This document shows, one piece after another, positions 1-64,000 of a stretch of 64,000 nt of DNA. The notes below the pieces were generated by a model. It saw only the letters and a list, made by a program, of their open reading frames with translations. It had not been told where the DNA came from and did not search any database. This DNA comes from Halichondria panicea (taxonomy: Eukaryota; Porifera; Demospongiae; Suberitida; Halichondriidae). The DNA is taken from positions 6,449,378 to 6,513,377 of the forward strand of contig NC_087381.1 in assembly GCF_963675165.1 (NCBI RefSeq), in the 5' to 3' direction. Both the position numbers and the translations under genes were made by a program. Each line of letters opens with the position of its first letter. Positions within the stretch are counted from its first letter, which is position 1.

Positions 1-1162
1 AAATGTAATCCGCGAAATGCGAAAATGTATAGAAATAACCCGCTATAATTATGGTATTATTCTGTATAAATAAGTTTAACGTCCTCACCACTATATTTAA
101 AATTAGCCTCGTTACCAGGGCAATTTTTCTCTAAAAGAGCAGAAGGGAGAAAAATAGTCACTAATATAGCAAGAGCTTGAGGCCAGGTTTCACGAGAGTG
201 AGGTTCCTTTTCCTTCACACAAGCAGCTCATACTCACAAACCTAAGTCATTTAACATGATTTAATTGATGCCATTGGCTGTAGGTAACATGATCAGCAAT
301 AATTCCAATTTTATCTGCCAAACAACACCTAAAACGCCATATCTGGCCGTAACAAAAATACATTAAATTCCCAGCCAGAACTGACCAGTATACGAAATAG
401 CAGAGTAGCCGCATTTCAGAGCGAGCTAGCAATCCGTGCCAAATGAAACTACCGGTATATCGAGGTTAGAGAGGCAGATTAGCAAAAAAGTTTACTGTAC
501 ATTCCTCTTCACTATAATTATAAATTATGTACTAGTTAATGCACGGTTGCGTTCGCCGAGTGCTACATGATGCTTCGAGAACTTCCGCGAGGCCAATAAT
601 ATCCATAGAGCACGAGCGTAAAACAGTGCATTAACTAGTTTGTATATAGTTTTTAGCTTCTTGCCAATACTAATACCTATCGGCTCTAGTATAGAGCTAA
701 CTACTAAGTAGAATAGCAATTAACCTTCTATGAAAAAATTTTGCTATTCCTGATTCTGGAGAGACTGCAATAGCCTTCAACGTACTGGTAAGCAAAACTA
801 GCCTTTACTCGAGAATAAAGCCTTTGTTAAGCATTGCTAGAAGCTTATAGAATCGCTTATAGCTGTACTCACATTGCAACCATGGAGCAGTACGTTGTAG
901 CTATCGTAAAATTCTATGGCTTAAAAATCAATTATTTTGAATACCAACCGTGTTCTAACTACCCCAGCCGTGCTGTAACTACCAAACTGTTCCAAAAATG
1001 CCAACCATGCACAGAATAATAGAGCAGTCTGTGGTTACTATACAGTTGTAGATCCTAGTAGTCTATGGCATTTGTTAGCATATTGATCTTTGTAAAAAAA
1101 ACTACATGGTTTGTTGTGACTATAATATAGTGCTTCATGGCACTAATAATTATAGTAATCAA
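1..1162. other. No gene seen; repeat-derived sequence
   Basis: I find no convincing exon here. The first ~50 bases, ending in ACCCGCTATA, look like the right end of the short CATATAGCGGGT..ACCCGCTATATG MITE family that is complete at 12590-12784. Bases 745-905 are a diverged copy of sequence at about 48655-48815. The rest is AT-rich and unremarkable. The leader and first exons of the downstream sushi receptor could lie here or left of the window, but I cannot identify them. Confidence 0.5.
745..905 (+). repeat. Dispersed repeat, copy also at ~48655-48815
   Basis: Shared blocks in the same order include GAGACTGCAA(T/C)AGCCTTCAA, then AAACTAGCC, a stretch around AAGCTTATAG/AAGCCTATAG, and ACATTGCAACC/GCATTGCAACC followed by GAGCAGT. 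Both copies are + strand and diverged, with indels. I do not recognise the family. Confidence 0.6.
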
Positions 1163-2312
1163 TATGGGGTGCCAAATGTGTCAAAATTAAAAAAATTGCC
1201 TGTATTTATATATCTATGTGTGTATTTATAAATCTACGTCTGTATTTATAAATCCATGCCAAGATTTATATATCTATACTCAGATTTATAAATCTATTCT
1301 CCAGATTTATATATCCATGCTCAGATTTATATATCCATGCTCTGATTTATATATCCATGTCCAGATTTATGTATCCATGCCCAGATTTATAAATCCATGT
1401 CCAGATTTATATAGACCACACCCAGATTTATATATCCATGTCCAGATTTATAAATCCACACCCAGATTTATATATCCATGTCCAGATTTATAAATCCACA
1501 CCCAGGTTTATATATCCATGTCCAGATTTATAAATCCACACCCAGATTTATATATCCATGTCTAATCCACACTCAGATTTATATTATAATGCCAGTCATG
1601 TGATACTCACGTGATTAATAGCTAGTGCAAAGGTAGCCTCGAATCCAGGCCGATTAATATCGGCCTGGTCTCGAGGCTAGTGCAAAGGAGGCTGGAACCA
1701 CTTGACCTTAGCTGACCCCCACTTGCAAAATAGCTTATACAGCACAAGGGCTTGAAGTACATGATTGTCTAGTGACCTTAATTATAGCTAAGGTCAACTG
1801 GTTCCAGCCTCCTCTGCAACCTATAATTAATCATGTGAGTATCACTTGACTGACATTATAATATAAATCTGGGTGTGGATTTATAAATCTAGACATGGAT
1901 AAATAAATCTGGGTGTGGATTTATAAATCTGGACATGGATATATAAATCTGGGTGTAAATATATAAAAATCTGGACATGGATTTATAAATCTGGGCATGG
2001 ATATATAAATCTGGACATGGATATATAAATCAGAGCATGGATATATAAATCTGAGCATGGATATATAAATCTGGAGAATGGATTTATAAATCTGAGCATA
2101 GATATATAAATCTTGGCATGGATTTATAAATACAGACATGGATTTATAAATCTGAGTATAGATATATATATTTGGACATGGATTTATAAATCTGAGTATA
2201 GATATATAAATCTTGGCATGGATTTATAAATACAGACGTGGATTTATAAATACACACATAGATATATAAATACGGGCAATTTTTTTAATTTTGACACATT
2301 TGGCACCCCATA
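1163..2312. mobile_element. 1.15-kb foldback element with subterminal tandem repeats
   Basis: The ends are mirror images: left TATGGGGTGCCAAATGTG (from 1163) and right CACATTTGGCACCCCATA (to 2312). Inside each arm is a tandem array of ~20-bp units of the type AGATTTATATATCCATGTCC (about 1205-1590 on the left, the reverse complement at about 1860-2275). The core arms GGAGGCTGGAACCA and TGGTTCCAGCCTCC also pair. The 8-mer AATCAATA lies at both edges (1157-1164 and 2313-2320) and may include a target-site duplication. Long inverted repeats with subterminal tandem units are typical of Foldback-type nonautonomous DNA elements. It carries no transposase. Confidence 0.85.
1634..1679. mobile_element. 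46-bp palindromic mini-element with 9-bp TSD, nested in the foldback
   Basis: The termini TAGCCTCGA / TCGAGGCTA and the centre GGCCGATTAATATCGGCC form a hairpin. It is flanked by perfect 9-bp direct repeats GTGCAAAGG (1625-1633 and 1680-1688). The opposite foldback arm (about 1805-1830) lacks the insertion, so this sits in one arm only. A 98-bp relative with the same termini is at 48258-48355. Confidence 0.8.
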
Positions 2313-2396
2313 AATCAATATTAATTTTGAGGCACAATAGTGTTACAGTTATCGGCTTGTTTTCACACTGTTAACCAACTTTACATCCTTTTAAAG

Positions 2397-5300
2397 TGGT
2401 GTCTGAATGTCCGACACTGGCACCTATTCCAAACGGAGCAATTACATATGATCCCGATATGACCGCTCCTTTTGAAGTGGATACAGTGGCTACTCATAGA
2501 TGTGATGATGGTTTCATTCTAGTGGTCGGATCTGAGACTCGAGTGTGTTTCAACACAGGGATATGGTCTGGCCTGATTCCTGTGTGCGGAGGTACGTATT
2601 ATAGATTCGTTAAAGCAAATTATTTAATTATCTCTCTTATCATGTTTGTTTTTATGTCATGTCAAAAGTAAAATGTCAGTAACACCGTTAACGAACCCCC
2701 CTTTCCCCAATTCCTGGATCCACCCCCGATGCCCACACTGTGTGCATGTAATCAAACCTATTGTTGCAATGCAATCGTTGTTCAAGCATATATCTGCTCG
2801 TGTTAATAGTCCTATTTGTTTAAGAGCCTGGAATTTTGATTGCTTTTTGAACGCCCACTAACTACTTCCTGTATAACTTCCGCAGTAAAATTGTGCTGAG
2901 CTGGCACGCCCTTTTACATTGAAGTCATTGTAAAATTGTATAGTAGGTATCTTCAAGACCAGCTAGCTCACTGACAGTTGACAAACACTCTCTGGGACAA
3001 AAACCATTGTGTAGCTCTTACTTCAATATTTCACAAACTTCCTTTTTTTAGAATAATAGCACATGCATTGCAGAATGCAGAAGCTGAAAAAACGCATTGA
3101 TTTTACAATGTGTAAAAGGGTGTGCCAGCTCAGCACAATTTTACTGCGGAAGCTATACAGGAAGTAGTTAGTGGGTGTTCAAAAAGCAATCAAAATTCCA
3201 GGCTCTTAAACGAATAGGACTATTGCCCAATCTTTTGTGCATACAACTTATTATTTTTACAGCAAAGCTATGTCCAGAACTGGCACCCATTTCAAACGGA
3301 GCTATTACATATGGTCCTGATATGACCGCTCCTTTCGAAGTGGATACAGTGGCCACTCATAGCTGTAATGATGGTTTCATTCTGGGTGTCGGATCTGAGA
3401 CTCGAATGTGTTTAAATACAGGGATATGGTCTGGCCTGATTCCTGTGTGCCGAGGTACGTATTATAGATTCATTATTTAATTATCTCTTTTAATTATCAT
3501 GTTTGTTTTTATGTCATGTCAAAAGTAAAATGTCAGTAACACCGTTAACGAACCCCCCTTTCCCCAATTCCTGGATCCGCCCCCGACGCCCACACTGTGT
3601 GCAAACCTATTGTTGCAATGCAATGCAATCGTTGTTCAAGCATATCTGCTCGTGTTAATTGCCCAATCGCTATTCTTATTATTTTTACAGCAAAGCTATG
3701 TCCAGCACTGGAACCCATTTCAAACGGAGCTATTATATATGGTCCTGATTTTACTCCTGATTTTGATATTGGAACTAGGGCTACATATAGCTGTAATCCT
3801 GGTTTCTTTCTGGTCGGAATTGCAACTCGAACGTGCTTAATCTCAAGTACTTGGCTGGTCAGCCTCCTGTGTGCCAACGTAAGAGTTTCTTGTGATATAA
3901 TTATAGGCTCGGCAAGAATAGAGCTGCATGAACAACGAGTCGATTGGCTAGCACATCGCAAACAGTTGGTTTGATTACACACAATCTGCGTGTGCATGTT
4001 CACACTTACAGACGCATCAGGGGCGTAGCCAGACTTTTGACACAGGGGTTTCCTTTGAAAAACTAGCGGCGCGGTAGTGCCGGGAAATTTTAGCCACGCC
4101 CACTTCCGGTGCCACACCTTTTTGATTGGGGCACACCTACTGGTTACACCTACTGCTCATTGTTTGTAATGACTTTTTTTACATGTTTGTGAGAAGCTAG
4201 CTAGACTGTCTAGCTAGTCTAGCTAGCTATAGACATTCTAAAAGGCAGGTGTCAATTGTGTATTGCTAGTCTAGCTGAGCACCATTACATTTACCTGAGA
4301 GGTTTCATGTGGCTGAGATTGTTCAAAACTTGTCCTTCCTGAATATCGAATAAAGTTGTGAGTCTGAGAATACTGGAGCATGCAGGATTTGATACTAGAA
4401 CTTAAGTCTTGGTCTTCTTTGTTTGAGGTAGCTAGCTAGCTAGCTGAGACAAAGCTAGCCAAAGTGAAACGATTCACGGTGCTACATGATTTGCAGCCAC
4501 GTGCATGAAAAGATGGGCAGGGCTGCTTGATTTCAATTATTGGGGAGCCCTGCCCAATTTTCTCAGCAGCTCCTGGGGGGGTTTCTGGGCAACCAGGAAA
4601 CAATGGTAGCTACGCCCCTGCGCATACAATGCAAAGCATGCAAATGATAACATACAACATCATATGCAAGCTTGGCCTGGCTAAATACATGCATTAAGCT
4701 GTTATTCTCAAATTCATGTGTTATCAGCTCGTGACAATTTGTTGAGTATAATATACATATCCTTTACAGCGGTGGAATGTCCAGCACTGGTCCCCATTCC
4801 AAACGGAGCTATTACATATGATACAATTGCTCCTTTTGATGAGGGAACAGTGGCTACTCATAGCTGTAATGACGGTTTCATTCTGCTCGGATCTGAGATT
4901 CGAACGTGTTTAGCCGGAGGGAGATGGTCTGGTCTGATTCCTGTGTGCCTCGGTGCGTAAGATTAACTTTAGGTTCTGAGAAATTAAATATTTGTTTGAA
5001 TTTCATCTATTAACGTTTAATCACGTTTAATGCGAGTGAAATAATTGCCGTTTTTATATTTCCCACCTACTACACTTTTGCCATGTAGTCTAGTGGGGTT
5101 TAACTGTCATAAATTGGCACCTCGTAGTCGGGAGGTTTACTGTCATAAACCCCTCTATACACTGTACATTAACTAACACTTATTATGTATAGGTGTTGGT
5201 GTTTATCAAAATAATTGCATGTCTGATACATTAAATTTTGTATCATAATTGTTTTGACAACTATAATTATTGACAGGTCCAGTAAGTATTGGCACACTGG

Positions 5301-7312
5301 CTGTTTCCTTTGATTTTAGGGGTCAAAATACAATTATATAATGTATAGGTCATTGGTGTTAGTAATTTAAATTGCATGTTGTTCAACTCTTATACAGGTC
5401 CATGTGACAATCTTCCACCGTTATTCAACGGAATGATCACCTACAATACTTCCCAAGGACTTCATAATACTGTTGCCATATACACTTGTAATGATGGGTT
5501 CACACTTCTTGGAAGTCACCTAAGAATCTGTGAGGAGGGAGTGTGGGAGGAAGCTAGCCCTTTATGCTTACAAGATGGTAAGGTGTACAATACTGTGTCA
5601 ATGTCAACAACTGCACTACTGGTGTGCACACACCATTAATTCCATACACATGTAACCGTATATTAAAAGAGAAATTAAAAAATTAACCGTATATACACTG
5701 GCTCTGCTAGCACAATTTGTTTGTATAAGGGCACTCCAAGTGATACTCTGGTTTCTGGTCCACCCACCCGCATCACATTATTTTATTCTTGGATTTCTAC
5801 ATCCTATGCATGCGTGCACTGCAGCACAACATAATGTGCTAATGTGATATTCATAAGGTGAAACAAACAAATAATGAATAATGACAAATACCTCCTGCCC
5901 GCATGGTGGACCAGAAACCAGAGTAACAGTACTTGGAGTGGCCTAAGTTGAATAATTTTGTAGAGGTATAATTTATAACACATCAATGTTCTCCTATAGC
6001 TGCAGCGATAACTCCAAATGGTGCTCCAATGGTTGGACAGAGCTTCTCCTTATTATGCACTGTGACTGAGACTGACTCACTTCAGCTCACCATTTCCTAC
6101 TACTGGTTCAGAGGACAATTGCCACTTACTACTACTTCTGGTCTTCTCACCTTTGACACATTGTTCCTGTCAGACGCTGGACTGTATAGATGTGAGGTCA
6201 CTGTGAGCTCTGATGAGCACCAACTTACTGTTAACTCAAGCTATGACATTAATTTCAAGAGTAAGCAATTTTTAAGAGTCAGTATACTAATTATAATAAG
6301 CTAGTTCCAGCTTTGATCGTTTAATAATGCCATTTAAAACTATCACTGTGAATATAGTTATTCGGATAACTATAGATCTTAATTTGTGAGTGTGACTGTC
6401 AAAGAGCAATTATGACTTCCTTATATTTATTGTAGGTCTTCACATCCAGCTGCGACTCATTATCAGTTCTAATTGCGGAGCATACACTCAGTCAGAAACA
6501 GCTGTTAAAACCAGCGACATCACTAATGAATTTTCCCACGGTGTCGATGAACTTTGTCAATGCGGTTTCAACACCTCTCTTATCTCAAGACCATTTATCC
6601 GCTGCTTTGAGAACTCTCCAAATCATGTGACATACAGAGCAGTTCTGAGCAGTAGTCGAACAATCTCGGCTCTCATAATAGGCTCTTTTATTGATCGATG
6701 GAGCAAAGAGACTCCCAGTATTATTGTGCAGAGTGCAGGACTTCGCATCAACAGCACTTGTCCAGTGATTATTGCCAATCCTAATAGTCCCGAATGCCCT
6801 GAGGATCTCACTAATCGCACGTTGATAATAACAGTAAACACAGATAATACTCCACTACTGAGTGTAGGTGCTGTGATTGGCAGTGTGATTGGATCATTGG
6901 CTCTTATAGTTGCTCTATTGGTGGTCGTCATTTTGCTGGTTTCTCTGAGATATCGGAGATACAAATCAAAAACCTTGGGTATCAACGTGTGAGTTCATCA
7001 GTCCATATTATGATGTCATACATCTATATTATGCATGCATGCAGGAGGCCTGAAATTGTTCTGGATGAGCTTCCTCACCATGACTATGATTACATCAGCG
7101 CATTTCAAGAGGCAAACTTGACTGGAAACCCTCAACCCTCTATAGCAGGGGATGGTGCTTCAGAGGTGAAGTTTGAACTGACATCCTGTGATGCTTACGG
7201 GCCTGGAAACCCTCAACCCTCTACAGCAGGGGACAATGCTTCCGAGATGAAATTTGAATTAACACCCTGTGATGCTTATGGGCCTGTGACAGTCCCCACG
7301 TACGCACGTTGA
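2397..7312 (+). CDS. Single-pass membrane receptor: 5 sushi/CCP domains, Ig domain, TM (5' end missing)
   Basis: Likely exons: 2397-2591, 3263-3454, 3691-3878, 4770-4952, 5398-5577 (one sushi each), 6000-6260 (Ig), 6436-6988 (juxtamembrane domain plus TM), 7045-7312 (tail, stop TGA). All ectodomain exons are phase 1-1; the last junction is phase 2. Sushi hallmarks are visible: CP.L.PIPNGAITY near the start, ATHSCNDGF in the middle, and a W-G-P-V-C ending. The Ig exon has SFSLLC, YYWFRGQ and DAGLYRCEVTV. Exon 7 is Cys-rich and ends in a hydrophobic helix (about 6861-6945) followed by RYRRYKSK, as expected for a type I stop-transfer. The tail repeats GNPQPS.AGD.ASE.KFELT.CDAYGP twice. No leader exon was found, so the N-terminus is unknown. 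Probably a surface recognition or adhesion receptor; the ligand is unknown. Confidence 0.82.
2592..3690 (+). repeat. Tandem duplication of sushi exon plus following intron
   Basis: Intron sequence after exon 1 (2592-2805) is repeated almost exactly after exon 2 (3455-3655), including GTACGTATTATAGATTC, the block around CAGTAACACCGTTAACGAAC and CAATCGTTGTTCAAGCATAT. The adjoining sushi exons are likewise close in sequence. This is a recent unequal-crossover duplication of one exon and its intron. Confidence 0.85.
2805..3224. mobile_element. 420-bp foldback insertion in a duplicated intron
   Basis: The arms of about 115-140 bp are mirror images: AATAGTCCTATTTGTT at 2805-2820 against AACGAATAGGACTATT at 3209-3224. 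They continue through GGCTCTTAAAC, CAAAATTCCA and CAGCTCAGCACAATTTTACT. The duplicated downstream intron reads straight through at 3650-3670 (GTGTTAATTGCCCAATCGC) without the element, giving an empty site. Confidence 0.85.
3691..3878 (+). CDS. Third sushi exon with a one-base frame break
   Basis: The exon has a normal acceptor (TTTTTACAG) and donor (GTAAGA) and reads as a sushi domain through ATYSCNPGF and RTCL. Its length is 188 nt, whereas its neighbours have lengths compatible with phase 1-1. The expected W-x-G-Q-P-P-V-C ending is present but in the next frame. One base appears to be missing around 3854-3855, between the TGG tryptophan codon and CTGGTCAG. It is either a decayed exon, a polymorphism or an assembly error. 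Confidence 0.75.
4018..4620. mobile_element. ~600-bp hAT-like MITE with 12-bp TIRs
   Basis: TIRs CAGGGGCGTAGC (4018-4029) and GCTACGCCCCTG (4609-4620) bound the element. The pentamer CGCAT flanks both ends (4013-4017 and 4621-4625). CAGGGGCG-type termini are common in animal hAT elements. Those usually leave 8-bp duplications, so the superfamily assignment is tentative. It sits in the intron between the third and fourth sushi exons and has no coding capacity. Confidence 0.75.
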
Positions 7313-8142
7313 CAAGTTAAAGTTAGATTGTATAGTCTTATAGCTATAGCTAAACAGAATTATACAGAGTATCAAAACTGTAAGCGCTAGTGGTATAGTA
7401 TAATGACCTTCAATGTTCCTCCTCACAATAATTATATGTTTTGTAGTTTTTCTATACATTAATTAACATGGCACTAATAGTAATTATTTTGTACAGGAGA
7501 CAGTGTTACGTACATACTTGTAGTTATGGGGCATGTATTATATAATTATAGCAAAATAATGATCAAGTAGTGGTGTGCACGTACATATTAAACTACTTTT
7601 TTAGTGAAATTTTCGTGGGCAAAAAATTCTCGTTGCACTGCATGGAACAGCAGTGATTTTCATGAGGAAACATTTATTGTCTATAATTATACGTGCACTG
7701 CATGCATGCATTAATTATAATAATTATATAGTTATGCGTTCCGGTAAACCAATGCCTATAGGTTTTTGTGGGTAAAATTGTCATTGAGGTCAGCCCACGA
7801 ATTTTTTACCCCAAAAAATTACACGTACATGTATACGTTGTATATTGCTTATATTGCTGTTGCCGAGCCTGCATGCATGCATACGGGAGCGCCTGTTCAA
7901 ACGAGGACCTTTCCACTTTTGAGGTATTTCCTGTTCAATTATAGTATCAAAGGCAATTCTTAAGTTATTATTAATGCCTATAATATTATCTAGTTCCCAA
8001 AAAGTAACTATAGCTGACAGACACATGTAATGAATATCACTGATTTTTTCAAAGCACCAACCATGCAAATGCACAACGTATATGTACGTATACTGAAAAA
8101 AATAGGTAAATAATCAATCAACAACAAAATCGTCATTTATCG
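7313..8142. other. Convergent intergenic spacer, no gene seen
   Basis: This spacer lies between the 3' ends of the sushi receptor (+) and SNAPC4 (-). It holds AT-rich simple sequence, GCATGCATGCAT runs, and two fragments related to the ATTTTCGTGGG/AATTTTTTACCCC MITE family (about 7605-7650 and 7738-7830). I see no open frame worth reporting. Confidence 0.6.
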
Positions 8143-10809
8143 TCATTTAATACTAGCGTCTTTCTCCGCCATGGAAGCGCCGAGCCAAAAAAATTTCACA
8201 GATTTTCTCCTTTTGACAGTTTCTGATGGAGACACACCAACGTCAATGGTGGCTGTCTCATTACCATCTTCCACTGATTCAGAAGGCTTTTGCTTTCTGT
8301 TAGAGTGTTCCCTACGTTTAATATCAGAGGGTGTGGTTCCAGCATCGGAGGGTATGGTGGTGAAATCCATTGCTTTGCTAGTGGATGGATGAGCAGCACT
8401 TTGTTCACTCGTGTTTGAATTATCAGGAGGACGCTTGCGTTTTCTGAATGAGAGCTTCTTCAGAACAGGCTTCTTCTGAACAGTTTTTCTGAACAGAGCA
8501 TTTGAAAATTGCTCAAGAGAGGGTGGGTCAATAAGTCCACATTCTGTAGCAGTCTTTGAAGCACCTCTTTTGGGAGCCAGTTTGCGTGTCCTTTGTCGAC
8601 TCTTAGCTGGCGCTCTTGTAGCAGCGTCGACCATCGAACTGTCAATGCTTTGGGCAACTTCTTCTACTGTTTTAGAGGCCACACCTTTCTTTCATACGTA
8701 CGTTCGTTTTGCTCTCTTGGATTGTGGACTTTTTGGTTTCTCGGCATTTTTTCGTTTTCGACCACCACCAGTAGTACTTTGACCAGTAGCTGTTGGCCGT
8801 TTCTGTGGTTTTTCAGGTGTTTGATATTTCTGTGTAGGACAATAAGTATCGTAGATAAGTATGTCATAGGTAGCGTACACTTGTAGCCGGAAATGGTGGT
8901 CATCCACGATAGCTGAATTGATGATGTTCGCACTTTTCTTCACAGGAGGTATGGGAACCTGAGACAGTGCAAAATGACGTGAGATGAGGTCATCGTTATT
9001 CAGAGGAGTGATAATCGGTCCAGTATTTCTCCGGCGATAAGGACGCGGGAATTTACTGATAGCACATGTGGTTAGGCTCGTACACAATCACGTAAGCATC
9101 TGCTTCCATTAAAACGTCTTTCTCAGTTGCTATTTGAACGGGGAGATCAAATCCGGCCATTTCAAAGACGAATTCTTCCAATTTCAATCTCTCGTCCGTT
9201 TCCGTTCGAGTGAATCGAAGAAATTCAGCTGCCAAAACTCGTTCAATTTCCGTAAAGTTACCCCTACCAGCAGAGTTGGAAATAATAGGAATGTTAGATA
9301 CAATAGAATCTGTTGCACCACTAGACGATATATTAGTATCAGCCAATGGTTCATTCACGCTGAAAATAGAAGAACTTGTAGTAGTAACCATGGTTACAGC
9401 ATTTAGTTTCTTTTGATCTGGTAACTCGTCGTCGTCCAAACTATTATTGTATTTAATATTTGATTCTTCAGTTCCACCGTCACCAGCATTGCTAGCAGCT
9501 GTTGTTTCGAGTGATTGCTCTGAAATTAGCGGACGCACTACAAAACGTGGTCCCACAGGGAAATTCCCTTCTCTTCTGGGGGTGTGGGCATTATGCAAGT
9601 CACGTGACACGGTATCCAACGGTGTCGTGTTCCTGTTTGATTCCACATTATTAGGAACGGATCCAGATTCAGTATTGCCAGCAGCTGTTGTTTCGTGTGA
9701 TTTTGAAATGATTGGACGCAATACAAAACGTGGTCCCACAGGGAAATTCCCTTCTCTTCTGGGGGTGTGGGCATTATGCAAGTCACGTGACACGGTATCC
9801 AACGGTGTCGTGTTCCTGTTTGATTCCACATTATTAGGAACGGATCCAGATTCAGTATTGCCAGCAGCTGTTGTTTCGTGTGATTCTGAAATGATTGGAC
9901 GCAATACGAAACGTAGTCCCACAGGGAAATTCTCTTCTCCTTTCATAGTGTTCGTAGAATCTGATTTCGTCCCCCCAATACTTGGTAAACATACAATCTT
10001 TCCGTTCCCATCCCGAATGCCAATGTATGTAGGGTTCTTGGATTAGACCCATTGCGCAAGTCACATGACACGGTATCATTTATCATCAATGGTGTCGTAT
10101 CAGAGTTTCTGGTATATTGTTCAGTGTTCACGTGTGATTCCACATTATGAGGAATGGATCTAGTTTCTGTCCGAGTGGCCACTTCAGCTGAGGGTATATG
10201 AAAGGATCTCGGTAGTGGCTTGAGGACGGGGTCAAAGGTCATGGGGGAGTGATCACCAGACGCTGGACCATGCTGAGGCTTAACAATGTTGACTACAACA
10301 TTCATATCCATGGCGTCGATCGTTCCCATAGCAACAGTGTGGTTCCCGGCTGTAACATTAGAGCTTGTATTATCATCATCATCATCTTGAGTGAGATCAA
10401 TTATTGATTCAGGAGTAGATTGCGATCCCGATTGTTCCCCTCCGTTCAGGGGGGCACCAACATTAGCCGACGTTGTGCCCCCTCTTATATTAGAGAGAAT
10501 ATTCTGTACAGTTGTATCTATCGCTTGGTCGTTGTTTGGACGACTGGTCGACGATTGTCCTTCCTCGTTACGAGAATTGTGTAGCGGTTGAGAGCTAAAC
10601 ATTGTTGATGATCCGTTCTTAAGAGAGGCCGAATATCGTCGAAAATTATACGATGGTGGAACATAGAGATCAGAATTGTCCCAGGAGATAATCCTGTCAG
10701 GACTTGGATAAGAGTCGGAATTGATGATGGAGGATTTACGTTTGTCTCGTGTAGTGTAGCGATATTTAAACTTCTTGACTTTCTCTTTCACAACCTCAGG
10801 GAGATCAGT
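8143..10809 (-). CDS. SNAPC4: SNAPC4 C-terminal exon, frame-interrupted
   Basis: The exon opens at 10809 after a CACACACAG acceptor (TDLPEVVKEKVKKF..). It holds a predicted SUMO-interacting motif, SIIDLTQDDDDDN (about 10370-10410), and a tandem 61-residue repeat. The frame changes near 10040-9946 and again near 9060, each time in the direction expected for one missing base. A single in-frame TGA lies at about 8692-8694, after which the same frame continues to a TAA or TGA near 8143 with the same basic, Lys/Arg/Ser/Pro-rich character. Tiny introns of under 40 nt could be drawn but fit the phases poorly. Assembly indels or genuine decay of the tail are the alternatives. Confidence 0.6.
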
Positions 10810-13800
10810 CTGTGTGTGTGTGGGTGTGGTATGGTGTGTGGGTGTGTGTGTGTGGGTGTGTGTAGGAGAGAAAGATGTCCGTGAAATATACAAGGAAATA
10901 GGCAACTCAATTGAAAATGGACCAAAAAAGTCTACATGTGTATGTTTTGTACGTATAGTATACATAATAATATTATGTGCAAATGCACTGATCTAAGCAC
11001 ACCAAACAGCTACTAAATGCATCGTTTAGTGAAATGGACGTTTCAACAATTAAGTAATAATAGTACTAATTTAGAAAAAACGCCGGCTTTTTTCAGCTCA
11101 AAATAAATAAATAATTATTGTTTATAAACAATATATGTTATAAACAATATATTCATAAATGAAAATTGGAAGTTTGGAACTCGTATTAGGGACAATCTAC
11201 AGAAAATCAAATTTAACTTTGAACAGGCCTGATTTTAGAACGATGAATAGTGTTTTCACACTCGATCCCCTCTCCTACTCACAGTATCAGGGAGGGTGGT
11301 CACGTTCTTGATCGGGTGAGAGTATCGTTTGAGAGCCTGATTGGTGAATTGTTGAAACACTTCGTCGTCTGATTTCAGCTGTTTCCAACGCATACTGCAC
11401 ATGGCGTCCGTTCGCTGTGGGAGAGAACTCTTGGCTATCTTAGACCACGGAATACACGCGTTGCTTCCTTTGTGTGTGTGTGTGTGGTGTGTGTGTGTGG
11501 GGGGAGGGGGGTGGAGGTCTGACAACCGTGCTCCTAGTAATAATTTTTGCTAAATCAGCATTTAAGATGTTGTTGAGTGAGTTAAAGCTAAAACTAAACC
11601 TTAAAGAATGCAACACGTAGCAAATATTTATATTTTAGGCGCACAGGTGTCAACAAGACTATGCATCTATGCATGTCAAGTATGCTATCACATGACTCAC
11701 CTTCGTACGGCTGACACGCCTCCAGCAATACCCGATCCTCGTCCTTACTGAACGGACCCTTCTTGAGGTCAGAGTTCAACACGTTCAGGTAGCGCTCACG
11801 ACACTGGCTTTGGGAACGCCCGGGCACAAACTGACACACTTTCGACCACGCCTTCTTCCCGTAAACACCCACGCCTTCAATTAGTTTCTGTGAGTGCGAA
11901 GAAATGGGAAATGATCAACCAATTAATTAGTACAGTCATGCATTTTTAGAGCTATACATGACATTGCACATGTACATGCATGTATACTTGTCTATACATT
12001 GTGAAAGGGCATTACTTTAGTTCTGGTGACCCAATTGCAATGATTTTTGTGGTTCTTTGAAAGCTTATAAGAAGCTGTCTCGGTTTCAGTTAATTTTAGT
12101 CCAATAATGAACATAATTACAATTATTAAAAGCAATAATTATAATTATTAAAGCATTTATGGCTGTTACAATAATTATTCTTAACTGTATGCACTCCACT
12201 CTGTTTATCAAAGGTTCAGGGACTCTGGGTACATTATGAGCTACTGAGTTAATTGCTTACCACATCTTCTGCTTTTGACCACTTTCCTTTCTTGATGTCA
12301 GGGCAGAGGGACATGGTCCAGCGGTAATAGCAGTTATTAGATGAGCGGCCGCCACCAACATAATGAGCCACTGAGTGTGTGTGTGTGTAGACATCATTAT
12401 ATATGGTTACATCATAACAGATCTCCAATGTATTGCTGTATCATGTATACCGTATAGCAGATCATTTTCATGGGGAAAAAATCCTCCAACCCTATGCGTC
12501 ATAAACGGGTACCCTACACTGTAAGTGCACAAAGTTACTTTACGATTGATCGACGCAAGGTAATGTTTGTTTAATGCTTTGTTTGATACCATATAGCAGG
12601 TAATTTTCGTGGAGTAAAATATTCGTTATTTTCGTGGGCAAGCTGACCTCCACGACATTTTAACGTAGGCGTGGCTTACCGGAACGTATGAATGCAGTGC
12701 AGGCAATGACATTTTTACTCACAAAAACCATCGTTTTCGAGTGGAACGAGAATTTTTTACCCCACAAAAATTACCCGCTATATGATACTCTCTCTCTCTT
12801 TTATATCGACTTTGGATTGGAGTCACATGATACTTGATGCGTGAGGGACTGAGAAATTACAAATTGATCAGCATTAATGTCTTATTCTTATATAGCATTA
12901 ATTGTATCCACATGCTCAAAGTTCGTCAACCCTCCTTCTCTGACCTTTGACCCAGTTTTGTCCGTACAGTTTTACTGCACTCTTGATTTTCTTGTCCTCG
13001 TCTTTACTCCATCGCCCACCACCCTTCCCAAGATTTTGAACAGTCTGGTACTGCCCCAGACAAGCAAACGCTGTGCGACCAGTCTACAGTGGGAGCTAGG
13101 TGGATAATACAGGTATACATATAGGTCCCTCCATTTTGGAAGTGACTATAATTATAGTTAGGCTCCGCAGTCTACACTAAGACTCCCGGAAGTGTGTATT
13201 ATACAGTTCATTTGCCAATTTATATGGGCCCTTATGGGAGATAATGATATTCATAGTTCGCGGTAGTATCAAAAACAGTAACACTGTTTTTGTCAAGGAT
13301 AACTTTTCACCAGTAGGTGCCTATCACTATTAAATGATATACAAATAATGCTGAATAAATAAGCTACTGAATGATATAAAAATTAAGTGGTAAAAAAGTA
13401 CTGAATTGCTGCATTGTATGAAAGAAAACTGGTGATATTTATATTTTCTGTGACTTTGATTTCCGGGCAAATTAGTAATGGGGGTGCTGGAGAGATACAG
13501 ATGAGCTAGACTATAGACAACACTGGTAACTACAAGTAGACCAAATAAGAACACTAATGACCCAGGTTTGACCAAGATACAACAAAGTAAACATTGACAA
13601 AAATGAGTAAGTTTAGCTCTTGCCTACTTGCCACTTGAGTGTCCAGAGTTTCTTGAAACTGCCTAGATAGCTAATATAATGCTAGAAGTTAGTCTTTGCA
13701 AAGAAATAAACAGCATCTGCTTTGCCAATATTTTTTTATAGCAGGTCTTGTGTTCTAACATTGGCCAGTTTATTGGATATATCCTGTTTGGACTGACTTT

Positions 13801-16800
13801 GATTTCTGGGCAAATTAGTACTCCCCAGTTCTGGATCCTAATTTTCCTGTGGCCAGTTCATGAATACTATATCTACTAGTACTGTGACTCTGGAACCTGG
13901 CTTGCACTTCAGGACCTGGGTATTGATGCTGGAAAAACTGAAAAAGTTGTTTTTTTATCCAATTCTGATAGTAAACAATGACATAACAGAAGCCATAATT
14001 AAATTTACGGAGAATTACTGTAGTATTTGCAAGCCACAAACAGGAAATTTACTCACTATGATGCAAAACCACGATTACATCATTTGAAGCCAAATTTGTA
14101 GTCTTAGTGTAGACTGTCCGTCACTACAGGTTTTAATACATGTATGGTCTAACATTTACTTTATGAAAGCTTAGAAGGAGCCCATCGGATGGTATGCTCA
14201 AATCCCAAACTTGGATCGGGTCATTTTCGAAAAAGAGCACTGGACCATGCATGCATGCATAATTATAACATAGATATAAGAAGGGAGAGGGATGGGAAAC
14301 GCTACGTAAATAGCATTGACGATCCGCGTTTCGGTCAATGTTTTCTTCTTTATTTCCTCCAGCCCATGCTTTTAGCTAGTACTAGGCTATAAACTAGCTA
14401 CTGAGCTCCATGTATTAGCAATGGCTATAGTGGAACAGTCACAACAAGGTAGCAGCAATAGTTAGTGAGACCCCTCCAAGCAGTAAAAAGCAGCTTGGAC
14501 AGGCAAATTCTTGAGAGGAGCTCTGTCAGTACCGTTGAGCATTCCAGTACAGTCACAGACATATGATAGAGAATTATGGAAATGTAGCAAAGTTCTGTCG
14601 TAAATTACTGTGCTGATACGATGAACCAACTATCAATGAATACAAAGAGACATTTACCTACATTCAATCATTGATGTAACTTTCTAAATGGGTACACAAA
14701 AAGTCTGCTTTTAAAAACCAGCTTACTAAGACAAAAATGAACATTACTTACCAACCTAAAGCCAAGTGGCTTTGATTTTACTTGCATACAATGCCCAGCT
14801 ACTTAAGAAAGAGGGAATCATTAATATTTTGGGCTGTAGTCACAGCCTCTCTTGTTAGAAGGTACACAAAGCCACTAGACAGAGCCGAAACGATAATACA
14901 ACACTCAAAAAACTGCCTTTGAAAGTTTTTAAGCTCTTGGTGAGATACACAACGCTTCTATATGATGCACAGTAGGCGTGGATGCTCAGTACAGGACTAA
15001 GAGTCCCAGTGGGGAGCTGTGAATGATAGTAATAACATTTCCCGCTGGGTTGGCGGGGTGTCTAGAGGCGAAACGCGGATCAACTTTTGGCATTACACAG
15101 AAGTGATTGTGCGCACGTGCTCCGTTTCCCATCCCTCTCCCTTCTTATATCTATGATAATAATTAGTATTGCAGAATAGTACGTAATCTCCTACTCACGC
15201 CTAGCTCCCGGGCTATCTCGGCCCAATCTCTCTCTTGGTGTTTACGAGCAATTTTGCTGAGATTTTTGTTCTCTTGAGGTGACCACACCTTCTTGTTGAT
15301 CGACGGACAACTGTGATTGGTCCAATGGATGCGGCAATCATTCCCTGAACGTTTGTGCCCGAACTAAAATAGGAGGGAGAAATGAAATTACGATTATGCT
15401 CATCAGTTATAGACAAATTAAGTTGTAGTATTTTCAAGTGATCGGTATACATGTACTCATGACTATAATATAGTCATGATTATTGTTGTCTATAGTATAC
15501 CGATCAATTTTTAGTACTTGAAAATTATATAGTTTACTGCTATAAAAACACAATTTTGTGATTGAAAAACATCACCACTTTAACAAAATCATCAAGAAAA
15601 ATCAATCGACACACCCACCATTTCGTAGGAGAGGGAACTCCAGTTGACCTCCTCCACAGTATTGTCACTGTACAGCTCTTCATCACTCAGTGCCCTGAGG
15701 GGGAAGGGGGAGGAGTTATGATATGTGGTGGGTATATGCAACGCTACAATCATGCATACTCACATTATGTATCTAAGCATATACCGGCCATTGGAAAGGT
15801 AATTCGGAGAGCTATGAATGAAAATTACATGGTCTCAAAGATAGCTACTAAATCATGCAGCTGAATAATTACTAAATCAATACCACCATAGCAACGGTAC
15901 AATGTAGACTCATTACTCACTTGACTGCCTCTACTTTAGCGAGTACTAATTCCTTCAGCCTCGCCTCACTCGGGTCATCCTCACTCACATCATGAGTCTC
16001 CAGTTGCCTCAGGAGTGGTCGAGTGCGTCCCTCTATCAGCTGGAACCGTACACCCTCCACCAATCGAGTCTCAGATTGACGGGTCCCTGGGGTGTGAGAG
16101 AAATACAAGTATGCTGTGTGTAGGAGGGGGGGGGTATATTCGTGCGCCCTTGGGGAATACATACAACTGCCCTCGGATATACAAATCCAATACACCCTTG
16201 ATATCCATATGGTACAACTATTATATATACCATGATGTGCTCTAGGAATATTCATTAAAACTCTAGGGTACACTGTACGTACAAATGCCACGTATACTCC
16301 AGGGGTACATTCATATACACCCCTAGAGGATAAATGACTGTGGTCGGCCTAAAGCCCATGCTCCATTTTTTAAGGACCATCCTTTGATATATACATGTAC
16401 ATGTACCTACACGTAACAAAAAGTGTCGAAATTGTAAATATTATGGTTTGTCATGTGTATAATTATATACACACAGCAGAGATCAAAAGAGTGTTTACCA
16501 GTGGGTAGAAGCGAGTAATTGGCGCTTTGTAATTATTTCAAAGTGTCGCCTTAAATTGAATAAGTATGGTGTGGTTAATTGCGATGGTTGGTATAACCAC
16601 CTCTTAGGCCTATAGGTGTTTAGTACTTTTGCACAACAATAAAGCTGCAAATAAATTAATGTGTCACTGTGTGTTGAATTTTAATTTGAGTATTGAGAAT
16701 AGCCACATCTTTGAATTCTGCTGTAGGGTACATGTATGTTGTAATGATGTAAAAAACTTACAAGGTGACTCGGTATGTATTCTGTCCATTTCAGCATAGC

Positions 16801-18860
16801 TCCCGGCACCCTCGTGGCAAATGGGCGGGGACTAGGAGGAGGAGACAAAGAGAGGAGAGAAGATAATACTTGGTTACAGTGTATTCACAAATGTATTTGA
16901 CTAATAATCTCTTAATTCACCCAGAACTAAAGTTACATATACAAACAAGCCTTACCAGAGTTGATATACGTTTTTTTTATAAACGGAATACTAGTATGTC
17001 AATAATTATTAGTAAAGTTTTATTCTTTTTGTTTCAGACCACAGACCAAACACTTAATTATAATCTTTGTTATCAAACGATTCTAACTGAAGTTATGGGC
17101 AGCTATACTGAGTGATAATGTAGACCCCACTTAACAGGAACATATAGGTTGCTTGAGGATACAAATGATGTAATGTTGCTCTATAATTATAGTTAGCCAA
17201 TAACAATCAAGATCACGTACTTATACATAATGTGTTATATAGCGTCCCTCAGCCCTCGAGTACTATAACCATGCATAGATATACATTGTAACTTTGATCG
17301 TAAATACATGCACACTCACAAAGCCGAGATGGTCCCTGAAGTACTTGCCCCTCCTAAAGGTCGCCATTGACAACTTCTGCAACAATTGTGGTCACCATGC
17401 ACACACACACACACACACACACAGAGGGAATTAGAACTTAACAAGTGATCGAAGTACGTGCAGTCTAATTATTATAGTATACATGTTATGATAATTATAT
17501 CAGCACTTACATACATGATCTATAGTACGATGGTGTTTTAAGTGTTGTAAAGTGCATGCATGTATGCAGCCAAGAGCAAATAAGATGCTATAGCTATGGA
17601 ACTTGTGGTGAGTTCACATTTTATAGTCGACTAGGTATAGTCTCTAACACATGCATGGGAAGTACAGAATGGAGATGTGCCCACACTGGTCGATTGGCAG
17701 TGTTTGGTTGGTACTATATCCATCTCTAATTTAATTATGGTTATCGCATGTTTATATAAAAGGCAATAAAAACAATTTATTCACAGAATCTACCACATGT
17801 ATGTATGTAGCCACATTCCTGCAAATTAGCATTACATGCATGTACACTATAGGATGTCACACTATAAGATCACACTTGTGCAGTCAGTGTGTCCCACCTT
17901 CCTACATGTACGTCTTGGGGCAGTGACAGTGTCCAGTTTCTGCTTGTTGGATGCTATAGCAACCTCCAGTTTGTCCAGCTGCTTCTGTAGTCCCGCCTGT
18001 AGCAGTATAGGTACTATTATTTGAACAAGCATGCTGGTCAAACATTTATAATTATACAATATACAATAACACCATACAATAACACCAAGTGTCCACGTGG
18101 TTAAATATGTTGCTGATCAGCAGAAGCATGCAGCTATTGTAACCGCTTCAGCTTAGCCTATAACAGTATAGCTTGCTACCTTGTTCGATGCAATAATTAT
18201 GTCTAAGACTACATTTGTAAGAGCTCTGGACATCGTTTGCTGATTTTGTATGCAGAGGCTTCTCAAATTAATGGGCGTGGCTCAATGAGAGTCTGGTATC
18301 TGAATATTCAGCCATCCGGATGAGGTGGACTCCATGCAGGTGTTTGGATAATCGAGGCTCAACTGCATGTACACATAATAATTATACGTGCAATAATTAT
18401 TATTACCTGGGCTTCATAGTTTTTCTGTAGACACTGTTTCAGTTTCTCAGTGCTTTGATCATCAGCCTTCTCAACAGTAGCTTTGTGAGTGGGTGGGGGA
18501 GGGTGTGAGTAGGTGGTGGGTGTGTGTGGGGGGTGCATGTGGGTTTACTCAAATTTTTATATAGACATGGTATTAAACTGAATAGTAAGTAATAACGTTG
18601 GAGTGTATATATGCCTACCATCGATGCATGCATCTTAATAGCCGACCTGGATCAATAATTCAATATGCTTTTATACTGTCAGATACATCCACTTGTTTGT
18701 GGTATACAAAACTATGTACTTTCCAATACAACATTTTTAAAAATTACAAGACTTGGATCTTACACAGTAGCTCGGCTGAATTTCCTCCGTGCAAGATTAT
18801 GTTTATTGATTCTAGATCTTTGGTTAGCTCTTCATCTTTGTCTTCTGAGAGAGCAGCCAT
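8143..18860 (-). CDS. SNAPC4: snRNA-activating protein complex subunit 4 (Myb-repeat protein)
   Basis: Exons (5' to 3' on the minus strand): 18860-18764 (ATG), 18480-18407, 17996-17898, 17376-17320, 16831-16762, 16086-15921, 15694-15619, 15363-15199, 13083-12945, 12370-12261, 11887-11701, 11467-11283, 10809 to about 8143. Every junction through exon 13 is GT-AG and phase-consistent. The N-terminal part has a coiled-coil-like segment (exons 2-3) and the conserved GKYFRDHLGF stretch. Exons 7-12 encode tandem Myb/SANT repeats, with motifs SINKKVWSPQENKNLSKIA, GTGRTAFACLGQYQ, GRSSNNCYYRW, GRSQSQCRERYLNVL and IPWSKIAKSSLPQRTDAMC. Their order and spacing match animal SNAPC4, the largest subunit of the complex that binds the proximal sequence element of snRNA genes and recruits Pol II or Pol III in the nucleus. 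The expected length of about 1,350 aa is near the human protein. The last exon is low-complexity and frame-broken. Confidence 0.93.
9541..10089 (-). repeat. Tandem 183-bp (61-codon) repeat inside the SNAPC4 last exon
   Basis: Near-identical units start at about 9541, 9724 and 9907 and keep frame because 183 is a multiple of three. Each encodes DTVSRDL.NAHTPRREGNFPVG-type sequence plus TTAAGNTESGS. The first two units differ at only a few bases; the third and a further partial unit (to ~10089) are more diverged, and a frame break falls in the latter. Confidence 0.85.
11283..15694 (-). CDS. SNAPC4: SNAPC4 Myb/SANT repeat exons (exons 7-12)
   Basis: Six exons code for the half-repeat and Myb repeats that bind DNA. 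Each repeat shows the spaced tryptophans and basic recognition helix (for example W.KVCQFVPGRSQSQCRERY). Repeat boundaries do not coincide with exon boundaries: exon 8 ends after ..IARELG and exon 9 opens with TGRTAF, splitting a recognition helix. The intron between exons 8 and 9 (13084-15198) is swollen by a ~890-bp TIR element. Several acceptors in this gene lie in CA-rich tracts. Confidence 0.92.
12590..12784. mobile_element. 195-bp palindromic MITE (CATATAGCRGGTAATTTT ends)
   Basis: The left end CATATAGCAGGTAATTTT and the right end AATTACCCGCTATATG are inverted copies, continuing through GTGGAGTAAAA against TTTTTACCCCAC. It lies in the SNAPC4 intron 12371-12944. Related copies or fragments are at 1-50, 7605-7830, 43638-43787 and about 45955-46077, so it is the most frequent small element here. 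Confidence 0.8.
14269..15155. mobile_element. ~890-bp nonautonomous element with perfect 33-bp TIRs
   Basis: The 33-bp TIRs are exact inverted copies at 14269-14301 and 15123-15155; they begin CATAGATATAAGAAGGGAGA and end GGGAAACG. A sub-terminal GATCCGCGTTTCG block also recurs inverted near 15070. No target duplication is obvious and no transposase is present. It inserts into a SNAPC4 intron. The TIR core (GAGAGGGATNGGAAACG) is shared with the element at 21195-21728 and a solo end near 60505-60535. Confidence 0.8.
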
Positions 18861-19180
18861 TTTTAATTAGTATAGATATGGTTTCTAGACATTCCAGAGC
18901 AGCCACGTGGTTGTTTAAAATGGTTGTCACATTCATAATTCAAAATTATTTAATCCTGGTTGTTAATGATCTTTACCCATCCAAACTTGATTTGTCTAAT
19001 ATGCAGTGCATTGCACTGTCATAGGGTGCCGTTTGTCAAAACACCATGGTTGTGTAAAAACTGCAAGTTTACTGTACAATGTACATGAATACTTAGCTTA
19101 AATATATCAGAAATTCTGTATAGGATTCACATTAGTGTACGTATTATATACTGTATAAGCCGAATTCTCTTGCACTCTTC
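18861..19180. promoter_or_regulatory. Putative shared head-to-head promoter region
   Basis: The 320 bp separate the SNAPC4 start codon (minus strand, 18858-18860) from the first ATG of the small plus-strand gene (19181). Such spacing is typical of bidirectional promoters in compact genomes. I see no canonical TATA-initiator pair that I would stand behind. Support is positional only. Confidence 0.3.
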
Positions 19181-20268
19181 ATGAAAGTGGATGCAGCACC
19201 TTCCCAAATGTGTGGCATTGCATCGTTGGCCCCCCTCAAAACATTTCGTAAGTTAGCCTTGTAAAGTTAAAGGTATAGCTTAATGTGTTAACCTGGTAAT
19301 CTGGATAAAATAATATTGAGGTCACAGGAGGTTTCCCTGCATTGTCCTACCTAGATAATGACCACTTCTTATATTGTCTGCACAAGGTCATGTCGGTAAA
19401 CCATAAGCAGATGTTAATCCTCCACTGAAAATTGAGAGTTCTATAGTATTTGTAACACATCCCATTTGAATGTTTATGTGACAATGAGTGAACTGGTTTT
19501 GGGCAGATATGTATGCCTCATTGTCTATGTAGTAGTAGTTCTCTATTGTAAATAATTATGGTATTATCGTTTTCTGGTGTGTACTGATGTATGTGACCAT
19601 GTTTGGTAGTGCGTATAGTGACCAATGATGACCATTGTTTGGATGAGTTTCAGCTTTATGTCAGTCTGAGTGTTGTGTATAGATTGAGTTGGTGAGAAGC
19701 TATATATACTACTCCATTCAAAACAGAAGAAAAATTGCGGTAAGAGAAACTAGATTGCTACTAAAATAATAATCACAAGCATGGGGTTTGTTTATGCGTA
19801 GTTGAATATTAATTTTGCGTTATCTGGAACATTGATTATCTGGGTGGGTTATAGATAAGTGCATGGGTGCGAATAATCAGTCTATACTGTATCAATAATT
19901 ATTGTCATACCATGCAGTCCTGTTGTTTGTTACACCAGGCACGTGCTCAAAACCATCTCCGTGTGACACTATAAGAATATTGTATTATACTGCAGGTCTA
20001 AGCCATTTTAGGCATATGATCAGTCCCTATTATGAGCCATAACATTGCATGGCACTTGGTATGATATGGCTCACCAATCTTCCCCCTTGAGTCAACACAC
20101 AAGTAGTCAGTCGTACACACTTAGTGAATCTATTGTGTATTAATTGCAGAAGTTGAGAGTGTTGTTACTATCACTAAAGCTGTGGCTGCTACTGATGATA
20201 TTGATCGTATGCAAGCCGTGAGTGAGCTAGTGAGGTTACAGAGACATTGGAAGCAAGCCACTGCCTGA
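19181..20268 (+). CDS. Possible small two-exon protein, ~61 aa, unrecognised
   Basis: Exon 1 would be 19181-19247 (ATG to a CGTAAGT donor, beginning MKVDAAPSQMCGIASL). Exon 2 would be 20150-20268 after an ATTAATTGCAG acceptor, reading VESVVTITKAVAATDDID and ending in HWKQATA plus TGA. The phase 1 junction closes without a stop, and the second exon has a helical, protein-like composition. I do not recognise the family. Exon 2 may instead belong to a longer gene, for example an upstream exon of the ankyrin gene using a donor before the stop. Treat as a hypothesis. Confidence 0.4.
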
Positions 20269-20456
20269 AATGAGGTTAGTGCATGACGCCACTGTTGTTT
20301 CATTTTTTCATGCCAGCTATTAATCAGTCGGCATGGTTATAGACATTTAACGCGTATACGACTATTGTGTATTGTATATTTACCAAATGATTATACACAC
20401 ACATGCGTTACCCAAACTGCATGTGACTTTAGCTGTACTCATTTATCTCATCATAG

Positions 20457-23400
20457 TGACGACAACCTTGCTAGACAACTCTACTGGGCTAGTCGTTATG
20501 GTGGTGACCAAGACGTGCTTGAGCTGCTACAGAGAGGAGTTCCACCCAACAACAGTGAATACTACACGAAACTGAAGGATGGATGTACTCCACTACATGA
20601 GGCATGTGCTCACAGCCATCTTTGCAGTGCAGAACTACTCATTAAGTTTGGAGCGATTGTAGCTGCTAAAGATAATGATGGTTGGACCCCTTTACACTGG
20701 GCATGTTTTAACAACAGTAAGGACACTGCTAAGCTGTTACTGCAGCACCACTGTCCCACAGGTGAGCCTTTATATACTATAATGATAGTCCAGCTATGTC
20801 AATTAATCTGTGACCTAGTCCAGGAGGTGTGTGACAGTGCATGGCCGCCATTGTATATAGCGAGTAAAGCTTCACAGTTTAAAGATACCTTTGAGTAGTC
20901 AATATAATTATATTCTTATATGCATGCATGCGTGGTGGCCACTATACTTACATGTATACAAACATAGCATCTTTAGCTATTTCTTTGCCCATGCATGTAT
21001 GGTTTTCGATTGAAAATACTCTATACATTAGCTGAAACAGTTGGCAAAGCATTGCATTTGGTGATTCTGGAATGAAGAAATGAGCTATACTGCATGCATT
21101 GTTGATCACATGCATATAGACATCGTAATACTCTATCTACAAGAGGCACTTCGTACATGCACTTCGTGCCTGCTGTCAGCTCATGCCTGCCACCATAGAT
21201 AGAGTAGAGAGGGATTGGAAACGAAAGTGATTCACGTGATGTTTTACAATGAAGTCTACGTAGTGGCTCTGGGACCATCCGTGTATCTCCCATAACTCCC
21301 GCAAAAGCCCGGGAAACTTATTGTGTCCAAAGCATACATCTCAGAGCTACCCCCACCCCATTAATGAATCACATGCCCCCTGATAGTAGGTATCAATTGG
21401 AAATGAAGAAAATATAATCTCGATTGTCGTGAAGTAGCTAGAGGTACACAGAGCGCTTTTTCATGCTTGTGTTCCTATAGTACCTTTGATATAGCTAAGA
21501 CTGTGTAACTAAACACTGTCCTGTGTCCCAAATGGCCTCAAGTATTAGAGAAAGTTGATGTTTAGCAGCAGAACTGCTCGTGGACTTCTTACATAGAGCA
21601 AAACAATTCTCATGAATTATTTATGTTTAGCCCTCGTGTTAAAAAGTAAGCCTCGATTAAAACCGCGGAGATACACGGATGGTACTTCAAGGGTACTTCC
21701 GTTTCCAATCCCTCTCTACTCTATCTATAGTTCCACCAACCAACCATGTAGATATTAAGACCCGTAGTGGAGAGACTGCTGCTGATATGGCCAGAGGGAG
21801 ATACCGTGCCTTGGCTCAACATGTGGAGAGGTTCCGGCCTGGACTTAGAGGTGAGTTGGCCATCAGCTGATGTACACTGCACTGGCGTAGGAAGCAAAAT
21901 CCTAATGGGGGGGCTCTAGTTTTTTGAATGAAAAAAAAGTACGGCTGTCTACATATAGTGCAGCTTGGATAAATCATCTCTACTTAATAGCCTAGAAATA
22001 TTCCCCTCCCCTTCCTACACCACAGGCACTGTCATGGTCAGTACAGCTATATAGATCAGTGGTTTCCGTGTGATGCACTTCTCAGTATGTCAAAGTTCAT
22101 TACTAGCTGGAAATTTTTGCTATAAAGTACTAACTTTCCAAAAACAAATTAAAGAAATTAAGCACTTTGTACGTATTCAATGCAAGTACATGGAAGCTCA
22201 ATTTTAGTTAGTAATCAGCTTCTCTGAGGGTATTTGGAATCAGCTAATGATTTGCATTTTGTCTATCCTTCATAATTATTATGGTACGTACATCAAGTTC
22301 ATTTGTATATAACCCTCCAAATAGTGCTATATATCCGACCAGAAAAACATTTGCAATGTGAAAAATTGCTAGGATTGGCCAGGGGAACCACAAAAAAGCG
22401 TGGAAACAAGAAATCAGACGAGAGCATAACTCCAATCCGTTACAACGTCAATCACATGTACTGGTAGTTTGTTTTCCCGGCCAATATATATACCACGCAA
22501 TTTTTACTGGTGGAGTGATGACCAATCCCTATATATATTTACATTTTGGAATGTGCGGGCATATTATAATTATGATGATTTGATGTTCCTAAATACATGC
22601 AGTGTTTAGCACAGGTATACACACAGTCCAACATGCACGGATCGTACTCACTGGTGACCTGCATGGAATGATGCATGTGGTGGATGGAAGCTGGTAGATG
22701 GATCTGGAACACATGCATGCAGTCTATATAGTATGTATTGTACATGTTCATGACGTTGTAACGGATTGGAGTTATGCTCTCGTCTGATTTCTTGTTTCCA
22801 CGCTTTTTTGTCATTCCCCTGGCCAATCCTAGCAATTTTTCACATTGCAAATGTTTTTCTAGTCGGATTCCCTTTCTTTTTCAGTACAGAAGTATATCAT
22901 GACATGATATGCATAAGGGGAACATCAAGGGCAGTACAGAAGTTCAAGAAGAGAAGACAGGACTAATCAGATATTTTCTTCTCGAATATCTCTGGACTAA
23001 TGATTATAGTAATGAGTATATTATTGCTTCAAGTTGATAGATCTATGACATGATATGCATAAGTGGAACATCAAGGGCAGTACACAGAAGTTTATACAAG
23101 AAGAGAAGACAGGACTAATTTTCTTCTACAATATCTCTGGACTAATGATTATAGTAATGAGTATAATTATAATAATTATTATTGCTTCAAATTGATAGAT
23201 CTATGTTGAATTTGTGAATCAGTATTAAATGACAGTCATTTTAAAAACATGATATCTAGCCAGTGCATATAGCATGCCTGTCAGAGAAAGGGAGCTAGAG
23301 CTGAACTGTGCAAAGAAAAGCAACACCTCACTGAGGCTCTGGGAAAGCACTGCACTGATTTTAGGCCCACGGTTTCTTAGCCACACCTATCTATTATCAA

Positions 23401-26400
23401 CTGGCCACTAAAGATGGCAGAATTGTCTAGGTAAGAGAAATAGAGACTGAGAGGTCATCTGACTCGTGGAAGCAATCGCAAATCTGAAGAAGCGCTTTGT
23501 AATCCAGGTTGTAGTCGTTTGGAAACCCTGTGTAGAATGTCCTGGAGATGGCTGTACTTGGAGCAAATGCTGGGCAAGAAACTTACTTACTCACTCAGTC
23601 AGACAAAGAGCGGTGAAACGTCGAAATAGTGCAATTTTTAAAATGACAATATTCAGTCATTAAAATGTTCATGGATTATGAAATGAGAGATACAAAGAGA
23701 GAACAGGCTAAATAAACTATCTGTTCAGCCAGTTCTGCCTTTCCCTGGAGAGATAGAACAGTTTGAACAGGAGTCACTATAATTGAAATATTGCTAAACA
23801 CAGGCAAACCCACTGCCAATCTTATGTAAAACCTACTGGTTTTACTAATACACAGCTATAGTACAATACCAATGTCCATGCAATCAGATGCATGACTGGA
23901 CAATAATAATTATGACAATAAATTATGACAATATGACAATGCCTCAGGGAATATTAGTATGCTCCCCCCCCCCCATTTTTAGTCTTTTAATTTGGCTTCT
24001 ATATATATATCTCACTATAACTAACTATTATGTAGATCCTCTGTCTTCGTACCCAACACTGGAACAGCTGAGTCAGCTGGAATATAACCAATGGTTTCAA
24101 CTTGGTATTCGCTTGGGTTTGGGAAAGGATCAACTGGAAGCTATAAAGAAGAGCCAACATCCCACAGCAGCAACTCTCCAGGCAGCCAAAATCAAGAATA
24201 TTGACATGCTTTGGAAGGATATTGTGGAAGCTCTATTGAGCATTGGAGAGTACGAGTTGGCAGAGAGTGTGTGCACTCAGCAAGGTCAGCTTCTAAATAA
24301 TAGTTAGACACTGTTTAGGAAGTTTCTACATGATTTAGAGGCCCAAAGGGCTGGTTGTAGTATCCCGAACGCAGTGAGGGTTCTACTAGCCCTGAGGACT
24401 TCTAAATCATGTGGAAACGTCCTAAACAGTGTCTAAGCATTTTAGATCATAGCAACCATGAGTATTTAGCCAATCAGATTTGAATGTTCTTATCTAATCT
24501 TTGCTACATGATTTTCTAAGTGATTTTCTATTGAAGTACATGATTTTCTAAATTGGATAGAACATTTCCTCTAACCAATCAGATTGCAGTATTTATGGCA
24601 AACATGATCTAAAACAATCTTGATTTGTTTCTGAGACTCCATTACTATATGCGGTACCAGTACTAGAAACAATGTTGTATATATATACTCCTGATTTATC
24701 ACAAAGGAATAAAGTCTCTTTTGCTATACAATTGTATACGCTGTCTAAATTGTGCTAACATTGCCAACTGCAGGGGAAGGTGAGAGTGCTCTGTCAGTGA
24801 GTGCATTCTATGGCTGGCTGGACTGGGTCAAGCGTCTTGTGGAAACTGTGAGCCTCAATCAAGAAGGTGAAAATAGTCACGTTATAATTTCTGTCTATAG
24901 TTCTTCCAGTGTACATGTATACATAGTCTTCGTTATTCTTAGCCAACGCTACATTAATTATTACAAATAACGATCTTAATTGATCGTTACGAATATCTTT
25001 ACAATTAATATTCATAATTATAGTGTGTACATGCAGGTACAGTCAACATGGCTGGTGACACCGCACTCTATCTGGCCTGTGCTAATGGCCACATAGAAGT
25101 GATGAAGTACCTCATCACCGAATCCCTTGGCTGTACTACAAATGGTGACTATAATTATTTGCTTCTATTTTTGTGCATTACATTTATATATAATGCATAG
25201 ACTATTATAGATCAGCTAATTACAAAGCAACAAAGAATGAATATGATTTTCCAGTGGCGCACAAATAGAACAAGAAATTTTTTGGCACTTACAATAGAGT
25301 GCTGTTTAGCAATAGAACGTAAAGTAATTATAGCTGTTCCACGAGGACATCGCGTGTGTATAATATTCGCTAAAAGGCTCAAGAGCCCTCAGATGAATTT
25401 TGGCAGTTCTACACAGTAAAAACAGATTCGTTATAATAACATAAAACATCTCAAATAAAATGCATCATTTGAAATTTAATGTAGAAATGACATAAATTTC
25501 TGTCATTTCTACATTAAATTTCAAATGATGCATTTTATTTGAGATGTTTTATGTTATTATAACGAATCTGTTTTTACTGTGTATTAATGATTATTATTAG
25601 GGTTCACCCACCCTAACAAGCTTTGCATGTGCAACGTATAAAACACCGGTACGTAGGAGTTTCTCCCAGTTTTAATGTTCGCGTTAACTGCTCGAAAATT
25701 TATGGTGTGTAAATATTTTCTTACCTAAATACCAGCAAATTATTCCTGGCGCTCAAATAAATTTGAAGTTGGTGCTGTAATTAAAAGAAAGACGATATGT
25801 CTATGAAAAACAGTGAATTATGTGGAATTTATGTTTTTTCAGATTACCTCTTGCTAGCCTCTGTCAAAGGGAATCGAAATCAAAGAGCTGTGGAATATCT
25901 TTTAGCAGAATGTCATTGTGATCCAAATGTGACCGACAAAGAAGGCAAGACACCTCTCGATTTGGCCAATGAGCCTAACATCATAAAGCTCCTCTTGAAA
26001 CACGGAGCCAAGGCTACCAATGTCTACAAGGAACACAGCAAGCTAATCGGAAGGCTCTCCTCCAAGCAACCCCCACACCTTCCTCTGTCTGTGCTTATCA
26101 TTGGCGATGGTGGCGTGGGGAAGAGCACTCTGTTGAAGTCCATTATGAGCTCAAAAGGGTTTTGGTCTAAACTACGGAAGGCAAGACCAGTAGATGGTGT
26201 CGATGCGAGGACAGTGGGGATCATACCGTACGAAATATACACCAAAGAGTTTGGGAGAATCATCTACTTTGATTTTGCTGGCCAGAAAGAGTTTTACACG
26301 AGCCACTGTGCCATTCTGGAGAATGCTGTTCAAACCTCACCACCCATCATTATCCTCTGTGCTAAGCTTTTAGAAAGTGAGCAGGCGATTATTGATTCAA

Positions 26401-28802
26401 CGTATCGTTGGTTGACCCTTGTCCACAACCAGTGCACCAATCTGAAAGGCAAAGCACATGCGATAGTAGTTGGTAGCCATGCTGACACGGTAAAGAAAAT
26501 GGGAGAAGATCCACCAGCCAAAGAGGCCATATTTGCCCCCATCATCAAACAATTCCCGAAGTTTCAGTTCACAGAGTTCATTCCAATGGATTGTCGTTTT
26601 GCTGATTCCGATGACATAACAAAAGCAAGAAAACTGATTCAGAAAAGCTCCGCTATTCTCCGCTCTCCAGAAACCATCAGCCTAAATGCTCACACCTTTT
26701 ACATTTACCTTGCCGAAAGCTTCAAAGATGACCTTGCTTTGTCTTTGGGAAATATCTATGAGAAAATTGAGAGTGATCTTAATGAAGGTCTGTCAAAACG
26801 CACTCAAGATGTTCTTTCTTTCATACCCAGCACTGTCCCTCACCTTATTGAGATCTGTGACCAACTGCATAAAAGAGGTCTCCTCTTGTTTCTCCGCAAT
26901 GACAGCTCTCCACAAAAATCTTTCCTAGTTTTTGACCAAGCAACACTCCTATCCAGAGTAACTGGGACCGTGTTTGCTCCTGAAAATTTCCGCCAACACT
27001 GCAAGCTAGCTTCAAGCACTGGAGTGGTGCCTTTGTCGAAATTCAGCAAAGAATTTGATGGCTTTGACACAGAGATGCTGATTGCCTTCATGTCCCACTT
27101 AGAGCTGTGTTTCGAAATCACTGACAAGCAAGTCTTGGATTTCATTTCAAAGGAGATTGATTCTACTGCTACTACTGGCAGAGATACTTCTGTTCTTGAG
27201 TCTGACACTCGATACCTCTTCTTTCCAGGATTGATTCGAATCGAAATTCCAGACCATGTTTGGGAAGAATCTCAAAGCATCAAGTACTACTTTGGCTGGA
27301 TACTCCAAACCTCTCAAGACACGGAGTTTTTCGACCCTCGCTGCCTTCAAGTACTCATTCTGAGGATAGTGTTCACCTTCAGGCTTGCCCCTGCTCTGAG
27401 AGTACAGCGTGATGTCCCTTCTCTGCAAAGATTCTGCTCTGTGTGGAAGAATGGGATCTACTGGTGCGACGATGATGGAATCACCGCACACCTTGAGCTT
27501 GCTGAAAATGGTCGATCTCTTGCTCTCAAAATGCGCACTGACAAAGTTCGACCTGAAGGTCTGATTCATCGCTTCAGAATTATGAGCACAATCCGTGAGA
27601 CTGTTGAATGTTTTGGCCACAATGTGAATGTGATAGAAACTGTGATTGATCCAAAGCTAGTTGTCTATCATCCTCTAAAAAATCCCTCTGACCTCCCATT
27701 GGTCAACATCAAAGATATTGCAGCAGCTGTCTCCTCCAACAAAATAATGATCAAATCAACACAACAAGTTGGCCTCGCCTTTGAGCATCTCTTACAGTTT
27801 GAGCCGTACGCTGGCCTGGATCAAACCACCATACAGTGTATCCACAGTGACAAGAATACCAAGAAAGATGAGAAAATCTCCGGAGCTTTCATTTCCCATT
27901 TTGCCGAACTGGTTATCAATTCAGATAATGAAAATCCAGATCAAGTTGCTCGAAACAGTCGTATGTTCAGAATAATCCTGAGTCCATCTCAAACTTCAGT
28001 TGTCAAAATTCAGTCGGTCAGTCCCAGACAGGAGGTGATCCAGGCCCTTGAGATGTGGAGGAGTGAGACTGAGGGAACTTACAGCTGTCTGAGGGAGACT
28101 CTCAATAGGTACAGCGTCTTCACTGGTAGAAACCCTCTGGTGAGTGCTTAATTATGAATATACATGCATGACTGTCTAATTATACTCTAGCCCTTCATGC
28201 ATGTACTACGTATATTATACAGGGTCTAGCTGGTGTGGCTCATGATGATATTGATCCCTCTGTGCTTAGTATCAGTGATGACGATCAAAAGGTGCGTTGT
28301 TCGCAGCTGTACAATAAATGTAAATTGCAACTCCTTTGCCCCACCTTAATGAGCGTTTCGGACTACTTTTAATGTACATGTACAAACTTGCTGTTTTAGA
28401 GTTTACACCCAAACCATGCAGAGTTTGTTTGTATGGTTATTATACTACTGATGTGTATAGGATCCAGGGACTACCAGCCTCCATGAGATGGTGGTCAAGC
28501 ATGGATTCACTGACGAGCAGTTGGATCGAGAGATTGTACAAGACGACCTTGCTCCAGTAGCTATGCACTTTGATGATGTGGAGCTCTACCTCAACCCACT
28601 GAAGTTGACTGACAATGAACAAGCTGACGTGAGGCGAGAGACTTATTTAAGTAGAAGCAATCAAGTGGCAGTGATCAACAGTTTGTCAATCTGGAGAAGT
28701 CACGAACCCAGCGAAGCAACCTTTAGAGCACTGATTAGTATATTATTCGATATAGGGAAGGAAGATATTGTTACCAAGATCTGCCAGTACTTGAAAAGGT
28801 AG
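20457..28802 (+). CDS. Ankyrin - Death - ankyrin - Roc/COR GTPase - Death domain protein (5' end missing)
   Basis: Exons: 20457-20761, 21731-21850, 24036-24284, 24774-24866, 25037-25144, 25843-28139, 28223-28291, 28461-28802 (TAG). Internal junctions are all phase-consistent. Ankyrin hallmarks are DGCTPLHEACAHSH, DGWTPLHWACFNN and GDTALYLACANGH. A Death domain fills exon 3 (24036-24284: WFQLGIRLGLGKDQLEAIKK). The large exon has a P-loop GDGGVGKST, a switch-2-like FDFAGQKEF and a long COR-like region. A second Death domain closes the protein. Roc-COR proteins with ankyrin and Death domains (DAPK1 relatives) act in cytoplasmic signalling and cell death. No kinase domain is present. The protein is about 1,190 aa without its first exon. 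Confidence 0.88.
21195..21728. mobile_element. 534-bp element with perfect 29-bp TIRs abutting a splice acceptor
   Basis: The TIRs are exact inverted copies: 21195-21223, containing AGAGGGATTGGAAACG, and 21700-21728, containing CGTTTCCAATCCCTCT. The right TIR runs directly into the AG (21729-21730) of the ankyrin exon at 21731, so its CCCTCTCTACTCTATCTAT serves as the polypyrimidine tract. Inner inverted repeats (ACCATCCGTGTATCTCC) are also present. Confidence 0.82.
21880..22035. mobile_element. Short MITE, GGCGTAGGAAGC family
   Basis: The left end CTGGCGTAGGAAGC and the right end CTTCCTACACCACAG are imperfect inverted repeats around a G-run/C-run interior (GGGGGGGCTC). A related insertion is at about 57199-57388. 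Located in the ankyrin gene intron 21851-24035. Confidence 0.5.
22334..22867. mobile_element. Foldback element, ~110-bp arms (copy 1)
   Basis: The left arm TCCGACCAGAAAAACATTTG.. to ..CCGTTACAACGTCAATCACATG pairs with the right arm CATGACGTTGTAACGG.. to ..CAAATGTTTTTCTAGTCGGA. Copy 2 is at 55901-56445, and one arm end recurs at 60296-60352. It lies in the ankyrin gene intron before the Death-domain exon. Confidence 0.85.
22334..23858 (+). repeat. ~1.5-kb composite repeat (copy 1; copy 2 at 55901-57490)
   Basis: After the foldback, both copies continue through TCAGTACAG.., GCATGCCTGTCAGAGAAAGG, AAGATGGCGGAATTGTCTAG-type sequence, a conserved block of about 200 bp reading VEAIANLKKRFVIQVVVVW on the plus strand, and CCTACTGGTTTTACTAATA. 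The coding-like block also exists inverted at 59745-59920. I do not recognise its family; it may be the remnant of a larger transposon. A ~100-bp internal tandem duplication is at 22890-23140. Confidence 0.75.
24036..24284 (+). CDS. Death-domain exon of the Roc/COR protein
   Basis: A single phase 1-1 exon of 249 nt carries a complete six-helix Death-domain pattern: LSQLEYNQWFQLGIRLGL, then GKDQLEAIKKSQHP, LWKDIVEALLSIG and YELAESVC. Being an isolated symmetrical exon, it can be shuffled without a frame change. A TIR element (24304-24436) begins only 20 bp after the donor. Confidence 0.85.
24304..24436. mobile_element. 133-bp MITE, TTAGACACTGTTT family
   Basis: The 35-bp arms 24304-24338 and 24402-24436 are inverted copies with two mismatches, ending TTAGACACTGTTTAGGA / TCCTAAACAGTGTCTAA-like. 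A diverged relative is at 33830-33955. It sits just downstream of the Death-domain exon donor. Confidence 0.8.
25410..25583. repeat. Perfect 83-bp-arm palindrome with 8-nt loop
   Basis: Arm 25410-25492 and arm 25501-25583 are exact reverse complements over all 83 positions as I read them; they start TACACAGTAAAAACAGATTC and meet at a TAAATTTC loop. No target-site duplication is obvious at the edges. It lies in the intron just before the Roc/COR exon. The arms are longer than a microRNA precursor needs; a fresh palindromic element or an inverted duplication is the simplest reading. Confidence 0.92.
25843..28139 (+). CDS. Roc/COR exon (2.3 kb) of the ankyrin/Death protein
   Basis: The exon opens with one ankyrin repeat (AVEYLLAECHCDPNVTD, KTPLDLANEPNIIKLLLKHG). 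Then comes the Roc GTPase: Walker A GDGGVGKSTLLKS near 26101-26140, DFAGQ near 26272-26286, and VVGSHADTV near 26468-26495, where canonical small GTPases have N/TKxD. COR-like sequence follows (GLLLFLRN, LVFDQATLLSRVTGTVFAP). It ends at an ACCCTCTG|GTGAGT donor, phase 0. A truncated paralogue of its last part lies at 53335-53799. Confidence 0.88.
28461..28802 (+). CDS. C-terminal Death-domain exon of the Roc/COR protein
   Basis: The exon opens in phase 0 with DPGTTSLHEMVVKHGFTD and runs through a Death-fold-like segment (VAVINSLSIWRSHEP, ATFRALISILFDIGKEDIV) to CQYLKR and TAG. It is missing from the second genomic copy, where sequence jumps from the preceding intron to the 3' flank at about 53972. 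Confidence 0.8.
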   Translation, partial: DPGTTSLHEMVVKHGFTDEQLDREIVQDDLAPVAMHFDDVELYLNPLKLTDNEQADVRRETYLSRSNQVAVINSLSIWRSHEPSEATFRALISILFDIGKEDIVTKICQYLKR

Positions 28803-29826
28803 TATGTTCGCAGTTAAATGCACAGAACACTTAATCTAGGGTGGTTCTCTCCAATTTGAAAGTTCAGCAGCAGCTCAGTTCTAGAACAAATTAACTTGAA
28901 GAAAATCTAGATCTACGTCCAAGTGGAGAGTACACTTAATCACTACAGTTGTGGTTTACCACTTGATCAATTACTTCCTCTAACAGTGCACATGTTGTAT
29001 ACAGTGTGCTATATGGTTTCAGTGATTTCCAGCTTTGATTTATACCCGAAATCATGTGTACTGCTTGAATCACTAGTATACCTTCTTTACATGCAGACCC
29101 AGTCATCTATGAGTGCTGAGAGTGACTGACTGTAAAGCTAGAGCTATGTGTAGGACTCTTGTACTGAATTGAACACACAGTAGCTATATAATTATTCTTG
29201 TTATTGTGTATGTGATTTTTCCCAATGTGAGTCATGGCTTTACTAGTGAAATCTAATCTGTTTAACTCTTGTTACGTTAAGGATCTTTACCCAAGTAGAT
29301 ACACCTTCCCTTGTGTGGAGGCTACAAATAAGAGGTCATAGACTTGGAGAGAGTATATCCAACGAAGTGGCAGTGATCAACCATACTATGATAGATTTAT
29401 ATACTGCATGTAGCTATTACTATAATGTTAACATGTAGAAACTTCTCATGTGGTGTACAATCAGAAGTGTATGCTAAGAGCGAAGTTTACTGCATAATTA
29501 TAGTGACTCCTCTTCACAGGTTGGTGGTGACAGTTAAGTCCATACTCAAAGCGGTAAATTCACTGCTAAATCATAATTCCAATAGATGAGAGGTCCCTGT
29601 CATCAGAAAGGCTCCAATACTCAGCAACTCCGGTCCAGAGAGTAAGAACTACAATATCATCATCAGCTGGTGGTGATCAAAGTACACTGAAGCAGTCAAG
29701 TCGGTACCCAAAGAGGTAAATTCATTGTTGAATTATATACTTGGTGTATTTGAGAGTGTATAGTGATCAAAATGATACTGCTTGCCTCCCACAATGCACA
29801 TGATGTGTGAGAGGTGTGGTTATATA

Positions 29827-30152
29827 CAGTGGAACCTCCATAAAACGGACACCATAACTGCTTCTTTGAAGCTTTGAAAAGGCGCTGTAGGGACAAGCTA
29901 CAGCTAGGTTTTCACGATTGTGCAAAATAATGTTATCTCAGCAATAATTTTTCTGCTAATTCTGGGTGTGGCTGTCCGTTCCGGGAGGTTATTTCCATTG
30001 CTAAAGCTTGTTGGGATTAGAGAGGCGGTTGCTCCTGAGAGGTTGCTTTACATGCATTGAAGTCATTGTAGTTTCAATCCGGACCTGAGCTTTTGGCCGT
30101 TATATAGCATGTGGTTGTACTTCGGAGGTGGCCGTTAATGAAGGTTCCATTG
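29827..30152. mobile_element. pogo/Tigger-like MITE with TA duplication
   Basis: The ends CAGTGGAACCTCC and GGTTCCATTG are inverted, and TA lies on both sides (29825-29826 and 30153-30154). CAGTGG..CC-type termini with a TA target are characteristic of pogo/Tigger MITEs. The paralogous copy at 54948-55368 is longer and keeps a better right end, GGAGGTTCCACTG. Confidence 0.75.
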
Positions 30153-30160
30153 TACTAGCT

Positions 30161-30965
30161 CAGGGGCGTTTCTAGAGATTGAAGCAGGAGGGTGCTCAAG
30201 AGTACAGAAAAAATGGGGCGAGCGCGATTTTACGCCCTCGCATTTATTGCGGCGCATCTCCCAGCTCCTCCCCCATGCAAGCCTTTCAGCAAAAAAGTAC
30301 AGCACACTGCCCAAGAAAAGAGCGGCTCCTACTATTCTCTTCTAGAGCTTCTCTCTTCCATTCTAGTTCTGTTACTATGATACTAGACAAAGCATCTAGC
30401 TACAATAATTTTTATGTTATTACATGTGTATCTTCTTGTAAATGACAATACAATGTATAATGTTGTAGTTTGTAGCCCAGAGCAATCTATAGTACCGGTA
30501 CTATAGCTCATAGTTCCCTGCTAAATACACTCAAATGGGATCTAATACATGCATAGCGTGATAATAAGACATAATTATGAGTCAGTCATCTTGTAGGATC
30601 TCCATGCACTATTCTCCTGGGGTACATCCTAGCAAACTGGTCAATCACTGCAATGGGGATGTTCAGTCATTCTAGTGTTAGTCATTGCTTCTCAGTATCT
30701 CTCAGTGGAGCAAGAGGTGACTGGGAGAATGCAGAGGATCTTGATCAGCTATTATGAACAACATTAGAATGGCAATACTGATTGCGCATGCTCAATTGGG
30801 CGTGGTCATGACTTGTAATCGTTGTCAATGAGATCAAGCTGCACGTATCTCTGGAGCTACAAAGTTAGCTAGCTAGAGTACTGAGTGATAGGATTAGTTT
30901 CATGGTTGTCTGGGAGGACAGGGGGGTGCTCAAGCCCCCAAAGCCCCCCATTGTACACGCCACTG
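30161..30965. mobile_element. 805-bp hAT-like MITE, absent from the paralogous copy
   Basis: The left end CAGGGGCGTTTC and the right end ACACGCCACTG form short TIRs (CAGNGGCGT). CTAGCT flanks both sides (30155-30160 and 30966-30971). In the second copy of this region, GGTTCCACTGGTTCAGACTA (about 55360-55379) reads straight across, so the 805 bp are an insertion. Bases 30262-30545 recur inverted at about 32810-33090. Confidence 0.8.
30262..30545. repeat. Arm of a 2.5-kb-spaced inverted repeat (other arm ~32810-33090)
   Basis: Sequence from CCTCCCCCATGCAAG through ACTGCCCAAGAAAAGAGCGG, CTATAGTACCGGTACTATAG and TAAATACACTCAAATGGGATC is found reverse-complemented at about 32810-33090. The second arm is followed by two further partial tandem repeats of the GAGCCGCTCGTTTGCTGGGC segment (to ~33260). 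Confidence 0.8.
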
Positions 30966-31798
30966 CTAGCTGGTTCAGACTAATGAACGGTTGTTTTGTG
31001 TTTGTTGTGCAAAAATCCTTATGCATTAACATGTCGATCGAGATTTAGTGCAGAACTAAGAAAAGAGAAAAATATAGCTGATCAAATCTGTCAGCACTAT
31101 AGACTTACTTGTCTCCATTATATGTAGAGAAGGTGCATGTGAAAGGTGTGGTTACTGGTTCGAACTAAGTAACTGATTGTACAGGTGTTGAACTATACAG
31201 GGCCTTCACTCTCAGAACAAGTGCGGCCTGGAATCGAGGCTGGTACGACAGGCGCGAGGGGGGGGGGGGGGGCGATCAGTATAATTATGTGTCCATACTG
31301 AATGTGTGCTCACGACCCATATTAAAACTTTTTCATTGTTATCATTCATAGCCGACTAAAGAATACTTTCAGTGTTATTTTTAATATAATTATGCACGTA
31401 CACCTGTAACACCTACCCACACACTTAATGCACCTCTTATTGCCATGGGTGCATGCAGGACAATTATGCATGAGCATTATGCATGAGCCTTAGGAAGCTT
31501 TATAAACTAATTCTGAAACTAGTTTTTTACGGTGTTGCTTTAAACAGTATTATATAGGTGTATAGCAAGAGACTGACAACCTGGAGTAATGATTATGAGC
31601 CTATTGGTTTGGCTGACAAATAATGGATAGTGTGATGTCGAAAGTATAATTATAAAGATAACAATAACAAAATTGCCATTAGCTGTGTCAACCAAGCAGG
31701 TTGATGTCATAATAATTATATGTATTATGGGCTATATAGGATAGTGACAGAAATAATGCCATTCCCAGTAAGATTTTGTCGAGTTTAGACTATAATTT

Positions 31799-31892
31799 AT
31801 GGCTAGCTCCAACAATTTGTGTTGCTTGTTCCTATTGTCTGTCCTCCTTCATATATCACTTGGAGCTGGTGATGATCCCACCATGGATGTCA
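31799..31892 (+). CDS. Secretory leader exon, copy A
   Basis: ATG followed by MASSNNLCCLFLLSVLLHIS and LGAGDDPTMDV, then a GTAAGT donor. It is a clear signal peptide (hydrophobic LFLLSVLLHISLGA, small residues before the likely cleavage site). It ends in phase 1, matching the phase 1 acceptor of the IgGFc-type exon at 34186, so it is the best candidate first exon of the giant receptor. Immediately downstream (about 31960-32030) is a decayed sushi-exon remnant. Confidence 0.75.
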
Positions 31893-34800
31893 GTAAGTGG
31901 TGTTGCATGTGCACGTGCATGCTTTTCTATGATAATATAACCAGTGCTTGTACACACTAAAGTTGGATTTGAGACTCGAGTGTGTTTAGACTCAGGGAGA
32001 TGTGCGTGTGAGTGTGCTTACATATGTAGGTTCTGAGAAAGTTAATAATTGCATGTTTGCATTTTTATGCATCTGTGAGTGTAATGAAACTATATAATAA
32101 CGCATGTTTGTGTTTAATCAAACAATTGTTTGCGATGTGCTATTATAGCCGATCGTTGTTCATGCTTTCCATCACAGCACAGTATTATACAATGTGTGCA
32201 TAATTATATGTTCCGTTATAAGTAGGCCCTGATAAATTATGCTTTTTTTCACCCATTATTCTATTAATTCTTGAAAAATGTGCCTATTTATTCTCCTAAA
32301 AATCCGATTATTCTCTGATTAAAGAAAATAAGTTAAGACGTATATATAAACACAACACACATGCAACTGATTCTGTATTTCTCGCTGACTCAGTTGAAAT
32401 ATTCCGACACTCAAAATTAAGTCTTCCTAAAAGAAGGGCAGCTGATTCATAGACACCTTTAGCCTTTTTCCCATGAGAACATCCTTATCAAAACTTAATG
32501 TAATGATCTTTACCAAAAATGGACATTGATGCCCAATTATTCTTGAGACACCTATTATGCTAAAATATTCCGAGCATAATTTATCAGGGCCTAGTTATAA
32601 GCTCGTGTTGCCCAATCTTTTACTGCCTTAAGATGACATGATTACGTTCGCAAGTATTAATTTCTGCTATTTCTGCGAATGAGAGTAAAATCGCAAAAAT
32701 GTGTACTCGCAGATTATTGGAAATTGCAATGAATCTCATTAAAATCACTTGCAAGTAATTAGAATCACAACTTGCAAGAATTAAAATATGTCGCCTTAAG
32801 GTATATTAGATCCCATTCGAGTGTATTTAGCAGGGAACTATAAGCTATAGTACCGGTACTATAGATTGCTCTGGGCTACAAACTACGATATTATACACTG
32901 ATTGTATTGTCATTTACAAAAAGAAAATTATTGTAGCTATACTTTGTCTAGTAACATAATAACAGAACTAGAATGGAAGAGAGAAGCTCTAGAGTATTTT
33001 TTGGCTTTGTTTGAGAGTAGTATATAGGAGCCGCTCGTTTCTTGGGCAGTGTGCTGTACTTTTTTTGCTGCAAGGCTGCATGGGGGAGGAGCTGGATGTA
33101 TGGAAGTGCTGGGGTTCTAGCTTTGGCTTCTTCCTTTGGCTTTGTTCAAGAGTAGTATAGAGCCGCTCGTTTGCTGGGCTTGTTTGCTGCAAATTCTTGC
33201 TTAGATGTCTTCCTTTCGCTTTGTGAGAGTATAGTACGAGCCGCTTGTTTCTTGGAAAGTGTTGTTTGCTGCAAAACTGGTGGAGGAGCTGGATGTTTCC
33301 GTTTTGTGGGTGGAGCTAGGTCCAGGACTATAATTTATAAACTGAGGTGGAGGAACATGGTTGACTATTTAGTAATGTGACAGCTCAAGGCATGTTCTAT
33401 GGTGTTGCTTTTAACAGGGGATCTATACTTATAATCAACACTGAAGAAGAAGAAGCTGACAACCTGGAGTAACAATTATGAGCCTATTGGTTTGGCTGAT
33501 GAGGATAGTGGACAATGTGATGTCAAAAATAAAAACAATAACACAATAACAACGAACCATTATCTGTGTCAACCAAGCAGTTGATCGAAGTTGTATATGT
33601 AAGGCTATTATAGATCTATGAGTAAAGTAAAGTTAGTGAGTAAAGTAAAGTTCAACCATTCCTAGTGAAGATTCTGTCGAGTTTAGACTATGGCTAGCTC
33701 ACAAAGTTTGTGTTGCATGTTCCTATTGTCTGTCCTCCTTCATATATCACTTGGAGCTAGTGATGAATTGATCCCACCCTGGATAGCAGTAAGTGCAATG
33801 GTCTTGTATCAGCTGTATCTATATAATAGTTAGACACTTTTTTGGAGGTGTCAGTCTATATGGGATTTAGAAGTCCAAAGGCACTGATTTAGGTACTACA
33901 AGTGGCTGAAGGCTTCTAATCACATATATATAGAAACTGACAAAACAGTGTCTAGATGCTATGCGCATGCGCAAACCTTGCCTCCGAGGCTTGGCTACAT
34001 GCAATTACTTGACAACGGAATACTAGGTGTACTAAGTAAATAGGTATACTAGTATACCTGCTCTGAGGCACTTTTTTCTTGATCTTATCAACTATGGTCT
34101 AAACGTATATTAATTTGAGTGAATATTACAGAATAAGGTTTCAGGTAATGATTCATAACTGCTAGAAAATTCAAAACCCCTGCAGATCCTACTGCTCCGA
34201 ACACCAGAGGAAGCAGATTTGCTCTTGCCTTCATGCAGAATCACGCGCGAACTGCAGGAACTACTGAACAGCAAATTGGTCTTTTCATTACCACTCAACA
34301 GGAGAGCTCACGTTTCACCCTAGAGACACGATGGCCAGGAGTGAATGGAACAGGATTCACTGAGACCTCTCCTGGATCTGGGCTGTGGTCTCGCACGGAA
34401 ATCGCTCGACAAGGAGATTTCACTTTTATTAATCTGCTGGCAGGAAGAGGTGGCCAACAAGACATAGCCGTGCAAAACAATGGAGAAACCGATGAAGCTG
34501 AAAGACAAAAGGGACTGTTTATAACAGCAGAAAATGCAAACGATGAGCTCACTATATATGTGCTCAATGATGAATTGATCTCCATTGATGCGTACATGGC
34601 TATCAACTGTGTCGAGTTTCCAGGTGCGACAGATTACAAGTACTTCATCTTTTCATCTGATGTATTCGGTGGAGAACGATTTGAGAGTCGATTTCTCTTT
34701 ACTCCTTGTCAAGATGACACTACTGTCAGTGTACAAGCCTCCCAAACTCAAACCCATCCCGCATGGGTGCTACCGAGTTCTGGCAACCCAAGTGCTCGAG

Positions 34801-37800
34801 TCGAAGCAACTTATGGGAGGGCTTTCAATCGTTTTGACACTGTGATGATTAGCAATCTTGACGATCTTACCGGCTCTATCATCACTTCTGACAAGCCATT
34901 GGCTGTATTTTCTGGACATCAATGTGGAACTCCTACTGATGATGGAACTTGCGACTATCTTGTAGAACAATTGCCACCTCATCCAACATATGGTGACCTG
35001 TTTTTCATGGCTCCCTTTGCTGTCAGACAAAGCGGTGAACTGTACAGAATTGGCTCCCTTGGGGCTGGAGCACAAGTAACAATCAATTGTGAGTGTTTAC
35101 CAAGTTCAGCTGATGGGAATAATCGAGTTGGACTGGTTAGCGCTGGAAATGGTGTTTACACGGCCACAGTGGGTGCAGGACAATACGCTGAGTGCCAGAC
35201 ACCTCAGGATTCTCAGACCTATTGTTGTGTTACGTCCTCTCAACCCGTTACCATGGCTGCTTACACACTTGGAAACTTGATTGACAACCTTCAAAACATT
35301 CAGGATCCACCACTTCCTTTTAATCCGATTGGAGATCCATCTCTCGTTTATATACCACCAGTTAACTCTTATTTGAATAGTTATAGTCTCAGTACAGCCA
35401 AAAATTTGACTACTCAGTTTCAGGGATTTATAAGCTACATCTTGCCCACTCGCATCTTTGATAATTCCCCACAAGATCGGCAGAGGTTTCGTGTAAATGG
35501 AGAAACATACATTCCCGACCAATACGAAGCCATCAACTGTTTAGTAGGTGGTTCAAATGAGGTGTGTGCTTACGGAGCTACCAGATTTTTGGGCGTAGGT
35601 AATTTTAACCTTTCTTACGACAACATTGAAGGTGGAGCATTCTGGGGATTTGCATACGGCTACGCTCGAGAGGTTTCATTTGCTTATCCTTTGCCTTTTG
35701 AAATGGAGCCAGTTGGATGTAAGTTTTCGGAAAATTCTTGTCATTATACGTTAACATTACATTTTTCTCTTTGTTTATGTAGTGGCCTGGATTCGAGCAG
35801 TGGATCGAGTTGTACTGGAAACTGTTGGAACGGTTGATCTCATGTTTAGTATCACCCGTGGTGATCAGTCAGGGCGTAGTAGAGCATTTGCTGACACTCA
35901 AGACCTCTCAGCCATAGCAGGTATTTAGTTCATACCATTACGCAGTAAGTCTTGTTGTATAATTGGTAATCAATGACTTCCATGCAGGTTCTGATTATAA
36001 TGATCCTCAGCCACAAAATAATGGTGGGCCCACTGAAAATGGCAACCTGCGATGGAGAGCTGGCGACACGTTACCTCGTGTTCCATACGTAGTCACTATT
36101 TTGGATGATAACATTCCAGAGCCAGTGGAAGTTGTGGAGGTGATGGTGCTGTGTGTTGCAGGAGAGAACTGCTACCTGCCCAGAACTCGGTACACCATAA
36201 CCATTATTGATGATCAAGGTGAGTGTCACTTCAAGGTGGTGGCTACTACCATAGCAACAAGTTTCTTTGTAGTGGCCCCACATGAAAGCCACTTGTATTG
36301 TTTGGTGGTAATAATGACAGCTGTGGCCATGGGGAGAATGTAATTGTGGGACAATAAGCTTGGCAACCAACAGATGGGCAGTGTTTCATTGAGAACACAA
36401 GCAAGATGGTTGTGGTCATAATTATAATTATATGATCATAGATTATCCTTTGATGTACGATCACTCTAGTTTCCTGGAAACAGCTTATAGTGCATGGAAA
36501 CTAGGCACACATTAGAATACTGGCTACTTGTAATTCCTAGTGACCACACAAGCAGATGGTTGTGGTCAGTGCTACTTTGATGTATCTAGTTTCCTGAAAC
36601 AGTTAGCTTGTAGTGGAAGGCACACACTAGAATGCTGGCTACTAAACATGCAAGTGCATGCATGCATTCAGTTGCTCTCTTCTGTAATTACGTATACTTG
36701 AGTGTGTTTACAGGAAATCATAGCGTTCTGCATGTGTTTGAGCATAACATTGATTGTTGTTAGCCAATGAATATAGTGCATGGATCAATCGTTGTTACAT
36801 TACGGGCCTTGTGTGATAATGATCAAGATTGCTGTATATTGCCCATCCCCTTATTATAGGTGCCTGTCCTGACCTACCTGATTTCTCTGGTGGATCCATC
36901 TCATACGACTTTGAGTTTTTCTCAGAGATTAATGGTCGACCATACGGAACAGTTGCCATGTACATGTGTGATGTTGGAACTATAATGGGAGAACCTACAA
37001 GAACTTGTGAGAATAGAGTGTGGTCAGGAAGTGTACCAAGCTGCGGAGTGACAAGTAAGTAGACCCACTGTCAGTATTTTGGCATCCTATACAAGATCGT
37101 ATGATGACTTTGCTTCCCTGCAGATCCGGTTGTGATTATGTTCAGTAGGGCCACGTTCTCATTCAGTGAGAGTGATGGACAAGGCTTCGTGGAGATAGTG
37201 GCAAACATGGCTCCCACTCAAGACCTTGACTTCATAGTAACCGGAGGTAAGTAGCTCATAGTGTGAATTGTGTCAGTGTACAATTATTATAATGAGCATT
37301 TTCATGCTTTTAAGAGCTATAATTTAAAGCCTCTTGCACATTTATTACTTGATACACTAATCGTTATTGCAGGCCCCAGCACTCAAGACTTTGTGGTTGT
37401 GTCGGCAGCTGGTCTTCCTGGTCGGTTCACACTCTCTGCCGGGCAGACGTCCGTCCGAGTGCCGTTCAACATCAATAACGATGAGGTTGGTCTGGAGGAT
37501 CTGGAGACGTATTTGGCATTTCTCTCTCTCACCTCTGAGGCTATGGCCGCTGGACACTCTTTGGGAGCTCTAACTCAAGCCACTGTGTCAGTCACGGACG
37601 ATGACGGTATATCTATACACTATAAATATATACTTACACATTGTATTTGGACACTCTATGATGTTGTGTATACACTGTGCAATGAAGACTGTGTCATTTT
37701 ATTCTCTTTGCAATCAAATTAATTGTAACGGGAAGACTGGCTATCATCCAGCTACAAACAAATGATTAATTGTTGTTCTAATGGAATGTCAATATGCCCA

Positions 37801-40800
37801 CACAGCTGTCGATGTGAGTGTGGGTCAGACAACATACAGTGTTCAAGAATCTGACGGCTCAGTCACTCTCTCCTATGTACTCAACCGAGAGGCTGTCAGA
37901 GACGTGTCATTTGATGTCATCAACACTGACGGAACAGCCACTGGTGGTGGTATCGGTACGTATGTCTGCAATACTTAGTGATGACCGTTGTTAAGATTAT
38001 AGGGTCAGCGCCAAACTATCTCTGCAGTGCCAAAACTAATTTTCTCGATCCCTTTGTAGATTATGTCTCTGCTGGCTACTCTCTGAACATTCCTGCCGGT
38101 CAAACTGGTGTGACCAGAAGTGTTTCCATAACGATGGACAATCTAGGATTTGAAGGAGCCGAGAACTTTGTCAACAGCATATCCAGCATCAGCACTGATG
38201 GTGTGGGGGCGGGTGAACCTGATGCCACAGTTACCATTCAAGACTCAGATGGTATGTTACTTTCATTTGTAGCTAGGAAGAAATCACGGTCAAAATTGAT
38301 CACAGATTTAATCTATATAAGTATAAGCAAACCACCGTGTAACATAATCTGTAGCTTGGTTTATCTTGAACTCGATTTTATAATATTGATTATCAATTGT
38401 GTTATTTTTTGCAGCTATTCAGATTATGTTTAGCATGGCGATATTCTCGTTTGCTGAGAATGTTGAGGGTGGTCAAGGTTTTGTGGATATCGTGAGCAAC
38501 ATACCAGCTGCACAAAGCTTCACATTCAACGTTAATGGAGGCCCCAGCACTCAAGACTTTGTGGTTGTGTCGGCAGCTGGTCTTCTTGGTCAGGTGACAT
38601 TCCCTGCCGGCCAGACGACTGTTCGAGTGCCGTTTAACATCAATAACGACGAGGTTGGTCTGGAGGATCTGGAGATGTATGTGGCATCTCTCTCCCTTAC
38701 TCCTGAGGCTATTGCTGGTGGAGTATCTCTGGCAGCCATCTCTCAAGCCGATGTGCAAGTGGTGGATGATGACGGTATGTGGAGCTTGTACGTAGTTGCT
38801 AATGGCAACACAACATGCACAGCTGCACGTATACTGAGACTATATGATATTCACACACTGGGATTTGTTGCAATAATTATTGCAGTCACAATTAACATTG
38901 TGCAAGTACTAGCCTATAGCTACTGTCAGTATAATTATTGCTGCAAATGCTCACTCAAATTGCGTTGTCCTATTACTGTGTTATAGCGCTACAATATAAA
39001 TGTGTGGTTATATTATGCAGAGGTCAGTGTGAGTGTGGGTCAGACAACATACAGTGCTCAAGAATCTGACGGCTCAGTCACTCTCTCTTATGTGCTCAAC
39101 CGAGAGGCTGTCAGAGACGTGTCATTTGATGTCATCAACACTGACGGAACAGCCACTGGTGGTGGTATCGGTACGTATGTCTGCAATACTTAGTGATAAC
39201 CGTTGTTAAGATTAGGGTCAGTGCCAAACTAATGTGTTAAATCTCTCCAGTGCCAAAACTATTTTTCTCGTAGATTACGACTCTGCTGGCTACTCTCTGA
39301 ACATTCCAGCCGGTCAAACTAGTGTGTCCAGAACCGTTTCCATAACGATGGATGGCGTAGCAGGAGAGACACCCCCTGAAACCTTCAGTAATTCTATCAG
39401 TTCGATCAACACAGTTAGTGTAGTCGCTGGTCCAGCCGAGGCTACTGTCCAGATCCTGGATTCAGATGGTAAAGATCACTAAAACTATTTTCTTGTAGAA
39501 CTGAATGCATAATTATCGTAAAGCAGATAGTATTCAAAGGTCTAAATGTGGGCTATATATTATACCCAACTGTATGTGGTATATATATACAACCCCACAT
39601 TTTTACAACGTGTTGCACTTCCATAAAATTATAATAATGGTGCTAGATTGGCCTCTTGCATGGTTATAGCTTTGCCTAGCTATAATCCCTTTATTTTGAG
39701 CTAGTGTGCTCGCACTTCAATTAATGTATCTCCTCCCAACCACCAGCACCAGTTACCGTGTCATTCGGAGAAATTGAATACAACTTTGTTGAGAACGAGG
39801 TTACAGGCACTATTCGAGTGGTGACCTCAAGACCCTCTCCTGTTGACTTTTCATTTACTGTTACTGCACGTACGTTGTCATAGCTACTGAGTATATAGAG
39901 TGCAGCACCTAATTTGTGAACAAATTACCACTCTCACACACACACCCACTCACCCACCCACTCACACACCCACTTACCCACCCACTCACATACACACACA
40001 GCTCTCAGTGATACCCAGTTCATAGCCCCATCCGGTGGATCCATTGACGTCACTGCAACCTTCCCAGCCGGTACCAGTTCGTCTGACATCACATTTCCCA
40101 TCAATGACAATAACTTTGCCCTTGAGGCGGTGGAGGAACTAATTGCCACGCTGAGCCTTAACAACGCACCTACTGGAGTGGAATTCGGCACGCCCAGTGT
40201 GACTGTTATCAGGATACAAGATGATGATGGTGAGTGTGATCATGGGTGCATCTGTGTGGGTGTGGGTGAAGACACTCACCGTGTTTCTAATAACATGAGA
40301 GTTAGCGATGGGATAATGGTAAATGTATAAAATGTATGTATTATGGTGCATGCATGATTGGTCTCATTCCCCGTATATGGTTAGCGTCATTAGTTACAGA
40401 GGTATTAATTAACTAACACTGCTATGACACATTTATTGCTTATTTTCTCTGTTTTATACAACTCATTTTTATTGACCTCCCCAGAATTTTCTGTTGGTTT
40501 TGTCAATGACCAAGTGCCTGTTTCTGAAAGTGAAGGTAGTGTTACCCTCAACATTGTGAGCACTCCAGCAGCTCGTCCGGTGGAAATCACCGTTATCACT
40601 CAAGATATTATTGGCGGAGTAAGACCAGCAACGGCTGATGTTGGTAAGATATTTAATACACAGTGAAGTCTGTCTATTTTGGTCACCCTATAATTATATA
40701 AAGTAATTACTCTACATGATAAAATACAGCCAGGTTAATGGACCCTAAAGTCTCCATAGCTGATGATATGTTTGTTTGTACCTGTGTTGGTAGGTCACCT

Positions 40801-43800
40801 CTTAATTTATATTACACCATGCAAGGGTGACCGTCATAGATATGCAGGTTTCAATGTTAACAAGCAAGTATTTTAACACTTGGCTCACTTGGCTTAACAC
40901 TTGGCTACTTAAACTGGTGTAAAAAATTGTTTCTCCTTCAAATGCATGATTTTTCATTGTGCAAGTTTTAACTCCATTGATTGTACCTCATGCAATATTA
41001 TAGCCACTCACAATGCTTTTCCACTGCATACACAGACTACAACGTGACAATGGTGGAGATAACCATCCCAGCATTTGCAACATCCGCTGGCTTCACCGTG
41101 GGGATTATTACCGATGTCGTTGTGGAAGGTGATGAAGTCTTCCGAGCTGTAATAGTTGGAGCTTCAGCTGACGAGGAACCATTGCCCGTTAGTCAGCCCC
41201 AGAGTGAGGTCACCATTGTAGACGATGATAGTGAGTGATGAGTTATTTTAATAGCAACGTTTTTGTTTGTCTGAAACTTTAGCTAGGATTGTTCAATTTC
41301 TGAAGTATGTAAGTATATTCCATAGCTCTCTGAAAGCCCTTCAAACAATATGCTATATATAATGTTCTGCGATGATCCATGACTGCCCACAACTCTAGTT
41401 TGTAACATCCAATTAAAAGAAAGTTTACTGGTAGTTAACGTTTTGGTATTTGCAACTTGCAGTGGTGAGTGTCAGCTTCTCCATGGCAACCTTCTCTTTT
41501 GATGAGGGATCTGGAACTGGCTCTGTAACTATTGTCAAGAATGCTGCAACCAACTTCCCATTTGATATCAGAGTAACTGGAGGTTCGTGTTGTATTTATA
41601 GCCTAGAAATAGTAAATTATATTACATGTACACAGTCACCTGCAGTACGTGTTTATGTACTTACACAGGTCCCAGTACACAGACTGGCATCACGGTGAAT
41701 GCAGGAGGTATTGATAGCACTATCACATTCTCTGCCAATCAGCAAATGATCACAATCGACTTTCCTGTCGGTGATGATGAGTTGGGACTGGAAGTGTTGG
41801 AGCGATACATTGCCAACTTGGAGATCATTGGCTCTCCCAGTGGAGTCGTTACCGGGACGATCACTTCCACTGAGGTGCAAGTGAGAGATAATGATGGTAA
41901 CTAATTGAGTAAAGGACAGTAGCTGTTCACAGCCACTCCCCCACACACGCCCCCACACCACCACCCCCCACACACACACAGAAGTGTCAGTTGGATTCCA
42001 CGTTGAATCAGTGACAGTGGAAGAAAGTGATGGAATGTTCAGAATGTGTGTGCGTCTGAACATATCTGCCGCTGAGAATATCATTGTCTCCTTAGCAATA
42101 CAAGACGGCTCTGCTATAGATGGACAAGGTGTGTGAGAAGTGTCCTTTTTTTTAAGTCAATTAACATAATTATTCCCTCCGCACATGACACCTAATCCCC
42201 CCTCCCCCTCACACACACACACACACACACACAGATTACACCTCCTCGTCTATTCCCTCTGAGCTACTGATAGCAGCTGGTGAGACAGAGGCATGCTTCA
42301 CGGGTGACATCATCGAGGATGGAATACCAGGCGAGGGTACAGAGTCCTTCACCATATTTATCACCGGAGTGGATCAATCTGGAGTAATCATATCTAGAGA
42401 CACAACCCAAGTTATTATACAACACAGCGATGGTAAGTATCTCTGTGCTTCATAAAATAATGTCAAATCAGTATACCCAAGTTAAGTATGTGAGTCAAGT
42501 GACTATAATAATATTGACCCCCAATAGCATTGTTGGTGGGCCTGTTTGTATGTTTGATCCTTTTGAAAGGCCATAATTTTAGTTCTGGTGGACACAATTT
42601 CAATGATTTGTGGTTTTATGAAACGCAGGTCTTTCAGTTGGTATCTCTCTGAAAATATCATGGACGTTTTCCTAAAATGAGTAAAGAGCTTCTTTTAATC
42701 TTTCAGAAAACCACAAAATCGTTTATTGAAACACAAGTTGGTTCATGCAGCTTTATTCTCCCACAGCACAATGCCTTCCTCTGCCAGAGATAGCCAATGG
42801 AATGATCTCTTATCTTCCTGATAACACTTCTAATTATGACGTCGGAACTACGGCCAGCTACGTTTGTGAAGATGGATTCTTTCTCAGTGGAGACATAACT
42901 AGAGATTGTCAATCTGACGGAATATTCTCTGGTATGGAACCTGTTTGCTCTATGATTTGTGAGTGGACCATCTTTATTACATTCATAGTATCTAAAAAAC
43001 TGATACCTTTCCAGCTATGTGTGCTGACTTGCTTGCTATTGCTAATGGAGACATTGCTTACAGTTCTACTAACATGCCACGGCCGATAGGCACTGTTGCC
43101 TCATACACTTGTAATGATGGCTTTAACATTGCCGGCCCAGTGAGCAGAACTTGTGTGGAGAACGCTGGCTCAGGAATGTTCGATATGACAGCTCCAACTT
43201 GTATTCGTAAGTTTATCAATCTCTGAACTAATCTACTCTTGCAACATTTTTATGTGTCTTGTAAAATGCACTAACTTCTACAGCTGGTTGTAAAGCGGAG
43301 ATATACCAGAGTCATTCTTGGCCCAACACGGCACTAGGGTCTACTGCACTGTCCCCTTGTCCATGTGTTGAGGTATTGGGTGTGTTCGCAGGGAATGTCA
43401 GCAGACAGTGCTCTGGGTCAATCAGTGAGGGAGGTATGTGGAAGGATGAGCTTGACCTCAGCAGCTGTGAGACTACACTTTCAGACATATCCCGGGAATT
43501 GTGTGAGATTACACTAGTGAGTGGTTTGAGGAAGTTAAAAATAATATACCTGTTAGAAAACTGCATGACTAAAACATTGCTTATTTAATTAATTCTATAA
43601 TTATAGCCAACCAACCAAAATGTTGTCTTTTAGTTACCATATAGCGGGTTATTTTCGTATTTCATATTATTATAACTAAGCCGCAATGGATTCAACGTCA
43701 CAGCTATCCTGAGCTGTACGAATATTTAAAATACGAATGGACAGTTCATACGAACGTTTGCACCAACGAAATTTACCTGCTATACGGTAGTTAGAGCTAG

Positions 43801-46800
43801 CTGAATTCCTCATTCATTTTGCTGTACTGAAATGAATCACTTTTCCCTTTACTAGGGACTCTCATCAAATATGACAACTCAAGTGTCCAATCAGATTGCC
43901 AACATTACATCCAAACCTCAAAATCTGACTGCAAGTCAAATCACCTTGGTTACTGCAATAGTAGAGCAAGTAGCAGAAAAAGCTGCTGTCAACCAAGAGG
44001 TGAACATTGTTACTTGCCAATGAGTTATGACTCTTTCACATATTCAGGTGAGGGATAACTATCTTCAAACAATCGACAATATTCAGCAAGCCGATGTTGA
44101 CGTCATCTATGAGAGCCAGCTGGCAATGAATTCATCAACAAGGTATGTTGCAAGTAATATACTATTATGGGTTGTTTATTCATGTAAGCCTTACAAAAGG
44201 TGCTGACTCCCGCTATGTATTTTATGACAGTCCTTCTCTTATCCAATTTTTTGGCTGTTTTCCCTTCCCTGTATGTATAATTATGTGTTAAGTTGAAACC
44301 CATTATTAGTTAGAAATTATTATGCTGTCATCTTTGCCAGAATATGTTTACGCTGATAATATTATTTACCCTCTCGGCATAGGATTCTTGCAAGCCTCGA
44401 AACATTTCTGGACAATCTCAATACTTCAACTGTTTCCACAAACTCCACAAGCAATCAGACTGTTTTAAGTTTTGAAACATTTGCTATGACAGTGCAAGAT
44501 TTAGACCCTGACAGTTTCCAGGGCCAGACATTCGTTGTTGATTTAGGCCCTGTCGAAGAGGCAATGAACAATACTGGCGTTATCGACCAAGATGCTCTGA
44601 TGACAGCTAATGATTACATGACTAATAACAGATCTGAGATTGATTCCCTTAGTGAAGACACCGAAAACTCAACAGCCTCTCTACGTTTAAGCCCTTTGAT
44701 TCTTGAAGAATGCCCTACAACAAATCTTTCACTTCGGCAGAGACTAAGTTACTCTGTTTTCTTGTCTGATGTGCTTTTCCTTCCTGAGAACAGAAGTACT
44801 AATCAGGTGGGATCTATTGTGGTGGCTGCAAGACTAGCTTGTCTGCAGACCAACAAGACAGTGCTCACAGTACCAGTACGGACAAGCTTTCTGATCAGAA
44901 TGACGGTATAATTATGAACAAATTAACAGTAAATTAATTTGTCTGCAGGATAATATCGAAAACAGTAGCTGTGCTGTGTATAAGACTCAAGGTAAGTGCC
45001 CTCACATTAAGCAGTAACACGCTTAATTCACAGTATTATTATTTGAAAAAAAACTTTACAGCTTTAATAGTTTTATACTTATAACAAAGTCTTAATTTCT
45101 AATGCCGGCTATTTCAGATCAGTTTGGAGCTTGGGACACTGCTGGATGTAGAGAGATAACCAGTTCCAATGGGAGAAAAGATTGCGAGTGCAGACAATTG
45201 GGCCACTTTGGAATACTCTTTGTAAGTTTAATGACTGTCTATATTACTATACTGATTTATCCTCATGATTACAGGATTTAAATCCAATGTCATTACCTGA
45301 AAATCTTGCAATTGCTTTGAGCACCATCACATACATTGGCCTGGGCTTGTCTGTAATATGTCTTCTGGTGTTTATATTCACCATTTTTATCAGCAAGTAA
45401 GTAGCAACCTGCCCAGTTTGTTCGACGTTTTTCTATTCTATTCCGTAGGAAGCTCCTCGCTGATAAGCAGAATCAAATCCTCATCAACATGAGTATTTCA
45501 CTGATATGCCTGTACGTCACCTTCTTCATTGGAGGGTTCACTGTTGGTGTCCCACCTCTTTGTGGGGTCATGTCTGCCCTCCTGCAATATTTCTTTTTAG
45601 TGTTCTTCTCCTGGGCGGCTGTAGAAGCTGTCTGGCTCTACCTCAAACTGGTAGTGGTAATGGGATCTCAGTCCCTCACCTCCAAGTTCATGCTGAAGGC
45701 TGGACTTCCAGCTTGGTGTAAGCAATCGCTAATGTTGGCATGAGGGATCGCTTGGGTACTCATGAGTTGATAGTGCATTCAGTTTTGTTGATGTGCTTCT
45801 TGTCTGTATAATTATAGTTAGAGTGCTTAATTACTCCACATGCAGTACTACCCTTTATGATTGTTGTCATCAGTGTGGGGGCGGGACACCAGTACTACAG
45901 CAACCCATATTAGTAAGTACTTGGAAATCTTATAATTTTTTAATTTTTCACAATGTAGCGGGTATAATCAATTTGAGGGTATAAATTTGCAGAAACACCG
46001 TTAGAAAGAATTTCGCGTTATTTTTAGTGAAGAAAAAAGGTGAAAGTTTATACCCATGAAATACACCTGCTATACTACGGTAAATCAGCCTGATGACGAT
46101 GCTACAGCATGCACACTTAATATAATACTGAATTCGGATGCTAAGTTCTGCATGCATGTGTAGTTCAAGTCATGCACCCTCATATAACATGCATGTGGCA
46201 TGTATATACGGTATTACGCCAGACCCTCGGCCCATTGATCACATAATTATATACACATCATTATTCATTCAGCTGTCGTCCTACTGAATGGCCTTTCTAT
46301 TTTGGATTCATTCTTCCTTTTGTCATTATCTACGTATTCAACTGGATCGTGTTTGTTGCCATCATGGTGTCCATTTGCAAGCATTTTAGAAACCTGCAGT
46401 CACTAAACGAGAGCTCCGTATGTCAACAGTTGAGGAATGTTAAGAAGAACTTGGTCATTGCAATGTGCCTATCGGTTGTACTTGGCCTGGGTTGGGGCTT
46501 TGGACTAGTATCAACAAGCTCTGGTCTTGTGGAGCTGTCATTCACATTCCAAGTGATATTCTCGATCTTTGTAGGCTCTCAAGGTGTGCTAATTTTTATT
46601 ATATATGGTCTTCGAAGCACTGAATTCCGCCAGACATGGATAAAACTCTTTAGTAGCTGTCGATCAAATACTGATAACTTTGTGTCTTCTGAGAAAGGAA
46701 GCACTAATCCACGAGATAATTCTAGCACTGTCGGAGTGGAGTTATCGAGCGTGAACACATTATCAAGCAAGCAGTGTTCTCCACGCAATGAAGAAAAGAA

Positions 46801-46804
46801 CTAA
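31799..46804 (+). CDS. Giant adhesion-type GPCR: IgGFc-binding - 9 Calx-beta - 3 sushi - HRM - GAIN/GPS - 7TM
   Basis: Exons: leader (31799-31892, or copy B 33690-33788), 34186-35718, 35783-35920, 35988-36218, 36860-37054, 37124-37246, 37373-37606, 37806-37955, 38060-38251, 38415-38774, 39021-39170, 39274-39468, 39747-39869, 40002-40229, 40485-40643, 41036-41230, 41463-41582, 41669-41896, 41982-42128, 42235-42432, 42767-42958, 43015-43206, 43284-43516, 43856-43999, 44048-44142, 44383-44905, 44949-44991, 45118-45221, 45275-45396, 45449-45717, 45846-45912, 46273-46804. Reading phase closes at every junction after copy A. The product is about 2,500 aa. Calx-beta arrays bind calcium and mediate adhesion in other proteins (ADGRV1, aggregation factors). 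The GAIN/7TM half places it among adhesion GPCRs. It is likely a Ca-dependent surface adhesion receptor; the ligand is unknown. AATAAA follows the stop. Confidence 0.9.
31960..32110 (+). pseudogene. Relic of a sushi exon and its intron
   Basis: The sequence GGATTTGAGACTCGAGTGTG and TAGACTCAGGGAGATG, then TAGGTTCTGAGAAA and TTAATAATTGCATGTTTG, matches the 3' half of the sushi exon at 4770-4952 and its intron (GGATCTGAGATTCGAACGTG, GGGAGATGG, TAGGTTCTGAGAAATTAAA). It keeps no complete domain. A parallel, shorter relic follows the third leader copy at about 59050-59115. Confidence 0.65.
33690..33788 (+). CDS. Secretory leader exon, copy B (phase-incompatible with next exon)
   Basis: ATG MASSQSLCCMFLLSVLLHIS, then LGASDELIPPWIA and GTAAGT. 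Relative to copies A and C it has a net 5-bp gain in the last third (GATGAATTGATCCCACCCTGG), so it ends in phase 0. The next exon at 34186 needs phase 1. It may therefore be unused, be spliced to an unseen intermediate exon, or carry an assembly error. It is the leader copy closest to the receptor body. Confidence 0.6.
33830..33955. mobile_element. Diverged MITE, TTAGACACTGTTT family
   Basis: The ends TTAGACAC and CAGTGTCTAG, with an interior like that of the 24304-24436 element (GATTTAGAAGTCCAAAGGC.., GGCTTCTAATCACAT), mark a degraded copy between leader copy B and the IgGFc-type exon. Confidence 0.65.
34186..35718 (+). CDS. IgGFc-binding-protein-type N-terminal exon of the giant receptor
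   Basis: One 1,533-nt exon (511 codons) reads without interruption. It contains SDKPLAVFSGHQC and CDYLVEQLPPHPTYG followed by a YRIGSL segment, the pattern of the IgGFc_binding domain known from FCGBP and many invertebrate secreted proteins. Paired cysteines and many Asn-x-Ser/Thr-type sites fit an extracellular location. It begins after CCCCTGCAG with NPTAPNTRGSRFALAFM and ends GAT|GTAAGT in phase 1, the phase used by all following ectodomain exons. Confidence 0.88.
35783..42432 (+). CDS. Calx-beta array of the giant receptor (nine modules, one sushi)
   Basis: Nine Calx-beta modules, usually two phase 1-1 exons each (strands A-D, then E-G ending in the acidic D/E-D-D/S-D-G turn, e.g. TDDDG, QDSDG, QDDDG). 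Modules: 35783+35988, 37124+37373, 37806+38060, 38415 (single exon), 39021+39274, 39747+40002, 40485+41036, 41463+41669, 41982+42235. A sushi exon (36860-37054) interrupts after module 1. Modules 2/4 and 3/5 are near-identical pairs (GQTTYS.QESDGSVTLSYVL in 3/5; STQDFVVVSAAGL in 2/4), showing a recent two-module duplication. The acidic loops are the expected Ca-binding sites. Confidence 0.9.
36395..36655 (+). repeat. Intronic tandem duplication of ~150 bp
   Basis: Two consecutive copies share AAGCAGATGGTTGTGGTCA, TTTGATGTA, CTAGTTTCCTG.AAACAG, GGCACACA.TAGAAT.CTGGCTACT. They lie between Calx-beta module 1 and the sushi exon and do not include an exon. Confidence 0.7.
39910..40001 (+). repeat. 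CA/CCCA-rich microsatellite forming a splice acceptor
   Basis: A run of CACACACCCACTCACCCAC-type units ends in ACACACACAG, the acceptor of exon 40002. Comparable CA tracts serve as acceptors at 41960-41981, 42210-42234, 62890-62930 and 63545-63566, and on the minus strand before 10809 and 11467. Confidence 0.8.
42767..45221 (+). CDS. Sushi x2, HRM, GAIN and GPS exons of the giant receptor
   Basis: Two sushi exons (42767-42958, 43015-43206) are followed by an HRM-like exon (43284-43516; GCKAEIYQSHSWPNTALGST, then R.C..SISEGGMW, D..SC). Helical GAIN exons (43856-43999, 44048-44142, 44383-44905) are rich in potential N-glycosylation sites. The GPS is split over 44949-44991 and 45118-45221: SSCAVYK, FGAWDTAGC, then CECRQLGHFGILF. 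The Cys/Trp framework is intact. At the usual cleavage triplet (H-L-T/S) this protein reads Q-L-G, so autoproteolysis is not expected. Confidence 0.88.
43638..43787. mobile_element. Short MITE (CATATAGCGGGT family) in receptor intron
   Basis: The left end CCATATAGCGGGTTATTTTCG and the right end CGAAATTTACCTGCTATACGG are inverted. It is located between the HRM exon and the first GAIN exon. It belongs to the same family as 12590-12784. Confidence 0.75.
45275..46804 (+). CDS. Seven-transmembrane (adhesion/secretin-type) region of the giant receptor
   Basis: Exons 45275-45396 (TM1), 45449-45717 (TM2-TM3), 45846-45912 (TM4) and 46273-46804 (TM5-TM7 and tail). Family B features are present: ISLICLYVTFF in TM2, a Cys in the loop before TM3, FSWAAVEAVWLYLKLV in TM3, LGWGFGLV in TM6, and FQVIFSIFVGSQGVLIFIIY in TM7. 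The short cytoplasmic tail is Ser/Thr-rich and ends RNEEKN before TAA. The donor at 45717 was chosen (GGT|GTAAGC) because it keeps phase with TM4. Confidence 0.92.
45955..46077. mobile_element. Short MITE (TAGCGGGTA family) between TM4 and TM5 exons
   Basis: The ends GTAGCGGGTATAA and TTATACCC.. CACCTGCTATAC are imperfect inverted repeats around an interior with GAATTTCGCG. It is a diverged member of the 12590-12784 family. Confidence 0.6.
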
Positions 46805-46811
46805 CTTGTAT

Positions 46812-46817
46812 AATAAA
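46812..46817 (+). terminator. Poly(A) signal AATAAA of the giant receptor
   Basis: AATAAA lies 8 bases after the stop codon of the 7TM gene. The same signal is carried in the duplicated last-exon fragment at about 50566-50571. Confidence 0.6.
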
Positions 46818-49505
46818 AGAGACAAGATAAATACCTGAGTTTGTATATATACTTATAGAAGGTTGACTGTTATCACATGCATACATAATCAATAGTTGTG
46901 GGAAGTTTAATTGTCTATAATAATTGTTATAAGCAGGAGCACATGAGAGGATCCTGTTATAAAACTATAGGATGCATGGGCTGCTAGGAAGACAAGCAGA
47001 TGGAGATAGTCAATGCTATATGCTCTTGATGATTGTGCTTGGGATTAGTGTTAGACCATAATGAGTGTGATGTGATGATGGAGAAATCAATTATTGTACT
47101 GTATAACGAATGTGTGTGAATGAGTGTGGTTCAGAAGGGAACCAACCTGTAGTCCAGCTAACTGCATCTATGTATAGCTAGGAGTTGTAGATCTCCTCAG
47201 TTCTGGTCGAATAAACCAAATTTCACTGTTAACTCATACAAGCTATAGTTTAAAATGTTATGTATATATGGAGCATTAATGGGTGCATGTACTTCGTAGT
47301 CTGTCAAAATAATGAAGCAAGAGAAGCAAGAATAAATAATAGCGTCTCTCTCAACAAACATGCAGTTGTCGTAGTTTGATTATGGTTCAGTCACCTTCTG
47401 TACTCTCTAGTGTGGGACCCATCGGACCGAGTCTCCTAATCCAGGCATGGTGATGGCATTGGCTCATAACTGTGCGTTCCTTGTTGCTAGGAAACCATAT
47501 CAAGACAGTCAACAAACTAACTAGAGTTTTGAAGTGCTAACCCTCGGCTGTTGTCAATGACATGATTAATAGATCTATTAGAAACAAGTCTACACCATGC
47601 CAGCTCTGCACTATCTCTCCTTTCATCATACTTTTAATTGTACAAAATGTATAATTATTTTGACTATCCCTAGCTTGATCAAAGTGTCAGTAATCTCATT
47701 ACGCTACATGTATACTGTGTATAGTGAGTAGCCCATTTTGCTTTGCTGCCAACTCATGATCATCATAAGCTTTATGGGATTGTCTACACAAGAACTGTGT
47801 GCTGGCTCCAAACAGTATATGATGTGTTGATACAGTGTCAGAACTATAGCAATGCTAACGCAATTTTAGAACAACCCAGCAGCCTACACACATTTACTAG
47901 AAAGAATAACGTTTGCATGTTGTTTTGGTCCTCGGATAAAATTTAATAAAGTGACCATTATAACTAGTGTTCAAGCTGGCGCTGTGCTAATGCCTCTCGC
48001 CATGTTTTTGCTTTCGCTCAAAAGTATTAGAGTGTTATCTATAATGAATTTTATATTAAAGTTAGCTTATCTATATAAAGTCACTGAGAAGAAAAGACTT
48101 ATTTACATGCATCTATTGTTGTTATTTATTGTATTATGTGGCTTACCAGGACCTCAAGAAAGAAGAAAATTGATTCTTCCAGGATCTGTAGTTCAGTGTA
48201 TATAATATCTAAGAAGAAAAGACCTGTGTACATGCATATTGTTATCTATATTGTTATTAGCCTCGATCCCAGGCCGATCCGTCTCTAATTGAACGCTAGG
48301 TCGCCTCCTCGACCTAGCGTTCAATTAGAGACAGATCGGCCTGGGATCGAGGCTATATTGTTATATGGTAGTGTTTTGTGGCTTACCAGACCCTCAAGAC
48401 AAAGATGATTCTGCCAGGAGAATCTGGATCTGGATCTTGGATATCACACATGGGGAATGAGCGCGCATGCGCATTACATCCACAGGAATAATTAAAGGGT
48501 GTGTCCAAAGAGATCAATTTCACAAATGGCTACTGCTAGCTAGCTGTTTTAACAGATATTTTCTGAGTATTGTAGCTAACAAAAAGCTAGCGCTTTAGTG
48601 CAAGGCTAACTCATATGTTGAATAGAAAGTTTGTGCGGACAGACGATGCTATGAAAGATTCTGAAGAGACTGCAACAGCCTTCAATGTGAGTGAAACTAG
48701 CCATAACTCTAGAAAGAAGCTTTAGTTTGCTAATCCACGAATCAAAATCCAAGAGAACGTGGCTAGAAGCCTATAGAAGCTGTTAGTTTTCGTCGCATTG
48801 CAACCGTTGAGCAGTTATAGCTGGAATACACACACACACAGACAGACAGACAGACAGACAGACACACACACAGTCAGCTTTACCGTATCCCTCGTGCGGC
48901 TACGCCTCGAGGCATAACAAACACAGTGCTAATATGAATCTCATTAAGTGTACTTTTGAGTTTACTTTTACAAGAACTGTGTGCTGGCTCCTAATTGTTG
49001 ATACAGTGGTATAACTATAGCAATGCTAGAACAACCCAGTAGCCTACACAAAATACTTTGGATAGAAAGCATAGCATTTGCATGTTATTTTGATCCTATG
49101 TGACCATTTATTCTTACCCCATATATATATAGTTACACACTGAAGGCTCTAATTTCCTACGTGACAAGATAAAAGGAAATCAAAGGTATTACTAAATGTG
49201 TGAAATTAATGTTATTCATAGCGTGTCTAATTACTCGCAAGTGGTTCTAATAAGTTCATCGCATTTTCCAATTATTTGTGAGTACACATTTTTGCGATTT
49301 TATTCTCATACATAAAATATGATTACCGTTATGTATACATGTAATTATAGTAACTGTATATTATGCATATACATTATGTGACAACTCGATCGATATTCAA
49401 TAGCTAGCTATAATAATATTATATGACCCTGGCTATAATAAAACAAAAATGCAATAGCTACTATTATTATAACACTATTGTTACAGTAGGGTCTCAGTTA
49501 TAGAT
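46818..49505. other. Intergenic, repeats only
   Basis: No supported gene. Two diverged copies of one sequence (about 47785-47945 and 48967-49100; shared AAGAACTGTGTGCTGGCTCC and AGAACAACCCAG.AGCCTACAC) and a partial local duplication around 48090-48395 (GTGGCTTACCAG) are visible. GACAGACAGACA and CACACA runs lie at 48830-48875. A fragment at 49200-49320 resembles, inverted, sequence at 32640-32790 (ACTCGCAAG.., TTTTGCGATTTTA). Confidence 0.55.
48258..48355. mobile_element. 98-bp palindromic mini-element with 9-bp TSD
   Basis: The ends TAGCCTCGATCCCAGGCCG and CGGCCTGGGATCGAGGCTA, and the whole sequence folds into a ~45-bp stem with one mismatch and a small loop (CCTCCTC region). Perfect 9-bp direct repeats TATTGTTAT flank it (48249-48257 and 48356-48364). 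It shares termini and TSD length with the element at 1634-1679. Nine-bp duplications and long TIRs are features of Mutator-like elements. Confidence 0.85.
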
Positions 49506-50090
49506 CTACTCATTTCCCCCCATTCTTTTTAGAGCTTGTAAAGCATCAAGAAGAAGCTCAGCGCCCGTAGTTGCAGCGCCCAGGCCTGTAGGTGGAGTGT
49601 ACGTAGTTACTGCGCCCAGGCCAGTAGGTGGAGTGTCCATAGTTGCAGCGCCCAGGCCTGTAGGTGGAGTGTCCGTAGTTACAGCACCCAGGCCTGTAGG
49701 TGGAGTGTCCATAGTTGCAGTGCCCAGGCCAGTAGGTGGAGTGTACGTAGTTACTGCGCCCAGGCCATGCAGTAGGTGGAGTGTCCATAGTTGCAGCGCC
49801 CAGGCCTGTAGGTGGAGTGTCCGTAGTTGCAGCGCCCAGGCCTGTAGGTGGAGTAAGCGGTAGTGGAGTCGGCTTCAGTTTTCGTATTGGCTTTTACTAG
49901 TGGTCGAAGATTGTGCCGCTGCTCTTACTTTGTAAGTGATTGCGAGAGTAGTAAATACGAGAATCGTCTGGTTGATGTTTAGCAGTCGATTGGGAGCATC
50001 GTCAATGGCAAGGTTGATAGGAACAATGAGAAAGAGAATCACAACAAATACCAGAATTCCTGATAAGAATTTTTGGTGCTTCCCCTAGCC
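49506..50090 (-). pseudogene. Fragment of a multi-pass membrane protein with a Pro/Thr repeat tail
   Basis: On the minus strand, about 50075-49890 reads KHQKFLSGILVFVVILFLIV, PINLAIDDAPNRLLNINQ, TILVFTTLAITYKVRAA: two hydrophobic helices around a short polar loop, reminiscent of TM6-TM7 of GABA-B-type class C receptors (tentative). It stops at TGA shortly after ..SKSQYEN. Downstream is a minisatellite which, in another frame, encodes TPPTGLGAATTD repeats ending AELLLDALQALKRMGGNE plus stop. Frames do not join cleanly. The first-helix segment is repeated at 50604-50660. Confidence 0.45.
49558..49860. repeat. 36-bp minisatellite, ~8 units
   Basis: The unit is GTAGTTGCAGCGCCCAGGCC plus TGTAGGTGGAGTGTCC (36 bp) with few differences. 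One unit near 49765 carries a 4-bp insertion (GCCATGCAGTAGG), which shifts frame for the units beyond it. Read on the minus strand in the best frame it encodes TPPTGLGA(A/V)TTD. Confidence 0.85.
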
Positions 50091-50760
50091 AATCCTACGT
50101 TACGGTAGCAACTTTTACATTGCAAATACCCCCCCCCCCCGGATACTATGTATAATTCACATCAACAACCCCCCCTGCAGTCAGTGAGGAATGTTAAGAA
50201 GAACTTGGTCATTGCAATGTGCCTATCGGTTGTACTTGGCCTGGGTTGGGGCTTTGGACTAGTATCAACAAGCTCTGGTCTTGTGGAGCTGTCATTCACA
50301 TTCCAAGTGATATTCTCGATCTTTGTACGCTCTCAAGGTGTGCTAATTTTTATTATATATGGTCTTCGAAGCACTGAATTCCGCCAGACATGGATAAAAC
50401 TCTTTAGTAGCTGTCGATCAAATACTGATAACTTTGTGTCTTCTGAGAAAGGAAGCACTAATCCACGAGATAATTCTAGCACTGTCGGAGTGGAGTTATC
50501 GAGCGTGAACACATTATCAAGCAAGCAGTGTTCTCCACGCAATGAAGAAAAGAACTAACTTGTATAATAAAAGAAACAAGATAAATACCTGAGTTTGTAT
50601 ACAATGAGAAAGAGAATCACAACAAATACCAGAATTCCTGATAAGAATTTTTGGTGCTTCCCCTAGCCAATCCTACGTTAGCAACTTTTACATTGCAAAT
50701 ACCCCCCCCCCCGGATACTATGTATAATTCACATCAACAACCCCCCCTGCAGTCAGTGAC
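50019..50760 (+). repeat. 157-bp direct repeat flanking a copied GPCR 3' end
   Basis: Bases 50019-50178 and 50604-50760 are nearly the same sequence (CAATGAGAAAGAGAATCACA .. CCCCCCTGCAGTCAGTGA), including a C-run of variable length. Between them sits a copy of the receptor's last exon. The second repeat lacks ACGGTA near 50104. Confidence 0.88.
50179..50603 (+). pseudogene. Near-identical partial copy of the giant receptor's last exon
   Basis: From RNVKKNLVIAMCLSVVLGLG through RNEEKN, TAA and AATAAA, this repeats about 46433-46860 with only two or three base differences seen (e.g. Gly to Arg at GTAGGCTCT/GTACGCTCT). The upstream part of the exon (TM5 and earlier) is absent, so it cannot encode a receptor. 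Near-identity means very recent copying or conversion. Confidence 0.9.
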
Positions 50761-50919
50761 AAGATGAAGGCTGAGATCAAGCGTCGTTGTGATACTGCCT
50801 TCTCCCCTGTATAAGAGCAAGGGAGCGTGACCTCCCTAATATCCCTAGGCGTGGACAGTTGTTTCAGACTGAGACAAGACAATGGAGAACAAAGGTGATC
50901 TGCATGTCAGTTAGGCTGT

Positions 50920-51100
50920 GAGATTTGACTCGCTCTGCTTCATGCACAGTTGCTTTGGCAAGATAAAAAAAGTGGTGGATGTCACACCCTGTGATGCCTG
51001 GGGAAACTTTCACCATTGCCTGGGACATTGTAGTTGTCGTAGTAACCATCATCATCAGCTTGGTCTACTCCTATCTGGTAGGTGGTGTGTATACACGTAT
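50920..51100 (+). other. Possible single TM-helix exon, unassigned
   Basis: About 50985-51075 reads MPGETFTIAWDIVVVVVTII and ISLVYSYLVGG on the plus strand, followed by GTGTGT/GTAGGT-type donors. A hydrophobic helix is plain but I see no neighbours in frame. It may be a chance hydrophobic stretch. Confidence 0.2.
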
Positions 51101-51363
51101 AAATAACATTGTCATAATTACATACACTAAATTGGTACTCTACCACGTAATACAGCAGCACAAGAAATTGCGTAAAATATGATAATGGCCGAAGCATGAT
51201 GGGGGGCGTGTATGTAACCTATAAGAATATGGTAAGAATGAACAATAAGTAGCCAAATCACAAACTACATGGTTCATCTGATGTTGTAGTACCAGTATAC
51301 GTTCAGCTGATCTTTTACACTTTCCAAAGCAGTGAACAAGGTTGTAATACGCCGCTCGGTATG

Positions 51364-52276
51364 TCACAACAAATACTTAGAACAGAAATTGATGATAATG
51401 GTCGAAGCATGATGGGGTGCGTGTATGTAGCCATAAGAATAATGGTAAGAATGAACAACAACACAGGAAAAAGGTTCAAGCAAAACGTAGTACCAACTCT
51501 TTTTCAATACACAGCTGGCACAGGTTAGCCCAACAAGAACTGCTAGACAGATGAAGATATCGTAAACAAATATTATGTGTGGGATTGCGTAATCAGCTTC
51601 AAAGTAAAATACACTTAAACTGATCACGTGTTGTTTCCTTGAAGAAATGTCTCCAAGCTCTCGTGTATTTCTATAACCCACAGCCAAGCAATCTAAGACA
51701 AGTACATATAGAAGATGAAGGTCAGAGAACCAAGTACAGCAATGTAAATGTGCATATTTCTTGAGGAAATGTTTGGCTTCCATTTTCTTTTGTCATCTGA
51801 CGCATCGTCATCTATGTTATCGTCACTAGTTGTAGCAAATTTTACTCTAGAGATGTAAAAAAATTAATTTTGTAGTTCTCAATTAAGTGATGGAACAAAA
51901 AACCGATCACTAATACTGGAAAAACCACGTGAAAACTTATCGTATATCTTGTTAAATGTTCTCCTTGGATGACTAGCGGATTTTGTCCTTTAAAAAAGGT
52001 TTCCAGTGTTTCAAGGCTCTCTCCTTTAGCATTATATACATCAGAAATACGGGCAGCAACTTTTTGTTCCATGGCATAGAGCTTTAGCTGCAAAAAACAT
52101 GATTATTAAGACAAAATTAATCACAATTATACTACTGGTATAGCTTACCCTTTGGGTGAGAAACTTGAGCGTATCGGGATCAGCTTCCATACAATTCGGT
52201 TTGAGATACGAGGAGACATGTGACTCACGTAGTGATGGATCAGAAGACAGAAGAGATGTATACTGGAGAGATTCAA
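51364..52276 (-). pseudogene. Unrecognised membrane-protein exons, frame-broken
   Basis: Exon 52276-52149 (VESLQYTSLLSSDPSLRESH, then VSSYLKPNCMEADPDTLKFL) splices in phase 0 to 52087 onward (LKLYAMEQKVAARISDVYNA, GESLETLETFFKGQNP, ISFHVVFPVLVIGFLFHHLI). The frame ends at TAA 51842-51844. If the T7 run at about 51860 were T8, the frame would continue (TTSDDNIDDDASDDKRKWKP) into another hydrophobic segment. Further down, ESLETFLQGNN and YAIPHIIFVYDIFICLAVLV resemble a second round of the same pattern. Probably a decayed or mis-assembled multi-pass protein; family unknown. Confidence 0.4.
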
Positions 52277-52333
52277 CTGGTTAGAACAAGTAGAAAGTGG
52301 ACTGAGTCCAAAACCAGGTCTGGTTGGGAGAGG

Positions 52334-52534
52334 TTATAGAGAATAATCAGTGGAGCCATTTCCAGACATGTTTCTTGTAAAATAGTATGTCACTGCAATA
52401 AAAACTGGGTTTGACGTATCGGGTAGGAAGAAGGCATGCTGCAAGTTGTATCGATTTTGATCACTTGATATATAATTTTCGTTAACAAGCAAATCGAAGC
52501 ATTTTACAATTAATTTAGTAACTAAATTTATCAT
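52334..52534 (-). CDS. Possible extracellular exon, unrecognised
   Basis: The minus-strand frame reads VTKLIVKCFDLLVNENYI, NRYNLQHAFFLPDTSNPVFI, AVTYYFTRNMSGNGSTDYSL and then stops. Composition is protein-like, with an N-x-S/T site, and it lies just upstream of the membrane-protein exons on the same strand. I could not place splice sites that connect them. Confidence 0.3.
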   Translation of the reverse strand: MINLVTKLIVKCFDLLVNENYISSDQNRYNLQHAFFLPDTSNPVFIAVTYYFTRNMSGNGSTDYSL

Positions 52535-52539
52535 AATTA

Positions 52540-53334
52540 TTGGCTTTTTAGCTGTAACTTTGACACACAGTCAGGCAGGCTAATTTATTTGAAAGCCAGC
52601 AAGGATATGAATAACAGTAAGTTCATGTGCAAATCACACCATTTCCAGTATAGTATGCATTCTTTTGCGACCACACAATTAATGGTTGAGAAGTACATGC
52701 AGTACACAGCAGAGTGAGTACACAGGAAACATTTGAATATCCATGAATAGCATTACTGTGACAGCCACGATTGACGTGTAATATTTAACTACCACTCAAA
52801 CCTCAAGCTATTTTTCGGAATAGCACAGCTGAGGGAATGGGAGCCAACAATTTGGGTTGCTGTGTTATTGTTATACGGTAGATGCATAATGCATTGTCAT
52901 GCTGCATGGATATTATATACTCAGTATGGAAAGAACCCACTAGGAACATGCAAGTCGGTGATGATCCATGCATGGCAATGGTTCCACATGCAGTCGTTAC
53001 GGTACACTATATTATTATAGCTACAATTTTGTGTGTACTTAGATAGTGATTTCAATCGTGCCATAGCTAGTGTCCTGTGTAATTATGTGACCATTCACTG
53101 CAATGTACACAGTGGAACCTCCCATAACGGACCCTCCCACTAGAGGACAACCTCTCTATAAAGGACACTAGCTATGGCACGGATTGAAATCACTATCTAG
53201 ATACACAGAAACAATCTCCCACATGCAGACCTTCTTGATTCCGCAGACAGAGGACAAGCTCCGTGCTCCCCAACTCTATGCAAAACTGCCTCTTGTAACG
53301 GCAAACAGGAAACCACTTGGATAGTTATTATTTA
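52540..53334. other. Spacer with a local inverted repeat
   Basis: No gene seen. AGATAGTGATTTCAATCGTG (about 53041) pairs with CACGGATTGAAATCACTATCT (about 53180-53200), flanking a pogo-like CAGTGGAACCTCC end at 53110. Confidence 0.5.
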
Positions 53335-53947
53335 GAAGGAAATTACTTCCACTGACAGAGATGCTTCTGTTCCTGAATTGCAGCAGCAGTCTCCTCCAAC
53401 AGAATAATGATCAAATCAACACAACAAGTTGGCCTACCCTTTGCGCATCTCTTACAGTTTGAGTCGTACGCTGGCCTGGATCAAACCACAATACAGTGTA
53501 TCCACAGTGACAACAATACCAAGAAAGAGGAGAAAATCTCCAGAGCTTTCATTTCCCATTTTGCCGAACTGGTTACCAATTCAGATAATAAAAATCCAGA
53601 TCAAGTTGCTCGAAACAGTCGCATGTTCAGAATAATGCTGAGTCCATCTCAAACTTCAGTTGTCAAAATTCAGTCGGTCAGTCCCAGACAGGAGGTGATC
53701 CAGGCCCTTGAGATGTGGAGGAGTGAGACTGAGGGAACTTACAGCTGTCTGAGGGAGACTCTCAACAAGTACAGCGTCTTCACTGGGAGAAATCCTCTGG
53801 TGAGTGTGTATTATGAATATACATGCATGACTGTCTAATTATACTCTAGCCCTTCATGCATGTACTACGTATATACAGGATCTAGCTGGTGTGGCTCATG
53901 ATGATATTGATCCCTCTGTGCTTAGTATCAGTGGTGACGATCAAAAG
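53335..53947 (+). pseudogene. Truncated paralogue of the Roc/COR gene 3' end
   Basis: Bases 53383-53799 repeat 27722-28139 (IKSTQQVGL.FAHLLQFE.YA.., ending GRNPL and a GTGAGT donor), and 53879-53947 repeats the small exon 28223-28291 (LAGVAHDDIDPSVLSIS). A ~48-bp block upstream (53335-53382) matches about 27150-27195, so ~530 bp is deleted internally. The terminal Death-domain exon is missing: the intron jumps at ~53972 to sequence equivalent to 28838. No promoter or 5' exons. Non-functional as a Roc/COR protein. Confidence 0.88.
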
Positions 53948-54947
53948 GTGCGTTGTCCGCAGCTGTACAATAATCTAGGGTGGTTCTCTCCAATTTGAAA
54001 GTTCAGCAGCAGCTCAGTTCTAGAACAAATTAACTTGAAGAAAATCTAGATCTACGTCCAAGTGGAGAGTACACTTAATCACTACAGTTGTAGTTTACCA
54101 CTTGATCACTTACTTCCTCTAACAGTGTACATGTTGTATACAGTGTGCTATATGGTTTCAGTGATTTGCAGCTTTGATTTATACCTGACATAATGTGTAC
54201 TGCTTGAATCACTAGTATACCTTATTTACATGCAGACCCAGTGATCTATGAGTGCTGAGAGTGACTGACTGTAAAGCTAGAGCTATGTGTAGGACTCTTG
54301 TACTGAATTGAACACACAGTAGCTATATATTCTTGTTATTGTGTGTGTGATTTTTCCCAATGTGAGTCATGGCTAATCTAATCTGTCTCTTGTTGCGTTA
54401 ATGATCTTTACCCAAGTAATTACCTACAACTCTTCTCTTGTGGGAGGTAAGAGGTCAGAGAGTATCCAACGAAGTGGCAGTGATCAACCATACTCTGATA
54501 GATTTATATACTGCAACAGCATGTAGCTATTACTATAATATTAACATGTATATAGACACTTCTCATGTGGTGTACATGCAGTCAGAAGTGCATGCATGCT
54601 AAGAGCGAAATTTACTGTATATAGTGACTCCTCTTCACAGGTTGGTGGTGACAGTTAAGTCCATACTCAAAGCGGTAAATTAACTACTAAGTCATAATTC
54701 TGATAGATGAGAGGTCCCTGTCATCAGAAAGGCTCCAATACTCAGCAACTCCGGTCCAGAGACTGTAAGAACTACAATATCATCATCAGCAGGTGGTGAT
54801 CAACGTACACTGAAGCAGTCAAGTCGGTACCCAAAGAGGTAAAGTCACTGTTGAATTATATACTTAGTGTATTTGAGAGTGTATAGTGATCAAAATGATA
54901 CTACCTGCCTCCCATTATGCACATGAGGTGTGAGAGGTGTGGTTATA

Positions 54948-55368
54948 CAGTGGGAACCTCCATAAAACGGACACCATTGGGGAACAACCTTTTGACCGTT
55001 ATAGAGAGGTGGTCTTCCTTGGGAGGTTTCGATTGCCATGCAGCTGTGTGTGCTCTATGAGTCATTTCTTGCTGCAAATAAATCTTGGAGCTTTGCTAAC
55101 TGCTTCTTAAAGGCTGTAGGGACAAGCTACAGCTAGGTTTTCACGATTGTGAAAATAATGCTATTTCAACAATAATTTTTCTGCTAATTCTGGGTGTGGC
55201 TGTCCATTCTGAGAGGATATTTTCCATTGCTAAAGCTTATTGGGGACATCGCTCCTGAGAGGTTGCTTTACATTGAAGTCATTGTAGTTTCAATCCGGAC
55301 CTGAGCTTTTGGCCGTTATATAACGTGTGGTTGCTCTTCAGAGGTGGTCGTTAATGGAGGTTCCACTG
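54948..55368. mobile_element. pogo/Tigger-like MITE, longer paralogous copy
   Basis: The ends CAGTGGGAACCTCC and GGAGGTTCCACTG are present. The interior includes ACCGTTATAGAGAGGTGGTC and GGTTGCTTTACATTGAAGTC. It corresponds to 29827-30152 but keeps ~100 bp that copy has lost. Confidence 0.75.
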
Positions 55369-55900
55369 GTTCAGACTAATGAAGGGATGATTTATGTTTG
55401 TTGTGCAAAAATCCTTATGCAATAACTTACAGAAATCTAGTGCAGTTGTTACTAGAACAGAATATCTGTCAGCACTTGACTTGCTTGTTCCAGGAGGTGC
55501 ATGCATGTGAGAGGTGTGCCAGTTACTGGTTCGGACTAAGTAACTGATTGTACAGATGTTGAACTATTACAGGGCCTTCACTCTCAGAACAAGTGTGGCC
55601 TGGGATCGAGGCTGGTACGACAGGTGCTGGGGGGGGGGGGGGGGGGGCGATCAGTATATCATATTATGTGTCTATATAATGCATGTGCTCATGGCCCACC
55701 TCAAAACTATAGCATGCATAGAAATTCAACGCAGTTATCTTTTAAATATATAATATATTAATTCACAGATTTTTTGATGTCAGCGACCAACATCACACAA
55801 ATGCACAATGCACAACGTAACACTAAAAAAGATAAGGTAAATAATACTGTTCTACACTTGTAAACAGTCAATAGGTTTCTCTGATCAATCATTCATATAA

Positions 55901-56445
55901 TCCGACTAGAAAAACATTTGCAATGTGAAAAATTGCTAGGATTGGCCAGGGGAACCACAAAAAAGCGTGGGAACAAGAAATCAGACGAGAGCATAACTCC
56001 AATCCGTTACAACGTCAATCACATGTATACTGGTAGTTTTCCCATGTTTTCCCAGCCAATATGCCACGCAATTTTTACTGGTGGAGTGATGACCAATCCC
56101 TATATATATTTATTATACATCCATTTTAGAATGTGGGGCACATAATCATGATGATTTGTGATGAATTGATGTTCCTAATACATGCAGTGTTGAGCACAGG
56201 TACACACAGTCCATCCATGCGTAGTAACATGCACGGACCGTACTGGTGAATGATGTGGTGGATGGAAGCTGATAGGTGGATCTGGAACACAGTCTATTAT
56301 TTAATATACTATGTATTGTACATGTTCATGACGTTGTAACGGATTGGAGTTATGCTCTCGTCTGATTTCTTGTTCCCACGCTTTTTTGCGGTTCCCCTGG
56401 CCAATCCTAGCAATTTTTCACATTGCAAATGTTTTTCTAGTCGGA
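55901..56445. mobile_element. Foldback element, ~115-bp arms (copy 2)
   Basis: The ends TCCGACTAGAAAAACATTTG and CAAATGTTTTTCTAGTCGGA are inverted. The arms extend to CGTTACAACGTCAATCACATG / CATGACGTTGTAACG. It is the same family and same downstream context as 22334-22867. Confidence 0.88.
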
Positions 56446-57198
56446 TTCCCTTTCTTTTTCAGTACAGTTTACGTATCATGACATGCATAAGTGGAACGTC
56501 AAGAGGCAGTACAAGAAGAGAAGACAGGACTAATCAGATATCTTCTCAAATATCTCTGGACTAATAATTAGAGTAATAATTTATTGCTTGATAATTATGT
56601 TGAATTTGCGAATCAGTATTAAATGACAGCCATTTTAAGAGCATGATATCTAGCCAGTGCATATAGCATGCCTGTCAGAGAAAGGGAGCTAGAGCTGAAC
56701 AGTGTGAAGAAAAGGAACACCTCAGGCTCTGGAAAAGCACTGCTGCACTGATTTTAGGCGCACGGTTTATTAGCCACGCCTATCTATTATTATTGGCCAC
56801 AACACAATTGCTGAGTCATTAAAGATGGCGGAATTGTCTAGGTAAGAGAAATAGAGACTGAGAGGTCATCTGCCTTGTGGAAGCAATCGCAAATCTGAAG
56901 AAGCGCTTTGTAATCCAGGTTGTAGTCGTTTGGAAACCCTGTGCAGAATGTCCTGGAGATGGCTGTACTTGGAGTAAATGCTGGGCAAGAAACTTACTTA
57001 CTTACTTACTTACTCACTTACTTACTCAGTCAGTCAGACAAAGAGCGGTGAAACGTAGAAATAGTGCAATTTTTAAAATGAAAATATTCATTCATTAAAA
57101 TGTTTATGGATTATGAAATGAGAGATACAAAGAGAGAAAAGGCTAAATAAACTATCTGTTCAGCCAGTTTCTTGATGTGGCCTTTCCCTGCAGAGATT

Positions 57199-57388
57199 AT
57201 ACATAGGCGTAGGAACCAGGGGGGCAAGGGGGGCAGTTGCCCCCCTCAGCCAAATATTTTGCTTTTTCGCCCCCCTTAGCCAGCACTGCTCTCTAATAGA
57301 TATTTTGGAGAATTTTAAATTGTGTCTCAGTGATATTGGTATAACATATTGTTTGCCCCCCTTAGGTAAAACATCTTCCTACCTCTGA
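57199..57388. mobile_element. MITE (GGCGTAGGAA..TTCCTAC) with an empty site at ~23745
   Basis: GGCGTAGGAACCAGGGGGGC on the left and TTCCTACCTC on the right bound ~190 bp rich in GGGGGGC/GCCCCCC. The first copy of the composite repeat runs CCTTTCCCTGGAGAGATAGA (about 23740-23759) without it. Confidence 0.7.
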
Positions 57389-57538
57389 GAGATAGAACAG
57401 TTTGAACATGAGTCAAAATAATTGAAATATTGCTAAACACGGGCAAACCCACTGCCAATCCTATGTAAAACCTACTGGTTTTACTAATAATTATTAGCAT
57501 GTGGCCATCTAATAATTACACCAATTAAATAAGTAGAG

Positions 57539-58070
57539 TAAACAATGGAACTTCGAACAACACGGATGTTCGAACGATTTAGCACCACGGTAAGCAAAAA
57601 CAAACAGCAATATGCAGAATCTGACCCTACACAAGCCGACTTACATGCCTTACAAACAATAAACTTTCGAACAGTAAGTGCTGAATCAGCACTTTTAACA
57701 CCCACGTGGATGGTTGTATACAACTTGTTTTGAGTAGCAGTGAAGTAATTTTAGTGTTGCTTATGTTCACTACATACTAAATAGGACATACTAAAGCTGA
57801 TGGAAAGCTCGATATTAGCTAATTAAAGCGGCAAGTACCTCGGTTTGGGGATACATTACTCTTTCCGAAATTCCAACTATCGCACACTTTTGTTTTCTGG
57901 ATTATTACGTCATCATTGCAAGAGCTACGACGTTGCTATTCAACCCAGCTTGTTCATAAGGCATGTAAGTCGGCTTGTGTAGGGTCAGATTCTGCATATC
58001 GCTGTTTGTTTTTGCTTACCGTGGTGCTAAATCGTTCGAAAATCTGTGTTGTTCGTAGCTCCATTGTTTA
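57539..58070. mobile_element. Foldback element, ~117-bp arms
   Basis: The left arm (TAAACAATGGAACTTCGAAC .. GCCGACTTACATGCCTTA) pairs with the right arm (AAGGCATGTAAGTCGGC .. GTTCGTAGCTCCATTGTTTA). It is unlike the 55901 family and seen only once here. Confidence 0.85.
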
Positions 58071-58878
58071 GGCCACTCCAAATGAGACTGTAGTTTCCCG
58101 TCTGAGACTCCAGTAAATTATAAGCGGATGTGAGCAGTATTATCATTATTTATTACTATGAATATAATTATAAATTGGTCCGTCATCAATGTAATTAGCC
58201 ACAAAAATTCAGCCAACCATGTGCTTAGAGGCAACAAAGAACAAGAAAAAAATAATTTCAATATTTCATTGATAATTAGAGAAATAATGGCTATCAATGA
58301 GGTAGCTAAAGCAGGAAGCGCGAGTTGGACTTTACTATTATAGCTGAAGTATATAATATCTCTCTATATAGAGCAATAGTAGACTAATACATTTTTATAG
58401 CCGAACAAAGAATACTTTCAGTGTTATTTTCAACACACCTGCAACACCTATACCCACATACTTAGCTAGTGCATCACAAGCACCTCGGAGTAAAATTATT
58501 GGGTGCATGACGATAATTACAATTATAATTAAGAGCCTGAGGAAGTTTTAGTGTTGTATTATAATGAAGCTCATGTTCTATGGTGTTGCTTTAACAGATA
58601 AACACATAATACATTATAATGAGACTAAAAACCTGCATGGAGTATAATGAATAATTTATGAGCGTATAATTACGGTTGGTTTGGCTGACGAACAATAGAT
58701 ATACATGATGTCGAAAGTATATATAGATAATAATAACAAAATTGCCATTTATTTAATTTAGCTGTGTCAACCAATTGATGTCGTATTATATTATGGGCTA
58801 TATAGATAATTATAGTGAGCCAGAAATAATGCCATCCCTCGAAAGGTTCTGTCGAGTTTAGAGGCTATTATAATTATT

Positions 58879-58972
58879 ATGGCTAGCTCACAAAATTTGT
58901 GTTGCTTTTTCCTATTGTCTGTCCTCCTTCATATATCGCTTGGAGCTGGTGATGACCCCACCATGGATAGCA
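58879..58972 (+). CDS. Secretory leader exon, copy C
   Basis: MASSQNLCCFFLLSVLLHIS, then LGAGDDPTMDS and a GTAAGT donor in phase 1. It is nearly identical to copies A and B. Phase 1 fits the sushi exon at 60968, so it is the likely first exon of the second receptor. A sushi-exon relic follows at about 59050-59115 (GGATTTGAGACTCAGGGAGA, TGGTCTGGCCTGATTGTGTG). Confidence 0.75.
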
Positions 58973-61900
58973 GTAAGTGCATGGTATTGTGCATGCTTTT
59001 CTATTAGCTGATAATAATAATTATTATAGCCAGTGCTTGTACACACTAAAGTTGGATTTGAGACTCAGGGAGATGGTCTGGCCTGATTGTGTGCTTAATT
59101 ATGTAGGTTCTGGAAAGTAAATAATTGCGCGGGATCCTCCTTGCCTCTCTTGCTCAGCACCTACCTACCATTTTTTCTAGATCCACCACTGGTTATATAG
59201 CCGATCGTTGTTCATGCTTTCCGTATAATACAATGTATGTATAATTATATGCAATATCTTTTGGGTACAATAATATTACTACCGTGGAATCGCGGATCCC
59301 TCTGTTGTAGCGGACAACATGCCTTGTACCAACTGCTTTTACTATCTAACTATATAGTGTATACTTGCAACCCCGAATCGGACATCTCTAAACTCCAGAC
59401 AACGGACGTTGCCTTTGCATGAAAGATGCATTTAGTGCAAGAATTAACCTCCGAATTAAGAATTAACAGACGAAGGGTGTCAAAAAGAATGGCATCCCCT
59501 ATATACCTGCATGCTGCTCCACAGTATATAGTGTGAGTTCTCGAGATAAATGGCAGTAATTTGGACCCCATGCCATGCAGTTGTTGGGGATGTGTTGCTG
59601 CTTGAAAAAGAAATTAGTAGACCATGCAGGTCTGCAGTTCCATTGTTGGTTTTATGCTCCTAAAATATTCACACACACGCAAGAGGACTGCTGTGACTGA
59701 CTATTAGCTATACGTCATTCTTGTCATGTGTGCATGCATGCACAGTTCAGATTCAGTCTGCTCCAAGTACAACCATCTTCAGGACATTCTGCACAGGGTT
59801 TCCAAACGACTACAACCTGGATTACAAAGCGCTTCTTCAGATTTGCGATTGCTTCCACGAGGCAGATGACCTCTCAGTCTCTATTTCTCTTACCAAGACA
59901 ATTCCGCCATCTTTAATGACTCTGTTGTTGCAAATAATAGATAGGCGTGGCTAAGAAACCGTGCACCTAAAACGATCAGTGCTGTGCTTTTCCAGCCTGA
60001 GCCTGAGCCAGAGATGTTGCTTTTCTTCACACTGTTCAGCTCTCTAGCTCTCTTTCTCTGACAGGCATGCGATATGCACTGGCTAGATATCATGCTCTTA
60101 AAATGGCTGTCATTTAACACAAATTAAACATATCAAGCAATATTACTATTAATTATTAGTCCAGAGATATTCGAGAAGATATCTGATTAGTCCTGTCTTC
60201 TCTTCTTGAACTTCTGTACTGCCTCTTGACGTTCCACTTATGCATGCATGCATGTCATGATACGTAAATTTATACTTCTGTACTGAAAAAGAAAGGGAAT
60301 CCGACTAGAAAAACATTTGCAATGTGAAAAATTGCTAGGATTGGCCAGGGAACCTGTGCAAGATATCTTAGCCCTTTGATGAGCAAGCTTTGATTCACTG
60401 CCACAGCAGCCTCTCTTATTGGCGCCAATCTCGCGCGCAATGTATCCCTAAATAATGATAATGATTACATCACCGTAACGCGCCTGAATTCAACCACGCC
60501 CATCGTTTCCAATCCCTTTCTCTTCCTTCATCTGTGATAAGACTACATTATTGCAATGTTTCATCAGTTTATATGTAACCATCCAAAAGATATAATCACA
60601 TATACAAGAAATCCACAATAAATCCCAATAATTAATTGAGCCATCCTTATTAACAACACTGAGTAGAACCTCGCTGAGGTTGTACTACGAAGATCTTGTA
60701 GCCATTATATCAAACGGTCACTTTTTTCGACTGTACTGCACAAAGCGTACCTCAAGGCAAGATATTAAAATACCATATGAAAGAGCAGCTCAATGCGCAT
60801 GTGCTGGTATACCTACAGCGTGCGCATAGCTCCAACACAGTGTCCACAACGATTTTTTGAACATTATCACTACCGCTGCCGTCATATGACGGCTAAAGCC
60901 GGGAAAGGGTTAATAGAATTGTGTTTGCACCTTATAATTGGTTCATGCAGCTTTATTCTCCCCACAGCACAATGCCCCCCTCTGCCAGAGATAGCCAATG
61001 GAGTGATCTCCTACTCTCCTGATATCACTCCTGATTATGATGTCGGAACTATGGCCATTTACCTTTGTGAAAATGGATTCGTCCTCAGTGGAGACGACAC
61101 TAGAGATTGTCAATCTGACGGAACATTCTCTGGCATGGAACCTGTTTGCTCTATGACTCGTGAGTGGACCATTTCTTATTACTATTATATTCATGGTATA
61201 TTCCTTTCCAGCAAGATATTGTCAAACTATTGTTTATTAAAAGTGTATCAGTTATTAGTGCATGTATAATATAATTATGACTGAGGTACATAGTATGTTT
61301 GTACATGTATTACATGTACGTGCTAGCAGTGAGTGTGCCCAGAATTGTTGAAGTGGTGGCTGGCCTTTTTTCATATAATTATAGCCTGTAACATGGTAAC
61401 TAGGCCTAAGAGGTGGTTATTTTTGGTTACACCCAACCATGCACCACCGACTAGTGTGGCTCATCCCTGGGTGTATTATTATTAGGTTAAATTAATTTTT
61501 CTATGAGCAAGAGCATGCTTGAAAGTGTCATGTGACTTTGTGACTTTCCAGCAGCTATCATTGTTGGATTGGCTCTCAGTGTTCCTCGTAGAGACAAGAA
61601 AAGTTACTGGTGAACCCTATTACCATCATCCAGCAAGCGCTATAGAAACTGAACAGCCATAGCTAATTATTATGCAGCTACAGCTTTAGACTACATTGCA
61701 TCATCTGTAATTGTAATTGACTAAAAACAGTAGATTACATGGTTATTACAGGAAGCCCACTTATTATACAGGAAGTGGACGCGTATTTTCTACAGGAAGT
61801 GACCAATAATTTGAGGAAGTTATCAAAAAATGGAATGAAATTTTAGTGAAAGTGACACCTCCACTCCACCATCATTCTTCTTATTGTAGTGTTGCAGTCA

Positions 61901-63960
61901 GTTATAGCCTAGAATCTATTAGTACTTGTCTGTTCTTTCCAGTAGCTTCAAGAAACGTTTCACAAACTCTACTAAGTTTTACTGTCATCTTTCATTTCGT
62001 CTTTTTGTCAACTGCATGGTGTCTCTCACAGTCCTCCAGCTCGCACGAATTCAGTTGCTAACGCATTCAAACCTGGCCTTTTGTAACCACGCCCCGTGCC
62101 TGTGCAATGAAGTCCAAGTTAGATAGACCACACCTAAGAGTAGAATATGCGTCTTAGTAACCACCTTGGATACGGTTAGTTCCCTCGACTTCGCCTCGGG
62201 CTAACCGCAACTGAGCCCGCAAGCTTATGAAATTATGGCTCATAATTCCCAAACATACACAAATGGGATTTAATCATTTTACAGTCCTCTCTCCGTTAAT
62301 TCTCGTAGGTATTCAAGTTGTATTTGAGATTCCTGAAAGGACTGAGCTGGAGACTGCCGGGGATGTGGAGGTGTGTGTAGTGGTTGTTGAGGGCGTTCTC
62401 GCTAGAGAGGTCATCGTCACTGTTGCCAGTAGAGACGGGTCCGCCTTGGGTACGTCCCTATAATGATGTATTACATATCAGTCATTGAAAACAAAATTCA
62501 ATGAAGTGTATTGCTTGCATGTATAACTATCTTCTATTACATACAGCTGGTGAAGACTATGAACAATTCAGCGTTGATTTGTCCTTTGACCCCGATACTA
62601 ACCGCGCCTGTTTCACTGTTACTGTTACTAACGACGATCGCTACGAGTTACCCGAATCATTTGACCTTGTATTGACCTCCAACGATGATTTTGTGATAAT
62701 CGATGTGCCAACCAGCGTCTTCAACATCAACGATGAGGATGGTAAGTATGTGTAATGTTTTATATAGTGAGGCATAGTGGTGACACCAATTATTATAATT
62801 AGGGCCACAACAATTAATGTCCTATAACTATCTATGATAATCACGGCCCCACACTTCTATTAATTTTATGCAGTCACATATACACACCCCATAAACACAC
62901 ACACACACATACACAAACACACACACACAGTGCTCGTGATTGGATTCCCTCAGGAGGTGTATGATGTGACTGAAGACATTGGCGATGCTCCAATAACAGT
63001 GCAAATCATCAGTGGAGAACTGGCTGATGGAGTATCAGTTGATATCTTCTTCTCCAACCAAAATGTGACAGTTTTTGGTAAGAGAAACTACTAGACTATT
63101 ATGCCTCGGTGTGTACATGCACAGTGAGGTAGTATCTGTGTGTGTATCTAGACTGCTACAGCGGCTCAAATAAGAAATGAAGTGCAAGTAAGAGCTACAC
63201 TCCATAGGCTTCTACTTGAAATTCAATTTTTAAAGCATTATTATCCTTCCCGAGTTACTGTATGGCTAGTTTTGCTACTTTGACTTCCATCTGTTGGCTA
63301 TTCTTCTTAGTATTTAGCTCTGGACTAAAACGCTAGCTATTGGTTAGCTGCGAGATCGAAAGACCTGCAAAGCTGCACTGTTTCATGAGAATTCAGCAGC
63401 CATTTAATTATGGACTTTGACAATCTTCTTAGGCATCAATCAGGGTCATTTTCTTGCACATTTGCAGCTAGCTTTCCACGATACCCGCAGTGCTTTTGTT
63501 ATACATGCAAGCAGAGGTTAACGTATTACCCCCCTCCCCTCCCCACACTCATTCACACCCACACAGATGGCTCTGACTACACTGCCGTGACCCGTATCCT
63601 CACCTTCACCTCGACCATCACCAGTATCCCAGTGCCTGTCCGCATTCTGGACGATATGGTGTATGAAGATTTAGAAATATTTTTGGCCACTCTCAATGAA
63701 GCATCATTGGAGCGTATCACTGTGGCTCCTGGAGCTGCTATTGTCAATATTGCTGACGAAGATGGTGAGAGCGACTTCTTACGTTTAGCCATGATTCACA
63801 TTTTTTTCGCTCTTTGCAGTTATCACAATTGGTTTTGTTGAGACTGGTGTCATGGTGAGTGAGGGTGATGGTAACGCTGGTCTCCAGGTGGCAGTCATCT
63901 CCGGTATGCTAGATGCAGAGATCCAGGTGCAAGTCACCACAAGATATGGATCAGCCTCTT
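58879..63960 (+). CDS. Second sushi/Calx-beta receptor (3' end beyond window)
   Basis: Likely exons: leader 58879-58972, sushi 60968-61159, then Calx-beta modules 62309-62449 + 62547-62741, 62931-63077 + 63567-63764, and 63820-63960 (first half of a third). All are phase 1-1 and join in frame. Calx-beta ends are clear: NINDEDG, NIADEDG. The sushi exon is a close copy of 42767-42958 and the leader is a copy of the giant receptor's, so this is most likely a paralogue. Whether it carries GAIN/7TM exons cannot be seen. The leader-to-sushi link is inferred from phase and order only. Confidence 0.78.
59745..60352 (-). repeat. Inverted third copy of part of the composite repeat
   Basis: Reverse complement of about 56400-56980: GGAAACCCTGTGCAGAATGT, the coding-like block, TTTAAGAGCATGATATCTAG, and finally the foldback arm end TCCGACTAGAAAAACATTTG at 60299. 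It breaks off at 60352. Confidence 0.8.
60968..61159 (+). CDS. Sushi exon copied from the giant receptor
   Basis: It reads CPPLPEIANGVISYSPDITP and DYDVGTMAIYLCENGFVLSG, ending DGTFSGMEPVCSM. Together with ~27 bp of upstream intron (TGGTTCATGCAGCTTTATTC) it matches 42740-42958. Substitutions are mainly conservative or synonymous, so the copy appears to be under constraint. Confidence 0.9.
61160..62308. other. Intron of the second receptor, repeats only
   Basis: No exon seen. Short repeated TACAGGAAGT units occur at 61750-61805, and a block related to 16580-16615 appears inverted (CCTAAGAGGTGGTTAT at about 61405). TAGTAACCACCTTGG and nearby text are unremarkable. Confidence 0.5.
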
Positions 63961-64000
63961 GTAAGTTCTACAATAATGTAAAGCTGTAGATAACAATTAC

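Follow-up and report, generated by a model that had tools for sequence, protein, structure and literature searches.

ADGRV1 (VLGR1) combines about 35 Calx-beta repeats with a LamG/EPTP module, the module that defines its subfamily, and is not known to have an IgGFc head, sushi domain or HRM. The IgGFc-binding mucus protein FCGBP is secreted and contains VWD/C8/TIL repeats. In adhesion GPCRs, the GPS cleavage triad H-L/F-T/S is common but not universal. Extracellular Calx-beta is also a feature of demosponge allorecognition proteins, the sponge aggregation factors, described as proteoglycan in the part of the source covered here (PMC10815962). For receptors of Halichondria panicea, the legend of Figure 1 in PMC8242945 names IgGFc-binding, Calx-beta, Sushi, HormR, GPS, GAIN and 7TM. 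For Amphimedon, the Figure 4 legend names HRM and GPS and not IgGFc, Calx-beta or sushi (PMC4302439). The parts covered of two further papers hold no mention of FCGBP/IgGFc (PMC11452194) and nothing on the domains of the receptor described below (PMC10280926). According to the covered part of PMC12716839, the adhesion GPCRs are regarded as having taken form through domain shuffling, and grouping by 7TM is reported to agree with ectodomain architecture.

Here we analysed a window of 64,000 nucleotides from the H. panicea contig NC_087381.1 (C5). From the sequence, we consider it probable that the locus is a single large adhesion GPCR gene in which a constant HRM-GAIN-GPS-7TM core, present in about a dozen receptors of this genome, is attached via phase-1 introns to one member of an interchangeable set of 5′ ectodomains.

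Results

Structure of the gene and of its predicted product

After a splice-aware search, the gene model was curated by hand. It lies on the forward strand at 31799-46804, with 32 exons, 31 GT-AG introns and a product of 2,502 amino acids. The ATG lies at 31799, the stop codon ends at 46804, and there are neither phase errors nor internal stops. The first-pass annotation had described thirty-odd in-phase exons coding for about 2,500 amino acids over an identical span, and this was borne out. Where splice sites were weak, the first automatic gene models dropped exons or joined them wrongly, and they also added spurious 5′ exons. The curated model was preferred; its splice joins are predicted, with paralogs as guide. 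The order in the predicted product is signal peptide, IgGFc_binding, Calx-beta, sushi, eight Calx-beta, two sushi, HRM, GAIN, GPS and 7TM.

Exon 1 (31799-31892, phase 0 to 1) carries the start codon and the signal peptide MASSNNLCCLFLLSVLLHISLGAGDDPTMDV, and has a counterpart 52-83% identical at the same position in the paralogs p4273, p6244 and p6204. An extra copy of the signal-peptide exon, 81% identical over 26 amino acids, lies on the same strand within intron 1, outside the product (33690-33788; 99 bases, the in-phase copy having 94). It is the nearer of the two and, being out of phase, was not accepted as exon 1. Exon 2 (34186-35718, phase 1-1) encodes the IgGFc_binding domain (PF17517, 121.6 bits for a cut-off of 25.6) and is present in eight paralogs. 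Among PDB sequences the domain had no meaningful relative (best match galectin-1, E 0.0074), and AlphaFold2 on this exon alone gave an unusable model (pLDDT 32).

The stalk follows, with Calx-beta unit 1 in exons 3-4 (35783-36218; E 0.0013, under the Pfam cut-off), sushi 1 in exon 5 (36860-37054), Calx-beta units 2-9 in exons 6-20 (37124-42432) and sushi 2 and 3 in exons 21-22 (42767-43206). Units 2-9 comprise seven two-exon units and a single-exon one, all of phase 1-1; Calx-beta was the best match of each, and four of the eight exceeded the cut-off. Over the whole product, Calx-beta scored 194.4 bits (cut-off 27) and Sushi 74.5 (20.7) in three stretches. Nine Calx-beta units had been claimed: all nine have Calx-beta as top match when scanned singly, but only four pass the cut-off by themselves, two more having E < 0.01 and three E 0.012-0.16.

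The 3′ part shared with other receptors starts at exon 23 (43284-43516, entered in phase 1), which encodes the HRM (33.5 bits, cut-off 26.2). Exons 24-27 (43856-44991) form the GAIN region, exon 28 (45118-45221) the GPS (30.0 bits, cut-off 22.5) with the sequence CECRQLGHFGILF, devoid of the cleavage Thr/Ser, and exons 29-32 (45275-46804) the 7TM domain (7tm_2, 93.4 bits, cut-off 20.6) and the cytoplasmic tail up to the stop codon. Thus the Pfam search on the spliced product placed IgGFc_binding, Calx-beta, Sushi, HRM, GPS and 7tm_2 all over their cut-offs. For the GAIN domain of the first-pass annotation the Pfam result was weak: subdomain A (GPR128_GAIN_subdomA) scored 17.9 bits, under the cut-off of 22, and PF16489 was absent from the list. 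Upstream of the GPS, the sequence can be aligned with ADGRG6 and ADGRG2 chains from solved structures, in stretches which we take to be GAIN. Searched against PDB sequences, the part from HRM to tail matched ADGRL3 (E 1e-35) and ADGRG6 (E 1.1e-35) best, and the 30 matches comprised 25 adhesion GPCRs and five CRF receptors. As to membership in the adhesion GPCRs (class B2), 7tm_2 and a GPS before TM1 are present and the cleavage triad is absent. The Pfam list of the product contained no EPTP/LamG (E 0.01) and no VWD, C8 or TIL.

A core common to twelve receptors

The HRM, GPS and TM2-3 sequences are common to 12 receptors, 11 of them on C5 and one on contig C7. Copies of the TM2-3 exon on C5, the window included, are 88-100% identical and the C7 copy 58%; the HRM exon marks the same 12 receptors, that of the window being common to the 11 others. 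Relatives of the TM2-3 exon also include one IgGFc receptor on C1. The cleavage Thr/Ser of the GPS is missing in all 12 members: the 11 on C5 have CECRQLGHFGILF (QLG) and the C7 member has CKCTHLGHFGILL (HLG). Two compact IgGFc receptors sampled on C1 and C4 retain HFT and HLT. The comparison of GAIN covered four of the 12 members.

The ectodomains before this core were IgGFc-Calx, IgGFc-sushi, VWA-sushi, Calx-sushi, sushi arrays and Ldl_recept_b-Ig, and the Calx stalks had nine, five or three units. They were taken from the 10 kb upstream of the HRM, so that longer ones may be cut short, and their links to the core in the other members rest on proximity and predicted splicing. The models of these members are automatic, and some fuse or truncate neighbouring genes. 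An IgGFc domain was counted in four of the 12 instead of five, because two signal-peptide exons part the IgGFc at C5:6015206 from receptor 5992190, with which it would pair by distance.

The association of IgGFc with 7tm_2 was further evaluated in a genome census, from exon-level matches (150 of 164 7tm_2 matches plus four from the TM2-3 exon search). Among the matches listed, 20 of 114 merged 7tm_2 loci had a same-strand IgGFc at most 25 kb upstream, within 8 kb in 14 cases, and none had an upstream IgGFc on the opposite strand. The pair count is an estimate, because among the same matches 11 of the 114 also had a same-strand IgGFc within 8 kb downstream, as in tandem arrays. For the one pair examined of the 15 outside C5, a compact IgGFc-EGF-HRM-GAIN-GPS-7TM prediction was borne out by Pfam, with HRM and EGF under their cut-offs.

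Breakpoints and divergence

The front of the window gene recurs before a different 3′ end. Positions 34067-36486 are 95.6% identical in DNA to p6626, which has no HRM or 7TM match within 17 kb and whose transmembrane tail is homologous to those of p6446 and p6204. The IgGFc-Calx-sushi front is thus also found on single-pass receptors, with dS of 0.055 for p6626 and 0.107 for p6446. Similarity to the window gene ends in phase-1 introns, after Calx unit 2 in p6626 and after sushi 1 in p6446, p6204, p6384 and p6244; it resumes 22-33 bases upstream of the HRM exon in p6244, p4273, 5994 and 5926. Between the window gene and p6244, dS was 0.357 for IgGFc (bootstrap 0.278-0.438) and 0.121 for the core (0.086-0.160).

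Discussion

One gene and its alternatives

The locus is very probably a single gene for a large adhesion GPCR. This is by far the best reading of the sequence, because p4273, whose introns can hardly be aligned with those of the window gene, retains the two halves in the same order, each under purifying selection. The p4273 gene, at C5:4.28 Mb and 2.2 Mb away, keeps the domain order with five Calx units; only 37 of 6,569 intron bases tested align (blastn, E 1e-5), and dN/dS is 0.33 for IgGFc, 0.29 for GAIN+GPS and 0.27 for 7TM. For Calx1+sushi1 of the window gene, the point values of dN/dS over 182 codons were close to 1, at 0.94 against p6304 and 0.92 against p6446. In p6304 (C5:6304k), all 31 exons after the signal peptide recur in the same order, and chance assembly of the exons is excluded because p6304 and p4273 both repeat that order. 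The p6304 copy is 90.8% identical to the window gene over 13.7 kb, and it could be an uncollapsed haplotype instead of a paralog. Alternatively, the reading or the model might have merged two adjacent genes, one for an IgGFc-Calx-sushi protein, secreted or single-pass, and the other for a shorter receptor of the HRM-GAIN-7TM type. Genes of the first kind, devoid of 7TM, do lie nearby (p6626, p6446, p6204), and the splice joins are predictions. Nevertheless, we regard such a merger as highly improbable. Only 77 bases separate sushi 3 from the HRM and 339 the HRM from the GAIN region, and the reading frame is continuous across both halves, which also occur together in p6304, p4273 and p6244. Intron 1 spans 2,293 bases and every later intron at most 641. 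Within the gene, no single-pass tail match was found, and downstream of exon 1 and the decayed copy no signal-peptide exon reached E < 0.1. The first-pass claim of a single adhesion GPCR gene with this sequence of domains is well supported.

The low divergence of the core could reflect its gene conversion instead of head swapping. Duplication of whole genes, with later conversion of the 3′ core and no exchange of heads between receptor classes, might account for most of the family's evolution. The cores of the window gene and p6244 are indeed more alike than their heads, as conversion would give. However, this scenario leaves unexplained both the nearly identical IgGFc front on the single-pass-tail genes p6626 and p6446 and the presence of unrelated domains (VWA, Ldl_recept_b-Ig) in predicted genes that continue into the core, and we find it unlikely. 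A function unlike recognition is equally doubtful: the receptor would act like ADGRV1, as a structural, mechanosensory protein whose Calx-beta array forms a fibrous link. An adhesion GPCR with such an array, whose stalk length differs among members, would fit this role, but the ADGRV1 markers EPTP/LamG are absent from the Pfam list, and several relatives sharing this core either have no such array or carry other domains in its place.

Proposed mode of action and significance

Ectodomains would be joined to the constant HRM-GAIN-GPS-7TM core by recombination or exon shuffling within phase-1 introns. We tentatively propose a repertoire maintained by ongoing module exchange, in which an uncleavable HRM-GAIN-7TM core receives varied heads via these introns and IgGFc heads are also placed on tyrosine-bearing single-pass tails, which would let a given head serve two signalling routes. 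Head swapping would then feed a small set of recognition specificities into one pathway, and the single-pass versions into another. If true, an early-branching animal would have a germline-diversified system of recognition, in contrast to the reported tendency for ectodomain architecture to agree with 7TM phylogeny in adhesion GPCRs.

We infer the ligand, the use of calcium, the activation mode and a recognition or immune role as follows. The IgGFc head would bind a large secreted, mucin-like or microbial ligand, and the Calx-beta/sushi stalk would hold it away from the cell, possibly with a need for calcium; a putative calcium-dependent recognition is plausible. The receptor is predicted to be uncleaved, because the cleavage Thr/Ser is missing at all 12 GPS sites. 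Its segment HFGILFDL lies opposite HFGVLMDL of ADGRG6 in the alignment. Because the cleavage residue is missing and this segment is kept, activation may proceed without shedding of the ectodomain: force or ligand would move the uncleaved GAIN, and the tethered agonist-like HFGILFDL would engage the 7TM bundle. Against an immune role, no GPCR is among the LPS-responsive genes of H. panicea in the covered part of PMC8242945.

Cores that are nearly identical follow unrelated ectodomains, and one front is found almost unchanged ahead of both a 7TM core and a single-pass tail; because of these different contexts, shuffling is open to study at very small distances. The core family also offers naturally occurring adhesion GPCRs in which the cleavage residue is missing but a tethered agonist-like segment is kept. 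If it recognizes microbes or other individuals, it would be a repertoire encoded in the germline of an animal that is not one of the usual models.

Comparison with known receptors

The first-pass annotation knew of no receptor with this architecture. No description of it was found in the literature covered; the 7tm_2 loci with an upstream IgGFc counted above, and the Figure 1 legend of PMC8242945, qualify that statement of the first-pass annotation. The receptor may be a new form of adhesion GPCR, with a domain combination possibly already drawn for H. panicea, because the legend names the same domains (PMC8242945). As in FCGBP, IgGFc_binding is N-terminal, but VWD/C8/TIL are absent and a 7TM domain is present. 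Unlike the secreted proteoglycan core of sponge aggregation factors, the predicted product includes a 7TM domain. Latrophilin/ADGRL and ADGRG6 are the closest PDB sequences to the part from HRM to tail; their GPS reads HLT and HFT in the alignments, against QLG here, and their ectodomains are unlike. ADGRV1 is likewise an adhesion GPCR with a Calx-beta array before GAIN-GPS-7TM, whereas the window receptor has nine Calx-beta-like units with IgGFc, sushi and HRM, and no EPTP/LamG.

Gene model and domains of the window gene

The assembly searched comprised 131 Mb in 39 contigs, and window positions equal positions on contig NC_087381.1 (C5) minus 6449377. A splice-aware gene finder combining codon usage with GT/AG site scores, run with and without paralog conservation, found most exons of the window gene automatically. 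The hand-curated model occupies 31799-46804 and has 32 exons encoding a predicted 2,502 aa; all 31 introns are GT-AG and the phases close. The span, thirty-odd in-phase exons and ~2,500 aa proposed by the first-pass annotation were thus borne out in nearly every detail. Symmetrical 1-1 phase, the classic state of shuffled extracellular modules, was found for every one of exons 2-22. Of two signal-peptide exons, the in-phase one was taken as exon 1. The other, at 33690-33788 inside intron 1, was rejected: it is out of phase and, at 99 versus 94 bases, five bases too long for an in-frame join to exon 2.

In the spliced product, IgGFc_binding, Calx-beta, Sushi (three stretches), HRM, GPS and 7tm_2 all exceeded their curated Pfam cut-offs, as had been anticipated. 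From its N-terminus the product runs through signal peptide, IgGFc, Calx unit 1, sushi 1, Calx units 2-9, sushi 2 and 3, HRM, GAIN region, GPS and 7TM. Pfam placed the predicted GAIN region below cut-off (GPR128_GAIN_subdomA), while alignment to the ADGRG6 and ADGRG2 chains supports it. When each Calx unit was scanned alone, Calx-beta was the top match for all nine, with four passing the cut-off, two below it at E < 0.01 and three at E 0.012-0.16. The original count of nine Calx-beta domains therefore holds for units, five of which are divergent.

A single predicted receptor

The longest intron after intron 1 measures 641 bases; sushi 3 is separated from the HRM by 77 bases and the HRM from the GAIN region by 339 bases. 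Searches of the window gene for any additional signal-peptide exon (E < 0.1) and for the single-pass tail seen in its relatives found neither. The strongest evidence pointing to a single gene is the paralog p4273 (paralogs are named by approximate kb position on C5), predicted on the minus strand at C5:4.28 Mb. It carries, in order, signal peptide, IgGFc, Calx, sushi, another four Calx units, sushi, HRM, GAIN, GPS and 7TM. Only 37 of the 6,569 window-gene intron bases tested aligned to p4273, although under laxer scoring the DNA alignments bridge some short introns. The dN/dS values were 0.33 (IgGFc), 0.29 (GAIN+GPS) and 0.27 (7TM), and the two halves gave dS of 0.451 (0.376-0.546) and 0.326 (0.262-0.387), with barely overlapping intervals. 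In p6304, a closer putative paralog examined from downstream of exon 1, the rest of the window gene recurs across 13.7 kb with 90.8% DNA identity. The predicted gene and the paralog order support the one unusual receptor first proposed, which may act in calcium-dependent recognition; its uniqueness did not stand, given the related mosaic receptors. The domain set also fits the sponge origin stated at first pass.

A family with one core and several ectodomains

When the genome was searched with the TM2-3 exon, 52 matches emerged. Eleven, counting the window's own, lie on C5 (88-100% identity) and one lies on C7 (58%); two are shorter fragments at 66%, one of which contains a stop, and the remainder match at 27-45%. 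The HRM exon gave 13 matches, namely the same 12 receptors and one weak match. For eight other receptors we analyzed 10 kb upstream of the HRM (20 kb for one) and the GPS-TM2-3 stretch; core-family ectodomains before the HRM exon, other than that of the window gene, are automatic predictions. The window gene and p6304 have IgGFc, nine Calx units and sushi there; p4273 has IgGFc, five Calx units and sushi, and p6244 has IgGFc-Calx1 and a sushi array. Among the other C5 members, 5926 has three Calx units and one sushi, 5994 and 7258 have sushi arrays, and VWA and sushi precede the HRM in 5135 (by Pfam) and 5555 (only by resemblance of the prediction). The nearly identical pair 5542 and 5155 has a predicted ectodomain left unclassified, and the C7 member has Ldl_recept_b and Ig by Pfam. 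The HRM was below the Pfam cut-off in the C7 prediction; in 5135 it was absent from the Pfam list and found by tblastn. IgGFc is accordingly present on 4 of the 12 members.

The GPS sequence is CECRQLGHFGILF in all 11 C5 members and CKCTHLGHFGILL in the C7 member. Within the cleavage triad, Gly stands in place of Thr/Ser in 12/12 core-family members, and Gln in place of His in 11/12. Just after the GPS, HFGILFDL aligns opposite HFGVLMDL of ADGRG6. The core-family receptors would, from these residues, be uncleaved and activated without shedding. Canonical triads (HFT and HLT) are kept in compact IgGFc receptors, one sampled each on C1 and C4.

Some 3.4 kb downstream of the window gene, at window 50178-50555, the final 126 aa of the 7TM exon recur as a separate copy with 97.6% identity. 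Another family member seems to begin at window 58879-64000, with a signal-peptide exon 93% identical, a sushi at 60970 (79%) and Calx-beta matches from 62543 to past the window end; no IgGFc match was found in this putative member.

Shared heads and proposed module exchange

The IgGFc-Calx1-sushi1 front recurs in p6384, and in p6626, p6446 and p6204 without HRM or 7TM in the bases examined. In the last three predictions it is followed by a transmembrane segment and a tyrosine-containing tail; the transmembrane segment of p6446 is matched at 86% identity by that of p6204 and at 66% by that of p6626. The 3′ part of p6446 lies in window 1-7000, with the transmembrane segment near 6861, a tyrosine tail and no run-on into a 7TM.

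By IgGFc dS, p6626 (0.055, 0.031-0.084) lies no farther from the window gene than p6304 does (0.074, 0.046-0.104), and the nearest IgGFc to that of p6244 is p6384 (0.063). Introns included, p6626 matches window DNA at 95.6% over 34067-36486 and 88% over 36538-37637, the similarity ending inside the intron following Calx unit 2. In p6446, p6204, p6384 and p6244 it ends just after sushi 1, and core similarity restarts at window 43251-43262 in p6244, p4273, 5994 and 5926, with the HRM exon at 43284. All introns holding these breakpoints are phase 1. In p6244, where IgGFc-Calx1-sushi is followed by the sushi array and HRM-GAIN-7TM, dS to the window gene was 0.357 for the head versus 0.121 for the core; the intervals lie apart, the head being clearly more diverged. 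We read the shared fronts, breakpoints and head/core dS as module exchange. For p6244, conversion of the core alone, without head exchange, is a rival account; it fails for the single-pass receptors p6626, p6446 and p6204. In p6244, ~5.8 kb separate the HRM exon from the GAIN exons, and this interval holds collagen-like Gly-X-Y coding sequence with hydrophobic segments (C5:6254800-6259733).

IgGFc and 7TM pairs across the genome

The PF17517 profile search gave 122 matches in 115 merged loci. Among the matches listed, 20 of 114 merged 7tm_2 loci are preceded on their own strand by an IgGFc no more than 25 kb away, and 15 of these pairs are outside C5. Fourteen of these 15 listed pairs were not among relatives of the window TM2-3 exon at E 0.001, so that IgGFc may have joined more than one 7TM lineage. 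The remaining pair, C1:4521402/4531954, has a match at 4529995 (36%); the list of relatives also holds many loci outside IgGFc-7tm_2 pairs. In the one compact C1 prediction examined, IgGFc_binding scored 194 bits, with GAIN, GPS and 7tm_2 over cut-off and HRM and EGF below.

Large tandem IgGFc expansions occur at C1:14.6-17.7 Mb and C4:3.6 Mb, some with 7tm_2 3-8 kb on; the one examined prediction reads IgGFc-EGF-HRM-GAIN-GPS-7TM with a canonical GPS. A distinct IgGFc class forms a tandem array at C5:1954000-1963500, its IgGFc ~25% identical to the window's, with Calx-beta, sushi and, by eye in one prediction, fibronectin-like stretches. C2:272025-277757 holds twelve strong Calx-beta matches (80-84 bits), of which eleven are consecutive at ~405-base spacing, and a Calx-beta match at C6:2382998 falls within a reported open frame of 10,065 codons.

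Comparison with described receptors

The mosaic family around the window gene is a more interesting result than the single receptor. An HRM/GAIN/7TM module and extensive domain shuffling are described, with 7TM phylogeny linked to ectodomain architecture, in the available part of PMC12716839, and Calx-beta aggregation factors are tied to demosponge allorecognition in that of PMC10815962. Amphimedon adhesion GPCRs carry HRM, GPS, SRCR, EGF, Ig and other domains (PMC4302439); the available portion of that text contains no word beginning Calx, IgG or sushi. A Halichondria panicea receptor figure legend names IgGFc-binding, Calx-beta, Sushi, HormR, GPS, GAIN and 7TM (PMC8242945, in the part available), and the domain combination of the window gene may therefore already be drawn there.
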